Source: Lentzea tibetensis (GTDB taxonomy: Bacteria; Actinomycetota; Actinomycetes; Mycobacteriales; Pseudonocardiaceae). Taken from it: a DNA stretch of 64,000 bases. The position numbers and the translations under genes were made by a program. Location of the stretch: positions 1 through 64,000 of the forward strand of contig NZ_VOBR01000036.1 in assembly GCF_007845675.1 (NCBI RefSeq), read 5' to 3'. The notes under the pieces are model-generated. The model saw only the letters and a list, made by a program, of their open reading frames with translations. It did not search any database and had not been told where the DNA came from. Position 1 is the stretch's first letter; the number at the start of each line of letters is the position of its first letter. Positions 1 through 64,000 of this stretch are shown in pieces.

Positions 1-114
1 CCGGGTCTCGGGGTCCACGGTCGAGATGACCCGGTCCGGCGCGACCTTGCGCGCGATCCGGAACGCACCCTCGGACTCCTCGGCCAGGTCCTGGCCCAGC
101 GCCGTGGCCAGTAG
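1..114 (-). pseudogene. IS1182-like transposase fragment
   Basis: Read on the minus strand, this stretch encodes an open segment containing LATALGQDLAEESEG and RVISTVDPETR. I recognise this as the middle of an IS1182-type DDE transposase. It runs off the left edge of the window and stops abruptly where the adjoining IS1634-like sequence begins in the opposite orientation, so at least one of the two elements was truncated by the other. No inverted repeat can be seen at the junction. The family is recalled from conserved wording, not from a search. Confidence 0.6.
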
Positions 115-909
115 TCGCGCCGCCTGCACCTACGCAAGGGCGATCACCACTACATCATCGGCGAAAAACTGCGGTCCGGGTCGGCCGAGGCCACCCAGGC
201 GCTGGCCCGCCAGGGCCGCTACCAAGAGGTCCGCGACAACCTGCGGGTCAAGGAAGTCCGCATTCGCGAGGACGAGCGGTTCATCATCTGCTTCAACCCC
301 GAAGCCGCCGAACGCGACGCGGCGACCCGAGAGCGTCTGGTCACCCAGCTCACCGAGCTGATCAACGACACCGACCAGTTGAACGCGACCAAGCGGGCCG
401 AACTACGCGGGGTGATCTCCACCAAGCCCGGCCTGAACCGCTACCTGCGCACCACACCCGGCGGGCTACTCCGCATCGACCAAACCAGGGTCAAATCCGA
501 GGAGAACCTGGACGGCAAATACCTGCTGCGCACCTCCGACCCCAAGATGACCGCCGAGGACATCGCCCTGGGCTACAAGCAGCTCCTGGAAGTCGAGCGG
601 GGCTGGCGGGACATGAAGCAGGTCATCGACCTGCGGCCCGTGTTCCGCCGCCGCGAAGACCGCATCCGCGCCCACGTGCTGCTCTGCTGGCTCGCACTCC
701 TGCTCGCCCGGATCGCCGAGACCTCCACCGGGCAGACCTGGCCCACTCTGCGTCGCGACCTCGACCGGATCACACTGGGCACCTTCACCGGCCCCGCCGG
801 CACCTTCCAGCAGCGCACCGAGCTCACCAAGACCCAACGCGACCTGCTCGCAGCCCTCAAAATCGACGCCCCGCCAAGGATCTACCGCTTCAGCACCCCC
901 GAACGCTGA
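115..909 (+). pseudogene. IS1634-family transposase, 5'-truncated
   Basis: One reading frame is open from just after the TAG at 112-114 to the stop at 907-909. It continues well upstream of the ATG at 379, so that ATG is internal. The segment carries the C-terminal DDE part of an IS1634-type transposase: HHYIIGEKLRSG near the start, then LLRTSDPKMTAEDIALGYKQ, and the region around LLEVERGWRDMKQVIDLRPV that holds the last acidic residue. Roughly 260 residues remain of a protein that is usually above 450, so the N-terminal half is missing. It is probably inactive. Confidence 0.8.
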
Positions 910-1363
910 CCAGCCCGAACCAGCGCCCCTAGATACACGCCGTCCCACCAGCCGACGGCAGGTTCCCGCACGTCAACCCACAAATTCGCGGACCACTTCA
1001 CTACATCAGCTGCGGAACCTCGGTGGTTCGTCGGTGACGAACACCGCTCGCTGTAACCGCAGGTCAAGCGCAAAGTTCGTCAAGTTCGTCGGTGGTCCGG
1101 CGGGCAGGCTGCACCCGTTGGGGGCGTCACGTCTCCTGGTGCACCTGCGGTTTCGTGCCGGTCAGTCTCGGTGACGGCTGGAACCGAGGGCTACCGCCTC
1201 TACCGTGCAGGTCGGTGGGCATGACCAGGGCCTCTACCGGGGACAATAGGGGATTTGAGAGGACACATTCCACTTTCGTGACACACGTTGCGTAACGCGT
1301 GCGGATATCACGGATGACAGGCGTTCCCTGATTAGTCGAATATCCCCTCATCCGCCGAGTACT
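910..1363. other. Gap with GTTCGTC repeats
   Basis: No convincing gene is seen here. An inverted repeat GTTCGTC-GGT-GACGAAC lies at 1026-1042. Further direct copies of GTTCGTC lie at 1075-1081 and 1084-1090. These may belong to the end of the upstream insertion sequence or to a stem-loop terminator. The rest has no structure I can interpret. Confidence 0.4.
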
Positions 1364-1503
1364 ACAGCGGGCCGGGAAATCGGTTCCACTCGCTGCCCAG
1401 TCGAGTAAGGAGTCCGGACATGGAAGGGACGAAGGAGCCCCGCGTCAAGCAGCGGGACCTGACCGAAGCCGAGTTGCTGGAAATCGTCGGCGCGGGCCGC
1501 GGC
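1364..1503 (+). repeat. Duplicated leader-peptide segment, copy 1
   Basis: This approximately 140 bp segment is repeated with few differences at about 4159-4298. The homology starts at ACAGCG, runs through the 5' untranslated region and the ribosome-binding site (AAGGAGTCCGGACATG here), and covers the first 28 or so codons of the small gene. It then stops at the Gly-Arg-Gly codons. Conservation of the untranslated part together with the coding part suggests duplication of a whole expression unit. Confidence 0.75.
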
Positions 1504-1686
1504 GGCAGGGTCATCTGTTACTGGTCCACGCTAGGCATTCCGACAGGTCGCCTCCCGCGCCATTCATCTTCTGGGCCGTCGCCTGCAATGGTGGCGGCAA
1601 TGCCTAGTCACGCTGAACAATTTGTGATCAGGACGCCGATGGCCGGTGGCGCCGGTGGCATCAAGATCACCCAGGACGGGTGCTGA
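1420..1686 (+). CDS. Small leader-like peptide, copy 1
   Basis: An 88-residue peptide with ATG at 1420 behind a good AAGGAG ribosome-binding site 8 bases upstream. The N-terminus is short, charged and acidic: MEGTKEPRVKQRD, then LTEAELLEIVGAGRGG. It resembles the leader of ribosomally made, post-translationally modified peptides, where an ELxEVxGG-like end precedes a core. What follows includes VICYWSTLGIPTG and a final Cys. No modification enzyme or transporter gene lies nearby, and the paralogue at 4215 diverges completely after Gly-Arg-Gly. The peptide may be a RiPP precursor, an orphan leader or a decayed gene. I do not assign a function. Confidence 0.5.
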   Translation: MEGTKEPRVKQRDLTEAELLEIVGAGRGGRVICYWSTLGIPTGRLPRHSSSGPSPAMVAAMPSHAEQFVIRTPMAGGAGGIKITQDGC

Positions 1687-1776
1687 GATTCCTCCCCTCG
1701 CCAGCACCCGAAACGATCAGGAGCCACACCCTGCTCAGGTGACAGCAGGTGACACGAGAGCCCTGATCGGTACGCT

Positions 1777-1816
1777 GGCCCGGATGTTCTCCAGGCGGCT
1801 GGAGAACATCCGGGCC
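1777..1816. terminator. Perfect 16-bp hairpin
   Basis: The arms GGCCCGGATGTTCTCC (1777-1792) and GGAGAACATCCGGGCC (1801-1816) are perfectly complementary across an 8-base loop. The hairpin lies about 90 bases after the small peptide gene and about 60 bases before the IS256-like element. There is no T-tract. It is most likely a factor-independent terminator of the GC-rich actinomycete type, but an operator cannot be excluded. Confidence 0.65.
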
Positions 1817-1877
1817 GCAGAGCCGCTGAAGCACTACAGGATGGCGTGACCGGTCAGGGAAGGTTGTGTCCGACAGA

Positions 1878-3274
1878 GTGGTGTACCAGCGCCGCCAGCG
1901 ATTGCTGAGCGTGTCGTAGCCGGATAAGAGGCGGTCACCGCGTGATCCTTCACAGGACCGACCAAAGTCCGCGGAGGAAGCCTCACGCGATGACCAGTGT
2001 CAGCCTATCGACCCGAACAAGCCGTTCGCCGATCAACTCGCCGTGGCGAGCCCGGATCTGCTGCGGGAGATGCTCTCGGCGTTCATCCAGTCGCTGGTGA
2101 GCGCCGAGGCCGACGCGGTCTGCGGCGCCGGCTACGGCGAACGTGCACCCGAGCGGGTCAACTCCCGCAACGGCTACCGCCACCGCGACTTCGACACCCG
2201 CGTCGGCACCATCGACGTGGCGATCCCGAAGCTGCGCTCGGGCAGCTACTTCCCGGACTGGCCGCTCGAGCGCCGCAAACGGGCTGAACGCGCCCTGACC
2301 AGCGTGGTCGCCACCTGCTACCTGCTGGGCGTGTCGACCCGGCGGATGGAGAAACCCGTCGAGTCCCTCGGTATCACCAGCCTGTCCCGCTCCCAGGTGT
2401 CGATGATGGCCCGCGACCTGGATGCCCAGGTCGAGGCGTTCCGCACGCGTCCGCTCGACCAGGGCCCGTACACGTTCGTCGCGCCGCGGATGCGCTCGTG
2501 CTCAAGGTGCGTGAGAACGGCCGTGTGGTCAACGTGCACTGTCTGATCGCCACCGGCGTCAACGCCGAGGGCTACCGCGAGATCCTCGGCGTCCAGGTCA
2601 CCTCCGGCGAGGACGGCGCCGGCCGGCTGGCGTTCTTCCGCGACCTGCTCGCTCGCGGCCTGACCGGCGTCCGCCTGGTCACCAGCGACGCCCACGCCGG
2701 GCTGGTCGCGGCGATCGGCGCGACCCTGCCCGGCGCGTCCTGGCAGCGCTGCCGCACCCACTACACGGTCAACCTGATGTCGGTCTGCCCGAAGAGCTCC
2801 TGGCCATGGGTGCGGACCCTGCTGCACTCGGTGTTCGACCCAGGCCGACGCCGAATCCGTTGCCGCGCAATACGATCGCATGCTCGACGCGCTGAGCGAG
2901 AAGCTGCCCAAGGTCGCCGATCACCTCGACACCGCGCGAGCGGACCTGCTGGCGTTCACCGCGTTCCCGAAACAGATCTGGCGCCAGATCCGGTCGAACA
3001 ACCCCCAGGAACGACTCAACAAGCAGATCCGCCGCCGCACCGACGTGGTCGGCATCTTCCCCGACCGCGGCGCCATCATCCGCCTGGTCGGCGCCGTGCT
3101 CGCCGAGCAGCACGACGAATGGATCGAAGGCCGCCGCTACCTCGGCCTGGACGTGCTCGCCCGCTCCCGCACAACCAGCACCACCGACATCGCCGAACAG
3201 GAGGACACCACGCCCGCCGCACTCACCGCCTGACCGACATCCCGGATCACCGGTGACCGCCCTCGTTACACCAC
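1878..3274 (+). mobile_element. IS256-family element (decayed)
   Basis: The element carries an IS256-type transposase gene. Candidate imperfect terminal inverted repeats are GTGGTGTACC at 1878-1887 and, read from the other strand, GTGGTGTAAC at 3265-3274. The 1.4 kb length suits IS256. The ends were assigned by eye, and no target duplication was established. Confidence 0.6.
1990..3233 (+). pseudogene. IS256-family transposase, three frameshifts
   Basis: This is a mutator-type transposase spread over several frames. It starts at ATG 1990 (MTSVS), shifts by about 2005 into the frame reading IDPNKPFADQLA and on through REMLSAFIQSLVSAEADAVC, shifts near 2490 into LKVRENGRVVNVHCLIATGV and SDAHAGL, and shifts again near 2840 into the C-terminal part with [20 protein letters not shown]. 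The parts are colinear and almost complete, including the conserved QRCRTHY and SNNPQERLN blocks. The gene is therefore a recent, nearly full-length copy broken by small indels rather than deletions. Confidence 0.85.
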
Positions 3275-4158
3275 GCCCCAGGACTTGACCTCAGGGAACG
3301 TGCCGACAGGGATGCAGCCACCTTGTTCCAGGGGTTTCCGCTGGTTGCACCCACCTGTTTTGTGATCTTCCCTGGACGGGGTTGTGGCTGGTGAGGCCAG
3401 GGAAACAAGGCTAGGGAAGCAGCCAGGGGAAATCCCTGACCACAACTGCCTCCCTGGGCGCTCCCTTCCGCTGGTGGCGCGGTCACCCGAGGCCTGCTCT
3501 CGCCCGTTTCAGTCAGTCCTGGAGTCTCCACACAGGACAGGCCCACCCTGCCGCGCACCGGCAGGGTGGCCGCTCGCTGGCCAGTGCGCCTGCACGATCT
3601 GTTCCACTCGCGAACGTATGGTGCCAGCGGTACTGCCCGGCCTTCCCACCCGGTGCGCGGCAGGGCGACCTGTCGCCACAGGCTCTAGACCACTGGTCAT
3701 CCCGAGAACAGGGTAGAGGGAGAGTGCTACCCCGGCCGCCTGGCTGCAGGTTGGACCAACCCCCGTCGCTGCCGACCGGCGGCCGATGTGTCGAACGTCG
3801 TCTACCTGCGACTATAGCTACGCCGACCAAATGATGAACCATCCATTGCCACGAGTACGTGTGAGATACGTAGGGCGTTCCACACCCCGTTCTCGAGGGG
3901 CATCCACAAGGTGTAAGAAAGGTCGCCATCATGAACGCAACTAGCCGCGTCTGGCAGGGGACAGGGCACACGGATCGTCTTGACGCTATTCAGGTGCTTA
4001 GCACACATATTCCAGCCGACAAAAATTGTACTACTTGCACAGTTCGTTGGCCTTGCGGTCCCGCGTGGGTGGCAGAACAGATCCTCGTTAGAAGTTGCTG
4101 AATCGGCATCACGAAACATTCGACTTATGGTGTTCACGCGCAGTGCACGGGCGCGCTG
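3275..4158. other. Gene-poor spacer
   Basis: No gene with a credible start and product is visible. The stretch contains an inverted repeat TTCCCTGG (3368-3375) / CCAGGGAA (3397-3404) and the first copy of a roughly 90 bp repeat (3615-3705). AT content rises between about 3900 and 4130. It may be remnant DNA between insertion sequences. Confidence 0.5.
3615..3705. repeat. About 90 bp dispersed repeat, copy A
   Basis: The sequence from GTATGGTGCCAGCGGTAC to about CTAGACCACTGGTCATC recurs imperfectly at 4294-4395. Shared blocks are the GCCAGCGGTAC start, CAGGGCG-CCTGTCGC, and a CTCTAG-TGGTCA end. The copy contains short self-complementary stretches. Its nature is unknown. Confidence 0.55.
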
Positions 4159-4298
4159 ACAGCGAGCCGGACAATCGGTTCCACGCGCTGCCCAGTCGAG
4201 TAATGAGTCCGGACATGAAAGAGACGAAGGAGCCCCGTGTCGAGAAGCGGGACCTGACCAAGGTCGAGTTGGTGGAGATCGTCGGCACGGGCCGCGGA
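4159..4298 (+). repeat. Duplicated leader-peptide segment, copy 2
   Basis: This is the partner of 1364-1503. The untranslated part is nearly identical, but the ribosome-binding site AAGGAG of copy 1 reads AATGAG here, a change that should weaken translation. The homology ends at the Gly-Arg-Gly codons, where copy B of the dispersed repeat begins. Confidence 0.75.
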
Positions 4299-4493
4299 TG
4301 TACGGCGCCAGCGGTACAGGCTTGTCTCCCTGCCTGTGGTACGACAGGGCGGCCTGTCGCGCCACAGCCTCTAGCCTCTAGGCTGCTGGTCACCTTGTCA
4401 CCTCACGTCCGGCCATCTAGACCGGGCCTAGACCTAGAGCACCTAGGTGCCGTTGGGGACACCGGGGGACTCAGTGCGTCCTCGCCGCAGTGA
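4215..4493 (+). CDS. Small leader-like peptide, copy 2
   Basis: The ATG at 4215 matches copy 1 exactly, so it is preferred over the upstream ATG at 4095. The leader MKETKEPRVEKRD plus LTKVELVEIVGTGRG is about three-quarters identical to copy 1. It is followed by a Cys/Thr-containing run, CTAPAVQACLPACGTTG, which superficially resembles a lanthipeptide core. However, this downstream part coincides with a DNA repeat that also occurs without a leader at 3615, so the core could be fortuitous. The ribosome-binding site is degraded. The gene is probably a decaying duplicate. Confidence 0.4.
   Translation: MKETKEPRVEKRDLTKVELVEIVGTGRGCTAPAVQACLPACGTTGRPVAPQPLASRLLVTLSPHVRPSRPGLDLEHLGAVGDTGGLSASSPQ
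4294..4395. repeat. About 90 bp dispersed repeat, copy B
   Basis: This is an imperfect copy of 3615-3705 (GTACGGCGCCAGCGGTAC start, CTAGGCTGCTGGTCACC end). It begins precisely where homology between the two leader-like genes ends, so it looks like an insertion into copy 2 of that gene. Confidence 0.55.
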
Positions 4494-4566
4494 TGAACCC
4501 AAACGTGAGAATCTCTCGTATGAGGTTGAGACTACTGATCGCCCAGCTTTGGAGGATTTCACCTTG

Positions 4567-4830
4567 ATGAGCTACCGCACGCCAACGCTAGTCGTGGCTG
4601 CCTTCACTGGCGTCACCGTGTTGGGCGGGTTGGTGATCAGTGCTGCAAACGCGGACGAACAGCCCACTGAGAGCAACAATCCATTCTTCGACTCAGGCAT
4701 TACATTTGCCTTGCGGAAAGATTGCTTAGCTTTCGACGGTAGGGGCATCGATAATGGCTCGATCGTTGCCTTCAAATGCGCTCGTAACGACGGCGAAGTG
4801 TTTTTCCGACTCTTCGTCAAGAAAGCCTAG
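4567..4830 (+). CDS. Small secreted protein
   Basis: An 87-residue protein beginning MSYRTPTLVV. It has a typical Sec signal peptide: a hydrophobic stretch at residues 7-26, then a probable cut after ANA near residue 30. The mature part of about 57 residues has two Cys (RKDCLAF and AFKCARND), which could form one disulfide. A GGAGG lies 11 bases before the ATG. It sits just left of the IS630 element. No family was recognised. Residue composition is less GC-driven than its neighbours, which suggests acquired DNA. Confidence 0.6.
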   Translation: MSYRTPTLVVAAFTGVTVLGGLVISAANADEQPTESNNPFFDSGITFALRKDCLAFDGRGIDNGSIVAFKCARNDGEVFFRLFVKKA

Positions 4831-4893
4831 ACGCTTCGAACTTATAACCGGGGCGACCGTCCGACCCTTTCCAATCTCAAGACCAGGGCGTTA

Positions 4894-6069
4894 CAGATCT
4901 TGAATGGCCAGGATTGGTCATGCTGGTCGCGGCGTGTCCTTCGCGAACCTGAGCAGGTCGGGTCTATGCCGGAGTGATGAGGTACGCGGATGGTGGTGGC
5001 CTGTCCGCGCAGGCAGGGCCACACGTGAGGCGGTGCGGTTACAGGCGGCCGAGTGGTTCGCGCGGGACGTGCCGGTCGCCGAGATCGCCCGCACGCCGCG
5101 GGTGTCGACCAACGCGGGGTACGTGTGGCGCCGCCGATGGCGAGCTGGCGGCCGGGCGGCGCTGAGGTCGAAAGGACCGGGCGGGTCGGTCTGCCGACTC
5201 GATCGGGGACGTCTGGACCGGCTGGCCCAGGCGCTGGAGCAAGGCCCGGCGCGCACGGCTTCACCGAGGACCAACGGTGGACACTGGCTCGGGTAGCGGA
5301 TCTGATCGCGCGGATGTTCCACACCCGCTACACCCTGCGCGGGGTCTCGTATCTGTTGCACCGCATGGGATTCTCCCCACAGATCCCTGCTCATCGCGCC
5401 GTTGAGCGCGACGAGGCGGCGATCGCCACCTGGCGGCGGGAGGCGTGGCCGGCGGGAAAACGGTAGCCGCGGTGAACAGGGCGTGGATCTGCTTCGAGGA
5501 CGAGGCCGGACAGACACTGCGACCGCCCAAGGCGCGGACCTGGGGCCGGCGTGGGCGGACACCGGTGATCCGGTGTCGGGCAAGGGGATCCGGGCGGGTC
5601 TCGATCGCCGGACTGGTCTGTGTGCGTGCCGGGCAACGCAGCCGGTTGATCTACCGCACCGTGATTCACCGCGGCCGCAAAGACGAGCGGCGCAGCTTCG
5701 CCGAGACCGATTACGCCGCCCTGCTCGACGGGGACTTCAGCAGTTGGGCGGCCCGATCGTGCTCTGCTGGGACAACCTCAACACCCATATCAGCGCCGCG
5801 ATGCGCGCGCTGATCGCGTCACGGCCCTGGCTGCATGTGATCCGGCTACCGGCCTACGCGCCGGACCTCAACCCTGTCGAGCGGGTGTGGTCACACCACA
5901 AGCACAGCCTGGGCAACCTCGCCGTCCAGGGCATCGACGACCCGGCCGCGATCGTGAAGACCCGGCTCAAACGCATCCAATACCACCCCGAGTTGACCGA
6001 CGCCTTCCTCGCTCAAACCGGGCTGGCCCTCGACCCAGTGTCACCGTAATCCCAACCCTTCAAGGTCTG
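4894..6069 (+). mobile_element. IS630-family element with TA flanks
   Basis: The terminal repeats CAGATCTTGAATGGCCAGGA (left, from 4894) and CAGACCTTGAAGGGTTGGGA (right, read from the complement ending at 6069) match at most positions. Each end is bordered by TA (4892-4893 and 6070-6071), the target duplicated by IS630/Tc1-type elements. The 1.18 kb length fits the family. Confidence 0.8.
4974..6049 (+). pseudogene. IS630-family transposase, multiple frameshifts
   Basis: The protein reads MRYADGGGL, shifts into the helix-turn-helix part (REAVRLQAAEWFARDVPVAE, VSTNAGYVWRRRW), shifts again into HGFTEDQRWTLARVADLI and YTLRGVSYLLHRMGF, then into the DDE domain RAWICFEDEAGQTLRPPK. It finally shifts into the frame of VLCWDNLNTHIS and LPAYAPDLNPVERVWSHHK, which carries the last two acidic residues. 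Some IS630 elements use one programmed frameshift; four or so shifts mean the gene is dead, although the ends are intact. Confidence 0.85.
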
Positions 6070-6293
6070 TAGAGGACCATACAAAATGGACTTCCGAGCT
6101 TTGTGGTTTTGTGGCAGCAAGTCCGGTCCGAACGGAGCGCGTGGCGGTGGTGGCACCACCGCCCTCATGGGCACGTCGAACGAGACCGGCCCGGATCGGC
6201 GTCCCGCGGACGAGCCTGACTGAATCGCCGCGGCGTCGTTTGGGGGGAGCGGCCGCGCTCTGCGGGCATCGGACGGTGCGCACCCGTGGGCGC

Positions 6294-7496
6294 TCATTTC
6301 GCTTTGGTGGCCTTGAGTCTCACCAGCGGCGATTCGAAAAGCGGCCGCAGCACGGTCAATCCGCCTGGCACCAGGGCGTCCGGCTTGCTCACGAACGACT
6401 GCGTGCTCGACGGCCTGCCCGCGTGCGAGAACCGCAGCGGCGCGGTGATGCCGAGCGTGTCGGCTACGTTCGTGTCGTGAAAGGCGTGCAGTACGCCTTC
6501 TCTCGTGAGATCGCCGGCGGCACACGCCTTTTCCAGCACGGCGGTGAACGCGAGGCCGACCGCGTACCCGTCGACGACGGGACCGGACGGCAGCGCGTCC
6601 GGGTACCTCGAGTGGAACTGCTCCGCGGCGGCACGGGCACCGGGCACGTCCGCGGCGAACGGCGCCGTCGAGGACACCACGACCATGTGCTCACGGGTCC
6701 AGTCATCCGCGATCGTCGGGTCGTAGCCGACCACGTGCACGAGGAACCGCACGTTCCAGTCGAGCGCGCGTGCCGCCGCGACGGCCTGACCCGTCTGCGC
6801 CGAGGTCGCCGTCAGCACGACCACCTGGGCCTTGGCCGCCTTGAGCGCGGCGATCTGCTCGGCGACGTTCTTCGCCACCGGCTGGGCCGACACGCTCATG
6901 CCGAGCTGGTTCGCGACGAACCTGCTGCCCTCCAAGGCGTTCTCGCCGTAGTCGCCGGGCAGGTAGAGGTGGCCGATCACGCCACCGTCCGGGAGCACGC
7001 CCTCCCCGCGCAGGTGTTCGAGCCCGTTGATCACGTCGATGTCGTAGGTCGCGCCGACGACCATCATGTGCGGGTTGCCCAGCAACGCCGCGGACCACGA
7101 CGCCGGCGCGGCGAGCGCCCTGCTCTGCAGGAGGTCGGGGCCGATGGCCGCGGTCATGGGCGCCCCGGTGATGTCGATGAAGCCGAGTACCTGAGGCTCC
7201 AGTTCGAAGTAGGCGGCCAACGCCCGGTCGACGTCGTAGCCGTGGTCGGAGATCCGCAGCTCGACCTGGCGACCGCACACGCCGCCGTGGGCGTTGCGGT
7301 CGGCGAAGAACAGCTCGTAACCGGAGGTGCGCGCGGTCGCCTGCGGCTTGAACGGGCCGCTCAGGTCGGACACCACGCCCAGCACGATCCTGTCGCCGGA
7401 AACCCCCTGTGCGGTGGGGAGATCCACGACGTTCGGTGTGGTCCCGCAGGCGGTCAAGAACAGGAGAACACTCAGGACGGTGGCACCGTTGCGCAC
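6294..7496 (-). CDS. ABC-type substrate-binding lipoprotein (Leu/Ile/Val-binding family)
   Basis: A 400-residue extracellular binding protein. The N-terminus is a lipoprotein signal with lipobox LTAC at residues 14-17, followed by GTTPNVVD. The body has the periplasmic-binding-protein type I fold typical of branched-chain amino acid or amide receptors: VLGVVSDLSGPFKP near residue 40, SGYELFFADRNAHGGVCGRQ, and a second lobe beginning near GVIGHLYLPGDYGENA. Permease and ATPase genes are absent on both sides, so it is an orphan receptor or works with a distant transporter. The ligand cannot be deduced from sequence alone. Confidence 0.85.
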   Translation of the reverse strand: MRNGATVLSVLLFLTACGTTPNVVDLPTAQGVSGDRIVLGVVSDLSGPFKPQATARTSGYELFFADRNAHGGVCGRQVELRISDHGYDVDRALAAYFELEPQVLGFIDITGAPMTAAIGPDLLQSRALAAPASWSAALLGNPHMMVVGATYDIDVINGLEHLRGEGVLPDGGVIGHLYLPGDYGENALEGSRFVANQLGMSVSAQPVAKNVAEQIAALKAAKAQVVVLTATSAQTGQAVAAARALDWNVRFLVHVVGYDPTIADDWTREHMVVVSSTAPFAADVPGARAAAEQFHSRYPDALPSGPVVDGYAVGLAFTAVLEKACAAGDLTREGVLHAFHDTNVADTLGITAPLRFSHAGRPSSTQSFVSKPDALVPGGLTVLRPLFESPLVRLKATKAK

Positions 7497-7550
7497 GTCG
7501 GTTCCTCTCTCATCGATACAGCACTGCTGTCTTCGTGACGCAGGCTTCGG

Positions 7551-7781
7551 CTAGTGGGTCGCCACCCGGCGCAGACATGACTCACAAGGCATGCCCGTGG
7601 GCCGGCCGAGCGACTCCAGTTCCCCGGGACCGAAGGACGTTCCGCACAACGCCGTCAGCCGCTCTGGCAGCGTGTTCCCGGCCGGGACCTCGAAGATGTG
7701 CACCACCCGGCGCCACTCGCCGACGCTGCCAGGCAACGGACGCCCGAAGAGCAGCCGGGCCGTGATCTCCACCGTCCTCAC
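7551..7781 (-). CDS. Small Cys-motif protein, downstream partner
   Basis: A 76-residue protein starting at the GTG at 7779-7781, which overlaps the stop of the upstream gene as GTGA. This start was chosen for the overlap; the longer frame upstream of it reads Arg-rich shadow sequence. The C-terminus carries LTALCG, then GMPCESCLRR. The same ALCG ... PCxxC pattern appears in the upstream gene, so the two may be diverged duplicates with a shared metal-binding or redox motif. The function is unknown. Confidence 0.65.
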   Translation of the reverse strand: MRTVEITARLLFGRPLPGSVGEWRRVVHIFEVPAGNTLPERLTALCGTSFGPGELESLGRPTGMPCESCLRRVATH

Positions 7782-8011
7782 CGGCGGTCTCCAGCCGGGC
7801 TGGGTGCTGCGCCGCACACGAGCGCGGAGCAGCGGGGACACGGAGGGCCGGGCGGCACGAGCATGGAGCACGGCAGCAGGACCTGACCGCAGAGCGCTCG
7901 GTACTCCCCGTGCTCGTCGCGCCGACCGCGTGCGAATTCCGCATCGGTCAGCGCGTGGTCGGACATGTCGGTCGTGTTCGTCAACCACGTGACATCGATC
8001 TGGGCGGACAT
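7778..8011 (-). CDS. Small Cys-motif protein, upstream partner
   Basis: A 77-residue protein, or 62 residues if the second Met, at MSDHALTDAEFARG, is the start. It contains YRALCGQVLLPC and GPPCPRCSALV, so four Cys are arranged like a small zinc or redox site. The gene is translationally coupled to 7551-7781 through a GTGA overlap. It was not recognised beyond a resemblance to short actinobacterial proteins of unknown function. Confidence 0.6.
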   Translation of the reverse strand: MSAQIDVTWLTNTTDMSDHALTDAEFARGRRDEHGEYRALCGQVLLPCSMLVPPGPPCPRCSALVCGAAPSPAGDRR

Positions 8012-8182
8012 GATCGGCTCACTTGTCGAGTTGAGCGGCTACCATCGATGAACGGCGTCACGACGAGTTCCGGTTGTCCAACGATGTTGTGCGAGCCAGC
8101 GTTGGCCTCCCGGCGCGTGCCCGCATCGGGACCGGTACGCATCTCACTCCCCACGTACGCGTTCACCAGCCAACAGGGGGAC

Positions 8183-8560
8183 TCACCCGCAGGCTTCCTG
8201 CGTGGTCCCGCGCACGTCGAGCACGTGCACCACGTCGGCCAGCGCGAACAGGCGCAGGACCTGCGCCTGGGGTGCGGCGATGCGCAGGGCGCCGCCCTTC
8301 TCAGCGAGGCGACGGTGCCATTCGAGGAGCAGGGCGAGGCCGGCGGAGGTCATGAAGGTGACGCCCCCGAGATCGAGCACGGCCCACCCCCCTGTCACGT
8401 CCTCCTCCAGGCGTGTGGCCAGCATGGGAACGGTGTCGAAGTCGAGCTCACCCACGACGGCGACCACTCGCCAGCCGTTGAAGACCTCACTGCCGACCCA
8501 AAGTCCCATCGTCGCCGTTCCTTCCACGCGCTCGACATGTGCAGCCCAATCGTGCAGCAT
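8183..8560 (-). CDS. STAS-domain protein (anti-sigma factor antagonist-like)
   Basis: A 125-residue single STAS domain. The core runs from VVAVVGELDFDTVPML through GWAVLDLGGVTFMTSAGLAL to LRIAAPQAQVLRLF. The Ser in the FMTSAGLALL loop is where SpoIIAA/RsbV-type antagonists are phosphorylated by an anti-sigma kinase, so a role in stress sigma-factor partner switching is likely by family. The start at 8560 (MLHDWAAHVERVEG) was chosen because the frame upstream crosses into insertion-sequence DNA. No anti-sigma kinase or sigma factor gene is adjacent. Confidence 0.75.
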   Translation of the reverse strand: MLHDWAAHVERVEGTATMGLWVGSEVFNGWRVVAVVGELDFDTVPMLATRLEEDVTGGWAVLDLGGVTFMTSAGLALLLEWHRRLAEKGGALRIAAPQAQVLRLFALADVVHVLDVRGTTQEACG

Positions 8561-8687
8561 GGGCAACAGGGGAAGATCAACAGGGCTCGTTGTCGGACAT
8601 GACACTGAGGTCGGTCTCAGAGCGCATCTGATCTTGGTTTGTGACGATCTGTCTGTATCGGTGTGGGGGTTGGTAAGTTGATCAACT

Positions 8688-9125
8688 TGTGAGTTCTGGC
8701 GTGCGTATCGCAGTGACCTGCCCGATGCCCGGTGGGCGTTGATCGAGCCGACGTTGACCGCGTGGCGCGCGGCACGACGCGGGCCGGGGACGGCGGCACG
8801 GGTGCATGACTTGCGGGAGATCGTGAACGCGATCCGGTATGTGTGCCGGACCGGGATCGCCTGGGAGTACTTGCCGCACGACTTCCCGCCGTACAAGACG
8901 GTGTACGACTACTACGTCAAGTGGGAGGCCGACGGCACGACCGAGACGCTGCATGACTTGCTGCGTCAGCAGGTTCGCGTCGCCAAGGGACGCACAACGA
9001 CCTCAACGGCGGTGATCATCGACTCGCAGAGCGTGAAGACCTCCTGCAACGTCAGCGAATCCAGCCAGGGCATCGACGCGGGCCAGAAGATCAAGGGTCG
9101 TAAGCGGCACATCGCCACCGACGTG
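8688..9125 (+). pseudogene. IS5-family transposase, 3'-truncated
   Basis: The frame encodes DLPDARWALIEPTLTAWRAA, YVCRTGIAWEYLPHDFPPYK, VYDYYVKWEADG and VIIDSQSVKTS (first catalytic Asp). It then ends at KGRKRHIATDV, where homology to IS5-type transposases stops. The only in-frame starts are CTG or TTG, so the start codon seems lost. Everything after the first third of the catalytic domain is missing because the integrase gene begins immediately. This junction is a candidate left boundary of the mobile element. Confidence 0.8.
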
Positions 9126-10319
9126 TTACGTGACCAGCGCGAACAGGTGGTTCTGCTCGGTGGAGTGGAGGCCGTTGGGGAACTGTGCCGCTAGGGAGTT
9201 CTGCCATCGTTGTTGCAGGCTTGTGAGGATCTTGGCTTCAACCTCGGGTGCCATGTGGTCGTAGATCTCCCGTACTTTCTCAGGGATCTGATGCCCGAGT
9301 CGGCGGGCGCGGCCGACCTCTGGGATGCCGTCGCCGATGAGCCAGGTGTTGTGGCTGTGGCGTAGTCCGTGGAAAACCAGGCCTCCTCTGATCGGTTGTG
9401 TGCGGACGCGCGGGTTGATGAGTTTGAGGTTTCCGTCGGAGGCGGGGCGCATGACGCGGCGGCTGAAGTTGGAGCGGCGCAGAAGTTGGAGGTCTCGGCT
9501 CACGAAGAGGTGTGGGTGGTCGTGCAGGTCGAGCAGGTAGCGCCACATGTCGGTGAGGAACGGCGGCAGGGTCACGGTGCGGGCTGAGGACACGGTTTTG
9601 GGTGGGCCGAGTGTGAGTTTGCCGTCGACTTCGTGCAGGGCGCCGATGTCGGGGTCGATGACGAAGCAGCCGTCGTCGAGGTGGATGTTGGTGCGCTGGA
9701 GCCCGGTGAGTTCGCCCCAGCGGGCTCCGGTGTAGGCGGCGCTGATGATCAGGATCGCCGCCCACTCGCCTGCGAGCGCGGTAGCTTGGAGTGCGATGCG
9801 CAGGACGTCCAGCGCGGTGGCCAGGACGACGGCGGGCTTGCGTTGCTGCCTGCGCCGTCCTCGCCTGCGGGCCTGGATGGGGCTGGCGGGGATGATGCCT
9901 TCGTCGGCGGCGTCGGCGAGCATCATGGTCAGGATCTTCATGATGGTCTTGACTGTGCTGTCGGCGAGGCCGTGGTTGCGGAGTTTGATCGCCCAGGTGT
10001 GTGCGTCGATGTTGCTGATGACGTTGAATGGCACCGAACCCCAGCGTGGTTCGATGTGGTTGCGAGTGAGGCTGCGGTACTGGGCCCTGGTGGCGTCGGC
10101 GACGTCGATCGACCCGAACCACGGGTCGATCCACCCGCCGAAGGGCTGGCTGCTCGCCGTCGGGACGTACCCGCGCATGGTGGCTTCGCGGTTGAGACGA
10201 GAGACCATCTCGCCCGCCGCTTCCTCGCTGGTGAAACCCGACATGGAGTCGAGCGTTCCGTCGTCGCGTTCGTAGCGGACGCGCCAGGAGTTCTTCCCGG
10301 ACTTCTCCGACCAGGCCAT
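9126..10319 (-). CDS. int: Tyrosine site-specific integrase
   Basis: A 397-residue phage/ICE-type integrase. The N-terminal arm-binding region and SAM-like core-binding domain (around TRAQYRSLTRNHIEPRWG) come before the catalytic domain. The active-site set is visible: Arg200 in YTGARWGELTGL, His317-x-x-Arg320 in FHGLRHSHNTWL, His343 in LGHQIP and Tyr353 in VREIYDHMA. It should catalyse integration and, with the adjacent excisionase-like protein, excision. The stop codon lies at the junction with a truncated IS5 transposase, so the attachment site is probably at or just beyond the 3' end of this gene, as is common for such elements. Confidence 0.93.
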   Translation of the reverse strand: MAWSEKSGKNSWRVRYERDDGTLDSMSGFTSEEAAGEMVSRLNREATMRGYVPTASSQPFGGWIDPWFGSIDVADATRAQYRSLTRNHIEPRWGSVPFNVISNIDAHTWAIKLRNHGLADSTVKTIMKILTMMLADAADEGIIPASPIQARRRGRRRQQRKPAVVLATALDVLRIALQATALAGEWAAILIISAAYTGARWGELTGLQRTNIHLDDGCFVIDPDIGALHEVDGKLTLGPPKTVSSARTVTLPPFLTDMWRYLLDLHDHPHLFVSRDLQLLRRSNFSRRVMRPASDGNLKLINPRVRTQPIRGGLVFHGLRHSHNTWLIGDGIPEVGRARRLGHQIPEKVREIYDHMAPEVEAKILTSLQQRWQNSLAAQFPNGLHSTEQNHLFALVT

Positions 10320-10389
10320 GGGAAAGTCCTTCAGTGTGACGAATGCGGATCATCGACAGCGCTATGGACGCATTGTCTGCACGAGGTGA

Positions 10390-10761
10390 TCAAGCGTGAC
10401 GTGGAGGTTCACCGCATTGGCGTGTCGGCTCGGGCAGGTTGCGTGCCGATTGTCGGCCTGCAGCGGCGATTTCCTCGATGTCCTGTTTGGCGAAGCGCAG
10501 ATGCTTGCCGAGAAACCGACAGGGGACCGTTCGGGCGGCGGCACGGCGTCGCAGCCACGATGGACGCACCTGCAGCATCTTCGCCGCCTGCTCCGGGGTG
10601 TAGAGGACCGGAAGGTCCTCTTCGGCAGCGGGTTCGGCGAATGCTGGGACATCGGATGGTGAGCTGCTGTCGTCAGCAGCTACCGCTTGGATCTCCACGG
10701 ATGTGGTTGATGACGAAGGAGGACGTGGCCGGAGATGGCCCGCGATGCGTCGTCTGTTCAT
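10390..10761 (-). CDS. xis: Excisionase-like helix-turn-helix protein
   Basis: A 123-residue protein with a disordered N-terminal 50 residues rich in Pro and Ser. A MerR/excisionase-type winged helix follows: LYTPEQAAKMLQVRPSWLRR, then VPCRFLGKHLRFAKQDIEEI. It lies 70 bases upstream of the integrase on the same strand, the usual xis-int arrangement. It probably bends DNA at the attachment site and sets the direction of recombination. The assignment rests on the fold and the neighbour. Confidence 0.8.
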   Translation of the reverse strand: MNRRRIAGHLRPRPPSSSTTSVEIQAVAADDSSSPSDVPAFAEPAAEEDLPVLYTPEQAAKMLQVRPSWLRRRAAARTVPCRFLGKHLRFAKQDIEEIAAAGRQSARNLPEPTRQCGEPPRHA

Positions 10762-10916
10762 GCGGCTCTCCCAACGGTTTCATGCGGGCGTGACCATGCC
10801 TCGGGATCTGGTGCAGGTAGGTGCTGTGTAACGCGGGCGTACCAAGCCAGGGCGAAGCGCAGGCTTCTCTGTACTAAGAAACGATCTTGTAACGACGTAG
10901 CTCGTGAGTCGTTGTT

Positions 10917-12035
10917 GTGGCCATGAAGGCTGATCAGCGGACGTATGAGGTCGTGGCGACGGCCGATCAGGGGCTGCCGTTCGTCATGGTCGACGAGACC
11001 GGCGTGCCGGTCGCAGTGATAGCTGACTATCTGCGAGAGCTCGTGGCATCGGACTGCAGCCCGCTGACGGTGCGGTCGTACGCGTTCGATCTGCTCACCT
11101 GGTTCCGGTTCCTCCTGGTTGAAGAAGTCGACTGGGAGCAGGTCACACGCACACAGGTTCGGGACTACGTGCTGATGCTCCGCAGCGCGGTGAACCCGCA
11201 ACGCCGCAGTGCGAATCCAGAAGGCCAGGTCGGGAGAGGTTCTCGCACGGGTAAGCATCCGCGCTCGCCTGGGTATGCGCCGGCGACGATCAACCACAGG
11301 TTGGCGGTGCTGGCGTCGTTCTACGACTTCAGCAAGCGGACGGGTGCCGGGCCATTGGTCAATCCTGTTCCCGGACCCGGGCCTGGTGATCGGAACATGA
11401 GGCATCAAAGCCCGCTTGAACCGCGCACACCCAGCCGCCGCGGTAGTTACCGGCAGAAGACACCGGAGTTGGTGCCTCGCGCGATTCCAGATGATCTTTA
11501 CCACGAGGTATTCGAGGCACTGGCCAGTGATCGCGATCGTGCCATCGTGGCGTTGCTCGTGTCCTCGGCCGCACGCGCGACCGAGTTGCTGGGCATGACG
11601 GCCACTGATGTGGACTGGGGTGGTCAACGGATCAGGCTGATTGGGAAGGGCACCCGCCAGCCTGAATGGGTCGCGGTGTCGCCCGACTCCCTGATGTGGC
11701 TTGGTCGCTATCTCGCGCGGGAACGACCCGGTCTGGAGCCGAACGGCGCGTTGTGGCTCACGCTGCGCCGTCCACATCGGCCGTTGAAGTACCAGGCATT
11801 GCGAGCGATGTTGTTGCGTGTCAACGCGAAACTCGGACTCGATCTGGTCTTGCACGACTTCCGGCACACATGCGGCATCCGCTTGGCGAATGACCCGAGC
11901 ATTCCGATCACCGACGTCCAGGCGCACCTGCGCCACCGCACGCTGGCCAGCAGCGAGCCCTATCGGGCTCGACGCTGGTCCAGTCGAGGGCGCGGATGTC
12001 GCCGAGGTTCGGCACCTCCGGCATGCGCGCGGTGA
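10917..12035 (+). CDS. Second tyrosine recombinase with foreign C-terminus
   Basis: The catalytic residues of a XerC/D-like recombinase are present: Arg220 (SSAARATELLGM), His313-x-x-Arg316 (HDFRHTCGIRL), His340 (HLRHRTL) and Tyr349 (SEPY). Immediately after Tyr349 the homology ends. The remaining 23 residues come from reading the complement of a truncated C5 methyltransferase gene. The last helix normally exchanged between protomers is therefore missing, and activity is doubtful. The GTG at 10917 or the ATG at 10923 may start it. It is divergent from the xis/int pair and could be the remnant of an older, inner element. Confidence 0.8.
   Translation: MAMKADQRTYEVVATADQGLPFVMVDETGVPVAVIADYLRELVASDCSPLTVRSYAFDLLTWFRFLLVEEVDWEQVTRTQVRDYVLMLRSAVNPQRRSANPEGQVGRGSRTGKHPRSPGYAPATINHRLAVLASFYDFSKRTGAGPLVNPVPGPGPGDRNMRHQSPLEPRTPSRRGSYRQKTPELVPRAIPDDLYHEVFEALASDRDRAIVALLVSSAARATELLGMTATDVDWGGQRIRLIGKGTRQPEWVAVSPDSLMWLGRYLARERPGLEPNGALWLTLRRPHRPLKYQALRAMLLRVNAKLGLDLVLHDFRHTCGIRLANDPSIPITDVQAHLRHRTLASSEPYRARRWSSRGRGCRRGSAPPACAR
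11954..11971. repeat. Palindrome at recombinase/methyltransferase junction
   Basis: CGAGCCC-TATC-GGGCTCG is a perfect 7-bp inverted repeat. It lies exactly where the second recombinase gene (plus strand) and the C5 methyltransferase gene (minus strand) are both cut off. The TAT in the spacer is the codon for the catalytic Tyr349. It may be a recombination core, or a short bidirectional stem-loop formed after the join. Confidence 0.7.
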
Positions 12036-12315
12036 GGACCTGCGCGATATGCGGGTCGGGATCGGCGCACCAGGCGACGCGTCCGCCGCCGAACGCGGCG
12101 AGCACACCGAGGTCCAGCCCGCCGTAGCCGGTGCACACCGATCCGACGACCGGTCCGGTGCTCGCGGCGACCGGCACGTTCTGCGGCGCTTCGTCCGGCA
12201 CGGGCTGCGAAGTGGCCGCCCGCACCGCCCCCGCCGCCGTCGTGGTGACGACGACGAGGGCGGGGGCGGAGCAAGAGGCGGACCGTGGTGTCTTGTCACG
12301 GGGTCGGGTGCTCAC
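11966..12315 (-). pseudogene. C5 DNA methyltransferase, N-terminal fragment
   Basis: The frame starts at GTG 12315, which overlaps the stop of the upstream methyltransferase (GTGA). After about 55 low-complexity residues it reads GSVCTGYGGLDLGVLAAFG, the AdoMet-binding motif I of cytosine-5 methyltransferases, then VAWCADPDPHIAQVL and LGDIRALDW. It breaks off at EPDRA, just before motif IV with the catalytic PCQ. About 117 codons survive, so the product cannot methylate DNA. The break coincides with the palindrome and with the end of the second recombinase. Confidence 0.8.
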
Positions 12316-13523
12316 GCCGCCACGCCCGCAGGTTCGTTGCGAACCCCAGTGTCCAACCCCGACAATGAGGCCGATGACCGCTTGTGTTCCCGCTGAAGTT
12401 GCTTCAGTTTTCTTGAACTCAAGGAGTTCAGGGCGGTGCGGAATACAAGTACGTCCTCGTGGGCAATCAGGTGCAGCGGAAGTCCTGCCTCGCGCTGTTT
12501 GCGGATGAAGTCGCGCTGGAAGAACGATCCCCTGGGTACGAGGTCGTGCTCGGCCGCACGTGCCAGCAGGGCGACGCACCGCTCGACCGGGATCAGGCCT
12601 GCGTGCACGCCGCAGGCGAGGACTTGCGAGGGCAGGTCGATCAGCTCGGCGTGCTCTCGCCAGGGGCGGATGGTGATGGCGATGTGCCCGCCGGACCTCA
12701 GGAAGGTGCGCAGGGCGGCGAGGATGCGGGTGAAGCCGGCCAGTAGGCGGTGGTGGCCGATGTTGGCGAGGTTGCCGCGGTCGAGGGTGTTGCCGTAGAG
12801 GTGGTGGTACTTCTGCACCCCCGCGCCCGGCGCGACCGACACCTGTCCGTGTGTGGAGGGGCCGTAGGGCGGGGAGGTGACCACCAGCGTCGCCTGCCCG
12901 ACGTATTCCCTGGGCAGGAGGGTGACGAGCTGGCGGGCGTCGCCGTGGAACACCCGCGCGTCGTGGGTGATGCCCTGCGCTCGCGCGAGGTCGAGATTCG
13001 CTTGCGCGATCTCGACCCAGTGGGGTTCGTACTCCACACCGGCTGCGCGGCGTCCGAGGCGCACGGCTTCGACGAGGGTGGTGCCGATCCCGCACATCGG
13101 GTCGAGCACCAGGTCGCCGGGTTTGGTGTAGTGGGCGACGGCGTGGCGCACCACCTCGGGCAGCATTTTGGCCGGGTGCGCGGTCGACTCGGCCGTGTAC
13201 TTGCCCTTGCGCTGAGCGGCCGGCGACGCCTGCGCGGTCGTCCACACCGACACCGCGGGCGGCTGCGACCGCGCGCGACGCACCCCCGTCTGCGCGGAGT
13301 CATCCACAGGGTTGTCCACAGCAGTGGGCGGGGTGTCGGGCGCGGCGAGGTGTGCCCGCGGGACGCACTGGGTCGGCCCGTCGGCCACCCCGGCTACGGG
13401 GCCGCTGACGGTGTCGGCGTGACGGTGGCCAGGGGGCGGCGTGGCGGGGGCGTGCGTCACCGGTGGGCTTTCCTGCGGGCGCCGTCCTGGGTGTGCGGAG
13501 GCGGAGTTCGGCGCTGCGGTCAT
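12312..13523 (-). CDS. DNA methyltransferase (N4-cytosine/N6-adenine type)
   Basis: A 403-residue protein. The first 105 residues are Pro-rich and probably flexible. The catalytic part has the AdoMet motif LVLDPMCGIGTTLVEA (residues 138-153) and the catalytic TSPPYG (216-221), in the order motif I before motif IV, followed by SGGHIAITIRPWRE. The TSPPY signature fits exocyclic amino methylation of C or A. It overlaps the preceding gene by ATGA and the following C5 methyltransferase fragment by GTGA, forming one modification cassette. No restriction endonuclease is adjacent, so it is an orphan modification enzyme, perhaps protecting the element during transfer. Confidence 0.87.
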   Translation of the reverse strand: MTAAPNSASAHPGRRPQESPPVTHAPATPPPGHRHADTVSGPVAGVADGPTQCVPRAHLAAPDTPPTAVDNPVDDSAQTGVRRARSQPPAVSVWTTAQASPAAQRKGKYTAESTAHPAKMLPEVVRHAVAHYTKPGDLVLDPMCGIGTTLVEAVRLGRRAAGVEYEPHWVEIAQANLDLARAQGITHDARVFHGDARQLVTLLPREYVGQATLVVTSPPYGPSTHGQVSVAPGAGVQKYHHLYGNTLDRGNLANIGHHRLLAGFTRILAALRTFLRSGGHIAITIRPWREHAELIDLPSQVLACGVHAGLIPVERCVALLARAAEHDLVPRGSFFQRDFIRKQREAGLPLHLIAHEDVLVFRTALNSLSSRKLKQLQREHKRSSASLSGLDTGVRNEPAGVAA

Positions 13524-14596
13524 CGGTGATCTCTGTCCTTCTCGGCGGTGCTGTTCGGCGGGGCGGGTGTCGGCGGCTGGTGGTCGTGGGGCTGGGCGAA
13601 GGCCAGGACGTCGGAGTGGATGCGCCGATGCGGGGCGGGCAGTCCGTGCGTCTCGGCGCGGTGCCGCGCGCGGGCCTGCGCGCTGTCGTCCGTGCGGTCC
13701 GGGGGCTCGTCGGTGAGGTGGAAGCGGCCGTCGCGGACGGGCGCGTGCAGCGCGACGATGTGCTGGAGGTAGAGCAGATCGGCGTTCTGTCCGGCCGTCA
13801 CCACCGCCCCGGTCGGGTCGGTCAGCTCACCCGTCGTCCAGTCACAGTGCGTGAGCACGGCGAGGATGCCGCCGACCGGCAGCAGACGGGCGGCGAACAG
13901 CGCGACGAGGTCGGTGGAGCGGTCGCCGGAGTGCTCCGGCCGCAGGCGGGTGATGATCAGGTCCGCGCTCTGCGATGCCGCCTGTGGATCGGTCGACGGG
14001 GACAGGTCGACGGTGCCCAGCGGTGTCGGCGCGACGGTTGCGGGAGCCGGACTGGCGTCGCCGATGAGATCGGCCCAGAACGGGCGGGAGGCGCATCTGG
14101 TCGCCTCTGAGTCGACCGGGACGCGTTCGACGCGCGCGATGCGGCCGAGGCGTTGCACGGCATGCAGGGCGTCGTCCAGCTCGGCTCCGGGCGCGTGGTC
14201 GACGACGCCGTCGGCCCCCACCGCAGCGAGCGTCGGGCGGTCGTCGTTCGGGGTCGGCCAGGTCAGCAGCACGACGCGTGCGCCGGGTTCGCTGAACGAG
14301 GTGACGATCTTCTCCAGGAGCGCCGGAGGCCACGCGATATCGGGGTCGATCGGGGCGGGTCCGGCGGTCCAGACGGTCGCCGGGGTGGGGGTCGATGCCG
14401 AGCCGCGGGACCGCGTGCGAGTCTCGCGGGCGGGCTTGCCGGGGCTGAGGCGGGTGGTGGTCGGGGCGGTCGGCCACGGTCGGCGATCTCCGCCCCGGCG
14501 ACCGCCGGGGCGCGGCGGAGTCGGGTGCGTGGAGTCCGTCCGGGGTGTGCTGCGCCGCCGGGGCGAGCGGCGGCCGGAGCGGTCGGGCTGGGTCAC
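13520..14596 (-). CDS. Methyltransferase-like protein without PPY motif
   Basis: 358 residues from GTG 14596, chosen for the AAGGGG site 8 bases upstream. The first 70 residues are Arg/Pro-rich. The body has two beta-alpha units (GARVVLLTWPTPNDDRP; LLPVGGILAVLTHCDW) and a C-terminal HSDVLAFAQP, which parallels HEDVLVF in the neighbouring methyltransferase. It lacks both the glycine-rich AdoMet loop and the SPPY motif, so it may be an inactive paralogue acting as a partner or specificity subunit. It is translationally coupled to the active enzyme by an ATGA overlap. Confidence 0.6.
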   Translation of the reverse strand: MTQPDRSGRRSPRRRSTPRTDSTHPTPPRPGGRRGGDRRPWPTAPTTTRLSPGKPARETRTRSRGSASTPTPATVWTAGPAPIDPDIAWPPALLEKIVTSFSEPGARVVLLTWPTPNDDRPTLAAVGADGVVDHAPGAELDDALHAVQRLGRIARVERVPVDSEATRCASRPFWADLIGDASPAPATVAPTPLGTVDLSPSTDPQAASQSADLIITRLRPEHSGDRSTDLVALFAARLLPVGGILAVLTHCDWTTGELTDPTGAVVTAGQNADLLYLQHIVALHAPVRDGRFHLTDEPPDRTDDSAQARARHRAETHGLPAPHRRIHSDVLAFAQPHDHQPPTPAPPNSTAEKDRDHR

Positions 14597-15122
14597 GGGG
14601 TGTCCCCTTCGCAGACGGGGTGCGCCTGGCGATGTGAGGCGCTGATGACACCCCTGAACTCCGAAATACGCGCCGCTTGGGGACACGCGATCGTCGACTT
14701 TCTGGAATCTGTCGGCTGGCCGGAAGTGAAAGGCGTCTATGTGCGTGCCCGTGAGAGGAGACTTGGCCTGCCGGGAAGAAAGGGTTCAACGTTTCCTGCC
14801 ATGTCGCCGTCTGGTGCCGACTGACTGTCGTACAGGACGGTGAGCTCGTGGCAGGTCTTACCAAACTGGCACCAAACTATTACCGTCCGCCAGTGTTCGC
14901 AGGTAGCGGGATATCACCCTGCACTCGCTCTTGATCTTTCCTTCTCGTGTTCGCTGATCTGCGGCAGCGCTGAAATGGATCGTGGCATGGTTGCGGAATG
15001 ATCAGTGAAGATCGACGGTGCCTCTGTGGTGCTAGTTCTGTGCCGGTTTGGTAAGAGTGTGGTGCTACCTGTTGTGGCGTCCTGATCGAGTCGTTGATCC
15101 CGACTCGTTCAGGAGCCATTCC
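14597..15122. promoter_or_regulatory. Divergent control region of transfer operon
   Basis: About 525 bases separate the methyltransferase cassette (leftward) from the transfer operon (rightward). Promoters for both must lie here, but no clear -35/-10 pair stands out. An AGGAG at about 15109-15113 is the ribosome-binding site for GTG 15123. CTGAACTCCG near 14650 is the complement of CGGAGTTCAG near 16050. No gene is seen. Confidence 0.5.
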
Positions 15123-16157
15123 GTGACTTCGCAGCAGGCTGTTCCGCGCTCGAGTTTCGAGCGCGATCGAATGCCGTTGGACGCCGCCCGCGCGGCGTTT
15201 GAGTGGCTGGTCGCCGGACCGCATCCGGTGTCGGTCGACGGGCGATTGTTCCCCGGTCTTCCGGGGCGGCGGGTGCCGTTGAACGAGCTGCGCGACCGGC
15301 TGCTGCGCCGCGGTTGCCCGCAGACGTTGCGGGACGCGGCGTGGGCGCACCTGGTTCTGCTCGCCCGCACCGAGGGTGGCACCTGGACCGTCGGCGCGGT
15401 GGGGGTGGCGCTGCCCGCGCTGACCTCCATCGCCGCCAGGTTGTCGGCGCGTTTCGCCGGTGACCCGAGTGACATCCACGCCGCGGTGCTGGCCGGGTTC
15501 GTCGCCGAGCTCGGCGAGGTTGATCTGCGCAAGCCGCGCATCATGCTGCGGTTGCGGTGGGCCGCCTACCGCGCCGGGCACGCCGCCGTGCGCGAGGCGC
15601 TGGACGCGCCGGTGCCCTCTGGGCACGGGTTCCGCTCGACGTTGCCGCCGCCCCCGTGGGGGCACCCCGACTTCGTCCTCGCCCGTGCGGTCGCCGAGCA
15701 CGCGATCACCGCGGCGGAGGCCGAACTGATTGGGGCTACCCGTCTGGAAGGTGTCGCGCTGGCCGACGCCGCGTCCGAGCGCGGCTTGTCGTATCAGGCC
15801 GGCAAGAAGGCCCGCCAGCGCGCCGAGCGCCGCCTCGTCGCCTACCTGCTCGACACCGCTCCGGACGTCGCGCATGGCTGTGGCCACGAGCGCGACCTGG
15901 CGGCTCAGGTGGCCGACGCGGTGACCATCGCCGAGGCCGCGGCGTACGCGACCAGGCCGACCGGTCAGTCACACACCGTGACGGACCTGGGTGTGAACAC
16001 GGCGGAGAAAGTCGGCGATCGCGTGTCCCCGCATGGCCGGTTTTCCGGAGTTCAGGGCTGCGGGAGGAGATCAGCCACCTCCGCGCACACCACCTCCTCG
16101 CCCGAGTCGCCGCAACGGCGGTCGGGTTCGACTCCGGGAGTGTCGCGATGCGCCTGA
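15123..16157 (+). CDS. Sigma-factor-like regulator
   Basis: 344 residues from GTG 15123, with AGGAG 8 bases upstream. The middle (FAGDPSDIHAAVLAGFVAEL, then KPRIMLRLRWAAYRAGHAAV) resembles sigma-70 region 2. The part LIGATRLEGVALADAASERG through YQAGKKARQRAERRLVAYL resembles a region 4 helix-turn-helix. The gene is first in the forward transfer operon and overlaps the pilin-like gene, so it may direct transcription of transfer genes. It lacks a clear region 3 and may not bind core polymerase. The sigma label is inference from pattern. Confidence 0.6.
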   Translation: MTSQQAVPRSSFERDRMPLDAARAAFEWLVAGPHPVSVDGRLFPGLPGRRVPLNELRDRLLRRGCPQTLRDAAWAHLVLLARTEGGTWTVGAVGVALPALTSIAARLSARFAGDPSDIHAAVLAGFVAELGEVDLRKPRIMLRLRWAAYRAGHAAVREALDAPVPSGHGFRSTLPPPPWGHPDFVLARAVAEHAITAAEAELIGATRLEGVALADAASERGLSYQAGKKARQRAERRLVAYLLDTAPDVAHGCGHERDLAAQVADAVTIAEAAAYATRPTGQSHTVTDLGVNTAEKVGDRVSPHGRFSGVQGCGRRSATSAHTTSSPESPQRRSGSTPGVSRCA

Positions 16158-16675
16158 CCCGAACCTTTGTCCGTCCCGACACCGACCGGCGTTCCGCCCG
16201 CCGGCGACCCGAGCGCGGGCCCGCGCTCGGCCGTCGCACGGCGGTCTCGCGAACCCGCCTCACGAGCTGCGCCGGAGTGCGCCGCCAGGACGGTGACAGC
16301 ACCACACCTCGGGCCTGTGCTGTGTCCGCCGGTTGTCGGCGGAGCATCCGTCGACGCGTGCTGCTGGTCGCCGAGCTGGTCGCGCTGGCTGTACTGGCGT
16401 CCGGGACGACCGCGCACGCGGACACCATTCTGCTCGCGATCGCGGGCAGCGTCGACGAGGTCCTGACCAACATCCGCAACTGGCTGATGGGCATCCTCGC
16501 CGGGCTCGCGACGGTGTTCTTCACCATCGGCGCCGTCCGCCGCGTGATGGCCGCCGGCGACCCCGGCGAGCAGGAGAAGGCCAAGGAGGCGTTCAAGGCC
16601 GCCGGGATCGGCTACGCGCTGGCCGCGCTCGCGCCGTTGGTCGTCAGTGTGCTCAAGGGCATCGTGGGGGCGTAG
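16148..16675 (+). CDS. VirB2/TrbC-like pilin subunit
   Basis: 175 residues. After a long basic N-terminus comes a membrane/signal stretch (VLLVAELVALAVLASGTTAHA, about residues 74-94) with an AxA cut. A short mature protein follows, with two hydrophobic helices separated by a polar loop: MGILAGLATVFFTIGAVRRV and GIGYALAALAPLVVSVLKGI. This two-helix layout is that of VirB2/TrbC pilins of type IV secretion. It overlaps the regulator gene by 10 bases and comes just before the VirB6-like gene. The ATG at 16148 is preferred, but a shorter start is possible. Confidence 0.7.
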   Translation: MRLTRTFVRPDTDRRSARRRPERGPALGRRTAVSRTRLTSCAGVRRQDGDSTTPRACAVSAGCRRSIRRRVLLVAELVALAVLASGTTAHADTILLAIAGSVDEVLTNIRNWLMGILAGLATVFFTIGAVRRVMAAGDPGEQEKAKEAFKAAGIGYALAALAPLVVSVLKGIVGA

Positions 16676-16678
16676 GCG

Positions 16679-18856
16679 ATGCCCTTGACCAGGCCCTCAC
16701 ACCGCCGTCCACCGACCCCGACGCGTCCCGTGGCGCATGAGTCCAGCCCGCCTATCGCCCCGCCGCGCGCGGACCGCCGGGGCGTGTTCCGGCGGCGGGT
16801 GGTGTGGCTGCTGCTGGCCGCCCTGCTGGTGCTCGCGGGCGGCGCGGCCGCGGTGGCCGCGGCACAACCGAGCCCGGTCGTGCCCACTCCGTGCCTGCAA
16901 CCCGGCGCTCGGCCGCCACAGTGCCTGCCGGACCCGTCCCACACCCGACCGCCACGGCAACCGACCACCACGCGCCCGCCGGCGCCCCTCACCACCCAGC
17001 CGTGTCACGGGCCGCTGCCGTGCCCGTCCACCACCACCACATCCACCAGCCGCACATCCACCACCGGTACCTCCGCGGCGCCGAGCACCACGCCACCACC
17101 GAGCACCACGCCGCCGTCGATCGCACCACCGAGCGCACCCGAGACCGAGTGCGGCATCACCGACATCGGCGCCTGCGTCACCGACGGCATCACCAGCTTC
17201 TTCTGGGCGCTGGTCGTCGCCGCGCTTAACTCGCTGCTGCGCGTGGTGGGCCAGACGTTGCTGGCCACGCCGACGCTCGAGCAGCTGCCGCGGGTCGGGG
17301 AGCTGTGGGAGTCCTCGCGTGGGCTCGCGGTGGTGAGCTACGTGCTGCTGATCCTGGTGGCCGGGATCCTGCTGATGGCCTACGAGACCCTGCAGGCGCG
17401 CACCACGCTCCGGGAGATCGCGCCGCGCGTCGCGGCCGGGTTCCTGGCCGCGAACCTGTCGCTGGTCCTGGCGGGCAAGGCCATCGAGCTGGCCAACGCG
17501 CTGTCCTACGCACTCGTCGGCGGGGGAGTCGACCCCAGCGGTGCCGCGCAGACGCTGAGCACACTGCTGACGACCATGGTGCTGAACTCGATCACCAGCC
17601 TCGGGTTCTTCGGCGCGGTGCTCTCGCTCGGCCTGGTCGTGCTGCTCATCGCGCTGGTCGCCACCTATGTGGTCCGTGTCGCGGTGACCGTGATGCTGCT
17701 GGCTGGCGCCCCGCTGTTCCTCGTCTGCCATGGCCTGCCGCAGACCGACGGCATCGCCCGCTGGTGGTGGCGTGCCTTCTTCGGCGTGCTGGCCATCCAG
17801 CTCGGCCAATCTTTGGCGCTGATCACCGCGCTGCGGGTGTTCTTCGCCGAAGGCGGCTTCACGGTCTTCGGCCCGACCCCGGACGGTGTGATCAACCTGA
17901 TCGCCACCGGCGGATTGCTCTGGATCCTGGTCAAGATCCCCGGCTGGGTCATGCACCACATCCAGATCGGCGGCGGAGGCCGGTCGCTGCTCGGGTCGCT
18001 GATCCGTGCCTTCCTGATGGTCAAGGCCTTCGGGCTCGTGCGCGGCGCCGCCGCACACCACGGCCGGCCATCCGGTGGGGGTGGACACGGCACCGGCGGC
18101 GGGCGCGGCGGTGGCGGTGGCCCGACGGCCCCGAGCGGCCCGTATGCCAGCGTGCGGACGACGAGCGGCGGCCAGTACGTGCTGCCGTTGCCGGGGCTAC
18201 GTCGCCGACGCGCGACGCGGTCGACGACATCGGCGGGCACCAGGTCCACCAGCGGTCCGCCGCGGGGCCGCCAGCTGGCCTTGCCGCTGGGCGAGGACTG
18301 GCCGGAGAACAGGCCCGTCCTCGGCCGGGACGGCCAGTACCGACTCCCGCTCCACGTCCCGCGCCGCCCCGCCACGCCGCCACCAGCCACGCACGCTCCC
18401 GCGGGTGGCTCTGTGGGTGCGGGACGCCGACGCGGCAAGCAGCTCGAGCTCCCGCTCGACCCCTATCAAGGCAACCGGCCCATCCGCTCCGGGCAATACC
18501 CGCTGCCGCTCGACGGTCTGCGTCGCGTGCCCCGCCCGGTGAGTCCCCCGACACCGGCCCCACGCTCCTCCAGGGGAAGCCGCGCGGTGCAGCCGGAGCT
18601 GCCGTTCGACCCCTACCAGGGCAACCGGCCGACCCGCAGCGGGCAGTATCCGCTGCCGCTGGACGGCGTGCACCGCGCCCCGGCACCCGCACCGCCCCCG
18701 CCCCTGTCGGCGGCCGCCAGGCCCGCGCCGCGTGTCGGCAGGCAACTGCGGCTGCCGCTGGACCTGCCGAAGCCGCCGCGCTCCACCCCGCCGCGCTTCA
18801 CCCCGCCGCCTTCGGCGATGCGGCGGGGTCCCAAGTCAGGAGGTAGGACGTCATGA
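16679..18856 (+). CDS. VirB6/TrbL-like polytopic membrane protein
   Basis: A 725-residue channel component. It has an N-terminal membrane anchor (about residues 41-62), a Thr/Pro-rich outer region to about 155, then six or so hydrophobic helices between about 170 and 440. The last 280 residues are a cytoplasmic Gly/Pro/Arg-rich tail with five or more repeats built on Q-x-x-LPL (GQYVLPL, RQLALPL, KQLELPLDPYQGNRP, GQYPLPLDG, RQLRLPLD). VirB6-type proteins form the inner-membrane part of the mating channel. The tail repeats are unusual and may dock a partner. It overlaps the PrgI-like gene by ATGA. Confidence 0.78.
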   Translation: MPLTRPSHRRPPTPTRPVAHESSPPIAPPRADRRGVFRRRVVWLLLAALLVLAGGAAAVAAAQPSPVVPTPCLQPGARPPQCLPDPSHTRPPRQPTTTRPPAPLTTQPCHGPLPCPSTTTTSTSRTSTTGTSAAPSTTPPPSTTPPSIAPPSAPETECGITDIGACVTDGITSFFWALVVAALNSLLRVVGQTLLATPTLEQLPRVGELWESSRGLAVVSYVLLILVAGILLMAYETLQARTTLREIAPRVAAGFLAANLSLVLAGKAIELANALSYALVGGGVDPSGAAQTLSTLLTTMVLNSITSLGFFGAVLSLGLVVLLIALVATYVVRVAVTVMLLAGAPLFLVCHGLPQTDGIARWWWRAFFGVLAIQLGQSLALITALRVFFAEGGFTVFGPTPDGVINLIATGGLLWILVKIPGWVMHHIQIGGGGRSLLGSLIRAFLMVKAFGLVRGAAAHHGRPSGGGGHGTGGGRGGGGGPTAPSGPYASVRTTSGGQYVLPLPGLRRRRATRSTTSAGTRSTSGPPRGRQLALPLGEDWPENRPVLGRDGQYRLPLHVPRRPATPPPATHAPAGGSVGAGRRRGKQLELPLDPYQGNRPIRSGQYPLPLDGLRRVPRPVSPPTPAPRSSRGSRAVQPELPFDPYQGNRPTRSGQYPLPLDGVHRAPAPAPPPPLSAAARPAPRVGRQLRLPLDLPKPPRSTPPRFTPPPSAMRRGPKSGGRTS

Positions 18857-19992
18857 TCGTGCGCATTCCGGCCGACGTCGACATGCAGGACCGCGTGCTC
18901 GGCCCGCTGACCGCACGCCAGCTGACTATCCTCGCCGCCGCCGGGGCGGTGCTGTATCTGATCTGGGCGGCCACTCGCACCCTCGTGCCCATCCCGGTGT
19001 TCCTCATCTTCTCTGTCCCGGTCGCCGCGGGCGCGGCGGTGCTGGCGTTGGGCCAGCGTGACGGCGTAGCGATGGACAAGCTGCTGGTCGCCGCCATTCG
19101 CCAGCGCCTCGCGCCTCGTTATCGCGTTGCCGCACCTGAGGGCGTGCACCCAGCTCCGGCCTGGCTCACCGCGAACGCTGACCAGAACACCGGCCGTACT
19201 CGGGACAAGCGGCGAACCGCACGGTCCGACCGCGTCGCCCCCTCGGCGCTGCGCTTTGCGGCCGAGGCGGTCACCGAGACCGGTGTGGTGGACCTGGGTG
19301 TCGACGGTGTGGCGATCGTCGCGGTCGCCTCCACGGTGAACTTCGCGCTGCGCACCCCCACCGAGCAGGAAGCGCTGGTGGCCAGCTTTGGCCGCTACCT
19401 GCACAGCCTGACTGCCCCGGTGCAGGTCCTCGTGCGCACCGAACGACTCGACTTGTCCGGCCAGATCGCCGAGCTGCACGAGCGCGCGGGCGGTCTGCCG
19501 CACCCGGCGCTGGAAGCCGCCGCGCTCGAGCACGCCGACTACCTGACGCGGCTCGCCGGGCAGTCCGATCTGCTGCGCCGCCAGGTGCTGCTCGTGCTGC
19601 GCGAACCGCTGGGCGTCGCAGCCCCGACCGACGGGCTCGGCGGGCCAGGCCTGCTGGCCGTGCTCGGCGCGATGACGAGCAAGCGCCACCGGCAGGCGAG
19701 CGGACAGATCAACGCCGGCGCCCGACGCGCGGCCGAGTCGCGGTTGGTGCGTCGCCTCGGCGAAGCGATCGAGCTGCTCGCGCCAGCCGGGATCGTGGTG
19801 ACTCCGCTGGATGCCGGGCAGGCCACCGCGGTGCTGGCCTCGGCATGCAATCCCGACAGCCTGCTGCCCCCGTCCGCGGGGCTGGCCGGTGCCGACGAGG
19901 TCATCACCACCGCCAGCTTTCAACCGGCCGAGGACGACGGCGACTACCAGGACGAGTACGACGACTACGAGGACGAGAGGGCGCGGTACTGA
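18853..19992 (+). CDS. PrgI-like/SCO6880-type transfer protein
   Basis: 379 residues. The N-terminus carries two tightly spaced membrane helices (residues about 23-60: LTILAAAGAVLYLIWAATR, then VFLIFSVPVAAGAAVLALGQ) typical of PrgI/VirB3-like proteins. A long cytoplasmic region follows and ends in a strongly acidic tail (EDDGDYQDEYDDYEDERARY). In actinobacterial elements this protein always comes before the VirB4 ATPase. The overlap with the next gene (TGATG) supports a joint complex at the inner membrane. Confidence 0.75.
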   Translation: MIVRIPADVDMQDRVLGPLTARQLTILAAAGAVLYLIWAATRTLVPIPVFLIFSVPVAAGAAVLALGQRDGVAMDKLLVAAIRQRLAPRYRVAAPEGVHPAPAWLTANADQNTGRTRDKRRTARSDRVAPSALRFAAEAVTETGVVDLGVDGVAIVAVASTVNFALRTPTEQEALVASFGRYLHSLTAPVQVLVRTERLDLSGQIAELHERAGGLPHPALEAAALEHADYLTRLAGQSDLLRRQVLLVLREPLGVAAPTDGLGGPGLLAVLGAMTSKRHRQASGQINAGARRAAESRLVRRLGEAIELLAPAGIVVTPLDAGQATAVLASACNPDSLLPPSAGLAGADEVITTASFQPAEDDGDYQDEYDDYEDERARY

Positions 19993-21968
19993 TGGCCTCC
20001 CGCACACGACACAGCCAACACAGCCAACACAGCCAACACAGCCGTCGTTCCAGCGCTGAGGTGGCCTCGTCCGCGGCTACCGCGTTCACCCCCGACGCTG
20101 TGTCGATCGGTGCCCGGCACCTGGAAGTCGGTGGCGAGTGGGTCGCCAGCTTCGCCGTGGTCGGATTCCCGCGCGAAGTGCACCCCGGCTGGCTCGCCCC
20201 CTTGTTGACCTACCCCGGTCGCTTGGACGTCTCCGTGCACGTCGAGCCGATCGACCCGGCCACCGCCGCCAGCCGGTTGAAAAAGCAGCTCGCCAAGCTG
20301 GAGTCCGGACGCCGGCACACCGCCGAGCACGGCCGGTTGCACGACCCGCAGGTCGAGGCCGCCACCGAGGACGCCTACGACCTGAGCTCGCGGGTCGCCC
20401 GCGGTGAGGGAAAACTGTTCCGCCTCGGCCTCTACCTCACCGTCCACGCTCCCACCGAACAGACGCTGGCCGACGAGGTGGCCGCGGTCCGGGCGCTGTG
20501 CGCCAGCCTGCTGCTCGACGCCAAGCACACCACCTACCGCAGCCTGCAGGGCTGGGTGTCCACGCTGCCGATGGGCCTGGACCTGATCGGGATGCGCCGC
20601 ACCTTCGACACCAGCGCGCTGGCCGCGTCGTTCCCGTTCACCAGCCCGGACCTGCCCGCCCCCGACCCGACCAGCGTGGCCGCGCCGTCCGGGGTGCTCT
20701 ACGGCTACAACCTCGGCTCCCAGGGGCTGGTGCACTGGGACCGGTTCGGCGAGGGAATGCACAACCACAACAGCGTGATCCTCGGCCGCTCCGGCGCGGG
20801 CAAGTCCTACCTGGTGAAGCTGGAGCTGCTGCGCTCGCTGTATCGGGGGGTCGAGATCGCCGTGGTCGACCCGGAGGACGAGTACGCCCGCCTAGCTCGC
20901 GCGGTCGGCGGCACCTACGTCCACCTCGGCGCACCGGGTGTCCGGCTCAACCCGTTCGACCTGCCGATCCACACCCGCGCCGACGGCCGCCGCACCGCCC
21001 CGAAAGACGCCCTGATCCGACGCAGCCTGTTCCTGCACACCGTGATCGCCGTCCTGCTCGGCAGCGAGCCGCAGGCGGCGCAGCGGGCGGCGTTGGACCG
21101 GGCGATCGCCGCGACCTACCAGAGTGTCGGGATCACCGCCGACCCGCGCACCTGGACCCGCCCGTCGCCGACCCTGCGCACCCTGCGCGACCAGCTCGCG
21201 GCGGACCAGGCCCGCGACCCGGCCGCGGTGGAGCTCGCGGCGAGGTTGCACCCGTTCGTCGAGGGCGCGTTCAAGCAACTGTTCGACGGCCCCAGCAGCA
21301 TCACCCCCGAGGGACATCTCGTCGTGTTCAGCCTGCGGGACCTGCCTGACGAGCTGAAGGCGATCGGCACCCTGCTCACCTTGGACGCGGTGTGGCGGCG
21401 GGTGTCCAACCCGGCGATCCGCCGCCCGCGTCTGGTCGTGGTCGACGAGGCGTGGCTGCTGATGCGGGAAAAGTCCGGGGCGGAGTTCCTGTTCCGCATG
21501 GCCAAGGCTTCCCGCAAACACTGGGCCGGGCTGACCGTGGCGACCCAGGACACCGCCGACGTGCTCGGCAGCGATCTCGGCAAGGCGGTCGTGGCCAACG
21601 CGGCGACCCAGATCCTGCTGCGGCAGGCATCTCAGGCGATCGACGAGGTCAGCCAGACCTTCGACCTGTCCGCAGGGGAACGGGCCTTCCTGCTCTCGGC
21701 GGATCGGGGCCAGGGGCTGCTGTCGGCGGGGACGCAGAGGGTGGCGTTCCATGCCATCGCCTCGCCCACCGAGCACTACCTGGTGACCAGCAACCCGGCC
21801 GAGCTCGCCGCCTACGCCGACACAGCCGAGTCGACCGGCGAGGCCGATACCGGGTTCGTCGACCTCGGTGTCGGCGATGAGTTCCCGCTTGGCGCCGACG
21901 GCGACGTGTACGACGGCGACGAGTACGGCTCCGATGAGGACGACCAGATCGCTCTCGGGGGCGTCTGA
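19992..21968 (+). CDS. virB4: VirB4-family conjugation ATPase
   Basis: 658 residues from ATG 19992, which overlaps the stop of the upstream gene. The N-terminal part lacks motifs. The ATPase domain has Walker A GRSGAGKS (about residues 264-271), Walker B RLVVVDEAW (about 480), and downstream TVATQDTADV and ATQILLRQA blocks typical of VirB4. It powers assembly and substrate movement of the type IV channel. A HSQ tripeptide repeat begins at residue 7 and is encoded by a 9-bp tandem repeat. The C-terminus is acidic, as in the upstream PrgI-like protein. Confidence 0.9.
   Translation: MASRTRHSQHSQHSQHSRRSSAEVASSAATAFTPDAVSIGARHLEVGGEWVASFAVVGFPREVHPGWLAPLLTYPGRLDVSVHVEPIDPATAASRLKKQLAKLESGRRHTAEHGRLHDPQVEAATEDAYDLSSRVARGEGKLFRLGLYLTVHAPTEQTLADEVAAVRALCASLLLDAKHTTYRSLQGWVSTLPMGLDLIGMRRTFDTSALAASFPFTSPDLPAPDPTSVAAPSGVLYGYNLGSQGLVHWDRFGEGMHNHNSVILGRSGAGKSYLVKLELLRSLYRGVEIAVVDPEDEYARLARAVGGTYVHLGAPGVRLNPFDLPIHTRADGRRTAPKDALIRRSLFLHTVIAVLLGSEPQAAQRAALDRAIAATYQSVGITADPRTWTRPSPTLRTLRDQLAADQARDPAAVELAARLHPFVEGAFKQLFDGPSSITPEGHLVVFSLRDLPDELKAIGTLLTLDAVWRRVSNPAIRRPRLVVVDEAWLLMREKSGAEFLFRMAKASRKHWAGLTVATQDTADVLGSDLGKAVVANAATQILLRQASQAIDEVSQTFDLSAGERAFLLSADRGQGLLSAGTQRVAFHAIASPTEHYLVTSNPAELAAYADTAESTGEADTGFVDLGVGDEFPLGADGDVYDGDEYGSDEDDQIALGGV
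20009..20044 (+). repeat. 9-bp tandem repeat in virB4 start
   Basis: Four tandem copies of ACACAGCCA (the last ends in G) encode His-Ser-Gln units just after the start codon. Being in units of nine, copy-number change would lengthen or shorten the protein by three residues without frameshift. Confidence 0.85.
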
Positions 21969-22024
21969 GCCTGCTCGGATCGGCCGCGTTCCGCGCTACT
22001 CACCTTTCCTATGAAGGAGACGTC

Positions 22025-24634
22025 GTGCTGCCTTGGATACCGGCTGCCCTCGAACGGTCACCGGAATCGCTGCTTTCGTTCTCTGCCGCGTGGTCGTCTG
22101 GGCTGATCTCCGGGTGGATGGAGGACTATCTGCGCGACCCCGGCGGCGTCCTGCTGGCGCTGCTGGACCGGCTTCGTGATCTCGCGCTGGCCTGGGGCCC
22201 TGTCGCGGCCCCGGTGCTCGCCGTCCTGGCCGTCGTGGTCGTGGTCGGCCGGCGGTGGTGGACGCGGCGCTGCCACGAGCTGCTGGTCGCCGACGCCCGG
22301 CAGATCACCGTCCTCGCACCACCACAGGTGGATTCCGTGGGCGGTGCGGCGCTGTGGGCGAACCTGGTCGGCCTGCTGCGACCGGCGTGGCGACGGTGGT
22401 TCACCGGCCAGCCCCACGTGGCCTGCGAATACACGTTCTCCGACGCCGGTGTCGCGATCCGGTTGTGGGTGCCCGGTGTCATTCCGCCCGGCCTGGTCGA
22501 GCGCGCGATCGAGGCCGCCTGGCCCGGTGCCCACACCCGCGTCGGCCCCGCCCAGCCGCCACTACCCGTCGCGGACGAAGGCCGGCGCCGCCTGGTCGTC
22601 GGTGGCGAGCTGCGGCTCGCGCGGCCCGAGGCACTGCCCATCCGCTCGATGTTCGACGCCGATCCGCTCCGGGCGTTGATCGGGGCGCCGATCGGGCTCG
22701 GCCGCGACGAGTACGCCTGCGTGCAGGTCCTGGCCCGCCCGGTCACCGGCCGCCGTGTCCAGCATGCGCGCCGCGCCGCCCGCCGGGTCCACATCGGAGG
22801 GTCGATGCGGCTGGTCGGGTGCCTGCTGGACGCCCTCACACCCGGTACGAGCCGGTCACGACGAGCAGCGACAGCGGGAACGAGGACGGGCGCGTTGCAC
22901 AGCGATCCGCAGACTTCGCTGGAATTCTCCGCGCAGAACCGCGCCATCGTGACCAAACAGCGCGGCAGCCAGTTCGAGACCGTCATCCGCTACGCGGTGG
23001 CGACCCTGCTGCCCACCGGCGCCGACGAGACTCAGGCCCGTCAGGCTCGTGACGTCGCCCGCGGCCGGGCTCACGCACTGGCCGCGAGCTTCGCCTCTTA
23101 CACCGAGCACAACCACTACACCCGCCACCGCCTCCGGCGGCCCGGCCGGGTGATCGACTCCCGCCGCCTCGGGCGCGGGGACCTGCTGTCGGTCCCGGAG
23201 CTGGCCGCGATCGCGCACCTGCCCACCGACGAGGCCATCCCCGGCATCCAGCGCGCCGGAGCCCGCGCCGTCGCACCCCCGCCGGGAGTCGCCACCCCAG
23301 GGCCGGAGGCCAAACCGATCGGGGTCACCGACACCGGGCACGAGCGCCCGGTCGCGCTGCGTGTCCCGGACGCCCGGCATCACCTGCACGTGATCGGCGC
23401 GACCGGCTCAGGCAAGAGCACGTTGCTGGGCAACATGATTCTGGCCGACGCCGAGGCCGGGCGCGGGATCGTGCTGATCGACCCCAAGGGCGACCTCGTC
23501 ACCGACGTCCTGTCCAGACTGTCGCGCTCGGCCGCCGACCGTGTGGTGATCTTCGACGCGGACAGCAAGTCCCGGCCGCCGTGCCTGAACCCCTTGGATG
23601 GTGGGGAGACCGACCTGACGGTGGACAACCTCGTCAGCGTCTTTCGCCGGGTCTACAGCGCGTTCTGGGGGCCGCGCACCGACGACGTGATGCGCGCCGC
23701 TTGCCTCACCCTGCGCACCCAGGACGGTATCGCCACCCTCGCCGATCTGCCCAAGCTGCTGGCAGACGAGGCCTTCCGCGGCCGCGTCACCGCTGGCATC
23801 ACCGACCCGGTCCTGCGGGGCTTCTGGGCTTGGTACGAGGAACTGACCGACTCCTCCCGCTCCCAGGTCATCAGCCCACTGATGAACAAACTCCGGGCGT
23901 TCCTGCTGCGGCCGTTCGTCCGGGACGCGATCGCGGCCGGTCACTCCACAGTGGACCTGAGTGAGGTTCTTGACGGCGGGATCTGCCTGGTGCGCATCCC
24001 CAAGGGCTCGCTTGGAGAGGAGACCACCCGGCTGATCGGGTCTCTCGTCGTCGCCCGCACCTGGCAGGCCACCACCGGCCGGGCCCGCATCCCACAGCGG
24101 CGGCGCCGCGACGCCAGCCTGGTGATCGACGAGTGCCACAACTTCCTCAACATGCCCTACCCCATCGAGGACATGCTCGCCGAAGCCCGCGGGTTCCGCG
24201 TCAGCATGACACTGGCCCACCAGCACCTCGGCCAGCTGCCACGGGAACTGCGCGAGGGCATGTCCACCAACGCCCGCAGCAAGATCTTCTTCAACGCCTC
24301 ACCCGAAGACGCCCGCGAACTGTCCCGCCACACCGTACCCCGGCTGTCCGACCACGACCTGGCGCACCTCGGCGTCTATCACGCCGCCGTCCGGCTCGTG
24401 CTGAACGGCGAGGAAGCCCAGCCGTTCACCATGCGCACCCAACCCTTGCCGCCCGCCATCCCCGGCCGCGCAAGGGAAATCCGCAGTGTCGCCCGCCGCG
24501 CCGCACAGGCTCGCGCCGGCGCAGCCGCCGGCACGACCATCCCGACGCCTGGCACACGACCGCCTGGCACAGCCTCGGGATCGGCTCAGCCCGTGGTGCG
24601 CCAGCGCAGCGCGGATCCACGCCGCAACGGCTGA
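22025..24634 (+). CDS. TraG/VirD4-type coupling ATPase
   Basis: 869 residues from GTG 22025 behind AAGGAG. N-terminal membrane helix (about residues 58-76, VAAPVLAVLAVVVVVGRR), then a domain of about 360 residues before the FtsK/DUF87-type motor. Walker A is GATGSGKST (about 458-466), Walker B-like LVIDECHNF (about 698-706), and RVSMTLAHQHLGQL is a sensor-like block. Such proteins deliver the relaxosome or double-stranded DNA to the channel. The order VirB4 then coupling ATPase then Replic_Relax protein is typical of actinobacterial conjugative elements. Confidence 0.87.
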   Translation: MLPWIPAALERSPESLLSFSAAWSSGLISGWMEDYLRDPGGVLLALLDRLRDLALAWGPVAAPVLAVLAVVVVVGRRWWTRRCHELLVADARQITVLAPPQVDSVGGAALWANLVGLLRPAWRRWFTGQPHVACEYTFSDAGVAIRLWVPGVIPPGLVERAIEAAWPGAHTRVGPAQPPLPVADEGRRRLVVGGELRLARPEALPIRSMFDADPLRALIGAPIGLGRDEYACVQVLARPVTGRRVQHARRAARRVHIGGSMRLVGCLLDALTPGTSRSRRAATAGTRTGALHSDPQTSLEFSAQNRAIVTKQRGSQFETVIRYAVATLLPTGADETQARQARDVARGRAHALAASFASYTEHNHYTRHRLRRPGRVIDSRRLGRGDLLSVPELAAIAHLPTDEAIPGIQRAGARAVAPPPGVATPGPEAKPIGVTDTGHERPVALRVPDARHHLHVIGATGSGKSTLLGNMILADAEAGRGIVLIDPKGDLVTDVLSRLSRSAADRVVIFDADSKSRPPCLNPLDGGETDLTVDNLVSVFRRVYSAFWGPRTDDVMRAACLTLRTQDGIATLADLPKLLADEAFRGRVTAGITDPVLRGFWAWYEELTDSSRSQVISPLMNKLRAFLLRPFVRDAIAAGHSTVDLSEVLDGGICLVRIPKGSLGEETTRLIGSLVVARTWQATTGRARIPQRRRRDASLVIDECHNFLNMPYPIEDMLAEARGFRVSMTLAHQHLGQLPRELREGMSTNARSKIFFNASPEDARELSRHTVPRLSDHDLAHLGVYHAAVRLVLNGEEAQPFTMRTQPLPPAIPGRAREIRSVARRAAQARAGAAAGTTIPTPGTRPPGTASGSAQPVVRQRSADPRRNG

Positions 24635-24730
24635 ACCATCCAGCCCTTCCACCGCATCGCCCCTGTCACACACCCATCTCGCCCCGGCCTGCCCCCAGGG
24701 CGGCTCAGCCAACCCTTCCGGAGGTGGACG

Positions 24731-25804
24731 ATGATCACCAATCCCACTCGGCAGCGCGCCCTGCGCGGCCACAAACCCGCCCGCCCGACCCCGCGCGCCG
24801 CGAACACCGCCGAGCACCAGGCCGTGCTGGCGTGGCGGCTGACCCCGCGCGACAAGTGGATAGCCCGGATGCTGTGGGAGCACCGGGTACTCACCGCGCA
24901 CCAGCTCACCGCGCTGGCGTTCCCGTCGGTCCGATCCGCGCGGATGCGGTTGCGGGAGCTCTATACCTCGGGTGTCGTCGACCGATTCCAGCCGTTCGTC
25001 ACTGTCGGCACCTCACCCATGCACTACGTCCTGGCACCCGCCGGGGCCGCCGTGCTCGCCGCCGAGGACGGCGTCGACGTCAAGGAGATGGGCTACCGGC
25101 ACGACCGCGTCATCGGCGTCGCCCACAGCCTGCGCCTGGCCCACACCATCGGCGTCAACGAGTGGTTCACCGCCCTGGTCGACCGCGCCCGCCACCCACG
25201 CCCCGGTGAGCAGGTGACGTTGACGGCGTGGTGGTCGGAGACCCGGTGCGCCAAGCACTTCGGCGACCTGGTCAAACCCGACGGCTACGGCCGCTGGCAC
25301 GACGGAGACCAGCAGGTCGAGTGGTTCCTGGAGTACGACTTCGGCACCGAGGTCCTGGCCAAACTCGCCGGAAAGCTGACCGGCTACGCCGCGCTGGCCC
25401 AGTCCACCGGGATCACCACCCCGCTGCTGGTCTGGCTGCCCACCTCACGGCGCGAGACCACCGCCCGCCGGCTGCTTCAGCGGGCCTGGCGCGAGCTGGA
25501 CGAGCCGCGCTCGGTCCCGGTCGCCACCGCGGCGGCCGAACTGCTCAACCCCGAGGCCGCCCACCCCAGCCCGGCCGACGAGGTCTGGCTGCCGCTCGAT
25601 CTCCCCGCCGGAGGGGCGCGGCGGCGGACGCTGCCGGGGCTGCTCGACGCCTGGCCGCACGTCCCGCCGCCGATCACCACCGGCGGCGAAGCCGGTCTCG
25701 GGACGGACTCGCCGCAGCCAACATTCCCGCCGCCCTCACCGATGCCGCCCGCCTCGACCAAGCCACGCCCGCTGCGCGGGCCGGGCCGGCTGGGGCGGTG
25801 GTGA
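24731..25804 (+). CDS. Replication-relaxation (Replic_Relax) family protein
   Basis: 357 residues. The N-terminal winged helix (DKWIARMLWEHRVLTAHQLT, SVRSARMRLRELYTSGVVDR) and the following core (YRHDRVIGVAHSLRLAHTIG, then VEWFLEYDFGTEVLAKLAGK) match the Replic_Relax family, which is thought to act in replication initiation or DNA processing of actinobacterial plasmids and integrative elements. The acidic residues in FLEYD would suit a nuclease-like core. The C-terminal 60 residues are Pro-rich. It sits between the coupling ATPase and the wall hydrolase in the transfer operon. Confidence 0.83.
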   Translation: MITNPTRQRALRGHKPARPTPRAANTAEHQAVLAWRLTPRDKWIARMLWEHRVLTAHQLTALAFPSVRSARMRLRELYTSGVVDRFQPFVTVGTSPMHYVLAPAGAAVLAAEDGVDVKEMGYRHDRVIGVAHSLRLAHTIGVNEWFTALVDRARHPRPGEQVTLTAWWSETRCAKHFGDLVKPDGYGRWHDGDQQVEWFLEYDFGTEVLAKLAGKLTGYAALAQSTGITTPLLVWLPTSRRETTARRLLQRAWRELDEPRSVPVATAAAELLNPEAAHPSPADEVWLPLDLPAGGARRRTLPGLLDAWPHVPPPITTGGEAGLGTDSPQPTFPPPSPMPPASTKPRPLRGPGRLGRW

Positions 25805-25808
25805 GGCC

Positions 25809-26786
25809 GTGCCCACCAAACTCGCTGTCACCGCCGCCGCAGTGCTGCTGTTCATCCCCGTCCTGTTCGGCACGGGCGTGAAGGCCGTGGTCGAAGCGCT
25901 GTTCGGCAGCTCCCCGAACACCACTGTCGACTGCACCACACCGATCGCCGACATCCCGCCCGAGTACTGCCTGCACTACCTCAGCGCCGCCCCGAACTGC
26001 CCCGGCCTCGACTGGACCGTCCTGGCGGCCATCGGCAAGGTCGAGACCGACCACGGCCGCACCACACTGCCCGGCGTGCACGAGGGCGAGAACCACGCCG
26101 GAGCCGCGGGCCCGATGCAATTCCTGGCCCCAACCTTCGATACCGTCATCGCCCGCCACCAGATCCCGCCGGGCGGCGCCCACCCGACCTCGCGCTACAA
26201 CCCGCACGACGCCATCCACGCCGCGGCCTTCCTGCTGTGCGACAACGGAGTACGGCGGCGCGACCTGCGGGCGGCGATCTGGGCCTACAACCACGCCGAC
26301 TGGTACGTCGACATGGTCCTCGACCAGGCCGCCCACTACGCCGAGGCCGCCGCGGCCACCGGCGACTGCAACGCCATCCAGGCCCCCAACACCGCCGCCC
26401 TGACAGCGATCAACTACGCCTGCGGGCAGCGAGGCTTGCCCTACGTCTGGGGCGGGGACGGCCCCACCGAAGGCGGATTCGACTGCAGCGGCTTGACCAC
26501 GGCGGCCTACGCCGCCGCCGGAATCATGTTGCCACGCACGGCCCAGACGCAGTTCGACGCGGGCCCGCGCGTCCCCGCCGGTAAGCCGCTGCTGCCGGGC
26601 GATCTCGTCTTCTACGGCCCACCCGGCGACATCCACCACGTCGGCCTCTACATCGGCGGCGGAAAGATGATCAACGCGCCGACGTTCGGCCAACCAGTGC
26701 AGATCGACAACCACCGGTACCCCGATGACGACTACGCCGGAGCGACCCGCCCTGCGGCTTCTATTGCTGTAGGTTCCCAATATTGA
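25809..26786 (+). CDS. Bifunctional transglycosylase-NlpC/P60 wall hydrolase
   Basis: 325 residues from GTG 25809. An N-terminal membrane anchor (residues 3-22) comes before a lytic transglycosylase domain with catalytic Glu79 (AIGKVETDHGR) and the GPMQFLAPTF block. An NlpC/P60 peptidase domain follows, with Cys226 (FDCSGLT) and His277 (HHVGLYIG). It cuts both glycan and peptide of peptidoglycan. As the last gene of the transfer operon it most likely opens the wall for the mating channel. Full length, no signs of decay. Confidence 0.92.
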   Translation: MPTKLAVTAAAVLLFIPVLFGTGVKAVVEALFGSSPNTTVDCTTPIADIPPEYCLHYLSAAPNCPGLDWTVLAAIGKVETDHGRTTLPGVHEGENHAGAAGPMQFLAPTFDTVIARHQIPPGGAHPTSRYNPHDAIHAAAFLLCDNGVRRRDLRAAIWAYNHADWYVDMVLDQAAHYAEAAAATGDCNAIQAPNTAALTAINYACGQRGLPYVWGGDGPTEGGFDCSGLTTAAYAAAGIMLPRTAQTQFDAGPRVPAGKPLLPGDLVFYGPPGDIHHVGLYIGGGKMINAPTFGQPVQIDNHRYPDDDYAGATRPAASIAVGSQY

Positions 26787-26798
26787 TTGCGTCTTCTC

Positions 26799-26843
26799 AG
26801 TGATTCTGCGCCCATCTTGCGCTTGCGCAAGGTCGGTGAGAAT
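26799..26843. terminator. Nested inverted repeat between convergent genes
   Basis: The inner arms CTTGCGC (26816-26822) and GCGCAAG (26825-26831) are perfect. The outer arms GATTCT and AGAATC bracket them. The structure lies between the end of the rightward transfer operon and the end of a leftward gene, the position expected of a bidirectional terminator. Confidence 0.65.
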
Positions 26844-26879
26844 CGGGGTGTCAATCAGTGTCCGGGCGTGTGAAGACTC

Positions 26880-27389
26880 CTAAAGGTCCTCTCGTCGCCA
26901 CCGCGGGTTACCAACGAGGACTTCAGTGAGGCCAGCGTCGCGCATGGCTCGGATACGGTGCTGGCCACCGTCGATGACGGACCGCAACTTGGCGTCCTTG
27001 CGAATCAGGATCGGGTCTTTAACGAGGCTTCTCAGCGCCTGCAACGGCCATCCGGACATCCCGTCTGCGCGGGCAGCGTCAAGTACCTGCTGACAAAGCT
27101 GGTAGTTCTCCTCGACGCCGGTCGCCTCAACTTGAGCAATCAACCGGACCGCTGTCCTGGTGACTGCATCCCAGTCCCCACTGTGGTACCAGCAGCAGCG
27201 CCGTACGCCAGCAACGTCGGACCGCTCGCCCGGAGACGTCACACCAACTGCCGCGTCCCGCATGCAGTCCTCGTGCCACGGCACTTCGCGAGGCACCTGG
27301 CCCATCGGCACCAGGACATACTGAACCCAATAGATCAGCCGTCCGGTCTGCTCGGGCTCAAGCTGATCCCTCTGCTGTTCTTCGTCCAT
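26880..27389 (-). CDS. ParB-like domain protein
   Basis: 169 residues. The C-terminal part has LRSLVKDPILIRKDAKLRSV followed by IDGGQHRIRAMRDAG. This is the DGxHR-type motif of the ParB/sulfiredoxin fold, found in CTP-binding partition proteins and in small nucleases of conflict systems. No helix-turn-helix follows, so it is not a full ParB. The N-terminal 110 residues are unrecognised and contain three Cys. It stands alone, convergent with the transfer operon. A role in DNA or nucleotide handling is inferred only from the fold. Confidence 0.6.
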   Translation of the reverse strand: MDEEQQRDQLEPEQTGRLIYWVQYVLVPMGQVPREVPWHEDCMRDAAVGVTSPGERSDVAGVRRCCWYHSGDWDAVTRTAVRLIAQVEATGVEENYQLCQQVLDAARADGMSGWPLQALRSLVKDPILIRKDAKLRSVIDGGQHRIRAMRDAGLTEVLVGNPRWRREDL

Positions 27390-27652
27390 CCACAGAGCAT
27401 GCCGCTACGTGACGAACACGCGACAGATGAATACACGAGCTAGCTAGTAGAAGCTACGGCCCCGGCGGACGTGTTGCCGCAACCCGCCAGCTCAGAGACC
27501 TGCCCGTTCTCACGACACTTGCGTCGGCCGACCGTCGAGCCGCTCTACTGCGAAGGAAGCGCAGTACATTGAGACAGCTCGGGCGAAAGTCGTTGAGAAG
27601 CCGACCGAACACAAAGGTCGGAACAAGATCAAGCGCAAGGAACGATGAGAAC

Positions 27653-28071
27653 CTACAATTGCTGCGGCATAACGGGTTCCGGCTCGCTGAGGCCCGCACC
27701 CACCATAGCGGCGAAGGGCTGACCGAGCGAGTCGACGAGCAAGATGCTCTGCGTGAACAGTGGCGATTTCATCGCGTCAGGAGCGATGATGTTGTGGTTG
27801 CTGACCAACTCGAACAGCGCGACCACCAGTGCACGGGTCGTCGCTCGGTCCGGGATGGTGGCGAAGCCCTCTACGCGGATCTCGAGTGTCCGTTGGTGAG
27901 GCAGGATGGTGATCGTGCTGTGGGTGTGGGCCGGAATGGCGTCTGGGTACGCGCGGCGGCGATGTCTGCGGACACGCGCACTGCGATGGCTTCCAAGGTG
28001 TGGCCAGGGCAGTCTCCGGCTCCCGCACCTCGTACGACCAAACTATCCGTTGTAGGCAGGAAGTTCTGCAC
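27653..28071 (-). pseudogene. Frameshifted small gene, unknown family
   Basis: From GTG 28071, with GGAGGG 10 bases upstream, the frame reads VQNFLPTTDSLVV and AVRVSADIAAAR. About position 27955 the sensible reading moves to another frame: AIPAHTHSTITILPHQRTL, VEGFATIPDRATTRALVVAL and SILLVDSLGQPFAAMVGAG, ending at TAG 27653. Both halves have protein-like composition, and together they give about 138 residues. One base gained or lost in the GCCGCCGCG run explains it. This is either a real mutation or a sequencing error. Confidence 0.5.
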
Positions 28072-28097
28072 CGGGTAGGCCCTCCTCGTGTGCCCTT

Positions 28098-28125
28098 GCC
28101 GGACTGCCCGCGCGGGCAGTCCGGC
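28098..28125. terminator. Perfect 28-base palindrome
   Basis: GCCGGACTGCCCGC joined directly to GCGGGCAGTCCGGC gives a perfect palindrome. It starts 12 bases after the stop of the leftward RAMA-domain gene and lies just before the next leftward gene. This fits a strong GC-rich terminator, although the uninterrupted symmetry would also suit a dimeric protein site. Confidence 0.75.
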
Positions 28126-28137
28126 GCCGCGCAGGCG

Positions 28138-29031
28138 TCAACGCCGCCGGGGTTCGATCGGGAGCCCGCGTTGCGCTCGCAGCGCGGCCCGCAGGTCACC
28201 CAGAGCACGCCCGTCCGCTGTCCGCTTCCACGCCGTCCAGCCGTTCTGATGCCTGCCACCGAGCGCGGTAATGGCTCCGGAGGGGTTGACAAAGGTGCGA
28301 CCGTCGACGAGCAGCAGTGTGCCGTCGGGCTGGATTCTGGCGGTGTGTCGGGCACCGTGACCGGGGCGGTCCCAGATGAACTCTTCGCCTGGTTGGACCA
28401 GACCGGCGGTGACCAGGTCCACGATGCCGATGTTGCCGCCCCAGCCGTGGAAGGGGCGCGCCGACGGCGGGGCCACACTGGCGTGGTGGGCGGCGACTTC
28501 CGTCGCGTCGGTGTGCAGGCTCATGACCGCTGCAGCGGTCGGCGCGACGATCCATGGCCAGCGGGCGTCCAGTGCTGGCCATTCGCCGACCCGTTGCCAT
28601 CGGTTGCGATGGGCGAGCAGCATTTCCACGTCGACACGGTCGTCGCAGTCATCCTGGAACGGATCGTCGTCGGGCTCGGTCAGCACGAGTACGAGGTCAC
28701 CGTCGCACAGGTGAGCGGCTGGTTGCTCGGGGAGCCAGCATCCGGCGAACAGGGCGACTTCGCCTTCCCGGTCGGGATCGGTGTCGTCGAGGACGTCCAC
28801 AGCGAGCACAAGGATCGCCCAGCCCTGTTCGGGGTGAGGCATAGGGGTGGCCGCTAAGGCCGGGGCGAGGATCATGGCATCCGGCGGAAGTCCTTCTTGC
28901 CAGAGCATCTCCGACTCCTGGTCGAGCTGTGGCGTCCCGGCGCGTGTGCCGGTTTCATCGGTCGGCAGGTCGGCGTTCGTTGCGGCAGCGGCTACCTGGT
29001 GGGGCCGGACGGCGTCGGATCCGGTGGTCAT
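28138..29031 (-). CDS. RAMA-domain protein (modified-DNA reader-like)
   Basis: 297 residues from ATG 29031, preferred because AAGGA lies 8 bases upstream; longer reading is Arg-rich shadow. The C-terminal about 75 residues (GARHTARIQPDGTLLLVDG, FVNPSGAITALGG, QNGWTAWKR) match the RAMA pattern: a beta-rich module with the NGW-x-x-W ending, predicted to bind modified DNA or link to restriction systems. The N-terminal 200 residues are acidic (DDTDPDREGEVALFAGCWLP) and unrecognised. With methyltransferases on the same element, a role in sensing methylated DNA is plausible but unproven. Confidence 0.65.
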   Translation of the reverse strand: MTTGSDAVRPHQVAAAATNADLPTDETGTRAGTPQLDQESEMLWQEGLPPDAMILAPALAATPMPHPEQGWAILVLAVDVLDDTDPDREGEVALFAGCWLPEQPAAHLCDGDLVLVLTEPDDDPFQDDCDDRVDVEMLLAHRNRWQRVGEWPALDARWPWIVAPTAAAVMSLHTDATEVAAHHASVAPPSARPFHGWGGNIGIVDLVTAGLVQPGEEFIWDRPGHGARHTARIQPDGTLLLVDGRTFVNPSGAITALGGRHQNGWTAWKRTADGRALGDLRAALRAQRGLPIEPRRR

Positions 29032-29374
29032 GGTGATGTCCTTGAAGGTTGGATGGTCGGGGAACGGGGTCATCTGGTTCCGGACGTAGTGGCCGGGTGA
29101 TCGACGTGTATGGACGCTTCGTGACCGCGTGGTTGTCAACGCCCATGTGCACAACCGGGCGAAGTGGACCCATGTGGCGCAACAGAATCCCTGCTCCGCG
29201 CCACCGTCTACACGAGACAGGCGTCTTGTTTGTCGAACCCGCTTGACTTCATGGGCCGAAGGAAGCGTCCATAGTCGTGTAGCCCGAACACACCGGCAGC
29301 GCACCGGGGGCCACACCGCTCCGGCCGGGGCATGACCACCCACCACCGATCACAGAAGCGAATCGAGGGATGTC
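29032..29374. promoter_or_regulatory. Divergent intergenic region
   Basis: This 343-base region separates the leftward RAMA gene and the rightward winged-helix gene and must contain both promoters. TTGACT at 29243-29248 and CATAGT at 29270-29275 look like promoter hexamers, but their 21-base spacing is too long for a standard promoter. No gene is seen. Confidence 0.35.
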
Positions 29375-30241
29375 ATGCCCAGCAAGACCCGCACCCGCAA
29401 AACCCGCACCACCGCCAGCACGACCGGATCCCCCCGGACCCTGCAGTCGGTTCCTGAGCAGACCGCCGCCGCGAAGGTCCGCACCGACACCGAAGACAAG
29501 CTGTGGGAGGCGTTGCACGCAACCCCGAACAGCGCCGCCTCCGACCTGTCCGTCGCGGCGAAAATCGGGAAGTCGACCGCGCAGAAGATCCTCGTCAAAT
29601 GGGCCGCCGACGGCAGCGTCACCCGCACCGCCGGGATCGCCGAGGGTGGTCGGCGCGCCGCCGACCTGTGGGCGATCACCGAAGTCGACACCACCCAGGC
29701 CGACCCGACCCCGGTGGACACCCCTGCGGCGGAGGACGCCGACGCGACGGACACCACACAGGCCGCTCCGGATGTGCCCGACGCCGAGGACGCCACGGAT
29801 ACCGAGGGAGACTCCGTCGAGCCGACGGACACCGCAGCCGATGAGGCACAGGCCCCGGTCGACACCGAAGTGGCCGACCCCGTGGAGGCCGAGCCCGTCG
29901 TCGCCGAGGTGACCGACCCCGCCGCCGCTGACGGCCCGGACGGCGCGACGACCGACGTCGACCCATCGACGAAAGGTGGCGCGGACGCAACGGGTGAGAA
30001 GGCAGCACGGCTGGCTCCCGGCGCGTTGCGCGGGATGGTGGAGGACTACCTGCGTGACCACCCCGGCGAGCAGTTCGGTCCCACCGCGATCGCGACCGCG
30101 CTGGGCGGGAAGTCGTCGGGCGCGGTGAGCAACGCGCTGGACAAGCTGGTCGAGGACGGCGTGGCGACGAAGACGCTGGACAAGCCGAGGCGTTTCGCGC
30201 TCGCCGAATCCGAGCAGGAGGCTGTCTCGCCGACGAGCTAA
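29375..30241 (+). CDS. Double winged-helix protein with acidic linker
   Basis: 288 residues. A basic Thr/Arg-rich tail (1-20) comes before winged helix 1 (residues about 40-105: LWEALHATPNSAASDLSVAA, STAQKILVKWAADGSVTR). About 95 residues of Asp/Glu/Thr-rich disordered linker follow. Winged helix 2 (about 218-280) reads FGPTAIATALGGKSSGAVSN, then ALDKLVEDGVATKTL. Helix 2 is closely similar to the N-terminal helix of the MoxR protein encoded at 36043-37239, so the two probably recognise the same DNA or partner. It may be a regulator or nucleoid-type protein of the element. Confidence 0.72.
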   Translation: MPSKTRTRKTRTTASTTGSPRTLQSVPEQTAAAKVRTDTEDKLWEALHATPNSAASDLSVAAKIGKSTAQKILVKWAADGSVTRTAGIAEGGRRAADLWAITEVDTTQADPTPVDTPAAEDADATDTTQAAPDVPDAEDATDTEGDSVEPTDTAADEAQAPVDTEVADPVEAEPVVAEVTDPAAADGPDGATTDVDPSTKGGADATGEKAARLAPGALRGMVEDYLRDHPGEQFGPTAIATALGGKSSGAVSNALDKLVEDGVATKTLDKPRRFALAESEQEAVSPTS

Positions 30242-30315
30242 AGATCGACGATGTGGCGGATGTGGTTGTGTCCCAACGGAATCTCCGACACCATGGGTGA
30301 ATTCAGTGAACGCCG

Positions 30316-30352
30316 CTGTTCGGGCATGATCAACCAAGTCGTGCCCGAACAG
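30316..30352. terminator. Stem-loop after winged-helix gene
   Basis: The arms CTGTTCGGGCATGA (30316-30329) and TCGTGCCCGAACAG (30339-30352) pair with one G-T wobble around a 9-base loop. It lies 75 bases after the stop of the rightward gene. There is a short T run a few bases downstream (GACGTTT). Confidence 0.7.
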
Positions 30353-30529
30353 TGACGTTTGGAGGCCTTGGTGTCGTTACGTCCGAGCCAGGCAAGTGAG
30401 ATCCCTGAAGAAGCCGCGCGAGTCGCGTGGCGCTGCTCTGTTCGAGTGAAACCTGTTGGTGGGGCAACAGGTGGCGTGGAATCGGGCCGATAGGAGCGAC
30501 AGGCACCGGCCGAGGGGCGCGGTGCCTGA

Positions 30530-30915
30530 CCATTTCCTGGGTCTCGAGCGGTCCAGATGGAGAACGCCCCGCGCGGTTCGGGGCAGGGGCGGGCGGAGCG
30601 GGTCGAGCTCGTCATCGGTGAGGTAGAGAACGCCATCGCGTGCGCGGCGGTGCGGGTGTGCCCGCCGACCGTCTCGGAAGTGTTGCCGTCCGGCGGCGGC
30701 GACGCCAGCGTGCGCAGCAGCGCGGTGCAGATCACGCCCGGTGCCGTAGCCGGTGGCGGGGAACGGAAGATACCGGGACGCGGGCGCGTGCCATTGCGGA
30801 CGCATCGGCGATCAGCACTGCCGCCCAGGCCCTTCTGCTCCAAGGTGAGCTCAACCTCGGTACGGGTCTGGAGGTCGGCGACGGTGGCCAGCGGGTGCGG
30901 TGTCGACATCGGCAT
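30530..30915 (-). pseudogene. Decayed phage head-tail connector gene
   Basis: Leftward reading starts MPMSTPHPLATVADLQTRTE, the typical opening of phage head-tail connector (gp6-like) proteins. The frame then shifts to AWAAVLIADASAMARARVP, shifts back to ICTALLRTLASPPPDGNTSE and VGG, and shifts again to GVLYLTDDELDPLRP. The order of blocks is that of intact connectors, so this is one gene with several frameshifts. It lies directly downstream of a second phage-like remnant and is a fossil of a prophage. Confidence 0.65.
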
Positions 30916-30925
30916 CACCGTGCTG

Positions 30926-31720
30926 TCAGCGCAGGTCGGTCTCGATGGTGGCGACGTCCACCGCCACCGCGTTGTAGCCGCCGATGTTCTGGGCGTTGGG
31001 ATCTGCGGAGCCGGTGGCGGCGAACATCTACTGCGCGGACTGGCGGGTGTAGGTGACGGCCACGGTCTCCTGGTGGATCTCCAGCACGTTGCGGTCCTGC
31101 CCACGGACGCGGGCCTCCGCGCTCGGGGCGTTCGCGCCTTCCAGGCGCTGCCGGTTCGGGTCCGGCGGACGCAGGTCGTACACGCTGTTGGCGTGCCTGC
31201 TCGGTGAGACGCTGGTTCTTCAGCGAGGTGGCGGTGAGCCAGTCGCCCTTCGCCTCGGCCTCACGGATCTGCTCGTCCACACCAGACGGTCCACCCTGCC
31301 GCGGCCCCTGCGACGGGTCCGGGCGGCGTGGACCGTCGACACGCGCGAGGTGGGACGCTGGGCCAGGACTGCGGCGAGGTTGGCGGCGATCGCCGCGGTG
31401 TCGATCGCACCGTCCTCGCCGAGGTAGCGGACCCAGGTCATCGAGGTTAGCGCGGCGCATCAGTGGGTCGGCCCAGCCGGACGCGGCGGCTTGGATCTCC
31501 GCGCGCACGCGGGCAGGTGCGCCATCCGCTCGCACCCGGCGATCTACGGCACCACGTCGAACCCGCGTGCACGGTGAGGCGTCCGGCGCTGGCGGTCTCG
31601 GGTCGCCACGTAAGTCAGCCGCTCGGGCCGGCCCGAGCGCACGCGCTTCACTCGGCGGCACTCCGGCCAGCATCGCGTGTCGGTAGCGGCGGAACGCGAA
31701 GTCCACCAGCACATCCAGCG
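30926..31720 (-). pseudogene. Decayed phage capsid/scaffold gene
   Basis: The leftward fragments lie in different frames: VDFAFRRYRHAMLAGVPPSE, AEIQAAASGWADPLMRRANL, WVRYLGEDGAIDTAAIAANL and VDEQIREAEAKGDWLTATSL, with a C-terminal end DPNAQNIGGYNAVAVDVATI. The middle pieces resemble scaffold or small capsid-associated proteins of actinophages. At least one in-frame stop is visible near 31054. Its position directly upstream of the connector remnant supports a phage structural origin. The exact protein type is uncertain. Confidence 0.5.
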
Positions 31721-31910
31721 CCGGCCCGTTGGCGGGCGAGGCCGGCTAAGACGGCGGCCACCATAGGTTCGATCAACGTTCGACCCGGTGCTTACTCAGA
31801 GTGCCCTGGTCCGGTGACGGCAGGCCGCTCGACGTGGAGGCTCCATCGTGGGGTCTGGGAACGGTGCATTCTCGGGCGCGGTGAGTAAGGTGCCGAGGCG
31901 GGAGGGACCT

Positions 31911-32216
31911 ATGAACATCGGTCAGGCGATCACCCTGCTTCAGGCGAAGGCGAACGAGCTACCGACCGGGTACGACACGGAGATCCGTGTCTCCATGTGT
32001 GACGGCGAGGGCATCGAGATGACCCGCGTGCTCGAGATCGATCACATGGCTACTGTGTCCCGAGAGACAGGACAGGCGACGGAGTTGTTCGCCGTCATCC
32101 AGGGCCACCCGCACAACGATGACCATGCCTTCCGGGCGAAGGGCATCGCGCACCAGGCCGACGAGTACCTCCACCGGTGGTCCGCTGAAGGCCACGAACC
32201 CGACGGCCATTCATGA
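31911..32216 (+). CDS. Small hypothetical protein
   Basis: 101 residues from ATG 31911 behind GGGAGGG. The sequence MNIGQAITLLQAKANELPTG, then DTEIRVSMCDGEGIEM and FAVIQGHPHNDDHA is acidic and well formed. Similar short proteins occur in actinobacterial mobile elements, but I cannot name a family. It is rightward and convergent with the MoxR/VWA operon, so it is a separate unit. Confidence 0.6.
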   Translation: MNIGQAITLLQAKANELPTGYDTEIRVSMCDGEGIEMTRVLEIDHMATVSRETGQATELFAVIQGHPHNDDHAFRAKGIAHQADEYLHRWSAEGHEPDGHS

Positions 32217-32458
32217 TCCTTGGCGTCGCCGCCGCTGCGTCTCGCCCGTCGCGGGCGGCGTGGAGCCACGAGCGGGCGCGAGCGATCAGCACCCCGGCGT
32301 GGCCTGACGAGATCAGCCGTGCCCACCGCATGATCGCTGCTCAGGCTTCGGTGCCTCCGCGGGGTACGACGTGCTGGTTGACGAGGTCGAGACCTGCCAG
32401 TACCTCTTCGGCTGCTGGCAGGTCAGAGGTCCGGTCCTCGGACGTGGGTAGGGCTGGG

Positions 32459-32797
32459 TCAGGTGGGTGTCACCCAGGCGCACCGTGCGGGATCCCAGGT
32501 CGCCTCGGTGTAGAGGCGGTTGAGGTCGGGAAAGCCGGGGCCGATCATCCAGCCGAGTTCCTCGCAGTCGAGATGACCGGGCCACCATCCGGTCCAGACG
32601 TCTCGCCCGCAGTCGTGGTCGAGGTCGCACATCAGCCGCTGCAGCCCGGTCACCAGGCAGCGCGCGACGTCACACCCGCCGTCGTACTCGTCGTAGTCGT
32701 GTGGCTCGCCGACGGCGACCGCGCAGTCCGGGCAGGTCGCCTCGAAGTCCAGTAGGCGGAACGGTTTGTCTTGAGTACTGTCACCTTGGTCGTCCAT
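32459..32797 (-). CDS. Small Cys/Trp-rich protein, end of MoxR/VWA operon
   Basis: 112 residues from ATG 32797, with GGAGGAA upstream. FEATCPDCAVAVGEPHDYDE holds a CxxC, and CDVARCLVTGLQRLMCDLDH adds more Cys and His, giving a likely zinc-binding knuckle. GRDVWTGWWPGHLDCEELGW is Trp-rich. It is last of eight leftward genes starting at 37563. The function is unknown. The CxxC plus acidic profile is typical of accessory proteins on actinomycete plasmids. Confidence 0.65.
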   Translation of the reverse strand: MDDQGDSTQDKPFRLLDFEATCPDCAVAVGEPHDYDEYDGGCDVARCLVTGLQRLMCDLDHDCGRDVWTGWWPGHLDCEELGWMIGPGFPDLNRLYTEATWDPARCAWVTPT

Positions 32798-32901
32798 CGC
32801 GTTCCTCCAGTCTCCGGTGTTGTCGTCGCGCTCGTCCCGAGAGGTTCGTTGCACACTGTGGCCCATGTGCTGCGGACATCCGGTTGGACGCCGGGTTCGG
32901 A

Positions 32902-33099
32902 TCACAGCACGGCGGACATGTCGCAGCCGCCGACAGCGGCCCGGCAGGCGGTGCAACGCTCCCACCACTCGGTGGTGCCTCCGTAGCCGGGCAACGAGTC
33001 CGACTCGCAGGTGTTGATCGCGCCGCAACGGGTACATCGGTGGTCGGTTTCGCTGCACAGCTCGAACAGAGGTTCCCCGGTGGCGTGTGCGGTGGACAT
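32902..33099 (-). CDS. Small double zinc-ribbon protein
   Basis: 65 residues: LCSETDHRCTRCGAINTCES, then WWERCTACRAAVGGCD. The two CxxC pairs with further Cys suggest a zinc ribbon. It lies within the leftward MoxR/VWA operon, about 60 bases after the preceding gene and about 100 before the next. It could be a nucleic-acid or protein adaptor. No family could be named. Confidence 0.55.
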   Translation of the reverse strand: MSTAHATGEPLFELCSETDHRCTRCGAINTCESDSLPGYGGTTEWWERCTACRAAVGGCDMSAVL

Positions 33100-33159
33100 G
33101 GTGGCGCGCGATGGGAGTTGCCGTTGAGACGGCTTCCGGCACCGTGAACTCCTATTGTG

Positions 33160-33525
33160 CTATTGGGGTTCAGGCCGTTGTTGGTCTTGCTGCGACACTC
33201 GCTGGTGGACACGCGGCCACGCGCGTCCGGTCGTGATCCACACCCGACCGTGGGCGAATGTGAACACCCAGTCCGTGTCGCGGCTGTCCGGCCACAGCCA
33301 CGGCCAGCCGTTGTGTGGATGGTAGCCGTGCCTGTGGTCTTCGTCGGCCCACACGTCGAGCAGGTCGGTCACGGCGTCGGCGTAGGTGAGCGGGTCGGTC
33401 GCGTCCAACAGCAGTCGTCCACATGCGACGGTGCGCACGGTGGCGGGGTCGGCGTCGCCTTGGAGTGAGCCGAGCCAGACGGCGTGCGGTCCGCGCCCGT
33501 CGTAGAAGTCGGCGGTGGTAGTCAC
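33160..33525 (-). CDS. Hypothetical protein in MoxR/VWA operon
   Basis: 121 residues beginning MTTTADFYDGRGPHAVWLGS. It is rich in Asp, His and Trp (DEDHRHGYHPHNGWPWLWPD). The acidic, aromatic make-up resembles small proteins of actinomycete mobile elements often found beside antirestriction-like genes, but there is no firm match. It starts 3 bases after the preceding stop, so it is in the same operon. Confidence 0.62.
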   Translation of the reverse strand: MTTTADFYDGRGPHAVWLGSLQGDADPATVRTVACGRLLLDATDPLTYADAVTDLLDVWADEDHRHGYHPHNGWPWLWPDSRDTDWVFTFAHGRVWITTGRAWPRVHQRVSQQDQQRPEPQ

Positions 33526-33528
33526 CGG

Positions 33529-33873
33529 TCACCGCCGTGGCGGGCGGGTCGCGTCGCGGAGCAGCCGTTCGACCTCGTGACTTTCGCGGGCGGTGAGGAT
33601 GGTGGTCAGCACGAAGACGGCGTCACCTTCGTAAGGCGCGGTCACCGGGTGGCCACCGAGGCAGAGGTGGTCGCCGTCGGCGGTGACGATGCGCCAGTCG
33701 GACTGGCGGACACGGTCGGCGGGGTAGTAGCTGCCTACGAGCACACCGTCACGGGTGACGTTGCCGTACAACACCTGTTGCGCATCCGCGGGCTCGTTGA
33801 CGACCGAGGTCACCTCGCAGCCGTTGTCGGTGAAGCGACGAACCACGGTCTCAGGTACATCGGGGACAGTCAC
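33529..33873 (-). CDS. Hypothetical protein in MoxR/VWA operon
   Basis: 114 residues: MTVPDVPETVVRRFTDNGCE, DGVLVGSYYPADRVRQSDWR, then AVFVLTTILTARESHEVERL. It is predicted soluble, mixed alpha/beta. No motif was recognised. It starts 27 bases after 33901-34179 and is followed 3 bases later by 33160-33525. The tight spacing suggests joint expression with MoxR and the VWA protein. Confidence 0.62.
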   Translation of the reverse strand: MTVPDVPETVVRRFTDNGCEVTSVVNEPADAQQVLYGNVTRDGVLVGSYYPADRVRQSDWRIVTADGDHLCLGGHPVTAPYEGDAVFVLTTILTARESHEVERLLRDATRPPRR

Positions 33874-33900
33874 GGTGATCTCCTTGATGTGCGTGGGTTT

Positions 33901-34179
33901 CTATCGCCTGGACGGAAGTTCGAAGGAGCAGTCGTCGTCGCAGTCCTCACGTCCGCTGTGTGCCACGAACGGGCAGTCGTCGCGGTGGGCTTTGGTGAAG
34001 GTGACGCTGCCGTCAGGGTGCTCGAAGGTGCGCAGCGCGCCGCCGTGGCTGGTCGCCCAGGCGATGTCGTCCGGGGCGATGCGACATTCGGCGGTGAAGC
34101 CGCTGCTGGTGGCCAGCAACGCACTCACCGCGCGGTAGACCTGGGGCGACAAGGTCACCGTGGGCGGCGGTGCAGCCAT
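33901..34179 (-). CDS. Small acidic Cys-containing protein
   Basis: 92 residues from ATG 34179, which has GGAGG 8 bases upstream; the ATG at 34188 lies too close to that site. It contains FTAECRIAPDDIAWATSHGG and a C-terminal DDCPFVAHSGREDCDDDCSF cluster with three Cys. It is directly downstream of the VWA gene. The function is unknown. Confidence 0.62.
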   Translation of the reverse strand: MAAPPPTVTLSPQVYRAVSALLATSSGFTAECRIAPDDIAWATSHGGALRTFEHPDGSVTFTKAHRDDCPFVAHSGREDCDDDCSFELPSRR

Positions 34180-34237
34180 GGTGAACACCTCCGGTTGGGG
34201 TCCGGGGCGGTGCGGCCGCCCCGGACCGGGCTGGCGG

Positions 34238-35998
34238 TCAGCGGGTGGCGCGGAGGGCGGCGGTGGCGGCGCGGCCGACGGCCTGCGCGGTGGTGGTGGG
34301 GTCGGTCATCACGTGCACGGTCGCCCCGGTCATCGGATTGCGCCACATGACGTCCGGGGTGATCCACAACACCGCGCAACCGGTGGCGCGCAACCGGTCG
34401 AGGAGCTGCTGCCCGTTCTGCCGGGGTCCGGGACGGAAGTCGCCGTCGGACACGATGACCAGCAACCGCGCGGCACCGGGGCTCGACAGTCCGAGCGCGC
34501 CGTCGAGTGCGTCGATCGCGGTGTCGATAGCTTCCCAGTTGTCGCGGGTGGCGAATTCGGTCACGGCGGCGGGCGTCGTGCCGGGGCGGGTGATCGGGCG
34601 GACGTGATGCCCGAAGATCACGGTGGCGGTGTCGGCGGGCACCGGACTCTGCGTGGCGGCGTTGGCCAGAATCCACGCGGTCGAGGCGACCGGTTTCGCG
34701 AAACTGCCCATGGACCCGGACACGTCGCACGCGATACCGAGCCGTAGCGGCGGGGTCGGGACCGGGGTGCGGGTGGTGCGGGTGAACGGTTCGGCGGTCG
34801 GCATCGCCCCGGCGGCGAGTTGTGCCTCGCGTGCCAGCGCTCCGCGCATCCGCAGGCGTCCGGGTGGGATTGTCGAGGTCGTTTTCGTCGCTACCCGGTC
34901 GCGGACTCCGGCGGTGGTCAGCGCGCGCCCGAGTACCCGCGCGGCGGTGCGTTCGTCCGTGGTCGGCGGGCGGGTGCCGGTCGTTTCGGTGGTTCCGTCC
35001 TGGGGACCACCGACCATGGAGAACACGGTGCGGGCGGCGTCGCTGGCCTTCTTCGCGGCGGCGGCGTCGGCGGCCTTCGTGCGGGCGGCGATCTCGGCGG
35101 GGTCCTCGGGCAGCTTCGCCCGCGCTACCGCGCGCGTCACCTTGCGCAATGCCTTGCCGATCGCGTCGGCCAGCGGGGACGGCGACGGGCTGCCGGACGG
35201 GTCGGGGGCGGCGGACGGGTCGGCGAGGTGCAGCGGTGTGGTGTCGGGGTCGGGTCCGATGATCTCGCACCACCGGCGGCCGAGTTCGAGCATGACGGCG
35301 GTGTCGTCGTCGGCGGTGCGGAACGCCTGATGCCACACCGCACGCAGCTTCGCGAGTGTCAACTTGCCGAGCACCGCTTCCACGACGTCCGCGACGGGGG
35401 CGGTTTCGGCGCGGGTGAGGATGCCGCCGTCGGTGCGTCCCAGGAACAGGGCGGCGGTGTGGGCGGCGTCGCGCGGGGTCATTTTCGGGGCGAAGGCGGG
35501 GTCGTCGAGTTTCATGCCGCCCGTGACGATGGTTTTCACGCACGCGCGCAACCAGTGCCGGTCGTCGGGGCGGCGGTGGATCTGTGCCCGTTCGATCCGG
35601 GGCTCTTCCAGCAGCAGCGCGGCCTCGACCGCGCCGGGGTCGGCGTCGGCGGGGACGGCGGCGAGCCAGGCGGTGTGTTTGCTGTGCGCGCATTCGTGGG
35701 TCAGCGCACCCCAGGTGGGGGCGTAGCGTTTCCGGTCGCTCATCCGGTGCGGTGTGGCGGTGGCGGGGTCGACCGGGTGCAGGTGCGTACCGTCGACTTC
35801 GATCGTGGCGGTGGCGGGCAGGAAACACGCCGGGGCACCCTGTCCGGCACCTGGCGCGATGGTGACCAGCAGGTCGTCGCGGTCGGCGATCGCGGGGACT
35901 TCGGCGGTCAGCGCGGCGGAGAGCGCGTCCCATCCGGGGGCGGCGGGGAACACGGCCGACGCGGTGGCGGCGGGGTCGGCGATCATGTGCGCGGTCAT
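34238..35998 (-). CDS. VWA-domain protein with HExxH metallopeptidase-like site
   Basis: 586 residues from ATG 35998 (AAAGGA upstream). The N-terminal part contains WGALTHECAHSKHTAW, giving H101-E102-x-x-H105, a zinc-peptidase motif known in metallopeptidase-like regions linked to VWA domains. The C-terminal VWA domain has an intact metal-dependent adhesion site: DVSGSMG (about 420-426), the TATVIFGH block and IVSDGDF. The linker is rich in Ala and Lys. By analogy with MoxR-VWA pairs, the AAA ATPase encoded next to it would remodel targets with this protein as adaptor, possibly with proteolysis. Confidence 0.82.
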   Translation of the reverse strand: MTAHMIADPAATASAVFPAAPGWDALSAALTAEVPAIADRDDLLVTIAPGAGQGAPACFLPATATIEVDGTHLHPVDPATATPHRMSDRKRYAPTWGALTHECAHSKHTAWLAAVPADADPGAVEAALLLEEPRIERAQIHRRPDDRHWLRACVKTIVTGGMKLDDPAFAPKMTPRDAAHTAALFLGRTDGGILTRAETAPVADVVEAVLGKLTLAKLRAVWHQAFRTADDDTAVMLELGRRWCEIIGPDPDTTPLHLADPSAAPDPSGSPSPSPLADAIGKALRKVTRAVARAKLPEDPAEIAARTKAADAAAAKKASDAARTVFSMVGGPQDGTTETTGTRPPTTDERTAARVLGRALTTAGVRDRVATKTTSTIPPGRLRMRGALAREAQLAAGAMPTAEPFTRTTRTPVPTPPLRLGIACDVSGSMGSFAKPVASTAWILANAATQSPVPADTATVIFGHHVRPITRPGTTPAAVTEFATRDNWEAIDTAIDALDGALGLSSPGAARLLVIVSDGDFRPGPRQNGQQLLDRLRATGCAVLWITPDVMWRNPMTGATVHVMTDPTTTAQAVGRAATAALRATR

Positions 35999-36042
35999 CG
36001 CGGTGTGTCCTTTCCGGACGGTTCGGGCGGGGCGGCTGGTGG

Positions 36043-37239
36043 TCAGATACGGGCACCGAGTGCCAGCGGGGCAACGGTTTTACCGAAGGCGGTCTTGACG
36101 GCGGTGGCCACGATGTCGCGGTCCTCTTCCGGGGCGGTGCCGATCAGGTTCCCGGCGGCGGCGTCGATGCCCAACACGTCGGCGATCTTCTGGAATGCCA
36201 GCAGTTCGCGGAGTTGTGGTGCCCACCGGATCTCGCCGTTGGCCTGTCGGGTGGACAGGTTGCGCGCCACGGACACGGCGCGTTTGTCGATCTTGAGTTG
36301 GGTGGCGAGGTCGTAGTCGGTGGACACCTGGATCTGAACGGAGAACCGCGACGCCAACGCATCCGAGAGCACCGCGCCGTGCACGCCGGGGTTGTGTCCG
36401 GCCACCACGTAGAAGCCGGGGGCGGCGTCGATGACTTCGCCGCTGTTGGCTTTGATCATGATTTGGCGGCGTCCGTCCATCGCGGGGTAGACCACGGCGA
36501 GCACGGTCGGCGGGATGAGCGTGGCGTCGTCGATGAACAGGGTCCGGCCTTCGCGCATCGCGCGGACCAGCGGACCGTGCACGAACACGAATTTGCCGTC
36601 CGGGGTTTGGGTGTACTCGCCCACGATGTCGGCGACCGTGGTGTCGCCGTCGCCCTGAACCGTGACCAGGTCACCGAAAGCGGCCTCGACGACCGAGGTC
36701 TTCCCGGTTCCGGGTGGTCCGTACATCAGGGCGGCGACCCCGGCGTCGCGCAACTTGCGCAGCGCGGTCACATCGGGCAGCCCGGACAGCGTGCGCGGGT
36801 GGTAGAGCTGCCCGTTCGGACGCGTCACCGGACCGGTCACCGCCGGAGTCGCCGGGGCGGCGGGCGTGGTCGTCGCGGGTGGCGGTGTCGTCGGGCGGGG
36901 TGTGCGGGGGCGGCGCGGCGTGCCGGATGGGATCGCGACGGGCGCGGCGGCGGCGTCGGCGGTGGTCGGGGTCGACCGGTAGCGCACCGGTTTGGTCGAG
37001 GTCTGCTCGGCGTAGCCCCTGGCGGTCAGCGCCGCCAGCGCGTTGCCGATCGCCCCGGACGACCTCCCGCCGAGCGCGGCGGCGATCGTGCGCGGAGTCA
37101 GTTCCGCGCCCGCCCGATCGGTCAGGACTTGCGCCACCCGGCGGCGCAGTTCGCCGTTGGGCAACCGTCCGCCCGCCGGGGCGGCGGTCGTCGTGCCGGA
37201 GGCCGCCGGGGCGGGCGTCGGCGTGGCTGGCGCGGTCAT
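36043..37239 (-). CDS. MoxR-family AAA ATPase with N-terminal winged helix
   Basis: 398 residues from ATG 37239, chosen because the AAAGGA spacing matches that of the VWA gene. Residues about 25-85 form a winged helix (LTPRTIAAALGGRSSGAIGN) very like the C-terminus of the protein at 29375-30241. A Pro/Thr linker follows. The AAA domain then has Walker A GPPGTGKTS (about 170-178), Walker B TLFIDDATLI (about 231), and GHNPGVHGAVLSDALASRFS holding sensor 1 and the arginine-finger region. MoxR proteins are chaperone-like. DNA-binding fused to MoxR is not usual and suggests DNA-targeted action. Confidence 0.85.
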   Translation of the reverse strand: MTAPATPTPAPAASGTTTAAPAGGRLPNGELRRRVAQVLTDRAGAELTPRTIAAALGGRSSGAIGNALAALTARGYAEQTSTKPVRYRSTPTTADAAAAPVAIPSGTPRRPRTPRPTTPPPATTTPAAPATPAVTGPVTRPNGQLYHPRTLSGLPDVTALRKLRDAGVAALMYGPPGTGKTSVVEAAFGDLVTVQGDGDTTVADIVGEYTQTPDGKFVFVHGPLVRAMREGRTLFIDDATLIPPTVLAVVYPAMDGRRQIMIKANSGEVIDAAPGFYVVAGHNPGVHGAVLSDALASRFSVQIQVSTDYDLATQLKIDKRAVSVARNLSTRQANGEIRWAPQLRELLAFQKIADVLGIDAAAGNLIGTAPEEDRDIVATAVKTAFGKTVAPLALGARI

Positions 37240-37308
37240 CGCGGATGTCCTTTCGCTCATTGCGGACGAATTCGGAACCGGTGCGGGAATTCGGCAGGTC
37301 CGGGGGGA

Positions 37309-37563
37309 TTACCCGGCGGCAACGGTGAAATGCGCGACGCGTTCGTCGTCGCCGTCACCGGAAATGCTGGCGCGAAGATCGGCGTAGCCCATCGCGCGCA
37401 AAACGGCAGCGGTGGCATACCCGCCACAGTTGCGGCGCGTCCGCGTGCGCGACCCGTCCGGGGCATGAACCGTGACTTTCCGGCCGTCGAACGTCACCGG
37501 GCAGCACATCACGGTGACACCGTTCTCGATCATTTCAAACGGTGCGGTCGTGGTGGTAGTCAT
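37309..37563 (-). CDS. Small protein, first gene of MoxR/VWA operon
   Basis: 84 residues from ATG 37563 (GGGGAA upstream). It reads MTTTTTAPFEMIENGVTVMC, then FDGRKVTVHAPDGSRTRTRR and CGGYATAAVLRAMGYADLRA. The pattern of an N-terminal beta hairpin followed by a helix suggests a compact domain. The 69 bases between it and MoxR allow co-transcription. No family was recognised. Confidence 0.6.
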   Translation of the reverse strand: MTTTTTAPFEMIENGVTVMCCPVTFDGRKVTVHAPDGSRTRTRRNCGGYATAAVLRAMGYADLRASISGDGDDERVAHFTVAAG

Positions 37564-38070
37564 GACATTCCCCGTTTCGTCCGTTAGGCATGGCTCGCGC
37601 CGGGTGTGGTATTCGGTGTGGTTTCCGGTTCCCCCGGCGGTAGTACAATTATTACTCTGCCGCGCGCCGTACGCAATAGAAATGTCCACCCATTTCAAGA
37701 CTCTTTTCGCGGTCGCGACGGGAGAATGGAAATCCGTCCGTGCGGTCACAATTCGGGCCGTCATTTGTAGGGATTTCCGCAGCTCAGCGATCCGGCCGTG
37801 CGTCGGCCCCTGCGGGCGGCAAACGGTATAGCGAGATGCGAGCAACAACACGACGAAGGGTAAGAAATGTAACAAACAATAGGAAAGGCGAATGCGGGGA
37901 AGGTGGGACGGTTGAACCGTGACCACGTGTCGGCGGTGAAAGCGCGACCACCCGGCCCGCCCCGATGTGTCTACCGGCGTGTGGGCACGCGAGTCTGGGA
38001 TACCAGCGGATCCCCCGGCAGGCGGTTTGAGCAGCCTCTTTCTCGACCATCGGGGGTGGCGTTCTAACAG

Positions 38071-38118
38071 GATCCCCAAGCTGACCCCCAATGTGATCCC
38101 CCATGGGAACCCCCAACG
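38071..38118 (+). repeat. Four 12-bp iteron-like repeats
   Basis: The tandem units are GATCCCCAAGCT, GACCCCCAATGT, GATCCCCCATGG and GAACCCCCAACG, with consensus GA-Y-CCCC-M-A. All are in the same orientation and phase, about one helical turn apart, as in binding arrays of replication initiators or relaxase accessory proteins. Confidence 0.65.
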
Positions 38119-38422
38119 GAAGTAGCTGTACGTGTCCGCGCCTACCGATCCGGCTACCGTCGGTAACACTTGTGTGCAGGCTCGACATGAGTGGAAATGT
38201 GCCTCTCGCGTAATTCGGCGTACTTTCGGGGGCTCGATCACGTGCGACCGAGGAAAAGGCGAGCCCACGTGAACGAGCACGACTCGGCCCGATGGCGACC
38301 CAGGTGACTGCAGAATCCATCGGCGAGGCGTAGAACCAGACGGGAGCGGGAAGCGGGCTGGGCCGACGCGCGCGGCGAGGCGTCAAGACGGAGCGCCAGC
38401 TGTTTCGAGGGGCGAGTAGTTC

Positions 38423-38830
38423 CTTCGTGACGTCTACAATGTGAAGTACCTCTTCGGCGACAAGTGGGCTCCGGCGAACAACGTGACGCTCGCGCGCGAC
38501 CCCGTGTGATGTGCTGAGACTCTTTCCGCTGTCACGTCGTTTGCCCTCGGAGAAGAATGGCTGGGTGAACCGGTATGTTTCGCACGATAGCATTGTGACG
38601 GGAACATTGCGGAAGGTGATAGAAGAGGGTCTTTTGGTGCGTACGCGCGGCACTTCGACTTTCCTTCAAAGGTCTATTGGTTCTTGGTGCCGGAAGTCGC
38701 CGACTTCGTGAAACTGGTCGGGCTACTCGTCGGCTGGGGGCGAAACCCCAAGCTCATCGCCCAGGCGGAGGCCTACAACCGGCCACACGGCAAGACGATG
38801 TCACGGCGTTGCTCGGAATCGCCGGGCTCG
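38423..38830 (+). pseudogene. Fragments of an unrecognised gene
   Basis: Two protein-like islands are seen. One, from about 38423 to 38509, reads FLRDVYNVKYLFGDKW and ends ARDPV-stop. The other, from about 38639, reads ARHFDFPSKVYWFLVPEVAD, then FVKLVGLLVGWGRNPKLIAQ and AEAYNRPHG. Neither has a good start. They lie in one orientation and may be remains of one gene lost by deletion. I do not recognise the family. Confidence 0.3.
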
Positions 38831-38890
38831 GCGCCGACCCCCGCCGAGCTCCACGACGAAGACATGGCGGATGACGAACCCGGCGGGCGC

Positions 38891-41800
38891 TCAGCGCCGC
38901 GGCTCCAGTCCGCCGCCGCGCGGCAGACCAGCTGTGGCGGTGGATGCCGTCTCGTGGCGTTGCCCGAGCCGGGCGGCCAGGTCGATCGCCTCAGGGGTGG
39001 GCCGGTCGTCCACCTCGGCCAGCCGAGTGGTGAGCAGGGTGAGCGTGCGGGGGATGGCGTCCGGTCGGCCGAGGCGTTCCTGCAGCCGCATGATGTCGCG
39101 GTAGAGCAGCTCGTTGTGCGGGTCGAAGGCCCGCGCCAGCTCCAGCAGGTCGAGCGTCTGCTCGAGGTCGTCGTCGACCAGGGCGCGGGCCAGGGCCGCC
39201 ACGGCGTCGAGGGTGTCGCGGCGGATGGCCTCGCGCGCGGACTCGATCCAGTCGGTGGACATTCCGTCGGCCAGCGGCCCGGTGTAGGAGTTGACGATGT
39301 CGCGGTAGGCGTCGGTCCGGTCGTGCGGGGTCGTGGCAGCACGGCGCCGGGCCACCGCGCGGTCGAACTGCCAGTAGTCGACGTCGACCACCGTGGGATC
39401 GAGCCGGAAGCTGCCCTGCCCGGCGACGACGATGTCGGCCAGCGCGCCGTCGGTGGCCTTGCTCAGGGTGCCGCGCAGCCGCGACAGCGCCGTGTTGAGC
39501 GCGCTGGTGGTCTTCTCCGGTGGGCTGTCCGCCCACAGCGCCCCGATCAGCGACTCCCGCGTGGCGCCGTCGGGATGCAGGCCCAGGAACATCAGCAGCT
39601 CCCGCAGCCGGGGCTGGAACGCGCCGGTGACGTCCTGCTCGGCGCCGGGGTGCGGTCGCCAGTACACCCGCGGCCGGCCGAGCACGGCCAGCCGGACCGG
39701 GACCGCGGCTCGATCGCCCTTATCCGCGCTCGCGGGGTCACAGGGCTCGCCCGTATCCATGCTGTGCGGCTCGTCGCTGACTGCTGCCTCGTGGTCGTGG
39801 ACTTCGGAGCTGGTTGAGGACGGTGGCCGCTCGGTGACCGCGGCCGGGCGCGGCCGCGCGCCGGTCGGTGGGACCGCGCGCGTCTCGATGATCTCCAGTC
39901 CGGTGCCGGAATAATCGACCGGGCCCGCCACGGCGGTGACTTCCAGCTCGGTGTCCGCCGCGAGGACGTCCTCGCCGGCCACCGCGACCTCGCCGCCGAC
40001 CCGGTGGGCCCCGGCGTCGTCCGCGGCCATGTCCTGCTCCGCCGATTCGGTGTGCGTAGCACGAGGACCCGGTACATGTGAGCCGAGCACCGCGTCCGGG
40101 GTGGGCGTCTGCGGCTGCGCGTGGCGCAGCAGGTCGAGCAGGTCGGTCGCGTCGTCGGCGCCGACGCGGAACACCTGCGTGCCCCGTAGCGCCTCACCCA
40201 GGCCGGGGCCGGTGGCGGAGATGGTGCCGTCCTCATGGACGTAGGCGGTGACGCCGGCCCGCCACTGCCCCAGCAGGATGCCGACGATTCCGAAGGGCGC
40301 GCCGTTGTCCAGGACGGCTTGCAGCCGCTGGTGATTGTGCTGCTGTGGCCGCGCCACCAGAACCACCGCGGGCCACGGGCCCGAGTCCTGCTCGCGGGCC
40401 CGCCGCAGGATGCGGGCCTCCAGTTCATCCAGCGCCTCGTCGAGGCCGGCGAGCACCCGCAGTGACCGGGGCAGGTGGGCGCGAGTGGTGCCGTGCCCGA
40501 GTAACAGCGGCAGGTCGTCGGCGGGGACCAACACGCTCGTCCCCGCCGACATCGCCAGGTGGCCCGCGCAGTGTGTCGCTGTGGTAAGCGCGGTGACCAG
40601 CAGCGCGCGAGCGGCCGCGGGGGCACCCGCGCCGATCAGGCCGAGGCCACGGGCTGCGGCCAGGTCCAGCGCGATCTCCCGCCCGTCGCGCACCCCCAGC
40701 CCTGGCGCGATCTGCCTCGAGGTGGGGGCGTCCACGCCGATGACCACCGTGGGCCGGGGCACCAGGTGACGGTCGTCCTGGCGTGAGTCGGTGTCCTCGA
40801 GGTCGAGTTCGTCGTCCCGCTCGGCACGCAGGTGGGCCAGTCGCAGCTGGTAGACCACCGGGGCGACAGGGAGGTCGAGGTCGTCGCGTCGGCCACTGCC
40901 CGGCCGATAGCGGTTGCGATGGCGACGGCGCGCGACCAGCAGCGCCGCGCTCACCGCGGCGGCGAGCCCGAGCCCGACGAACAGCTCCGGCCCCCAACCG
41001 ATCGCGGGCTCGTCCGACACGGATCGCGGTGCCGGGTTGCCTGCGGTGGGGTGAGCCGCGGGCACCGACGTAGCGGGCGGCCTCGTGGTCGTAGATGGTG
41101 GTGTGGTGGCCGACGCCTGCGTGGACGGCTCCGGCGACGGTTGCCGCGGTGGCGGCTGTGGTGGCTGAGCCGGCGGGGGCACGGGCGCGGCCTTCGCGTC
41201 GGCGGGCAGGCGGAGTTCTTCACCGGGGAAGATCAGGTGTGGATTGGTGAACGGCTTGCCGTTGGGCTGGGGCTTGCCCTTGTTGAGTTCGAAGATCTCC
41301 GGCCAGCGCGCGCTGTCGCCGAGGGTGCGTTGGGCGATGCGGGACAACGAGTCGTGGACTCCGCTCTCGGGATCGCGGGCGCGCACCACCACCGACTGAG
41401 GTCGCTGACCTGCGGCCGGGCCGGCCGAACTGTCCTGCTGGGTAACGAGAGCGGCACGCCGCACCGCGACAGCGGATGCATCGGGTGTGGCGTGCCAGGC
41501 CGGGGCGGTCGCCACCACCGTGGGTCCGGTCCAGGCAGGTGCGGACAGCGGGGTGGTGGGTGGCGAGGTGGCGCGGTTGCCCAGGATCGGCAGCAGGATC
41601 GCGCTGATCAGCACCGCGGCCAGCGCGTGCCCCGGCCCGCGCGCCGAGGCCTGGGGCCGGTGGGCGGCGCGCATGCCGTCTCGTGTGGCCTGGGCCGCGC
41701 AGCCGATGACGTCGAGCACGAACGCGGCCCACACCGGCCAGCACAGGCAGGCCAGGAAGTCGAGCAGGAACGTCGCGGTCATCGGGCCGAGCAGCAGGGC

Positions 41801-42031
41801 TTCGACCTCCGCCCAGGCCGGGATGTGGTCCGGTAGAGGCCAGCCGATGTAGTGCCACAACGCCCACGGCAGACCCGCGACGAGCGCGAGCAGCACAGCG
41901 GCGGCGATCAGCCCCCGCAGGACCCGGCCGACGAACCGGAGCGTGCCAGCGAGCACCGACCACCAGGGGCGGCGGCCGGTGCGCGGCGGCCGGATTATCG
42001 GCCGACGGGAGGTTCGAGGGTGTGCGGTCAT
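38891..42031 (-). CDS. Membrane LysM-BTAD regulator
   Basis: 1046 residues from ATG 42031. Order: two or three N-terminal membrane helices (about 30-110), a linker, a LysM domain (about 215-280; SLSRIAQRTLGDSARWPEIF, NKGKPQPNGKPF, LIFPGEELRLP), a Pro/Thr linker, another membrane helix (about 360), a long cytoplasmic region of P-loop-like fold without a clear Walker motif, and a C-terminal BTAD module (VRLAVLGRPRVYWRPHPGAE, LIGALWADSPPEKTTSALNT, YTGPLADGMSTDWIE). BTAD occurs in SARP activators. LysM binds peptidoglycan. Such fusions sit beside Tad-like clusters and could link wall state to pilus expression. Confidence 0.8.
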   Translation of the reverse strand: MTAHPRTSRRPIIRPPRTGRRPWWSVLAGTLRFVGRVLRGLIAAAVLLALVAGLPWALWHYIGWPLPDHIPAWAEVEALLLGPMTATFLLDFLACLCWPVWAAFVLDVIGCAAQATRDGMRAAHRPQASARGPGHALAAVLISAILLPILGNRATSPPTTPLSAPAWTGPTVVATAPAWHATPDASAVAVRRAALVTQQDSSAGPAAGQRPQSVVVRARDPESGVHDSLSRIAQRTLGDSARWPEIFELNKGKPQPNGKPFTNPHLIFPGEELRLPADAKAAPVPPPAQPPQPPPRQPSPEPSTQASATTPPSTTTRPPATSVPAAHPTAGNPAPRSVSDEPAIGWGPELFVGLGLAAAVSAALLVARRRHRNRYRPGSGRRDDLDLPVAPVVYQLRLAHLRAERDDELDLEDTDSRQDDRHLVPRPTVVIGVDAPTSRQIAPGLGVRDGREIALDLAAARGLGLIGAGAPAAARALLVTALTTATHCAGHLAMSAGTSVLVPADDLPLLLGHGTTRAHLPRSLRVLAGLDEALDELEARILRRAREQDSGPWPAVVLVARPQQHNHQRLQAVLDNGAPFGIVGILLGQWRAGVTAYVHEDGTISATGPGLGEALRGTQVFRVGADDATDLLDLLRHAQPQTPTPDAVLGSHVPGPRATHTESAEQDMAADDAGAHRVGGEVAVAGEDVLAADTELEVTAVAGPVDYSGTGLEIIETRAVPPTGARPRPAAVTERPPSSTSSEVHDHEAAVSDEPHSMDTGEPCDPASADKGDRAAVPVRLAVLGRPRVYWRPHPGAEQDVTGAFQPRLRELLMFLGLHPDGATRESLIGALWADSPPEKTTSALNTALSRLRGTLSKATDGALADIVVAGQGSFRLDPTVVDVDYWQFDRAVARRRAATTPHDRTDAYRDIVNSYTGPLADGMSTDWIESAREAIRRDTLDAVAALARALVDDDLEQTLDLLELARAFDPHNELLYRDIMRLQERLGRPDAIPRTLTLLTTRLAEVDDRPTPEAIDLAARLGQRHETASTATAGLPRGGGLEPRR

Positions 42032-42119
42032 GACGTGCTCGATTCCTAGGCGGTACAGCGCAATCGGCGCCGTGGTCAACCCTGCGTCCGCGGGCGCGGC
42101 ACGGACGCGGCCGGAGATG

Positions 42120-42551
42120 TCAGCTCACGTCGGCGGCGACCCGCTCGGGCGCTGTCACGACCTCGACACGGGGTACAGCGGGCGGCCCAGGTGCCCGGCC
42201 ACTCGTCGGAGGCCTCGGTGTGGATTGTCCTCGGCTGGTGTCGTCGCGGGCGCCGACTGAGCGAGCGGCGCGTAGCTTTTTCTTGGTGTGGTTGGTCTTC
42301 CGGGTGTCGCGCCAGCGCGTGAGGTCAGCGACCGGTAGATCGGTGAACTCCGCCAGCTCCTCGATCTCCATGACGTCGCTGGACTCGGCGAGAACATCGC
42401 CGAGGTCTCGCTCGATGTCGGCGAGTTGCTCGGCGATGGCGGTCCGGCGTAGGGCCAGCTCGCCGACCTGTTTCGCCGCGGCGGACCTCCTCGCGCTCCG
42501 CGCGGAGTCCGCGTCCTCGACGCGGCGTTCGATCTCTTCCGTCGTAGCCAT
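42120..42551 (-). CDS. Coiled-coil protein in Tad cluster
   Basis: 143 residues. Residues 1-60 form a charged helix likely to be a coiled coil (TEEIERRVEDADSARSARRS, IAEQLADIERDLGDVLAESS). They are followed by ELAEFTDLPVADLTRWRDTR, which looks like a short helix-turn-helix, then a basic tail and a Pro-rich end. It lies between the TadG-like gene and the LysM-BTAD gene in the same direction. It may be a small DNA-binding or scaffold protein. The function is not known. Confidence 0.6.
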   Translation of the reverse strand: MATTEEIERRVEDADSARSARRSAAAKQVGELALRRTAIAEQLADIERDLGDVLAESSDVMEIEELAEFTDLPVADLTRWRDTRKTNHTKKKLRAARSVGARDDTSRGQSTPRPPTSGRAPGPPAVPRVEVVTAPERVAADVS

Positions 42552-42602
42552 GCGGATTCCTTCCGTTGACGCGCCGCACGTGTTGCGAGCGGCCGGGCGT
42601 GG

Positions 42603-43076
42603 TCACGGGTCGATGCTCACCACGCCCCGTTGGGGATGGGCACTGCCCACACCGTGAACGGGCAGGCGGGACACGCCGACGAGCCCGAGCAGTTGGGTGG
42701 GCTGGGCGGCGGTGATGGTGACCGTGACGGTGTCACCGGACACCGTCACCGTGCCCAACGCGCCGACGGCGGCGAGATAGCCCTGCGCGTTGGCGACCGC
42801 GTGCACGGGCACCAGCTGCAGGGTGCCGCCGCTGCGATAAGCGGCGAGGTCGATGGCCTGGGCGCCGGCGCGGGCGGCGGCCTCAGCCTGACCGTTGGCC
42901 TTGACCTTGGCCGCGAGCGCCAGGCCGCCGTCAAGGGCGAGCCCGGCCAGCACGAGGATCGCGAGGGTGATCGTCACCACGAACGCGCTCACCCGGCCCT
43001 CGTCCGCGCGCCACCAACGGCGGCAGCGGGTGCGCCACCAGCGGCCGCGCCGCACAGGTCGGGGTGTACGGTTCAT
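42603..43076 (-). CDS. TadG-like pilus assembly protein
   Basis: 157 residues from ATG 43076, which overlaps the stop of the TadE-like gene (ATGA). A basic N-terminus comes before [20 protein letters not shown] and GLALDGG, a TadE/TadG-type hydrophobic anchor. The residue at +5 after the putative cut is Phe, not the usual Glu, so it may not be processed. Mature part: [18 protein letters not shown] and a beta-rich end. Minor structural part of the pilus. Confidence 0.72.
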
Positions 43077-43627
43077 GCGCCGCCTCCGGCAGCGTTCCCC
43101 GACACCGAGCGCCAGGTGTCGATTGGCTCGCTTGCGGTGGCGGACAAGCGTTTCTGGCCCGGCACACCGAGCAACAGCGCGTCGCCAAAATCGACCACAC
43201 AGGACACGGTCACGCTGACCGTGCCGCCTGGCCGCATTCCGCCGGTGGCGGTGTCCACGCCCAGCGACCGGCACGCGACACCGGCCGAGGCCAGCGCGGT
43301 CGCCGCGGTCGCGTGTGCCGCGGCGACAGCCCGTGGCACGGTGCGTTCCATGCTGGCCGCCCTCGAGGCCTGATGCGCGGCATCATTGATCCGCAGGCGC
43401 GCGTCGACTCCCCGGTGGACGACCACGGCGACGAACACCAGCAGCATGACCAGAAACGGCGCCACCAGGGTGACTTCCGCGGCCACCGAGCCGCGATCGT
43501 TCCGCCACCAGGCCGACCACTCCTGGCCGCCGGATTCTCGCCGCTGCGGCCGTTGTAGGCGGCCGTGCGGGTGCCTGGCGGTCGGGTGCGCCGAGCGGGA
43601 GCGTAGAACGGATAGGCTGAACGTCAT
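43073..43627 (-). CDS. TadE-like pseudopilin, second copy
   Basis: 184 residues. After a 45-residue basic leader comes [20 protein letters not shown], with Gly then Glu at +5, the class III prepilin pattern expected for TadE. The rest ([35 protein letters not shown]) is extracytoplasmic with two Cys. It starts 6 bases after the preceding TadE-like gene and overlaps the TadG-like gene. It would be processed by the prepilin peptidase encoded at 51315-51956. Confidence 0.78.
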
Positions 43628-43633
43628 CGCCGG

Positions 43634-44110
43634 TCACCGGCCTGTCGCGACGTCGGGCACGAACCGTTCGACCGGCCCGACGGCCTCGGCGCGCACCGGC
43701 AGACTCAGGAACGGAACGACCGAGGTGGCGATGCCGGAGATCCGCACGGAGGCGGATACGGCGCCGCGCTCGGCGGCGATGTTGGTGCCGGTCAGCGGGC
43801 CTTGGGCCAACTGGTCGAGGAGTTGTTGTGCGCTGGCGGTGCCGGCCGCGGCAGTTCCGTTCTGGGCTCGCGCGGCGGCAAGCCCTTGCGCGGCAGCGGC
43901 TTGCGCGATGTGTGTGGCATGGCTCCACAGCGCGAACTGCACGATGGCCAGCAGGATCAACAGCAGCAGCGGTGTCGCGATCACGAGTTCCGCGCTGACC
44001 GCACCGAGATCTCCACGCAGAACCCGGCGCAGTCGACCGGACCGGTTCGCGCCCGGCCAGTGACCTCTCAACCCGCGCCGGTGGTGGTGGTCCGGCGGTG
44101 AGGCTGTCAT
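43634..44110 (-). CDS. TadE-like pseudopilin, first copy
   Basis: 158 residues from ATG 44110 (GTG 44122 is an alternative). DLGAVSAELVIATPLLLLIL has the Gly and +5 Glu of a class III prepilin, then AIVQFALWSHATHIAQAAAA, the usual TadE helix. It is followed by about 90 residues of mature domain without Cys. It lies directly after the Flp pilin gene. Minor pilin expected to start or regulate pilus assembly. Confidence 0.8.
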   Translation of the reverse strand: MTASPPDHHHRRGLRGHWPGANRSGRLRRVLRGDLGAVSAELVIATPLLLLILLAIVQFALWSHATHIAQAAAAQGLAAARAQNGTAAAGTASAQQLLDQLAQGPLTGTNIAAERGAVSASVRISGIATSVVPFLSLPVRAEAVGPVERFVPDVATGR

Positions 44111-44124
44111 AGCGGTCGTCACGG

Positions 44125-44313
44125 CTACAGGGTGATGCCGTTGGCCTTGGTGAGGACCTTCGCGGCGATGATGGCCACGACGGCGAGCGCGACTGCGACG
44201 AGCAGTGCGGTCACCAGCACGGTCTCGGTCGAGTACCCCGCCTCGGGGTTGCGGCGCAGCAGCTCGATGCGAGTCTTGAGCGTGGTCCACATTGCGTGCC
44301 AGTGCTCGTGCAT
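44125..44313 (-). CDS. Flp-type major pilin
   Basis: 62 residues from ATG 44313 with AAGGAG 6 bases upstream. The leader ends NPEAGYSTETVLVTALLVAV. Cutting after Ala would place Glu at +5, although the usual Tyr at +6 is Thr. One long hydrophobic helix and a short polar end (AKVLTKANGITL) complete it, as in Flp/Tad pilins. It lies just after tadC and before the TadE-like genes. It is the structural pilus subunit. Confidence 0.82.
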   Translation of the reverse strand: MHEHWHAMWTTLKTRIELLRRNPEAGYSTETVLVTALLVAVALAVVAIIAAKVLTKANGITL

Positions 44314-44359
44314 CGCGTTCTCCTTCCTGTCCAACGTCGAAGGCCCGTCGTGTCGGGAT

Positions 44360-45262
44360 CTACAGTCCATTGAGGACTTGTATGAGTGCCGGGTGGCCGA
44401 TGAATGCGAGAAATCCCAGGAACAGTGCCATGACCGGCAGTGACATGCGTTCGGTCGCGGACTGGGCGTCGGCCTCGGCGTCGGTGAGCTGGTGGGTGCG
44501 CAGCGCCGCGGCCTTGGCCGCGAGGCTGGCGCGGACCTTGGCACCCTCGGTCCCCGCCAGGCTGACCGATGCCGCGAGCTCGGCCAGTTCGGTGACGTCG
44601 AGTTCCTCGCCGAGCTGGCGCAGCATCGCCCAGGGTGTCGTGTGGGTGAGCCGCGCGGTGTCCAAGGCGCGCTGGATCTGCGCGAAGGCCCAGCTGCCGC
44701 CGATGGCGGCCGAGTCGTGCAGGGCGGTGTCGACGCCCGCGCCACCGGCCAGCGTGATCCACACGAGGTCCAGAAAGGACGACAGGGCGTGGCGGAACCC
44801 GGTGCGCGACCTCGCTGCCTCGGATCGCGCCTGCAGGTCGGGCAGTAGGAATCCGGCGGCGGCCAACAGGAGCCCGGCGACGATCGGGACCTCGAACGTC
44901 AGCGACAGCCCGGCCAACGCGAGCGCCAGGTGCAGCAGCATGGGCAGCAGGAGTCCGGCGAGAGCCAGTGTGGCCTTCTCCGCCAGGTGGCTGGCCAGTG
45001 GGCGGCCGATGAGGGCCAGATCGCGGCCGAGACGCTTGCCGGGCAACCCGAGGGCGCGTAGCGGTGCGACGGCGGGGCGGCCGAGCGTGGCCGCCCACCC
45101 GGTGTCGTCGATGACCAGGATCGGAGGCGGCACCGGGGGCGTGGTGGCGCGCGTGAGGATCACCTCGAGCGGGGGGCGGGTGGGAAGCGCCCACACGATC
45201 AAGGCCCATAGCCCAGTTCCGGTCCCGGTGCCCAGCACCAGTGCGGTGATCACGCCGGTCAC
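44360..45262 (-). CDS. tadC: TadC-like inner-membrane platform protein
   Basis: 300 residues. Membrane helices lie at about 5-25, 100-140 and at the C-terminus. The T2SSF domain is in between (HALSSFLDLVWITLAGGAGV, then LGEELDVTELAELAASVSLA and AEADAQSATERMSLPVMALF). With TadB it forms the platform that couples TadA to pilin extrusion. It starts 2 bases before the stop of tadB on the same strand, so it is translationally linked. Confidence 0.83.
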   Translation of the reverse strand: MTGVITALVLGTGTGTGLWALIVWALPTRPPLEVILTRATTPPVPPPILVIDDTGWAATLGRPAVAPLRALGLPGKRLGRDLALIGRPLASHLAEKATLALAGLLLPMLLHLALALAGLSLTFEVPIVAGLLLAAAGFLLPDLQARSEAARSRTGFRHALSSFLDLVWITLAGGAGVDTALHDSAAIGGSWAFAQIQRALDTARLTHTTPWAMLRQLGEELDVTELAELAASVSLAGTEGAKVRASLAAKAAALRTHQLTDAEADAQSATERMSLPVMALFLGFLAFIGHPALIQVLNGL

Positions 45263-45263
45263 C

Positions 45264-46193
45264 TCACACCTGTCCTTCTGCGACCAGTGGCCGGTCTTTG
45301 CGGGATCGCGTGTCGGCGATTGCCAGGAACCGCGTTGGCTCCGTGACGCGGGAGATGCGTGCCAGCCAGGCGAACCCGGCGGTGAACAGCCCGCCGATGC
45401 CGAGCAGAATCAGCTGGCCGGTCACGGAGTCGTAGGCCGACAGGTAGGAGCGGTTGAGCAGCACTACCCCGGCGGCGAACGCGAGAGTGGTGCCCACGAT
45501 CACCCGGACTGAGGTGCGGGTACGGGCGCGCCCGGCCTCGATCCGCATCCGCATCGACGCCTGCTCCCGCGCGGTCCGCGCGAGGGCACCCAGCAGGTCG
45601 CCGAGCTGGCGGGCCTGCTGCTCGGCGGCCGTGATCAGAGCGGCGATCACCAGGTCGCCGGTCGGATCGGCAACCTGGTCGGCCATTCCGCGCAGGGATG
45701 GCGCGAGGCGCTCGCCGTTCTCCAGGTTCACGGCGAGGTCGGTGATCTCGCTCCGGATCGGCGTCGGCGCCAGCTTCGCGGTGGCGAGGATGGCTTGCTC
45801 CAGGCCGGAGGCGGCCGACAGCGTGTCGCGCAGCATTTCGGTCCAGGTGGCGATGGCTTCGATGCGGGCGACTCGGCGCGCGTGTTCGGGGTCGCGGCCG
45901 AGCACGCGGGGCAGCGCCCAGCACGCGAGTCCGGCTAGGATCGCGCCGACGAACCAGCCGGTGATCACCCCGGTCGCCGCGCCTACCGCGATTGCGACGC
46001 CGAGGTGGATCAGGACGCGCCGGTGCCGCGGTCTGTCGCTGTGGTGTTGCCGGGACAGCGGGCGGCGCGGCCGGTTCGGGTCGACGCCGCGCCAGCCGAT
46101 GATCACCAGAAGTAGGCCGAGTCCGGCTCCGGTCCCCAGCAGCGCGGCGAGTCGGACTGTGGGGCTGAGGAGGAGGGTCACTGCGGCCACCAC
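45264..46193 (-). CDS. tadB: TadB-like inner-membrane platform protein
   Basis: 309 residues from GTG 46193, overlapping tadA by 16 bases. N-terminal helices (about 12-33 and 60-95) come before a T2SSF domain (WTEMLRDTLSAASGLEQAIL, NLENGERLAPSLRGMADQVA, ITAAEQQARQLGDLLGALA), and two C-terminal helices end it. It pairs with TadC as the membrane platform of the Tad machine. Confidence 0.83.
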   Translation of the reverse strand: MVAAVTLLLSPTVRLAALLGTGAGLGLLLVIIGWRGVDPNRPRRPLSRQHHSDRPRHRRVLIHLGVAIAVGAATGVITGWFVGAILAGLACWALPRVLGRDPEHARRVARIEAIATWTEMLRDTLSAASGLEQAILATAKLAPTPIRSEITDLAVNLENGERLAPSLRGMADQVADPTGDLVIAALITAAEQQARQLGDLLGALARTAREQASMRMRIEAGRARTRTSVRVIVGTTLAFAAGVVLLNRSYLSAYDSVTGQLILLGIGGLFTAGFAWLARISRVTEPTRFLAIADTRSRKDRPLVAEGQV

Positions 46194-47686
46194 CCGTCAG
46201 GGTGCTCGAGCGCGGCGGGGTCGAAGCCGGCGTCGACGAGGTCGTCGAGGGTGTCGGTGCGCAGCGCGCCGGGGACCGGCCGGGCACGGTGGTCGGGGCA
46301 GGGCCGGTAGATCTCGTTGGAGACCACCTGGGGGCCGTCGGCGTCGACGACCTCGCGGATCGAGGACACCACGCGGGTCGTGCGGTCTGTGGCGTGGGCC
46401 AGGTGCACCACGAAGTGCACCGCGCTGGCGACCAGCAGCGCGGTGGCCTCCAATGACAGCCGCTCGATGCCTTGTGCCGCGTAGGAGGCGAGTCTGGTGA
46501 ACGCGATCCGGGAACTGGAGGCGTGCAAGGTGGCCATCGAGCCGTCGTTTCCCTGGGACATGGCGTTGCACATCGGGATGACTTCCGGGCCGCGGATCTC
46601 GCCGACGATGACCCGGTCCGGGGACATGCGCAGGCCCCAGCGCACGAGGTCCGCTTGGGAGATCGTGCCCTCGCCCTCCACGTTCGGCTCGCGGGCCTGC
46701 AACGCGGTCACGTCCGCGTGGATGTTCGGGTCGCGCTGCAGGCCGAGTTCGAAGGCGTCCTCGATGGTGATGATCCGCTCCAGCGGGGCCATCTCCGACG
46801 CCAGCGCCCGTAGCAGGGTGGTCTTGCCCGCGCCGGTGCCGCCGGTGATCAGAATGTTCTTCCTGGCGCGCACCAGCGCCCGCAGGAACTCCCCGAGCCC
46901 GGCGTCGATGGTGCCGCGCTCGCGCAACTGGGGCAGCGTGGCGGTGAGGTAGCCGTGCCGGCGGATCGACAGCGCGGTCACCCCACCGGCGGTCAGGCCC
47001 ATCACCGCGAACAGCCGCTCCCCGCCGGGCAGCTGGAGGTTCACCGCCGGGGAACCTTGATCGAACCGCCGCTCCTGGCTGGACGCCCGCGCGGCGAGTA
47101 GCCGAACCAGGTCGGTCAGCTCCTCGTTCGACCCGGCGATCGGCGCGACCTGCTCGCGACGGCCGTCGGTGTGCTGGACGAACACCCGGTCCCACCGGTT
47201 GGCGTTGATCGTCTCGATCGTGGGGTTGTCCAGCAGCGGTTGCAGGCCGGCTAGGCCGAACAGTTCGTTGAGGACCTCGACGACCACCTGCTGCTCGAGC
47301 CCGGAGGGGACTAGCGAGCGGTTGGCGGTCAGCTCGTTCTCGTTGTGGACGCGGACCGCGGTGTCGAGGATCGACCGGGCCAGCTCGCGGCGGGCTTCCC
47401 GCGTCACGGGGGCGCCGGTGCGCGGTTGCTGGGCAGCCACCTGCCGGGGCAGTTCGGCGGCGAGGGTGTCGCGCAGGTGCCGCCGGAGCCGGCCCGCCGC
47501 GACCGTCAGATCGTCGTCGCCGTCGCTGAACTCGTCTGGCGGTGAGGCGGGACAGGGGTCGTTCTGCTCGGACGCCCACATGCGGCCGTTGGCCGTTGCC
47601 GCGTCGGCCCGGCCGGGCCCTTCGAGAGGTGGCCGGCGCGAGTGCAAGTGCATCGCGGGCGGATAACCGTTGGTGGGCTGGTTCAT
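46178..47686 (-). CDS. tadA: TadA/CpaF-family secretion ATPase
   Basis: 502 residues. The N-terminal 90 residues are variable. The NTD and CTD follow the CpaF type: LAGLQPLLDNPTIETINANR, Walker A GGTGAGKTT (about 282-290), the Asp box region IITIEDAFELGL, Walker B RMSPDRVIVGEIRG and the His box NDGSMATLHASS. This hexameric motor drives pilin assembly with TadB and TadC. It overlaps the upstream CpaE-like gene by ATGA. Confidence 0.92.
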   Translation of the reverse strand: MNQPTNGYPPAMHLHSRRPPLEGPGRADAATANGRMWASEQNDPCPASPPDEFSDGDDDLTVAAGRLRRHLRDTLAAELPRQVAAQQPRTGAPVTREARRELARSILDTAVRVHNENELTANRSLVPSGLEQQVVVEVLNELFGLAGLQPLLDNPTIETINANRWDRVFVQHTDGRREQVAPIAGSNEELTDLVRLLAARASSQERRFDQGSPAVNLQLPGGERLFAVMGLTAGGVTALSIRRHGYLTATLPQLRERGTIDAGLGEFLRALVRARKNILITGGTGAGKTTLLRALASEMAPLERIITIEDAFELGLQRDPNIHADVTALQAREPNVEGEGTISQADLVRWGLRMSPDRVIVGEIRGPEVIPMCNAMSQGNDGSMATLHASSSRIAFTRLASYAAQGIERLSLEATALLVASAVHFVVHLAHATDRTTRVVSSIREVVDADGPQVVSNEIYRPCPDHRARPVPGALRTDTLDDLVDAGFDPAALEHPDGWWPQ

Positions 47687-48594
47687 GACGCTGCTCCTCC
47701 CTGCGAATCGCGTTGCTCATCGGCCGGCAGATCAGGTGGGCTGGGTGCGAGCCGGAGTCCGCTGCTTGAGGCGGCACCGTTCGGTGCGGCGGGAGTCGAC
47801 CGCGCGACAGCCGTGTGTTTCTGGTCAGCGCCAGCCAGGTCGAAGGAGGGAGGCGGCGCTGCTGGCGTGGGCGTCAGCACGACGGCGACCTTGTGCGCGA
47901 ACCGGCCCAGCGCGGAGTTCGACGGCGCGCTGCGGCCCCACCGTGACCGTGGCGGTCGTCCGCACAGCACGGCGGCGCCGCGCTCGTCGTGCGGAACGCG
48001 GCCCAGCGGCGGCACGCCGAGCTCCCGGCTGACCTCGGTGGTGGAGTAGCCCTCGCCGACCAGCAGCAGCGCGGCCCGTGGCGCCCAGCGGCCGACCGCG
48101 GGCAGTCGGCGGGCCAGGTGCGCGAGGTCGTCGGCGTGAGCACGGGTGAGCAGCACGAGCACATCGGACTCGCGCACGATGCCCATCGCCGCGGACCCGT
48201 GATCGATCCGGCCGCAGTCCGCGATCACCACAGTGTCCGGGGCGTTCGCGGTGCTTCGCAGGACATCGACGCCTGCGGACGAGTTCGGCGGCAGGGCTAG
48301 CAGCGCCGCTCGCGCTTGGTCGGCGTCCGGTGGCGTAGTCACCACTGGGAGCCCGCCCGGCAGAGCTTGGGTGTGCTGCCACAGCAACTCAGAGTCAGGG
48401 CTGCTCCGTGCCGCCGCGGCAAGGCTGAGCAGACCGGGCGTGGACGGCAAGCAGAACCGCGTCGCGATGTCGCCCCCGGACGGATCCGCCTCCACCAGGA
48501 CAGTGCGGACCGGTGCGGGCCAACGCGCCGCCAGGGCAACCGAGAATGTCGTCACGCCCGGCGAGCCCTTCAGGCTGAGGACAGCGACCAGCAT
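47683..48594 (-). CDS. CpaE/MinD-like protein
   Basis: 303 residues. The N-terminus reads LVAVLSLKGSPGVTTFSVAL, a deviant Walker A in which the usual KGGxGKT is replaced (SPGVTT lacks the second Lys). VLVEADPSGGDIATRF and VVIADCGRIDHGSA correspond to the switch regions of ParA/MinD-type proteins. The last 80 residues are Pro-rich. In Tad systems CpaE/TadZ places the machinery in the cell. The missing P-loop Lys suggests weak or no ATP hydrolysis. Confidence 0.78.
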   Translation of the reverse strand: MLVAVLSLKGSPGVTTFSVALAARWPAPVRTVLVEADPSGGDIATRFCLPSTPGLLSLAAAARSSPDSELLWQHTQALPGGLPVVTTPPDADQARAALLALPPNSSAGVDVLRSTANAPDTVVIADCGRIDHGSAAMGIVRESDVLVLLTRAHADDLAHLARRLPAVGRWAPRAALLLVGEGYSTTEVSRELGVPPLGRVPHDERGAAVLCGRPPRSRWGRSAPSNSALGRFAHKVAVVLTPTPAAPPPSFDLAGADQKHTAVARSTPAAPNGAASSSGLRLAPSPPDLPADEQRDSQGGAAS

Positions 48595-49313
48595 CAGCGA
48601 TCACCGCCCGACAGCAGCACCAGCGACAACTGGCCCACCGGGATCGCGGCGACCTGGCGGGCGGCGGCCTCGGCCAACTGCACCGACACCACCGTGGTCT
48701 GCTCGTTGGGTGGTGTGGTCACGCTGGTGACCACGCCCGGCCATACCGGTGCCGTCTCCGATGCCGGTGGAGACGTGGCCGACCCGTTCGCGCCACCGGG
48801 GACGAACACCACGGACACCCGTGCCCCTGGCACTACTTCCGCCGGGAACTGCCCGGCTTTGAGCGCCAACGACGCGATCGATTGCCCTGCAACGGGAACG
48901 GCAGGAGTTCCGACTGAGTCCGGCGTGAGCAACGCGCCCGCGGGAAGGCTCACCGACATCGTCTTGCCCACCACACTCGCGGCCTGTCCGGCGTCCACGA
49001 CGCTCACGTCGGGATCGACCGCCACGTTGACCTGCCGTAGATCCTGCGCGCTCAGCAGATGGCCGACGGTTACCGGACGCGCCAGCGCCAGGACCGGTTG
49101 CCGATCACCGGCGGTCAGCGAGATCCACAGAAACGTCGCCGTGCACACGATCACGAGCAACACGCCGAGCAGGAGGTAGGGCAGGCTCCGGCGACGACCC
49201 GCGCCCCGCAGCCGTGAGGCGGCATCCGGGTTCTTGCCGTTGCTCACCCACGGTGCATCGTCCGATGTGGACGAACGGTCGGAGTTCGGATTGCTCGTCA
49301 CAAGTGTCTTCAT
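48594..49313 (-). CDS. CpaB/SAF-domain protein
   Basis: 239 residues from ATG 49313, selected because GGAGG lies 8 bases before it. A cytoplasmic 40 residues and a single membrane helix (SLPYLLLGVLLVIVCTATFL) come before a SAF domain (LALARPVTVGHLLSAQDLRQ, SVSLPAGALLTPDSV) and a RcpC/CpaB-like end with WPGVVTSVTTPP and VVSVQLAEAAARQVA. In Tad systems this protein helps pilus passage through the envelope. It overlaps the CpaE-like gene (ATGA). Confidence 0.8.
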   Translation of the reverse strand: MKTLVTSNPNSDRSSTSDDAPWVSNGKNPDAASRLRGAGRRRSLPYLLLGVLLVIVCTATFLWISLTAGDRQPVLALARPVTVGHLLSAQDLRQVNVAVDPDVSVVDAGQAASVVGKTMSVSLPAGALLTPDSVGTPAVPVAGQSIASLALKAGQFPAEVVPGARVSVVFVPGGANGSATSPPASETAPVWPGVVTSVTTPPNEQTTVVSVQLAEAAARQVAAIPVGQLSLVLLSGGDR

Positions 49314-49428
49314 GCCAGCGCCTCCAGGCATGGGGGTAGTGCGCCGCGTCGCCGGTGCTGATCAGCGAGCGGAACGACGAGTTTGCTCTGTGTTCTCGGT
49401 GATGTGGGCGGAGCTGCCTCGCGAAGGG

Positions 49429-50448
49429 TCAGCCGCTGCCGTTGTTCAGGGCCTGGGACTCGGCCACGCGGAACGCCGCATTGCCGGTCGTCGTCATGTC
49501 CGGGAACGTCCCGCCCTGGCCTGCGCCCGACCACGTGACCGTCCAATGCACGGTCGCGGAGGCGGGGAAGGTCTGACCTGGTTGGCGGGCCGAGGATCTG
49601 CGATAGGTGTGTCCGCAGTCCGGGGAACCCGATGTCGGATCGAGGCTCGCCCGAAACGGGGTACCTGGCCCCGTGCAGCTCACCGTGCTGCCGTCGCCCA
49701 TTGACCAGGTCACCGCCGTCGGTGTCGCTACCGCGGTCACCGACACACCGGGCACGGATGCGGTCGCCGAGATAGGAGCCCACCCTGTGGAGAGCCACAG
49801 CCAGGTCGGTAGGTGCACCAACTGGTCACCGGACGGGCTTGTCGCGATCGTCGGTGCGGCGAGCCGCAGCTGCTTGCGCGCCAGCTGCGCCAGCTCGGCC
49901 GGTGAGGGCAGCATCGCCGCTCCGGGCTGGTGTCCGTCGGCAATCCACACCGGCGGCCGGTACAGCGCATCCGCCACCCCCTCGCCGGTGCACTTCCAGA
50001 GGTACCAAGCCCCCGGCTGGCCCTGAGCAGCTTGCTGCGCCAGGACGGCGATACGCGGCTGGCGGGTGAGCACCGCCGGTCGCGCCGTGGCAATGCCTGA
50101 GGTCAACGGCCGACCGAGGGCCGCGGTCACCACGCCGCCGGACGGTGGCTGGTAGTCGCTCTTCACATACGAACAGTTCGCCAAGTTCGAGTTGCCCCCG
50201 ACGATCGTGTCCCCGTTGTCACTGCCGTCACCCCGGTTGGCCGAGCCACGACGCCCAGTGTCGGGCTTCCCGTTGCCAGGGCTGTTCGGCTTGGGGTTCG
50301 TGCCGCTCTTGCCCGCGCCGAGATCGCAGACCGGCGAAGGGGTTTGGCTACAGTTCGTGCTGCCCCAGCCGTTGTCCGCGAGAGCGGGTGCTGCGCCACC
50401 GAGTATTCCGACCGCGGTGATCCCTGTGATGACTGCGAAACGTCGCAT
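49429..50448 (-). CDS. Secreted protein with PKD-like C-terminus
   Basis: 339 residues. Sec signal (MRRFAVITGITAVGILGGAA, cut after ALA), then a Gly/Asn/Ser-rich low-complexity region with four Cys, a middle domain (GAWYLWKCTGEGVADALYRP) and a beta-rich C-terminus (TAVTWSMGDGSTVSCTGPGT, CGHTYRRSS) that resembles PKD folds. It starts 3 bases after the lipoprotein gene and comes before the cpaB-like gene in the Tad cluster. It is probably a surface component exported by Sec and associated with the pilus. Confidence 0.7.
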   Translation of the reverse strand: MRRFAVITGITAVGILGGAAPALADNGWGSTNCSQTPSPVCDLGAGKSGTNPKPNSPGNGKPDTGRRGSANRGDGSDNGDTIVGGNSNLANCSYVKSDYQPPSGGVVTAALGRPLTSGIATARPAVLTRQPRIAVLAQQAAQGQPGAWYLWKCTGEGVADALYRPPVWIADGHQPGAAMLPSPAELAQLARKQLRLAAPTIATSPSGDQLVHLPTWLWLSTGWAPISATASVPGVSVTAVATPTAVTWSMGDGSTVSCTGPGTPFRASLDPTSGSPDCGHTYRRSSARQPGQTFPASATVHWTVTWSGAGQGGTFPDMTTTGNAAFRVAESQALNNGSG

Positions 50449-50451
50449 GGC

Positions 50452-51033
50452 TCAACACGTCCCCGCGTCGTGTACGCCGTAGTCGGACACCTTCCATGAT
50501 CCGTCGGTCTGCTTCTGCACGATGGCGTTGATCAGGTGACGACCGCCGGGCTTGTTGTCGGCGAGCTGGCCGTTGTCCTTGCGGTACTTCAACCAGTTGG
50601 TCGAATCTCCGCAGTCGGTCACCACGATCTTGGTGGGAGTATCCGCAGGCTCTACGGAGGACACGGTCGGGCTCAGCTTTGGCTCGCCCTTGGTCACCAG
50701 GCCATTGACGTGATCCGCGTACAGGCCTCGTGACAGGTTCGTCAGCGCGATACCGGTGGCGTGCTGCCCGAGCTTTGCTGACTGCCAGTCCGAGGTCGTC
50801 CCAGCCGCGACAAAGTCCTGCCACATGCCTTGGTACACCGCGAGCGCATCCTGTTTTGCCTTGTCCGCGGGAGACGCGGGAGAGGTCAACGTCGAGGTCG
50901 CAGTTGCCTCTACTCCACGCGTCCCAGGTGGCGGAGTAGTGGACGTGCCGAGACCGCACGCGACCGTGGCCGCTGCGCTGAGTGCCAACGTCGCAGCCTT
51001 GCTGCAGATCGTCCAGTGCTTGCCTCGTGTCAC
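50452..51033 (-). CDS. Lipoprotein at head of Tad cluster
   Basis: 193 residues from GTG 51033. The signal peptide ends in lipobox-like TVAC (residues 23-26), then GLGTSTTPPP. The mature domain (LAVYQGMWQDFVAAGTTSDW, ALTNLSRGLYADHVNGLVTK, VVTDCGDSTNWLKYRKDNG, DGSWKVSDYGVHDAGTC) has an NTF2-like profile often seen in actinobacterial secretion clusters. It is the first gene of the leftward Tad operon, so it sits beside the promoter in 51034-51314. Confidence 0.75.
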   Translation of the reverse strand: MTRGKHWTICSKAATLALSAAATVACGLGTSTTPPPGTRGVEATATSTLTSPASPADKAKQDALAVYQGMWQDFVAAGTTSDWQSAKLGQHATGIALTNLSRGLYADHVNGLVTKGEPKLSPTVSSVEPADTPTKIVVTDCGDSTNWLKYRKDNGQLADNKPGGRHLINAIVQKQTDGSWKVSDYGVHDAGTC

Positions 51034-51314
51034 ACTCCACCTCCCAAGTCAGCTGGAGCTAGTTGGTCAATGCTCTTCTCTACGTGTACACCTCGGTGCC
51101 AGGTGCACTTCAAGGTGCACAAGGACACGACTTGAAATGTGTGCTGTGTTTGTCGAGACAGATGCACGCTTGAGGTGAACAGCGTCCGGAGATGTCGGCC
51201 TGCTGAGTGAAGGACTCCAGCGGTGGTCGACGCGCCGCGTGTGATCGTCGGCTGGTGACTTGGATCCAACACGTGTGCCAACTGTGCGGCGACGAAGGGG
51301 AAGGGAACGGGGTC
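51034..51314. promoter_or_regulatory. Divergent promoter region of Tad genes
   Basis: This region separates the leftward Tad operon from the rightward prepilin peptidase gene. It holds a direct repeat GGTGCAC (51102-51108 and 51114-51120) and the motifs CTTCAAG (51108-51114) and CTTGAAA (51131-51137), which form an inverted pair, with a related CTTGAGG near 51169. These are candidate binding sites for a shared regulator. Confidence 0.5.
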
Positions 51315-51956
51315 GTGTCGGTGTGGGCCATCGTGGTGTGGGCAGCGCTGGGAGTCGTCGTCGGCGCGGGCTTGAATTCGCTAGCCCGTCGAGTGATCGA
51401 GCCGACGGTGTCTGAAGCTGTCCGCGCGGCTCGAACGATCACGGCGTCAGTTACGGGAGTGCTCCACGGGTTGCTGGCGTGGCGCCTGGCGTTGTGGCCT
51501 GAGCTCGCCGCCTACAGTGCCCTGGCGGCCATCGGGGTCCTGCTCGCCGTGATAGACGTTATTGAGCATCGCTTGCCGTCGAGGCTGATTGCGGTGGGCT
51601 ATCTGCTGTTGCTCGCACTGTTCGGGTTCGCGGCGGTCGTGCGGGACAACGGAGCCGCGATGGTGCGCGCTGCGGCGAGCATGGGCGTGGTCTTCGTGGT
51701 GTATCTGGTGCTCGCTGTTGCCACGAATGGCGGGCTTGGGGCAGGAGACGTCAAGCTCGCCGGGTTGCTCGGGTTGGCGCTCGGCTGGCTCAGTTGGTCG
51801 GCGGTGCTGGCCGGAATCGTTGTGGGCCTGTTCTACGGTGCCGTTGCTGGTGCGCTACTGATGGCCCTGGGCAAGGCAACGCCCCGAAGCCCCATCCCGT
51901 TGGGGCCTGCGATGCTCGCGGGCGCTTTTACCGCTGTGCTCAGCTTCGGTACCTGA
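51315..51956 (+). CDS. Prepilin peptidase (A24 family)
   Basis: 213 residues from GTG 51315 (GAAGGG upstream). About six membrane helices. The two catalytic Asp are visible: Asp81 in AVIDVIEHRLPSRL and Asp145 in LGAGDVKLAGLLG (the GxGD motif). It should cut the leader of the Flp pilin and the TadE-like proteins encoded at 43-44 kb. It is short because the N-terminal methylation domain is absent, as in TadV/CpaA-type enzymes. It ends 1 base before the stop of the opposing GGDEF gene. Confidence 0.88.
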   Translation: MSVWAIVVWAALGVVVGAGLNSLARRVIEPTVSEAVRAARTITASVTGVLHGLLAWRLALWPELAAYSALAAIGVLLAVIDVIEHRLPSRLIAVGYLLLLALFGFAAVVRDNGAAMVRAAASMGVVFVVYLVLAVATNGGLGAGDVKLAGLLGLALGWLSWSAVLAGIVVGLFYGAVAGALLMALGKATPRSPIPLGPAMLAGAFTAVLSFGT

Positions 51957-51957
51957 C

Positions 51958-53106
51958 TCACGTGTCGTCCCGGTCGTGCGGTTCCACGCATTCGATCGAA
52001 CCGAGATGACGGTTGTGCCGCCGAAGGCGCTGGGCTCGAGTGATCAGTGCGTCATGCCGGTGACACCACCTCGACACTGCGGGCAGCACGTCCGATAGCC
52101 ACTCTTGTGCGGCCGGACCGAGTTCGTACCGGACGGCTCGTGGCCACACACCCGGTTCCTCGTGGCGCAGGACAAACCCGTTGTCCTCCAAGCGCCTCAA
52201 GGTCCTGTTGAGGACGCTCTTCTGGACGTTGCGGTTTCTGCCCGACCAGCCGTTGATCAACTCAGTGGAGCGGATCGCTGCCAGCAGATCACCGTAGTGC
52301 TTCGGACCATCGGTCAGCGCCTGAAGCACGTCCGGCATCCAGTCGCTGTTGACGAGATGGCGGAGATTCAGCAGGGTCCGCAGATCTTCCTTCTTCTCCA
52401 CTGTGGACCACCGTGGCGTCGGCACCGCTCGAGCCGGAGGTGCCTGCACCTGTTCCGATCCGGATGGGTCGTGGACATGGATTCGTCCACGGCCGGTGGC
52501 CTTCGCGCGTTGCAGCGCGGCATCGGTGTCGCGGATCAGGTCCATCAGGGTGTGGTTCCGATTCGGAGCGTATGCCGCGAGCCCGATCGATGCGGTGAGC
52601 CCTCTCAGAACGACGTCGGTCCCTGTGTTCGTCCTGACGCCGATCTGGATGGCCTGGATGCCGTCGAGTGCTCGCTCGGCGATGCCGACCGCTTCCGCGA
52701 GCGAGGTGTGGGGAAGCAGGACGAGGAACTCGTCTCCTCCGTGTCGGCCGACTAGATCCTCCCGGCGGGTGCTGCGCAGCAGCACGTCAGCGATCTCCTT
52801 GAGCACGCTGTCGCCAGCGGGGTGGCCGAGTTCGTCGTTGATCTTCTTGAACCAGTCGAGGTCGATCAGCAGCAGGGCAAGGTCCTCCCAGCGTCGCTGC
52901 GCTCGACGGAACACAGCGGGGGCCTTGTCGTCCCATCCCCATCGGTCGAGCAAGCCGGTCAGGCGATCGGTGTCCCAGGACCCCACAGGTTGCGCGCACG
53001 AACCACACCGCGGTAGATCAACCTCATCCACTCCGGTGTGCTCACGTGGTTCACCTCCGCCGTGTTCTTCCCCCATCGGCACGCTCCCGATCCTCGCGAT
53101 TGTCAT
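51958..53106 (-). CDS. GGDEF-HxlR fusion protein
   Basis: 382 residues from ATG 53106, with AGGGGG upstream. Residues about 31-37 contain CGSC. The GGDEF domain (about 45-225) keeps DLDWFKKINDELGH, the catalytic GGDEF at 123-127 and an inhibitory RxxD (114-117) exactly five residues before it, so c-di-GMP synthesis with product inhibition is likely. The C-terminus (about 265-375) is an HxlR/MarR-type winged helix (LVNSDWMPDVLQALTDGPKH, LNRTLRRLEDNGFVLR). A diguanylate cyclase joined to a DNA-binding domain beside a Tad pilus cluster is notable. Confidence 0.83.
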   Translation of the reverse strand: MTIARIGSVPMGEEHGGGEPREHTGVDEVDLPRCGSCAQPVGSWDTDRLTGLLDRWGWDDKAPAVFRRAQRRWEDLALLLIDLDWFKKINDELGHPAGDSVLKEIADVLLRSTRREDLVGRHGGDEFLVLLPHTSLAEAVGIAERALDGIQAIQIGVRTNTGTDVVLRGLTASIGLAAYAPNRNHTLMDLIRDTDAALQRAKATGRGRIHVHDPSGSEQVQAPPARAVPTPRWSTVEKKEDLRTLLNLRHLVNSDWMPDVLQALTDGPKHYGDLLAAIRSTELINGWSGRNRNVQKSVLNRTLRRLEDNGFVLRHEEPGVWPRAVRYELGPAAQEWLSDVLPAVSRWCHRHDALITRAQRLRRHNRHLGSIECVEPHDRDDT

Positions 53107-53511
53107 CGCTTCGCCCCCTTTACGCCACGGTTTCCTGCTGTGACAACCGGGTCCGCCCACCTCTGCGAGATCCGCCATGGATTCCGCGCGGCCGTGAAAG
53201 TAGCTGGGGCGAGAGTTCTGGATAGTCGAATCTCGCTCGCCCTGTTGTCATCTGGGTGTTCGCGGAGCTGACGACCACGCCGAGCGTCAGATCGAACCTG
53301 GCAACCAAAGCTCCAACGGCACGTCTGATTGGCGTGCGATTCATCACTTTCCCCCTTCGGGCGATTGCGGGACGACTACTGTGGCGATCCCTCCTGAGTT
53401 TCGTATGGGTTTGTGCGACAACCAATTACAACCCTGCCGGACGGGAAGGGCAACGTATGTCGGCAAAGTAATGCAATCACCGAACTGGCGATTTCGGCGG
53501 ATCGGATACTG
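53107..53511. other. Spacer with no convincing gene
   Basis: This 405-base stretch lies upstream of the GGDEF-HxlR gene and downstream of the envelope operon. GC is lower than in neighbouring genes. It should hold the promoter of the GGDEF-HxlR gene, but no hexamer pair is clear. Confidence 0.45.
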
Positions 53512-53787
53512 CTACGTGCAGTCCCGTATCGGCAGTCCTCCGTGTATTCGAGTGATGACGTCACGGAATCGATGGTGGTCGCGGTTCTTTGTTGTGTGGT
53601 TCACCGGCGACACGACGCCGCTGCAGACCCGGCACCGGTTGGTACCGCCACGTCGCTCACGGCGGAACAGCGGTGTACAGGTCACCGGCGGTGTGATCAG
53701 CGCAGCGCCCGCCGGACTGGGGTGGCGCGGCACCATCGCGAACGTGAGAACGGTCGGCACGCGCGGGACGATCGGAGGTGGCTTCAT
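53512..53787 (-). CDS. Small hypothetical protein, end of envelope operon
   Basis: 91 residues. The ATG at 53787 overlaps the stop of the upstream gene (ATGA), which is the main reason to accept it. It begins MKPPPIVPRVPTVLTFAMVP, which could be a weak export signal, and later has TNRCRVCSGVVSP with CxxC. The end is basic and poorly structured. Possibly a degraded tail protein of the operon. Confidence 0.4.
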   Translation of the reverse strand: MKPPPIVPRVPTVLTFAMVPRHPSPAGAALITPPVTCTPLFRRERRGGTNRCRVCSGVVSPVNHTTKNRDHHRFRDVITRIHGGLPIRDCT

Positions 53788-54695
53788 CGGATGGCCTCGA
53801 GGGGCCGGTCGACCAGCCACCGTCCGTCGGGCTGACGCAGCACCGCGCGCGTGGTGGACACGTGCTCGGACTGGACTGGCTGGTCTGCGGTCAGCAGCGT
53901 GCGGCGCGCGGTCAGCACCACGATCACATTGTCCGGGCCGCTTGGTAGCTCTCTGCTGGTCTCCGCGGTCAGCTGGTCGCAGCGGTGGGCGAGTTTTCGT
54001 TCGATTGCCTTCAGAAATGTGGCTGTGGTGTCTCCGGCGGCCAGGTCCGAGGTCTTGCCTGCTGTCGTGGCGTACACCGTCGCGCGTTCGACGTTGTTGT
54101 TGCGCGGCTGTCGGTAGTCCGTTGCGCACCACTGGGTCATCCAGGCTCGCGCCACCGCGATCGGATCGTGGAAGTCCGTGTCCATCGCGACCGGTGCCGG
54201 CGGGGCCGGGGGCACGGTCGAGGGTGTGTCAAGCGTGGCGGAGGCGGTGCGTGGCGGGACCGGCGATCCGGCCGCACTGTTGGGTGTTGGCGGCGTGGAC
54301 TTTGGGGTGCGGCTCGTTGCCGCGGCGGTCCCGCTGGACGAGTCCCTTGGGGGTGCATGCGGCGCGGTGCCACACGAGGCAAGACCGTCCAGCGCGATGA
54401 GGAGGACCGCCACGGGAACGAGGCCGAGCAGGCGGTGCACGCTCGCCTCTCGCCGGCCGTGGGCGCGGTGTACACAGCCGCGCCGGGACATGGCAGTCAT
54501 TCCAGTGCTGACCGTTGTGACTACCTGGGCGATCAGCGTCCCGAAGCTCATGCGGTGCTGCTGCTGTGGCCGTCGGGCAACGGTGCCGGCGAGCGGGTCG
54601 AGTTTCCGCGCGGCGGGGCTTCGTAGTGTGCCGGGAGTTTCCGCGCGGCGGGGAAGCAGCCTGCGGTTCGCGACGGCCAGGGTGGTCATGGTCAT
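53784..54695 (-). CDS. Membrane-anchored NTF2-like transfer protein
   Basis: 303 residues from ATG 54695 (ATGA overlap with the previous stop). A basic cytoplasmic N-terminus of about 90 residues and a hydrophobic segment ending in LASC (about residue 108-111) come before a Ser/Pro/Thr linker. The C-terminal domain (DPIAVARAWMTQWCATDYRQ, ATFLKAIERKLAHRCDQLTA, VIVVLTARRTLL, DGRWLVDRPLEAI) has the NTF2-like form of VirB8/TcpC-type conjugation proteins. It probably belongs to the mating channel although encoded away from virB4. Confidence 0.6.
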   Translation of the reverse strand: MTMTTLAVANRRLLPRRAETPGTLRSPAARKLDPLAGTVARRPQQQHRMSFGTLIAQVVTTVSTGMTAMSRRGCVHRAHGRREASVHRLLGLVPVAVLLIALDGLASCGTAPHAPPRDSSSGTAAATSRTPKSTPPTPNSAAGSPVPPRTASATLDTPSTVPPAPPAPVAMDTDFHDPIAVARAWMTQWCATDYRQPRNNNVERATVYATTAGKTSDLAAGDTTATFLKAIERKLAHRCDQLTAETSRELPSGPDNVIVVLTARRTLLTADQPVQSEHVSTTRAVLRQPDGRWLVDRPLEAIR

Positions 54696-55249
54696 CGCGC
54701 CGCCGCACTGGGCCGCGCGTGAGGGAGGAACTGCGGGGCGCGGGCGGTGAGCACGTGCCAGAACACGATCTCCTCGACCAGGACGGCGGGTTGTCCGCCG
54801 GGGGAGAGGGTCGCTCGTGAGCGCAGCGCTGGAACCCCGTCGCCGGGTGTGGTGCCGAGGTACGCGACGTAGTGCGTGGCACGGGGTGCGTCGGTGAGGA
54901 CGCCGACGGTGACGTGGCCCGCGTGCAGCTCGGCGAGTTGCCCGCTGGTCAGGCACAGCCGGGGCAGGTAGAGCAGCGAGGTGATCGCCGCGAGCGGTTC
55001 GGGTTCGCCGAGCGCGGGCACGAGGTACCCGTCGCGGCGCAGCACCTCCCAGCCCATCGGCAGGTTGAGCAGCAGGCCTTCGTCCTCGGTGACCGCGTGC
55101 ACGACGTCGGGCTGGCGGGGCACCCGGCGCAGCGGAAAGCCGCACCACCAGGTGAGGGTGTCGAGGAACCGTGGGCTGATCCGGATTGCGCGGGCGAGTC
55201 GGTCGGCCCGTGCCGTGTACTCGTCGGTGACCGGTTTGGTGTGGATCAC
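54692..55249 (-). CDS. Hypothetical cytoplasmic protein
   Basis: 185 residues: MIHTKPVTDEYTARADRLAR, LDTLTWWCGFPLRRVPRQPD, LNLPMGWEVLRRDGYLVPAL, YVAYLGTTPGDGVPALRSRA. No signal or membrane segment. It is linked to both neighbours by ATGA overlaps, so it is made together with membrane proteins. A role as adaptor or chaperone would be conceivable. No family was recognised. Confidence 0.65.
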   Translation of the reverse strand: MIHTKPVTDEYTARADRLARAIRISPRFLDTLTWWCGFPLRRVPRQPDVVHAVTEDEGLLLNLPMGWEVLRRDGYLVPALGEPEPLAAITSLLYLPRLCLTSGQLAELHAGHVTVGVLTDAPRATHYVAYLGTTPGDGVPALRSRATLSPGGQPAVLVEEIVFWHVLTARAPQFLPHARPSAAAR

Positions 55250-55788
55250 CGTCGTCCTCCTGTCCTGAGCTCATCGCGCCAGCAAGCGCGGGTGTCGTCG
55301 TGCCGGGGGCCGGTTTCGGACCCGCACGGTCGGCCGGTGACCGAGTGGCCTACTTGCAGCTGGGGCTTCGGCGTAGGTCGTGGCGTCGTCGATGTGGTGG
55401 ATGTCGTCCTGGTCAGCGAGAAAGAGGCCGACGGGAGGTTGCTCGGTGGAGTTGGCGCCTGGCGGCGTGGTCGTGACCTCGGCGCTCGCCGGTCGCCTGG
55501 CCATGATCGGCGCACCGTGTGCGCGTCTATCCACTGCGGACTGACGGGATCGGCCGTTTGCGGGGCGCTGCTGGTGGGCCTGATGGCCACGATGGTCGAC
55601 CTGATCGGTGCGGCGAGTACGGCGACGGCGACCAGCACGCCTTGCGCGGTCAGGACTGGCGTGCGGCGCGCATCCGTCGGCGGCTGGGGGTGTGCCGGCC
55701 GCTCACCCGAGGGGGATGTCGGGCCGGGCGTCACCTGCTGGCGTGCGTCCTGGGCCGGGCGTGTCTGGTCGCCGTCGTTGATCATCAC
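55246..55788 (-). CDS. Pro/Thr-rich single-pass membrane protein
   Basis: 180 residues. A Pro-rich N-terminal 45 residues, a hydrophobic segment (TPVLTAQGVLVAVAVLAAPI) and a low-complexity Thr/Pro/Arg tail (TRTTSTTSTTPRPTPKPQLQ). Composition suggests a tether rather than an enzyme. The stop overlaps the next start (ATGA). It starts about 40 bases after the stem-loop at 55829-55872. Confidence 0.5.
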   Translation of the reverse strand: MMINDGDQTRPAQDARQQVTPGPTSPSGERPAHPQPPTDARRTPVLTAQGVLVAVAVLAAPIRSTIVAIRPTSSAPQTADPVSPQWIDAHTVRRSWPGDRRAPRSRPRRQAPTPPSNLPSASFSLTRTTSTTSTTPRPTPKPQLQVGHSVTGRPCGSETGPRHDDTRACWRDELRTGGRR

Positions 55789-55828
55789 GAGCCTCCCTTC
55801 TGCTTGTCGTCGCGGGTGGGGGCGGGCG

Positions 55829-55872
55829 CTGGGTTCGGCCGGTCGCCCCCGGCAGGGGCGGCACGAACCCAG
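55829..55872. terminator. Stem-loop between envelope genes
   Basis: The outer arms CTGGGTTCG (55829-55837) and CGAACCCAG (55864-55872) enclose an inner GCCCC-CGGCA-GGGGC hairpin. It lies between the stop of 55898-56983 and the start of 55246-55788, both leftward, so it may terminate or attenuate transcription there. Confidence 0.7.
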
Positions 55873-55897
55873 CTACCCGTGTTCACGGGGGCGCGGT

Positions 55898-56983
55898 TCA
55901 GCGCAGAAGCACCGGCGTGCCAGTCGGGATCTGCGCGAGTGCCTCACGCAGGGCCGGGGGAGTGGCGACGCATCCGCTCACGTCGAGCTGTCCCAGCGGT
56001 GACTCGGTGGGCAGGCCGGGGACGGCGATCCCGCCGACCGGGCCGGTGCACAGGCGCTGTGTGGAGGGAGCGAACGGCCAGATCGCCCGCAGGAACCACA
56101 GCCCACCCGACTGGGGTGTGCCGTGTTGGGCTGCACCGATCGCGACGAAGCTCCGGTTCCCGAACGACCTCGGCACCGCGCGCAGCGTCGAGGCGACGCG
56201 GGTGTCCGCACGGCCGAGCTCAGCCAGAACAGTGACCGTGCCGGTGGCGGTGTCCAGTTCGACCCGGCGGTCGGTGTCGACTAGTCGCACCGACGGCGTG
56301 AGGTAGACCCAGCCCGCCGCGGCCGCACCGCCGGGGTGTGGCCGGGACGGCAGCAGCACCAGCGCCCAGCCAGGACGCCGGTCCACCACCGGAACCCAGG
56401 TCGGCGCCAGCATCTGCAGCGGCGGCAGCACCGCGACCGGGGCACCGCCCGGTTCGGCGTACACCGCGAGGTCGCTGGTCGGGTGCAACGTGGTGCGGCC
56501 TGGATCTGTCGTCGGCGCCGGATCGGTCGGCACGTGGTCGAGGGCGGCGCCGACCGTCGCGCGGGGCAGCGCGCCGCGCTCCGCCGTGGACAGCGATCGC
56601 GGGGCGATCGCGTGCGGATCCTCCTGCGCCGCAACAGCTGCACCCGCCCCGGTTCCTGGTGGCGAGTTCTCGGTGCTGACCGGTGTGCTGCTCGCGGCCG
56701 AGCCCAGTGTTCCGGTCGGCGCTACGTTGCCGCTCGCCCGGCCGTGGTCGCGGAGCAGCACCGCCAGCAGCACCACGAGGGCCATGACGAGCAAGGCTTT
56801 CGTGATCAGCCCGCCGCGCCACCAGTCTGCGGCGCGCATCAGCACCGCGTGGCGTAGCAACACCATGGGCGTGATCGGTGGCAGCGGCAGGGTCTTCTCC
56901 GGATCGGTTTCCGGCGGTGCCTGCCCGCCGCCCACAGTCTGGACACGGCCGGTGAGCGACACGATCCGCGCCGTGGTGTTCAC
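55898..56983 (-). CDS. L,D-transpeptidase-like membrane protein, degenerate
   Basis: 361 residues. One membrane helix (about 61-78, TKALLVMALVVLLAVLL), a Ser/Thr linker, an SH3-like region (SDLAVYAEPGGAPVAVLPPL, VPVVDRRPGWALVLLP) and a C-terminus RLCTGPVGGIAVPGLPTESP, then LDVSGCVATPPALREALAQI. The last part mirrors the YkuD L,D-transpeptidase site, but the usual SHGC is SGC without the His, and the nearby Arg is lost. The Cys remains. It may be an inactive wall-binding relative in the envelope of the donor cell. Confidence 0.65.
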   Translation of the reverse strand: MNTTARIVSLTGRVQTVGGGQAPPETDPEKTLPLPPITPMVLLRHAVLMRAADWWRGGLITKALLVMALVVLLAVLLRDHGRASGNVAPTGTLGSAASSTPVSTENSPPGTGAGAAVAAQEDPHAIAPRSLSTAERGALPRATVGAALDHVPTDPAPTTDPGRTTLHPTSDLAVYAEPGGAPVAVLPPLQMLAPTWVPVVDRRPGWALVLLPSRPHPGGAAAAGWVYLTPSVRLVDTDRRVELDTATGTVTVLAELGRADTRVASTLRAVPRSFGNRSFVAIGAAQHGTPQSGGLWFLRAIWPFAPSTQRLCTGPVGGIAVPGLPTESPLGQLDVSGCVATPPALREALAQIPTGTPVLLR

Positions 56984-57600
56984 GAGGTCTTCCCGGCGAT
57001 CGCCTCACCCAGCGTCTTGACGATCGCGCACGTGTCGGTGGGGAACCTGCCGTTGGTGATGTTGATTCCGGCGACACCGTTGCTGAGCGGGATGATCCCG
57101 GTGCAGGTCGGTTCCTTGCTGGTCTTGTTCGTGCCGGGTTTGATCAGCCCGGCCTTGTTCCCGAACTGTTGCGGCGTCGAGCCGGGCTGTTCGGCCTGCG
57201 CGGTTTTCATCAGGCCTGGCTTGGCCCACACGATCAGCACGATGAAGTTCTTGCCGACCGTCGCCTGTCCGGCGTTGGGGCTGATCTGCGCGGAGGCCTT
57301 TGCTCCGTTGTCGTAGCGGCACGCGGTGCTGAACGGGTCTCCCTCCTTGGGAGCGCGCAGCCGCGGCTTGGTGTCCTTCTCCGGCCGGACCTCGGCGGGA
57401 AACGCCGACCAGCCCAGCTCGCACGGGTCGAACGGCGCGCCCACCGACTTGGCGTCGATCTTCGGGTCCAGATCGCCGAGCACGATCCGCTTGCCCTCCT
57501 GCCCGGACGCGGTAGCGGTGGTGGGCATCGTGGCGTTCGCGAGCAGTGTGGTGGTGGCGGCGAGCGTCAACGCCGCCGCAACGCGTTGGGTGATGTTCAT
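56980..57600 (-). CDS. Secreted DUF3558-like protein
   Basis: 206 residues with a signal peptide (MNITQRVAAALTLAATTTLL, cut near TATAS). The mature domain begins DAKSVGAPFDPCELGWSAFP, matching the PFDPC opening of the actinobacterial DUF3558 lipoprotein family, here without lipobox Cys. Further Cys at STACRYDNG, EPTCTGIIP and TDTCAIV suggest two disulfides. It is coupled by ATGA to the next gene. It probably works on the outer face with the neighbouring lipoproteins. Confidence 0.68.
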   Translation of the reverse strand: MNITQRVAAALTLAATTTLLANATMPTTATASGQEGKRIVLGDLDPKIDAKSVGAPFDPCELGWSAFPAEVRPEKDTKPRLRAPKEGDPFSTACRYDNGAKASAQISPNAGQATVGKNFIVLIVWAKPGLMKTAQAEQPGSTPQQFGNKAGLIKPGTNKTSKEPTCTGIIPLSNGVAGINITNGRFPTDTCAIVKTLGEAIAGKTS

Positions 57601-57624
57601 GAAACCCCCTGGTCTCGTGCGGAA

Positions 57625-58353
57625 TTACCGTTGCGGGAAAAGAACTTTGAGCAGGTCGCCGACCACGGCGTCGCGGATGCCGTCGATGCGGGTGCGGTCG
57701 ACCGGTGTGGCCTTCGAGCTGCCGCGCGGGGGCCGGAGCACCAGGTGTACCTGCAGCACGCCCTTCGCGGCGGGGTCCGTGGTCGGGGCGATGCTGAGCT
57801 CGTCGCGGTCATTGCCCTTGCCGTCGGCGTCGTAGGTGGCGGCGACCCGCATCACGCGCTTGCCGGCGATCGTCAGTTCCGACACGTCGCGTGCGACGTC
57901 CGGTTTGGAGCGGAACAGCTGCAGGTACTCCGTCAGCGAGTAGCCGGGATCGAGGCCGATCTTGACCGCGACCTGGTCGTCGCCTGACCACACCGAGCAC
58001 GAGGTGCCGTCCTCGACGATCCGGTAGTTGCCGGGCTGCAGGTAGCGGTCCCACGCCTCGGCGGGCAGCGCCGAGCACAGCATCTGGGTCGCGGTCACCG
58101 GATCCTGCTTGGCCTTGTCGAACAGGGCCGATCCGGTGGCGGGTGTGGTGTTCTGCCATGCCACGCAGTTCTGCGGCGTGGCGCTGCGTGCGCAGTCGCC
58201 GCCGCCCGTCGCGGTCTGACCGCCGGATGCCGGGGCCCCGCTTTCGCGGTTGGGGTGCCCGCTGATCGTGGTCGTGCACCCGGCGGCCAGCATCGCGGCG
58301 GTCACCGCTCCCGTGGTGAGCGCGAACATGCGCGCCGTGCGTGGGCGGGTCAC
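57625..58353 (-). CDS. DUF3558-like lipoprotein
   Basis: 242 residues from GTG 58353, overlapping the previous stop (GTGA). Lipobox MLAAGC at about residues 20-25, then TTTISGHPNRESGAP, a typical mycobacterial-type lipoprotein start. The body (LFDKAKQDPVTATQMLCSAL, GTSCSVWSGDDQVAVKIGLD, YSLTEYLQLFRSKPDVARDV) fits the DUF3558 fold. One of three exported proteins in a row. Confidence 0.68.
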   Translation of the reverse strand: MTRPRTARMFALTTGAVTAAMLAAGCTTTISGHPNRESGAPASGGQTATGGGDCARSATPQNCVAWQNTTPATGSALFDKAKQDPVTATQMLCSALPAEAWDRYLQPGNYRIVEDGTSCSVWSGDDQVAVKIGLDPGYSLTEYLQLFRSKPDVARDVSELTIAGKRVMRVAATYDADGKGNDRDELSIAPTTDPAAKGVLQVHLVLRPPRGSSKATPVDRTRIDGIRDAVVGDLLKVLFPQR

Positions 58354-59426
58354 GGCTTGCCCACCTTGGCCAGCACCTTCTGCATGGCGGTCTTGGCCTG
58401 CTCGCAGTCCAGGGTGTCGATGCGGATCTGCTGCGTCGCGGTCGAGGCTTCCTCGTCGGAGTGGTCCACCACGACCGTGGTGTCCGGATCCCATATCGCG
58501 TAGGCGGCGCACGAGTTGTGGCGGCCTTGGCTGAGCACGACCGTGCGGCCGTCCACAGTGGTCTCGCTCGCGCCCTGCACGCCCGCGCGGACCAGGCTGG
58601 ACGGATCGTCCTTGATGCCGAAGGTCACACGGACCTCGTTGCGGCCGCCACCAGCGCTTTTGTTCTTGCCGTCCGCGGCGGGCGCCGCGGCGCCGATGGC
58701 GGTGCAGCTCGACGGGTTGACCGGGTCGAGACGGGCCTGCGGGCCGAGCGCGTCGAGCACCGCGGCCGCCGCACCACACGGGTCGACGGTCGCGAGCTTG
58801 AACTCCGGGCTCGTCTTGCCACCGCCGCGCTTGGGCAGTTCCTTCCAGATCGACCCGACCTTGGCGAGGTACTGCTTTACCACATCGCACGGTGTCTTGC
58901 CGCCCGCCGCGTCACCACTGGGCTTCGAGGTGGACAACTCGATCGCGAACTTCTGCTGTTCGGCGGGTTGATCGGTGTCCAGCGGCCACCACGCCGAGCA
59001 ACTGCCCGTGTCCAGCTCGCGGGTGAAGACGTCGATACCACCGATGTTCTCCGGCTTCGCCTCGTGCCGGTCGCGCGCGTCGAACTTGGCGCCCACCTCG
59101 ATCCGCAGGTTCCAAGTCGACTCGAACTCCGACTTGTGCAACTCGAGGGCGCACTCGTGGAACCCGCTGTCATCGGGCATGATCGCGTCGCCCTTGTCCC
59201 CGGTCACCTCGGTGGCGGCCTCGACCGAGTGCAACGCGCAGGCGTCGATCTGCCGGAACTTCGCGAACGCCTCCGCGTCCTTGCGCATCTCCTGCGGGAT
59301 GGCCTGCTCGATCTGCGGCTTGCCCTGCTGCTCGCCGCCCGTGTCTTGCGGTGGCGAGGGATCCGGCGTGCAGGCCGCGAGAAACACGGCTGCGGCCAGT
59401 AGCCCGGTTGTCCACACTCGGTTCAT
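58350..59426 (-). CDS. Large lipoprotein with two DUF3558-like units
   Basis: 358 residues from ATG 59426. Lipobox FLAAC (residues 16-20), then TPDPSPPQDTG. Two similar halves each hold a Cys-bearing opening (QIDACALHSVEAATEVTGDK; TVDPCGAAAAVLDALGPQA), a middle Cys (GSCSAWWPLD; NSCAAYAIWD) and a closing Cys (PCDVVKQYLAKVG; DCEQAKTAMQKVL), so the protein looks like an internal duplication. Extracytoplasmic. Its overlap with the next gene implies joint production. Confidence 0.7.
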   Translation of the reverse strand: MNRVWTTGLLAAAVFLAACTPDPSPPQDTGGEQQGKPQIEQAIPQEMRKDAEAFAKFRQIDACALHSVEAATEVTGDKGDAIMPDDSGFHECALELHKSEFESTWNLRIEVGAKFDARDRHEAKPENIGGIDVFTRELDTGSCSAWWPLDTDQPAEQQKFAIELSTSKPSGDAAGGKTPCDVVKQYLAKVGSIWKELPKRGGGKTSPEFKLATVDPCGAAAAVLDALGPQARLDPVNPSSCTAIGAAAPAADGKNKSAGGGRNEVRVTFGIKDDPSSLVRAGVQGASETTVDGRTVVLSQGRHNSCAAYAIWDPDTTVVVDHSDEEASTATQQIRIDTLDCEQAKTAMQKVLAKVGKP

Positions 59427-59493
59427 GTTCGTGAGCCCCCAACCCGAACGGGATCTGCTTGGTAGGTAAGGAAAAGAGAAGTGGATGGCGGTG

Positions 59494-59520
59494 TCAGCCC
59501 GCCGCATGACGGCGGGCTGA
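59494..59520. terminator. Perfect 11-bp stem-loop
   Basis: The arms TCAGCCCGCCG and CGGCGGGCTGA enclose CATGA. It lies 8 bases after the stop of the leftward gene 59529-59792 and before the next gene start, fitting an intrinsic-like terminator. Confidence 0.8.
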
Positions 59521-59528
59521 CCGTTTGA

Positions 59529-59792
59529 TCAGGTCCAGTTCCAGCACCAGGTGGCGAAGTCGCGTCCGCTCGCCTGGGCGTGCGACTGGACGGTGGAGTC
59601 AGTCCCGGTGCTGTGGCCGACGATGACCCCGTCGACGGTGTCGCCGGTGCTGTGTCGCTGAGTCTGTGATGCCGGCGTCTCGGACCGCGAGTGGATCTGC
59701 GCGGCCGCGGAACCGGAGATCACGGTCAGCGTGATCGCGCCAGCGACGGTGGCGCCGGCGAGCAAGCGAGTGAAGATCTTGGGAGCGTTCAA
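59529..59792 (-). CDS. Small secreted protein ending in WCWNWT
   Basis: 87 residues from TTG 59792, supported by AAGGAG 8 bases upstream. Sec signal (KIFTRLLAGATVAGAITLTV, cut after GSAAA), then a hydrophilic Ser/Thr-rich mature chain of about 55 residues. It ends FATWCWNWT, with one Cys and three Trp. It stands alone between two stem-loops, so it is probably a highly expressed single unit. The function is unknown. Confidence 0.6.
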   Translation of the reverse strand: MNAPKIFTRLLAGATVAGAITLTVISGSAAAQIHSRSETPASQTQRHSTGDTVDGVIVGHSTGTDSTVQSHAQASGRDFATWCWNWT

Positions 59793-59897
59793 CGTTCGTT
59801 CTCCTTGTCATGTAACGGAAACTGAGATTCCCGGACGGGCAGCGCCGCCCATGGCAGTCCGCCTGGGGTTGCGGGCAGACGGTGCGGCCCTGGGAGA

Positions 59898-59918
59898 GTC
59901 AGTCCCTTAGGGACTGAC
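59898..59918. terminator. 9-bp stem, 3-base loop
   Basis: GTCAGTCCC-TTA-GGGACTGAC is perfect. It lies about 80 bases downstream of the leftward gene 59997-60911 and upstream of the small secreted protein gene. Confidence 0.7.
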
Positions 59919-59996
59919 GACTGTGGCCGGGCTAGTTGCCCGACTGGATCGGGAACGACCTGGTTGACGTGGCAGCGGTGATCGAGATGACGGTGG

Positions 59997-60911
59997 TCAC
60001 CCGGTATCTCTCGCCCTGGGCGTCATGGTCGCCACCGAACTGCGCGGCGCCGCGCACTGCCGGTTGCCACTCGGCGTCCGAGCGGCGTGTACAACCCCGG
60101 CTGCCAAGATCAACGAGTTCGGTTCCCGCATTCGCGGCTCGATCCGGGTCAGCAACTCGTGCGCCTGCTGAGGTTCGAAGTCCCTTCCGAGCAACCAGAC
60201 TTCCTGCGTGAGGTAGCCACACCGCCGGGATGAGTAGATCTCGCCGGTGCGCGGGATGAAACCGAGCCGCCACGGCCCGTCTCGGTCCGTCGGCTCCGCC
60301 CACGGCGAGTCGTCGTCGCCGTCGCGACGCCACCGCTCGCCGTAGACGTCCCCGTCGACGACCGAGATACCGCGATCACCGCGGCCGCGCCGCGTGTCGG
60401 TCGCCAGGAAGTTGTCCTCCGGGCCGAGCACCACCACGCTCGCGGGGACCTCGGGCGATCGCGCCCAGCCCTCGGCGGCCGCGCGCAGTACCCCGGAAGG
60501 CGGGTCGAGGCCGATCACGAAGTCGCGGAGCACGTGCTGCAGCGTCACGGTCTCGTCGAGCAGGATCGCCAGCTCGGCCTGCCGCGTGATGGCGGTGTCC
60601 AGCGCCGCGGTCGCCGCCCGGCGTTCTCGGCGGCCGGGCAGCCGTCCTCGGGTGGACGCGGCGGCGAGACGGGTCCGCTGTGCCGCGATCGCGGTTTCGG
60701 CGGGCATGAGTCTGCGGCGCACGTCCGCGGCGACCGCGCGCAGCAGGCCTTCCAGCCTGAGCAGGTCTGCGGCCGCGTCCACGCTCAGGCCGACGTCGCC
60801 CTGGTCGCGTATCCACCGCGCCATCGGTTCCGGTAGCGGGTCGGTGTGCGCCCCGAGTCGGAGCTCCGGCCCAGTCCTCGTGTGACGCCAGGTCGGGTGA
60901 TGCGGTGACAT
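59997..60911 (-). CDS. Coiled-coil protein of unknown function
   Basis: 304 residues. The middle (residues about 45-135: DAAADLLRLEGLLRAVAADV, ETAIAAQRTRLAAASTRGRL, ALDTAITRQAELAILLDETV) is a helical coiled coil. The later part (VVVLGPEDNFLATDTRRGRG, VYGERWRRDGDDDSPWAEPT, EVWLLGRDFEPQQAHELLTR) is globular. No signal or membrane segment. Leftward, at the outer edge of the envelope cluster. I see no family. Confidence 0.62.
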   Translation of the reverse strand: MSPHHPTWRHTRTGPELRLGAHTDPLPEPMARWIRDQGDVGLSVDAAADLLRLEGLLRAVAADVRRRLMPAETAIAAQRTRLAAASTRGRLPGRRERRAATAALDTAITRQAELAILLDETVTLQHVLRDFVIGLDPPSGVLRAAAEGWARSPEVPASVVVLGPEDNFLATDTRRGRGDRGISVVDGDVYGERWRRDGDDDSPWAEPTDRDGPWRLGFIPRTGEIYSSRRCGYLTQEVWLLGRDFEPQQAHELLTRIEPRMREPNSLILAAGVVHAARTPSGNRQCAAPRSSVATMTPRARDTG

Positions 60912-61959
60912 GCATGTCCTCCCCCGAGGATGTCGGGAGGCCGACCGGTGTGCCGGTGTGCTCTAGGGGGAGCACGGTCGTCAGCGCACGGCACGCCGGT
61001 CGGCGTCTCCTGCACAAGGCCAGCAGTGGACGTGCCGGCCGGAGGCTGGACGACCTGATCCCTCCCAGGCCCGGCCGTCCAGCCGTACCTCGTGCTCACC
61101 CGGTTGCGGGCACGAGGCCATGACACACGGGTCGGCGGCGGTCGTGGTCGGGACACGAGCGCCGCCGGCCCGTCCGCATGGACTGGGGCCGTCGACGGGC
61201 CGTGCGAACGCTCATTCCGCTGCCTTTCTCGTGCTCGTCGTTGCCAAACCTCGCGAGTCCCGCGGCCTTGGTCGACATTTCAGGAATTGGCCCAGCAAAG
61301 CCAGAGGCTCAGGGGTTTGATTCCGGCACGAGACCCTCCGATCCCGGGCCGACGACAGCAACCATAAGGCAAACGACGGTGATGTCAACTTAGAACGAAT
61401 GGTTTGAGCTACCTATTTCTCGGGTGACGGTGAAATGCGGGATACCCCGTAGCTGCAAACAGGCGACCCCGTATCAGCTGGGTGAACGCGCCTATCACTA
61501 GGGGCCTCCGCTGCTCGGAACGGGGTATTCCGTACCTATTGCGAAATGTCGCATGCCCTGTCGAGGTCCATTCGGATGCAAACGTGAGTGGTGTCAATTG
61601 TCGGTCCTAGCGGTATCTATCTGCGCTAATCACCTCTCTGGAGCGTGCCCGGCTATGTCGTGTCGAGCCAAGGGGTGAGTACGGGCTCTACGGGAAACCC
61701 CGTAGTGGGCTGGCCGTCGACGACTACGGGGATTCGCGAAAGATGCGGGGGAGGGAGCCGCAGCGATTCTGACGTGGTTGAAACCGGAACGTGCGCAGAA
61801 CGGCTCCACACCGCGGCACGCCGCAACGGCCTCGAGGAAACTGCGTGCCAGCGTCGACAAGTCAGCTGTTCAGCGACCATGACTGGGACACCGCGCTCGC
61901 CGTCGGTGACGCGCCGTGTGAACAGGCGTCGGTCCGTGTCACACGACTGCCCACGCTGG
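60912..61959. promoter_or_regulatory. Long intergenic region with ACCCCGTA sites
   Basis: About 1 kb without a convincing gene. The left part must contain the promoter of 59997-60911. From 61380 to 61740 the sequence is less GC-rich and carries at least five copies of ACCCCGTA-like sites in both orientations. It probably marks the border of the mobile element or a control region. Confidence 0.5.
61442..61734. repeat. Dispersed ACCCCGTA operator-like sites
   Basis: The copies are ATACCCCGTAG (61442-61452), GACCCCGTATC (61465-61475), AACGGGGTATTC (61519-61530, reverse), CTACGGGAAACCCCGTAG (61688-61705, an inverted pair) and CTACGGGGATT (61724-61734, reverse). Both orientations in 300 bases suggest a protein-binding region. 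Confidence 0.6.
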
Positions 61960-62185
61960 CCGAACGGCTGGACCTGCACCGCGCGGCCCAAGCCGGATGT
62001 CCTTCGGCCGCGGCGCGCACCACCGCCTGGGCGCGCGACTCGGTCGCATCGAAGCCGAGATCGCGCTGACCGAACTCACCGCGCGATCCCCGCCCGCCCG
62101 CCCGGCTCGCCGTCGATCCGGCCGAACCGTGTTACCAGCCAGCGTCATCACGAACAGCCTGCGAGTCGCGCGTCACACTGGACCC
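61960..62185 (+). pseudogene. Cytochrome P450 C-terminal remnant
   Basis: ERLDLHRAAQ in one frame is followed, after a one-base shift, by SFGRGAHHRLGARLGRIEAE and IALTELTAR, then VLPASVITNSLR. This is the heme-binding loop and last helix of a cytochrome P450. The normal pattern FGxGxHxCxG reads FGRGAHHRLG, so the heme-ligand Cys is replaced by Arg (CGC for TGC, one base). The rest of the gene is absent. It is a dead fragment of a chromosomal secondary-metabolism gene. Confidence 0.75.
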
Positions 62186-62215
62186 GTGGGGATGACGGCG
62201 AAGCCCGTTGGCTCC

Positions 62216-62265
62216 CAGGGCAGGGCAGGGCAGGGCAGGGCAGGGCAGGGCAGGGCAGGGCAGGG
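62216..62265. repeat. Ten tandem CAGGG repeats
   Basis: Ten exact copies of CAGGG in tandem, with no interruption. A five-base unit changes reading frame with each gain or loss. It lies between the P450 remnant and the LuxR-family gene, 134 bases after the latter's stop, so it does not control a start codon. Strand slippage or a G-rich structure is possible. Confidence 0.9.
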
Positions 62266-62398
62266 CCTGCGGCTGAGCACCTCGTCGAACGAACATGGGC
62301 GATGGCGACCCCGCGCCGGGAGACCGTCGCTTGTCGGGTTCGTGTCCTCGGTTCGTCACGAGCTCGGTCGGCTACCCGAAGCTGACGTCTGCTGCGGG

Positions 62399-64000
62399 CT
62401 AGCCGACGGTCGTGCGGTGCTGCTCGCGTACCCAGGTGGCGACGTGCACGCGGGAATTGAGCTTGAGCCTCTTGTGGATGTTGGTCACGTGCGTCTCGAC
62501 CGTGCGGGCCGAGATCCGCAGGATCGTGGCGATCTCCTGGTTGGACTTGCCCGCTGCGATCAACTCGGCGACCTGGTACTCCCGGTCGGAGAGATCTCCT
62601 GGCGGCCGGGTGTGTGCCGTTGTCGTGCGCTGGCGCGGCAGCGTGAGGCTGTGTGCGAGGGCCAGGGCGTCGGGCGTGCACAGGGCTTCGCCCTCGGCGA
62701 TCGCGGTCTCGAACTCGTTGTCCCCGATCTCACCGCGGCACACGAACTGGATCTGCTCCTGCACACGTCGGAACGCCTGCAGGCCGTGCACGGTGGCGTG
62801 CGCGGCGGCCTGCATTCGGTTCGCCACGCCGAACAACGTGCCCGCGAGCCGGTGCTCGCCGCGGTTGGCGGCGATCAGGGCGAGCAGCCACGAGGTCCAG
62901 GCGAGGCCCCAGTTGTCGTCCATCTCGTGCTGGATCCGAAGTGCCTGGTGAGCCAGGCGCAGTGCTTCGGTGAGGTCGCCGTGGAGCAGCTGTGTGAGTC
63001 CGCTGGCCCATAGTGCCCACGAGATGCACCACTGCGCACCGGCGGTGTTCGCGGAGTCCAACGCGCGTGCGGACGCGGCGAGCGCGGTGTCCGCATCGCC
63101 CAGGAACGCGGTGGCGAACGCCGCGAACAGCGTCGTCATGTGCGCGTCGCCGTGCTGGCCCGCGGCGCGGAAGGCGCCTTCCGCGCGCGCGAACAGCGAC
63201 AGGCACTCGCTCGCGCGCCGTGGGTCGGGTTCGGCCATCAGCAGTCGGGTGCCGGAGGCGAACAGCACGAGGCCGTTGGTGTCGTGGCAGCCAAGGGCCC
63301 GCGCGCCGTTCTCCGCGCGGGCGAGCAGCGGCGTGGCCACTTCGGCGTGCCCTTGGGTCAGCGCGATCCAGGCCCGCAGCGCCAGCGCGGCGACCTGCAG
63401 GGGCCCGATCGAGCTGGCGGGATCGTCCATGCCGAGGGCGAGCATGCGGTGCGCTTCGTTGATCAGACCGGCGTGGTAGTGGAACCGGGTCCGCGTCGCG
63501 TTGACCGCCAATTCCAGACCGCGCTCGCGCTGCTCCGTCGCAACGAAGTGCTCTTGGGCAGCACGCAGGTTCGCGAGTTCGGTGCGCATCCGCCTGATCC
63601 ACACGACCTCGTCGGGGCCGAGCCATTGCTGGGCGCCTTGCTCGACAAGCGCGGCGTAGTAGTCGGCGTGGGCCTGACGAGCGGTGTGTTCGGTGCCGGC
63701 CTTGGCGAGCAGTTCATGCCCGTACTGCCGGATGATCTCCAGCATGCGATAGCGGGTACGGCCGTTGAGCTTCTCGACCTCCAGCAGCGATGTGCGGACC
63801 AGGCGAGTGAGCAGGTCGAAGACATCATCGGGCGCGATCTCGTGCCGTGCACAGATGGTGCGGGCGGCATCGAGGTCGAACCCGCCCTCGAACACCGAGA
63901 TCACCGACCAGGTCAGCTGCTCAGTGCTGGTGAGCAACCGGTAACTCCAGTCCAGGGTGCCGTGCAGGGTGCGGTGGTGCCGCTGCTCGGATGGGCCGTC
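62399..64000 (-). CDS. LuxR-family regulator with TPR-like region, partial
   Basis: At least 533 residues are visible, and the gene continues beyond the right edge. The first part (LHGTLDWSYRLLTSTEQLTW, FEGGFDLDAARTICA, LVRTSLLEVEKLNGRTRYRM, IRQYGHELL) is the winged-helix end of an AfsR/STAND-type NTPase. A TPR-like repeat region follows. The C-terminus is a LuxR helix-turn-helix (LSDREYQVAELIAAGKSNQE, ISARTVETHVTNIHKRLKLN). It is chromosome-like in type, related to large ATP-binding regulators of the LuxR group. The ATPase motifs would lie outside the window. Confidence 0.88.
   Translation of the reverse strand, partial: DGPSEQRHHRTLHGTLDWSYRLLTSTEQLTWSVISVFEGGFDLDAARTICARHEIAPDDVFDLLTRLVRTSLLEVEKLNGRTRYRMLEIIRQYGHELLAKAGTEHTARQAHADYYAALVEQGAQQWLGPDEVVWIRRMRTELANLRAAQEHFVATEQRERGLELAVNATRTRFHYHAGLINEAHRMLALGMDDPASSIGPLQVAALALRAWIALTQGHAEVATPLLARAENGARALGCHDTNGLVLFASGTRLLMAEPDPRRASECLSLFARAEGAFRAAGQHGDAHMTTLFAAFATAFLGDADTALAASARALDSANTAGAQWCISWALWASGLTQLLHGDLTEALRLAHQALRIQHEMDDNWGLAWTSWLLALIAANRGEHRLAGTLFGVANRMQAAAHATVHGLQAFRRVQEQIQFVCRGEIGDNEFETAIAEGEALCTPDALALAHSLTLPRQRTTTAHTRPPGDLSDREYQVAELIAAGKSNQEIATILRISARTVETHVTNIHKRLKLNSRVHVATWVREQHRTTVG

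Follow-up and report, generated by a model that had tools for sequence, protein, structure and literature searches.

What work a MoxR-family ATPase and a VWA protein with a putative zinc site might do together on conjugative DNA is the question raised by an operon found in the 64,000-nucleotide stretch analysed here (the window). The source organism is a soil actinobacterium, and the operon lies on a transferable DNA element. The initial annotation had described an eight-gene MoxR-VWA operon encoding a MoxR with an N-terminal winged helix, a VWA protein with both an intact DxSGS site and an HECAH motif, and six small, mostly acidic or Cys-rich proteins; it had also placed the operon on a mobile element and regarded the system as undescribed. 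ORF calling returned eight co-directional ORFs on the minus strand between 32459 and 37563, separated by gaps of 51, 44, 49, 27, 3, 60, and 104 nt, in agreement with that description, and mobile-element carriage was borne out by the conjugation block and the Tad/Flp pilus genes in the window (Table 1). The Tad and T4SS blocks flank the operon, and the region separating them varies in gene content. The element does not belong to the AICE class, because AICEs are defined in the available text of PMC3218068 by a lone FtsK/SpoIIIE-like translocase replacing the T4SS, whereas VirB4/TraG, PrgI, TrbL, and VirD4-like genes are present here.

Table 1. Features of the operon and its surroundings in the window. 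Same-contig duplicates were removed from the 55 loci and kept in the 62; the loci are not independent of one another. Matches among the 46 upstream regions were counted at E up to 0.01.
Feature	Position	Strand	Evidence or occurrence
Conjugation block: TrbL-like, PrgI, VirB4/TraG, VirD4-like coupling protein, Replic_Relax	16730..25804	+	family matches
wH288, acidic, two winged-helix-like domains	29375..30241	+	second domain homologous to MoxR N-terminus
S6, 112 aa, strongly acidic, 8 Cys	32459..32797	-	22/55 loci
S5, 65 aa, Cys-rich	32902..33099	-	0/55 loci
S4, 121 aa, acidic	33160..33525	-	20/55 loci
S3, 114 aa, acidic, most often conserved small gene	33529..33873	-	29/55 loci
S2, 95 aa, acidic, 4 Cys	33901..34188	-	14/55 loci
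VWA protein with N-terminal zincin-like domain, 586 aa	34238..35998	-	VWA_CoxE 3e-6; alignments A1, A2
MIDAS DVSGS, residues 425-429	34712..34726	-	D425, S427, S429 invariant
HExxH...LEExRxE motif, residues 101-136, putative zinc site	35591..35698	-	invariant in A2
MoxR-family AAA+ ATPase, 405 aa, alternative start 37239	36043..37260	-	AAA_5 6e-20
N-terminal winged-helix-like domain of MoxR, approximately residues 32-100	36961..37167	-	profile A3
S1, 84 aa, first operon gene	37309..37563	-	homologues in 3/62 loci
Non-coding block 2: AAGAGTCTT palindrome, promoter-like sequence by eye	37586..37708	-	43/46 upstream regions
Non-coding block 1: GGGG(A/T)TC repeats at 12-bp spacing, then inverted GGGGATCC/GGTATCCC pair	37953..38118	-	43/46 upstream regions
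Large BTAD-domain protein, conserved neighbour	38891..42079	-	BTAD 2e-7; 43/55 loci
Tad/Flp pilus genes: Tad, TadE, T2SSF, CpaF-like T2SSE	42603..47686	-	family matches

The VWA protein was compared with hand-picked full-length relatives, down to 26-27% identity, in two alignments of 23 (A1) and 64 (A2) proteins; A2 includes 50 of the 79 longer viral proteins and excludes the truncated L053, L054, and L143. H101, E102, and H105 of the HECAH sequence (residues 101-105), E131 and E136 downstream of it, and D425, S427, and S429 of the MIDAS were invariant in both alignments. It is therefore apparent that the HExxH motif is not a chance occurrence, and the two sites claimed for this protein are both present and invariant in the 64 chosen proteins. 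HExxH followed by a Glu at fixed spacing, as in zincins, was seen in 54 of the 56 proteins examined, the two others being truncated, and the spacing was 28-32 in 53 of the 54. E131 would be the Glu ligand, and the N-terminal domain probably cuts or remodels a target, to judge from these residues; alternatively, HExxH could be structural, given that an IncHI2 relative and a Methylophaga one keep no LE[DE]xRxE pattern. The VWA_CoxE match was just above the cut-off, the 25 Pfam families listed (of 60) for the 64 homologues included no peptidase, a PDB search with the VWA alignment gave one meaningless match (0.28), and a PHROGs search gave a single match (0.0098) in one of 23 members.

The ATPase was identified as a MoxR AAA+ protein by its AAA_5 match, its Walker A sequence (GPPGTGKT), and its similarity to NorQ (2e-18) and CbbQ (2e-11), which together with midasin were its PDB relatives. 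The winged helix claimed for its N terminus was recovered in 44 of 47 ICE-type MoxR proteins, the three misses being short gene calls, and in 29 of 32 outside the profile's own members; a profile scan detected it in none of the 77 viral MoxR proteins. The individual matches were modest: the window MoxR matched LexA_DNA_bind weakly (E 0.016), and the best PDB match of a 17-sequence winged-helix profile was AdcR (E 0.019). With modest confidence, then, the domain may be regarded as winged-helix-like and of a DNA-binding type, although it could serve protein contacts instead. The second domain of wH288, relatives of which occur at 43 of the 55 loci, shares 37% identity with the MoxR N terminus (E 6e-10) and matches MarR_2 at 8e-5, under the Pfam cut-off. 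In three plasmids a WGR domain above the Pfam cut-off is either fused to MoxR (L004) or encoded by the preceding gene (L005 and L006). In a fourth locus, L200, the gene before MoxR resembles WGR by eye only and had no Pfam match. The N termini of Rhodococcus MoxR proteins were also considered as WGR domains and rejected, having neither a Pfam match nor support from profile comparison. A phage gene lies upstream of MoxR in 71 of 77 viral loci, directly so in 70; profile comparison gave no support for linking its product to WGR or the winged helix.

VWA relatives were found in 44 of 200 genomes of the family, mostly on conjugative elements with a T4SS and Tad pilus. At 51 of the 55 loci, which come from hosts, plasmids, and phages, MoxR is directly upstream of VWA on the same strand, and it lies upstream in 79 of 80 viral contigs (of 188 viral relatives, 80 were examined), so that MoxR and VWA form a conserved pair as had been proposed, with the adjoining genes by which the phage pair is recognized. 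At the remaining loci, MoxR is on the other strand about 3 kb away (L007), 1.3 kb away (L009), missing within the stretch (L008), or represented by the winged helix only (L054). The viral locus L143 holds only an 87-aa fragment.

The company kept by the pair is consistent with a role in transfer, namely that MoxR and VWA assemble the element's own T4SS or Tad pilus while the zincin processes a subunit. Among 48 VWA places (split matches merged; the weak or fragmentary G124, G082, and G065:C55 left out), CpaF was found within 20 kb of 41 and VirB4, from a list of 106 stronger places, within 40 kb of 37. In Streptomyces sp. BHT-5-2, relatives of VirB4 and CpaF are likewise found no more than 15 kb from a VWA match. 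The distances between VWA proteins correlated with those of backbone genes (Mantel r 0.61-0.77, with host phylogeny remaining as a confounder). VWA thus tracks the backbone genes as closely as they track each other, and the view of VWA as mere cargo was therefore rejected. There is also a precedent in the tail assembly of an Acidianus virus by MoxR–VWA, as cited in PMC7824862. On the other hand, 27 VirB4 places with CpaF have no VWA inside 60 kb; in G092 the pilus block directly adjoins the Replic_Relax gene, although this copy, in which VirB4 carries a stop codon, may be decaying; and the VirB4 model PF19044 was matched by none of the five VWA plasmids. Elements without the pair and plasmids without a VirB4 match weaken a strict T4SS/Tad assembly role, which we regard as improbable. 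Virion or pilus assembly is likewise unlikely as the general role of the pair, because none of the five VWA plasmids matches the VirB4 model and the pair is missing from many T4SS elements; its steadiness in virion-less elements and in plasmids without a recognized VirB4 argues in the same direction.

Proteins with an HExxH–(~30)–LE[DE]xRxE–MIDAS layout encoded beside MoxR were found in actinophages, cyanophages, actinobacterial plasmids, and Gram-negative conjugative plasmids (pCAR1 and IncC). Pairwise hhalign comparison supported the zincin-VWA architecture for pCAR1 (2e-11), IncC (8e-10), and a Methylophaga plasmid (2e-10), the last without a recognizable LE[DE]xRxE pattern. The HExxH motif is also present in a cyanophage 'peptidase' beside CobS and in an Ochrobactrum phage 'CobT'; an IncHI2 relative has HEAGH but neither LE[DE]xRxE nor a significant profile match. 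Of 72,556 plasmid records, 2,283 contain a relative of the pCAR1 VWA, and 1,923 of these were typed as conjugative; the protein was covered to at least 80% in 964, and many others matched in the VWA part only. Cyanophage-form relatives occur in 463 of 50,697 phage records, 83 of them with at least 80% coverage. In a handful of regions read by hand, ssb-recT-exo genes lie upstream of the pair in Rts1 and Citrobacter, ssb-bet-exo near it in IncC, and clamp, clamp loader, and endonuclease subunit genes near it in the Ochrobactrum phage. Such DNA-metabolism neighbours were not seen beside the window operon, in cyanophage S-CRM01, or in most actinobacterial plasmid loci.

The claim that the system is undescribed did not survive, since kin are in print (PMC7824862, PMC2642839, PMC8651126). 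According to the available text of PMC7824862, group 2.2 jumbo phages carry a MoxR and a vWA protein with an N-terminal metallopeptidase domain (putative here), for which virion assembly was proposed; likened by that description, the present system differs in residing on an ICE without a virion, in its winged-helix-like MoxR, and in its small-gene cassette. The cobS and 'peptidase' genes of S-CRM01 share the HExxH–LEDxRIE–DxSGS layout and a related MoxR (3e-10 in a five-sequence comparison), whereas the overall sequence is very distant and the single-sequence VWA profile match is weak (E 0.007). MoxR and VWA genes were noted in pCAR1, in a stretch whose genes are conserved in R478, Rts1, SXT, and R391 (PMC2642839). 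pCAR1 and IncC resemble the window element in having a homologous zincin domain and in being conjugative; unlike the pCAR1 MoxR–DUF3150–VWA set, however, the window proteins have no DUF3150 match, no ssb, bet, or exo lies beside them, and the transfer system is another. What is new here is the virion-less carriers, the nucleic-acid-binding modules on MoxR, the partly conserved cassette, and the conserved upstream control region.

We favour, at a probability of about 0.45 on the sequence comparisons, the explanation that the operon encodes a DNA-targeted, ATP-driven AAA+/zincin remodeller of mobile DNA that acts in establishment or DNA processing. A MoxR hexamer would work with the two-domain VWA partner; the VWA/MIDAS domain of this partner would dock on the ring, the target, or both, and its zincin-like domain would probably cut or remodel that target. 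The nucleic-acid-binding module of MoxR, a winged helix here and WGR in some plasmids, would direct the machine to DNA. Most likely, it would strip or cleave DNA-bound host or element proteins while element DNA is processed or becomes established. A further, rather doubtful version is that MoxR and the zincin-VWA protein form a bipartite ATP-dependent protease clearing DNA-bound proteins during entry, replication, or recombination. If so, its logic would be like that of FtsH or ClpXP with a separate origin, and ICEs, Gram-positive plasmids, classical conjugative plasmids, and large phages would have in common one machine whose parts are now annotated piecemeal as CobS, CobT, NorD, 'peptidase', or 'VWA protein'. 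The published guesses for the pair, cobalamin and virion assembly, conflict, and whether mobile DNA has an AAA+/zincin machine of its own becomes a testable question.

The small proteins bear on another explanation, in which host immunity proteins are unfolded or cleaved soon after entry, or a defence function is served, with the acidic proteins as adaptors or DNA mimics. Five of the six are indeed acidic (pI 4.05-5.26; S1, 6.7), and S5 and S6 contain 7 and 8 Cys, as had been noted. The expectation that these genes are conserved with MoxR and VWA held for S2, S3, S4, and S6, which recur in some genomes, and failed for S5, with a lone match (56%, locus L179), and for S1. At some loci S3 is upstream of MoxR. 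No convincing match was obtained in family searches of the six, including for conflict-system families. The gene-variable location of the operon and the ArdC-like, WGR, and PemK genes near a Pseudonocardia plasmid relative are consistent with anti-defence, as are the MoxR–vWA–peptidase combinations of counter-invader systems (PMC7159879, PMC12839542). However, PADLOC gave no strong match in the operon region (best, 4e-4 to the MoxR P-loop and 3e-3 to the wH288 helix-turn-helix), which does not place it among known defence systems; no sensor component was recognized in the operon; and the pair is passed on along with the backbone and not reshuffled. The VMAP/MoxR–vWA ternary conflict systems (PMC7159879) also combine MoxR with vWA and sometimes peptidases, whereas no VMAP or effector domain was recognized in the window operon and the bpMoxR model gave no match to the window MoxR with E as high as 1 allowed. 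We consider anti-defence or defence no likelier than transfer assembly. No evidence relevant to entry exclusion, which the initial annotation had also suggested, was encountered.

NorQ and CbbQ being, besides midasin, the closest solved relatives of MoxR, a NorQD/CbbQO-like chaperone that inserts metal or activates a metalloenzyme was also weighed. NorQD is a solved relative assigned to metal insertion, with NorD in iron insertion (PMC13036017), and NorQ likewise works beside a protein composed of an N-terminal domain, a linker, and a VWA domain (PMC13036017, PMC9976466). In their available text, however, PMC13036017 mentions neither peptidase nor zinc and PMC9976466 no peptidase, and no recognized metalloenzyme recurs beside the pair, many of whose neighbours have no assigned family; the chance of such a role appears slim. 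Least probable is that the proteins are CobST cobaltochelatase subunits borrowing the host CobN for cobalamin, as was proposed for the viral 'cobST' (PMC8651126) and as a MoxR match to a phage 'porphyrin biosynthesis' family (2e-23) might suggest: the window VWA matches only VWA_CoxE and not CobT, CobT is absent from the same 25 of 60 listed families, no cobalamin gene was found among 20 element proteins scanned, and the conserved HExxH–LEExRxE would be left unexplained.

The region upstream of the operon contains two conserved non-coding blocks. No Rfam match reached the gathering score (one was sub-threshold at 0.43) and there was hardly any covariation, so an RNA leader was rejected; a covarying fold was not found for block 1, nor was RNA structure supported for block 2. 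The blocks were therefore treated as DNA elements. A sigma-70 consensus scan of block 2 returned no site. The repeat array of block 1 is the sole such array in the window and arose in none of 30 one-strand shuffles, and the repeat part is missing in about a dozen of the 43 matching regions. A hairpin after the inverted pair was seen by eye. Block 1 also occurs without VWA, near XRE-type-looking genes (named by eye) in L203-L205, and L207 and L209-L211 have shortened copies that stop near query position 136; among L203-L213, only L203 and L206 have a Replic_Relax relative. Since block 1 is found without VWA, it could equally well be a general multi-operator control element or an oriT. The repeat-array pattern also matched the viral contigs L153, L155, L157, and L159.

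All eight genes of the operon proposed in the initial annotation were found, on the minus strand throughout and 3 to 104 nt apart. The ATPase resembles MoxR (AAA_5 at 6e-20; PDB relatives midasin, NorQ, and CbbQ), and the VWA protein scored 27.2 bits against VWA_CoxE (cut-off, 26.4). The HExxH motif and DxSGS site claimed for the latter are present as HECAH at residues 101–105 and DVSGS (MIDAS) at residues 425–429. In 64 aligned VWA proteins, H101, E102, H105, E131, E132, R134, E136, D425, S427, and S429 were invariant. The small proteins, described as mostly acidic or Cys-rich, are acidic in five of six cases and Cys-rich in two, and searches of Pfam, NCBIfam, PADLOC, and PHROGs gave no convincing match for any of the six.

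The operon had been regarded as the strongest candidate for an undescribed system, but a metallopeptidase-bearing pair has already been described in group 2.2 jumbo phages, where a role in virion assembly and processing was proposed (PMC7824862). The motif data of the present analysis favour the peptidase reading. In addition, the MoxR and VWA genes of pCAR1 were noted in 2009, and genes of that stretch are conserved in R478, Rts1, SXT, and R391 (PMC2642839). Searches of open-access literature listed no paper on winged-helix or WGR forms or on an actinobacterial form of the pair on an integrative conjugative element (ICE).

The window covers the first 64 kb of a contig of 86,342 bases, from a genome of 9.36 Mb. 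TrbL-, PrgI-, VirB4-, and VirD4-like genes, a Replic_Relax gene, and an NlpC/P60 gene were found in the operon neighbourhood, and the same element carries a Tad/Flp pilus locus including a CpaF-like ATPase. Its predicted gene composition is that of an ICE with a type IV secretion system (T4SS) and not that of an FtsK-type AICE. The T4SS genes and the Tad/Flp locus are combined on one element, which also has genes for an N6/N4 DNA methylase and a protein with a RAMA domain.

Positions of features in the window and at fetched loci (L) or family genomes (G)
Feature	Sequence	Position	Strand
Tyrosine integrase of the element carrying the operon	window	9126-10319	
N6/N4 DNA methylase	window	12312-13460	
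T4SS genes	window	16730-25804	
RAMA-domain protein	window	28138-29073	
wH288	window	29375-30241	+
Operon	window	32459-37563	-
VWA protein	window	34238-35998	-
MoxR	window	36043-37260	-
Block 2	window	37586-37708	
Block 1	window	37953-38118	
BTAD protein	window	38891-42079	-
Tad/Flp pilus locus	window	42603-47686	
Equivalent region, VWA-less relative	L183	16642-19909	
Block 1, away from MoxR–VWA	L203	9844-10013	
Block 1, away from MoxR–VWA	L204	9875-10039	
Block 1, away from MoxR–VWA	L205	9846-10010	
Block 1, shorter copy	L207	7900-8030	
Block 1, shorter copy	L209	1011-1138	
Block 1, shorter copy	L210	4979-5108	
Block 1, shorter copy	L211	3917-4045	
First of two copies	G022 contig 1	67899-68029	
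Second of two copies	G022 contig 1	11725555-11725685	
Zincin and VWA parts, plasmid Rts1	L215	39030-42192	

VWA relatives were detected in 44 of 200 Pseudonocardiaceae genomes (41 of 183 when restricted to good ones) and, with the VWA profile at E 1e-20, in only 2 of 395 other genomes in a sample spanning the phylum. MoxR lies immediately upstream of the VWA gene on the same strand at 51 of 55 loci, and both wH288, a protein with two winged-helix-like domains, and the BTAD protein were found by tblastn at 43 of the 55. Conservation of the small genes with the pair was borne out in part: by tblastn, the genes at 33529, 32459, 33160, and 33901 recurred at 29, 22, 20, and 14 of these loci, respectively, and that at 32902 at none.

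A CpaF relative lies within 20 kb of VWA in 41 of 48 places and a VirB4 relative within 40 kb in 37 of 48, several of the places missing either neighbour being close to contig ends. Yet the converse fails, since among 106 VirB4 places VWA occurs within 60 kb in 38, CpaF without VWA in 27, and neither in 41. In a VWA-less element of genome G092, the Replic_Relax gene is directly adjoined by the pilus block; this element may be decaying, because a stop codon lies within its VirB4. In other VWA-less elements, the gap between the transfer blocks is occupied by different small genes. Together with the Mantel r of 0.61–0.77 for VWA against backbone genes, these linkage counts and VWA-less relatives argue that a part of the element family carries the MoxR–VWA pair along as an inherited module, in an otherwise variable region between two transfer blocks. 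When CpaF relatives were ranked by score, VWA accompanied 36 of the 45 closer ones, against only 5 among the 45 that were more distant. In a VWA-less relative (L183), the equivalent region contains PAPS-reductase-type-looking genes, as read by eye, which suggests a cargo site.

Plasmid records with VWA relatives numbered 16 (Streptomyces, Rhodococcus, Pseudonocardia, and Streptosporangium), and phage records 21 (from Gordonia, Microbacterium, and one other). Among viral contigs, 188 relatives were identified and 80 of them kept; MoxR was upstream in 79, and HExxH, LEExRxE, and the MIDAS were present in 79, 77, and 79, respectively. The order HExxH, about 30 residues or slightly more, an [L/C]E[D/E]xRI[E/D]-type motif, and DxSGS is common to the 'peptidase' of cyanophage S-CRM01, the 'CobT' of an Ochrobactrum phage, and gp73 of Gordonia phage Chidiebere, whose MoxR partners matched the window MoxR at 3e-10, 4e-9, and 5e-26 in a five-sequence comparison. 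In pCAR1, a Gram-negative plasmid, the order is MoxR–DUF3150–VWA, and the VWA N-terminus of this plasmid matched the window-family profile at a pairwise E of 2e-11. The same profile matched proteins of IncC (8e-10) and Methylophaga (2e-10) plasmids and, more weakly, the N-terminal domain of a Citrobacter plasmid protein (2e-3); an IncHI2 plasmid protein has HEAGH without a significant profile match. The pCAR1 protein has relatives in 2,283 plasmid records; 964 of these cover at least 80% of it, and many others only its VWA part. For the cyanophage protein, the corresponding figures are 463 phage records and 83 with at least 80% coverage. In Rts1, an IS2-like insertion sequence sits between the zincin (putative zinc-protease) and VWA parts. 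At 71 of 77 viral loci (contigs L097–L176), a conserved protein of ~155 aa is encoded before MoxR (directly in 70); three members scanned had no recognisable domain or known family.

At its N-terminus, the ICE MoxR has a domain that shares homology with the second one of wH288 (E 6e-10); each of the two resembles a winged helix, at modest scores. The MoxR domain was detected in 44 of 47 ICE-type MoxR proteins (29 of 32 excluding the model's own members), the three exceptions being short gene calls; it was found in none of 7 other plasmid, phage, or distant MoxR proteins and none of 77 viral ones. A Streptomyces plasmid MoxR (L004) carries a WGR domain in place of the winged helix, and at two further loci (L005 and L006) the gene immediately before MoxR encodes WGR. 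As read region by region in a handful of cases, ssb–recT/bet–exo stand ahead of the pair, or of its VWA gene alone, in the Rts1, Citrobacter, and IncC plasmids, and clamp, clamp-loader, and endonuclease genes surround the Ochrobactrum phage pair; S-CRM01 and most actinobacterial plasmid loci had no such neighbours.

In NorQD, the ring carries the VWA protein, whose VWA domain is proposed to be twisted against its N-terminal domain by ATP turnover (PMC13036017). By analogy, MoxR would drive the zincin-bearing VWA partner against a target, and the putative DNA-binding domain of MoxR would give the machine its place. Pilus or virion assembly might instead be the role of the pair, and VirB4 and CpaF relatives do occur no more than 15 kb from the VWA match in Streptomyces sp. 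BHT-5-2. However, neither fits all carriers, because VirB4 was matched in 0 of 5 VWA plasmids tested, plasmids make no virions, and the pair is missing from many T4SS elements. Since the carriers have in common that they are mobile DNA with replication or entry of their own, we propose, at slightly less than even odds (about 0.45), that MoxR–VWA may act as a remodeller or protease of DNA-bound proteins during establishment.

Two non-coding blocks upstream of the operon each recur in the upstream regions of 43 of 46 loci (E up to 0.01). Block 1 contains GGGG(A/T)TC repeats with 12-bp spacing, of which the window has four, plus the same half-site as an inverted pair; a similar array was absent from the rest of the window and from 30 one-strand shuffles. 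About a dozen loci retain only its second part, and four viral contigs also fit the repeat-array pattern. Block 2 contains a palindrome and, as read by eye, a promoter-like sequence; a consensus scan found none. Convincing RNA covariation was seen in neither block. We read blocks 1 and 2 as a putative operator array and promoter. Block 1 was also found at some places without VWA and may be a recurring multi-operator element of this element family. At L206 and L213, block 1 and wH288 are kept (at L213 also the small gene at 33529 and MoxR pieces), and the fetched stretches gave no VWA match. The copies at L203–L205 lie ~170–570 nt downstream of XRE-type-looking regulator genes, as judged by eye. 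In the shorter copies, similarity ends near a common point at query position 135–137, just past GGTATCCCAGACT. The two copies on the 11.79-Mb contig of G022 are equidistant from both ends and in opposite orientation, as in the long terminal inverted repeats of a linear chromosome.
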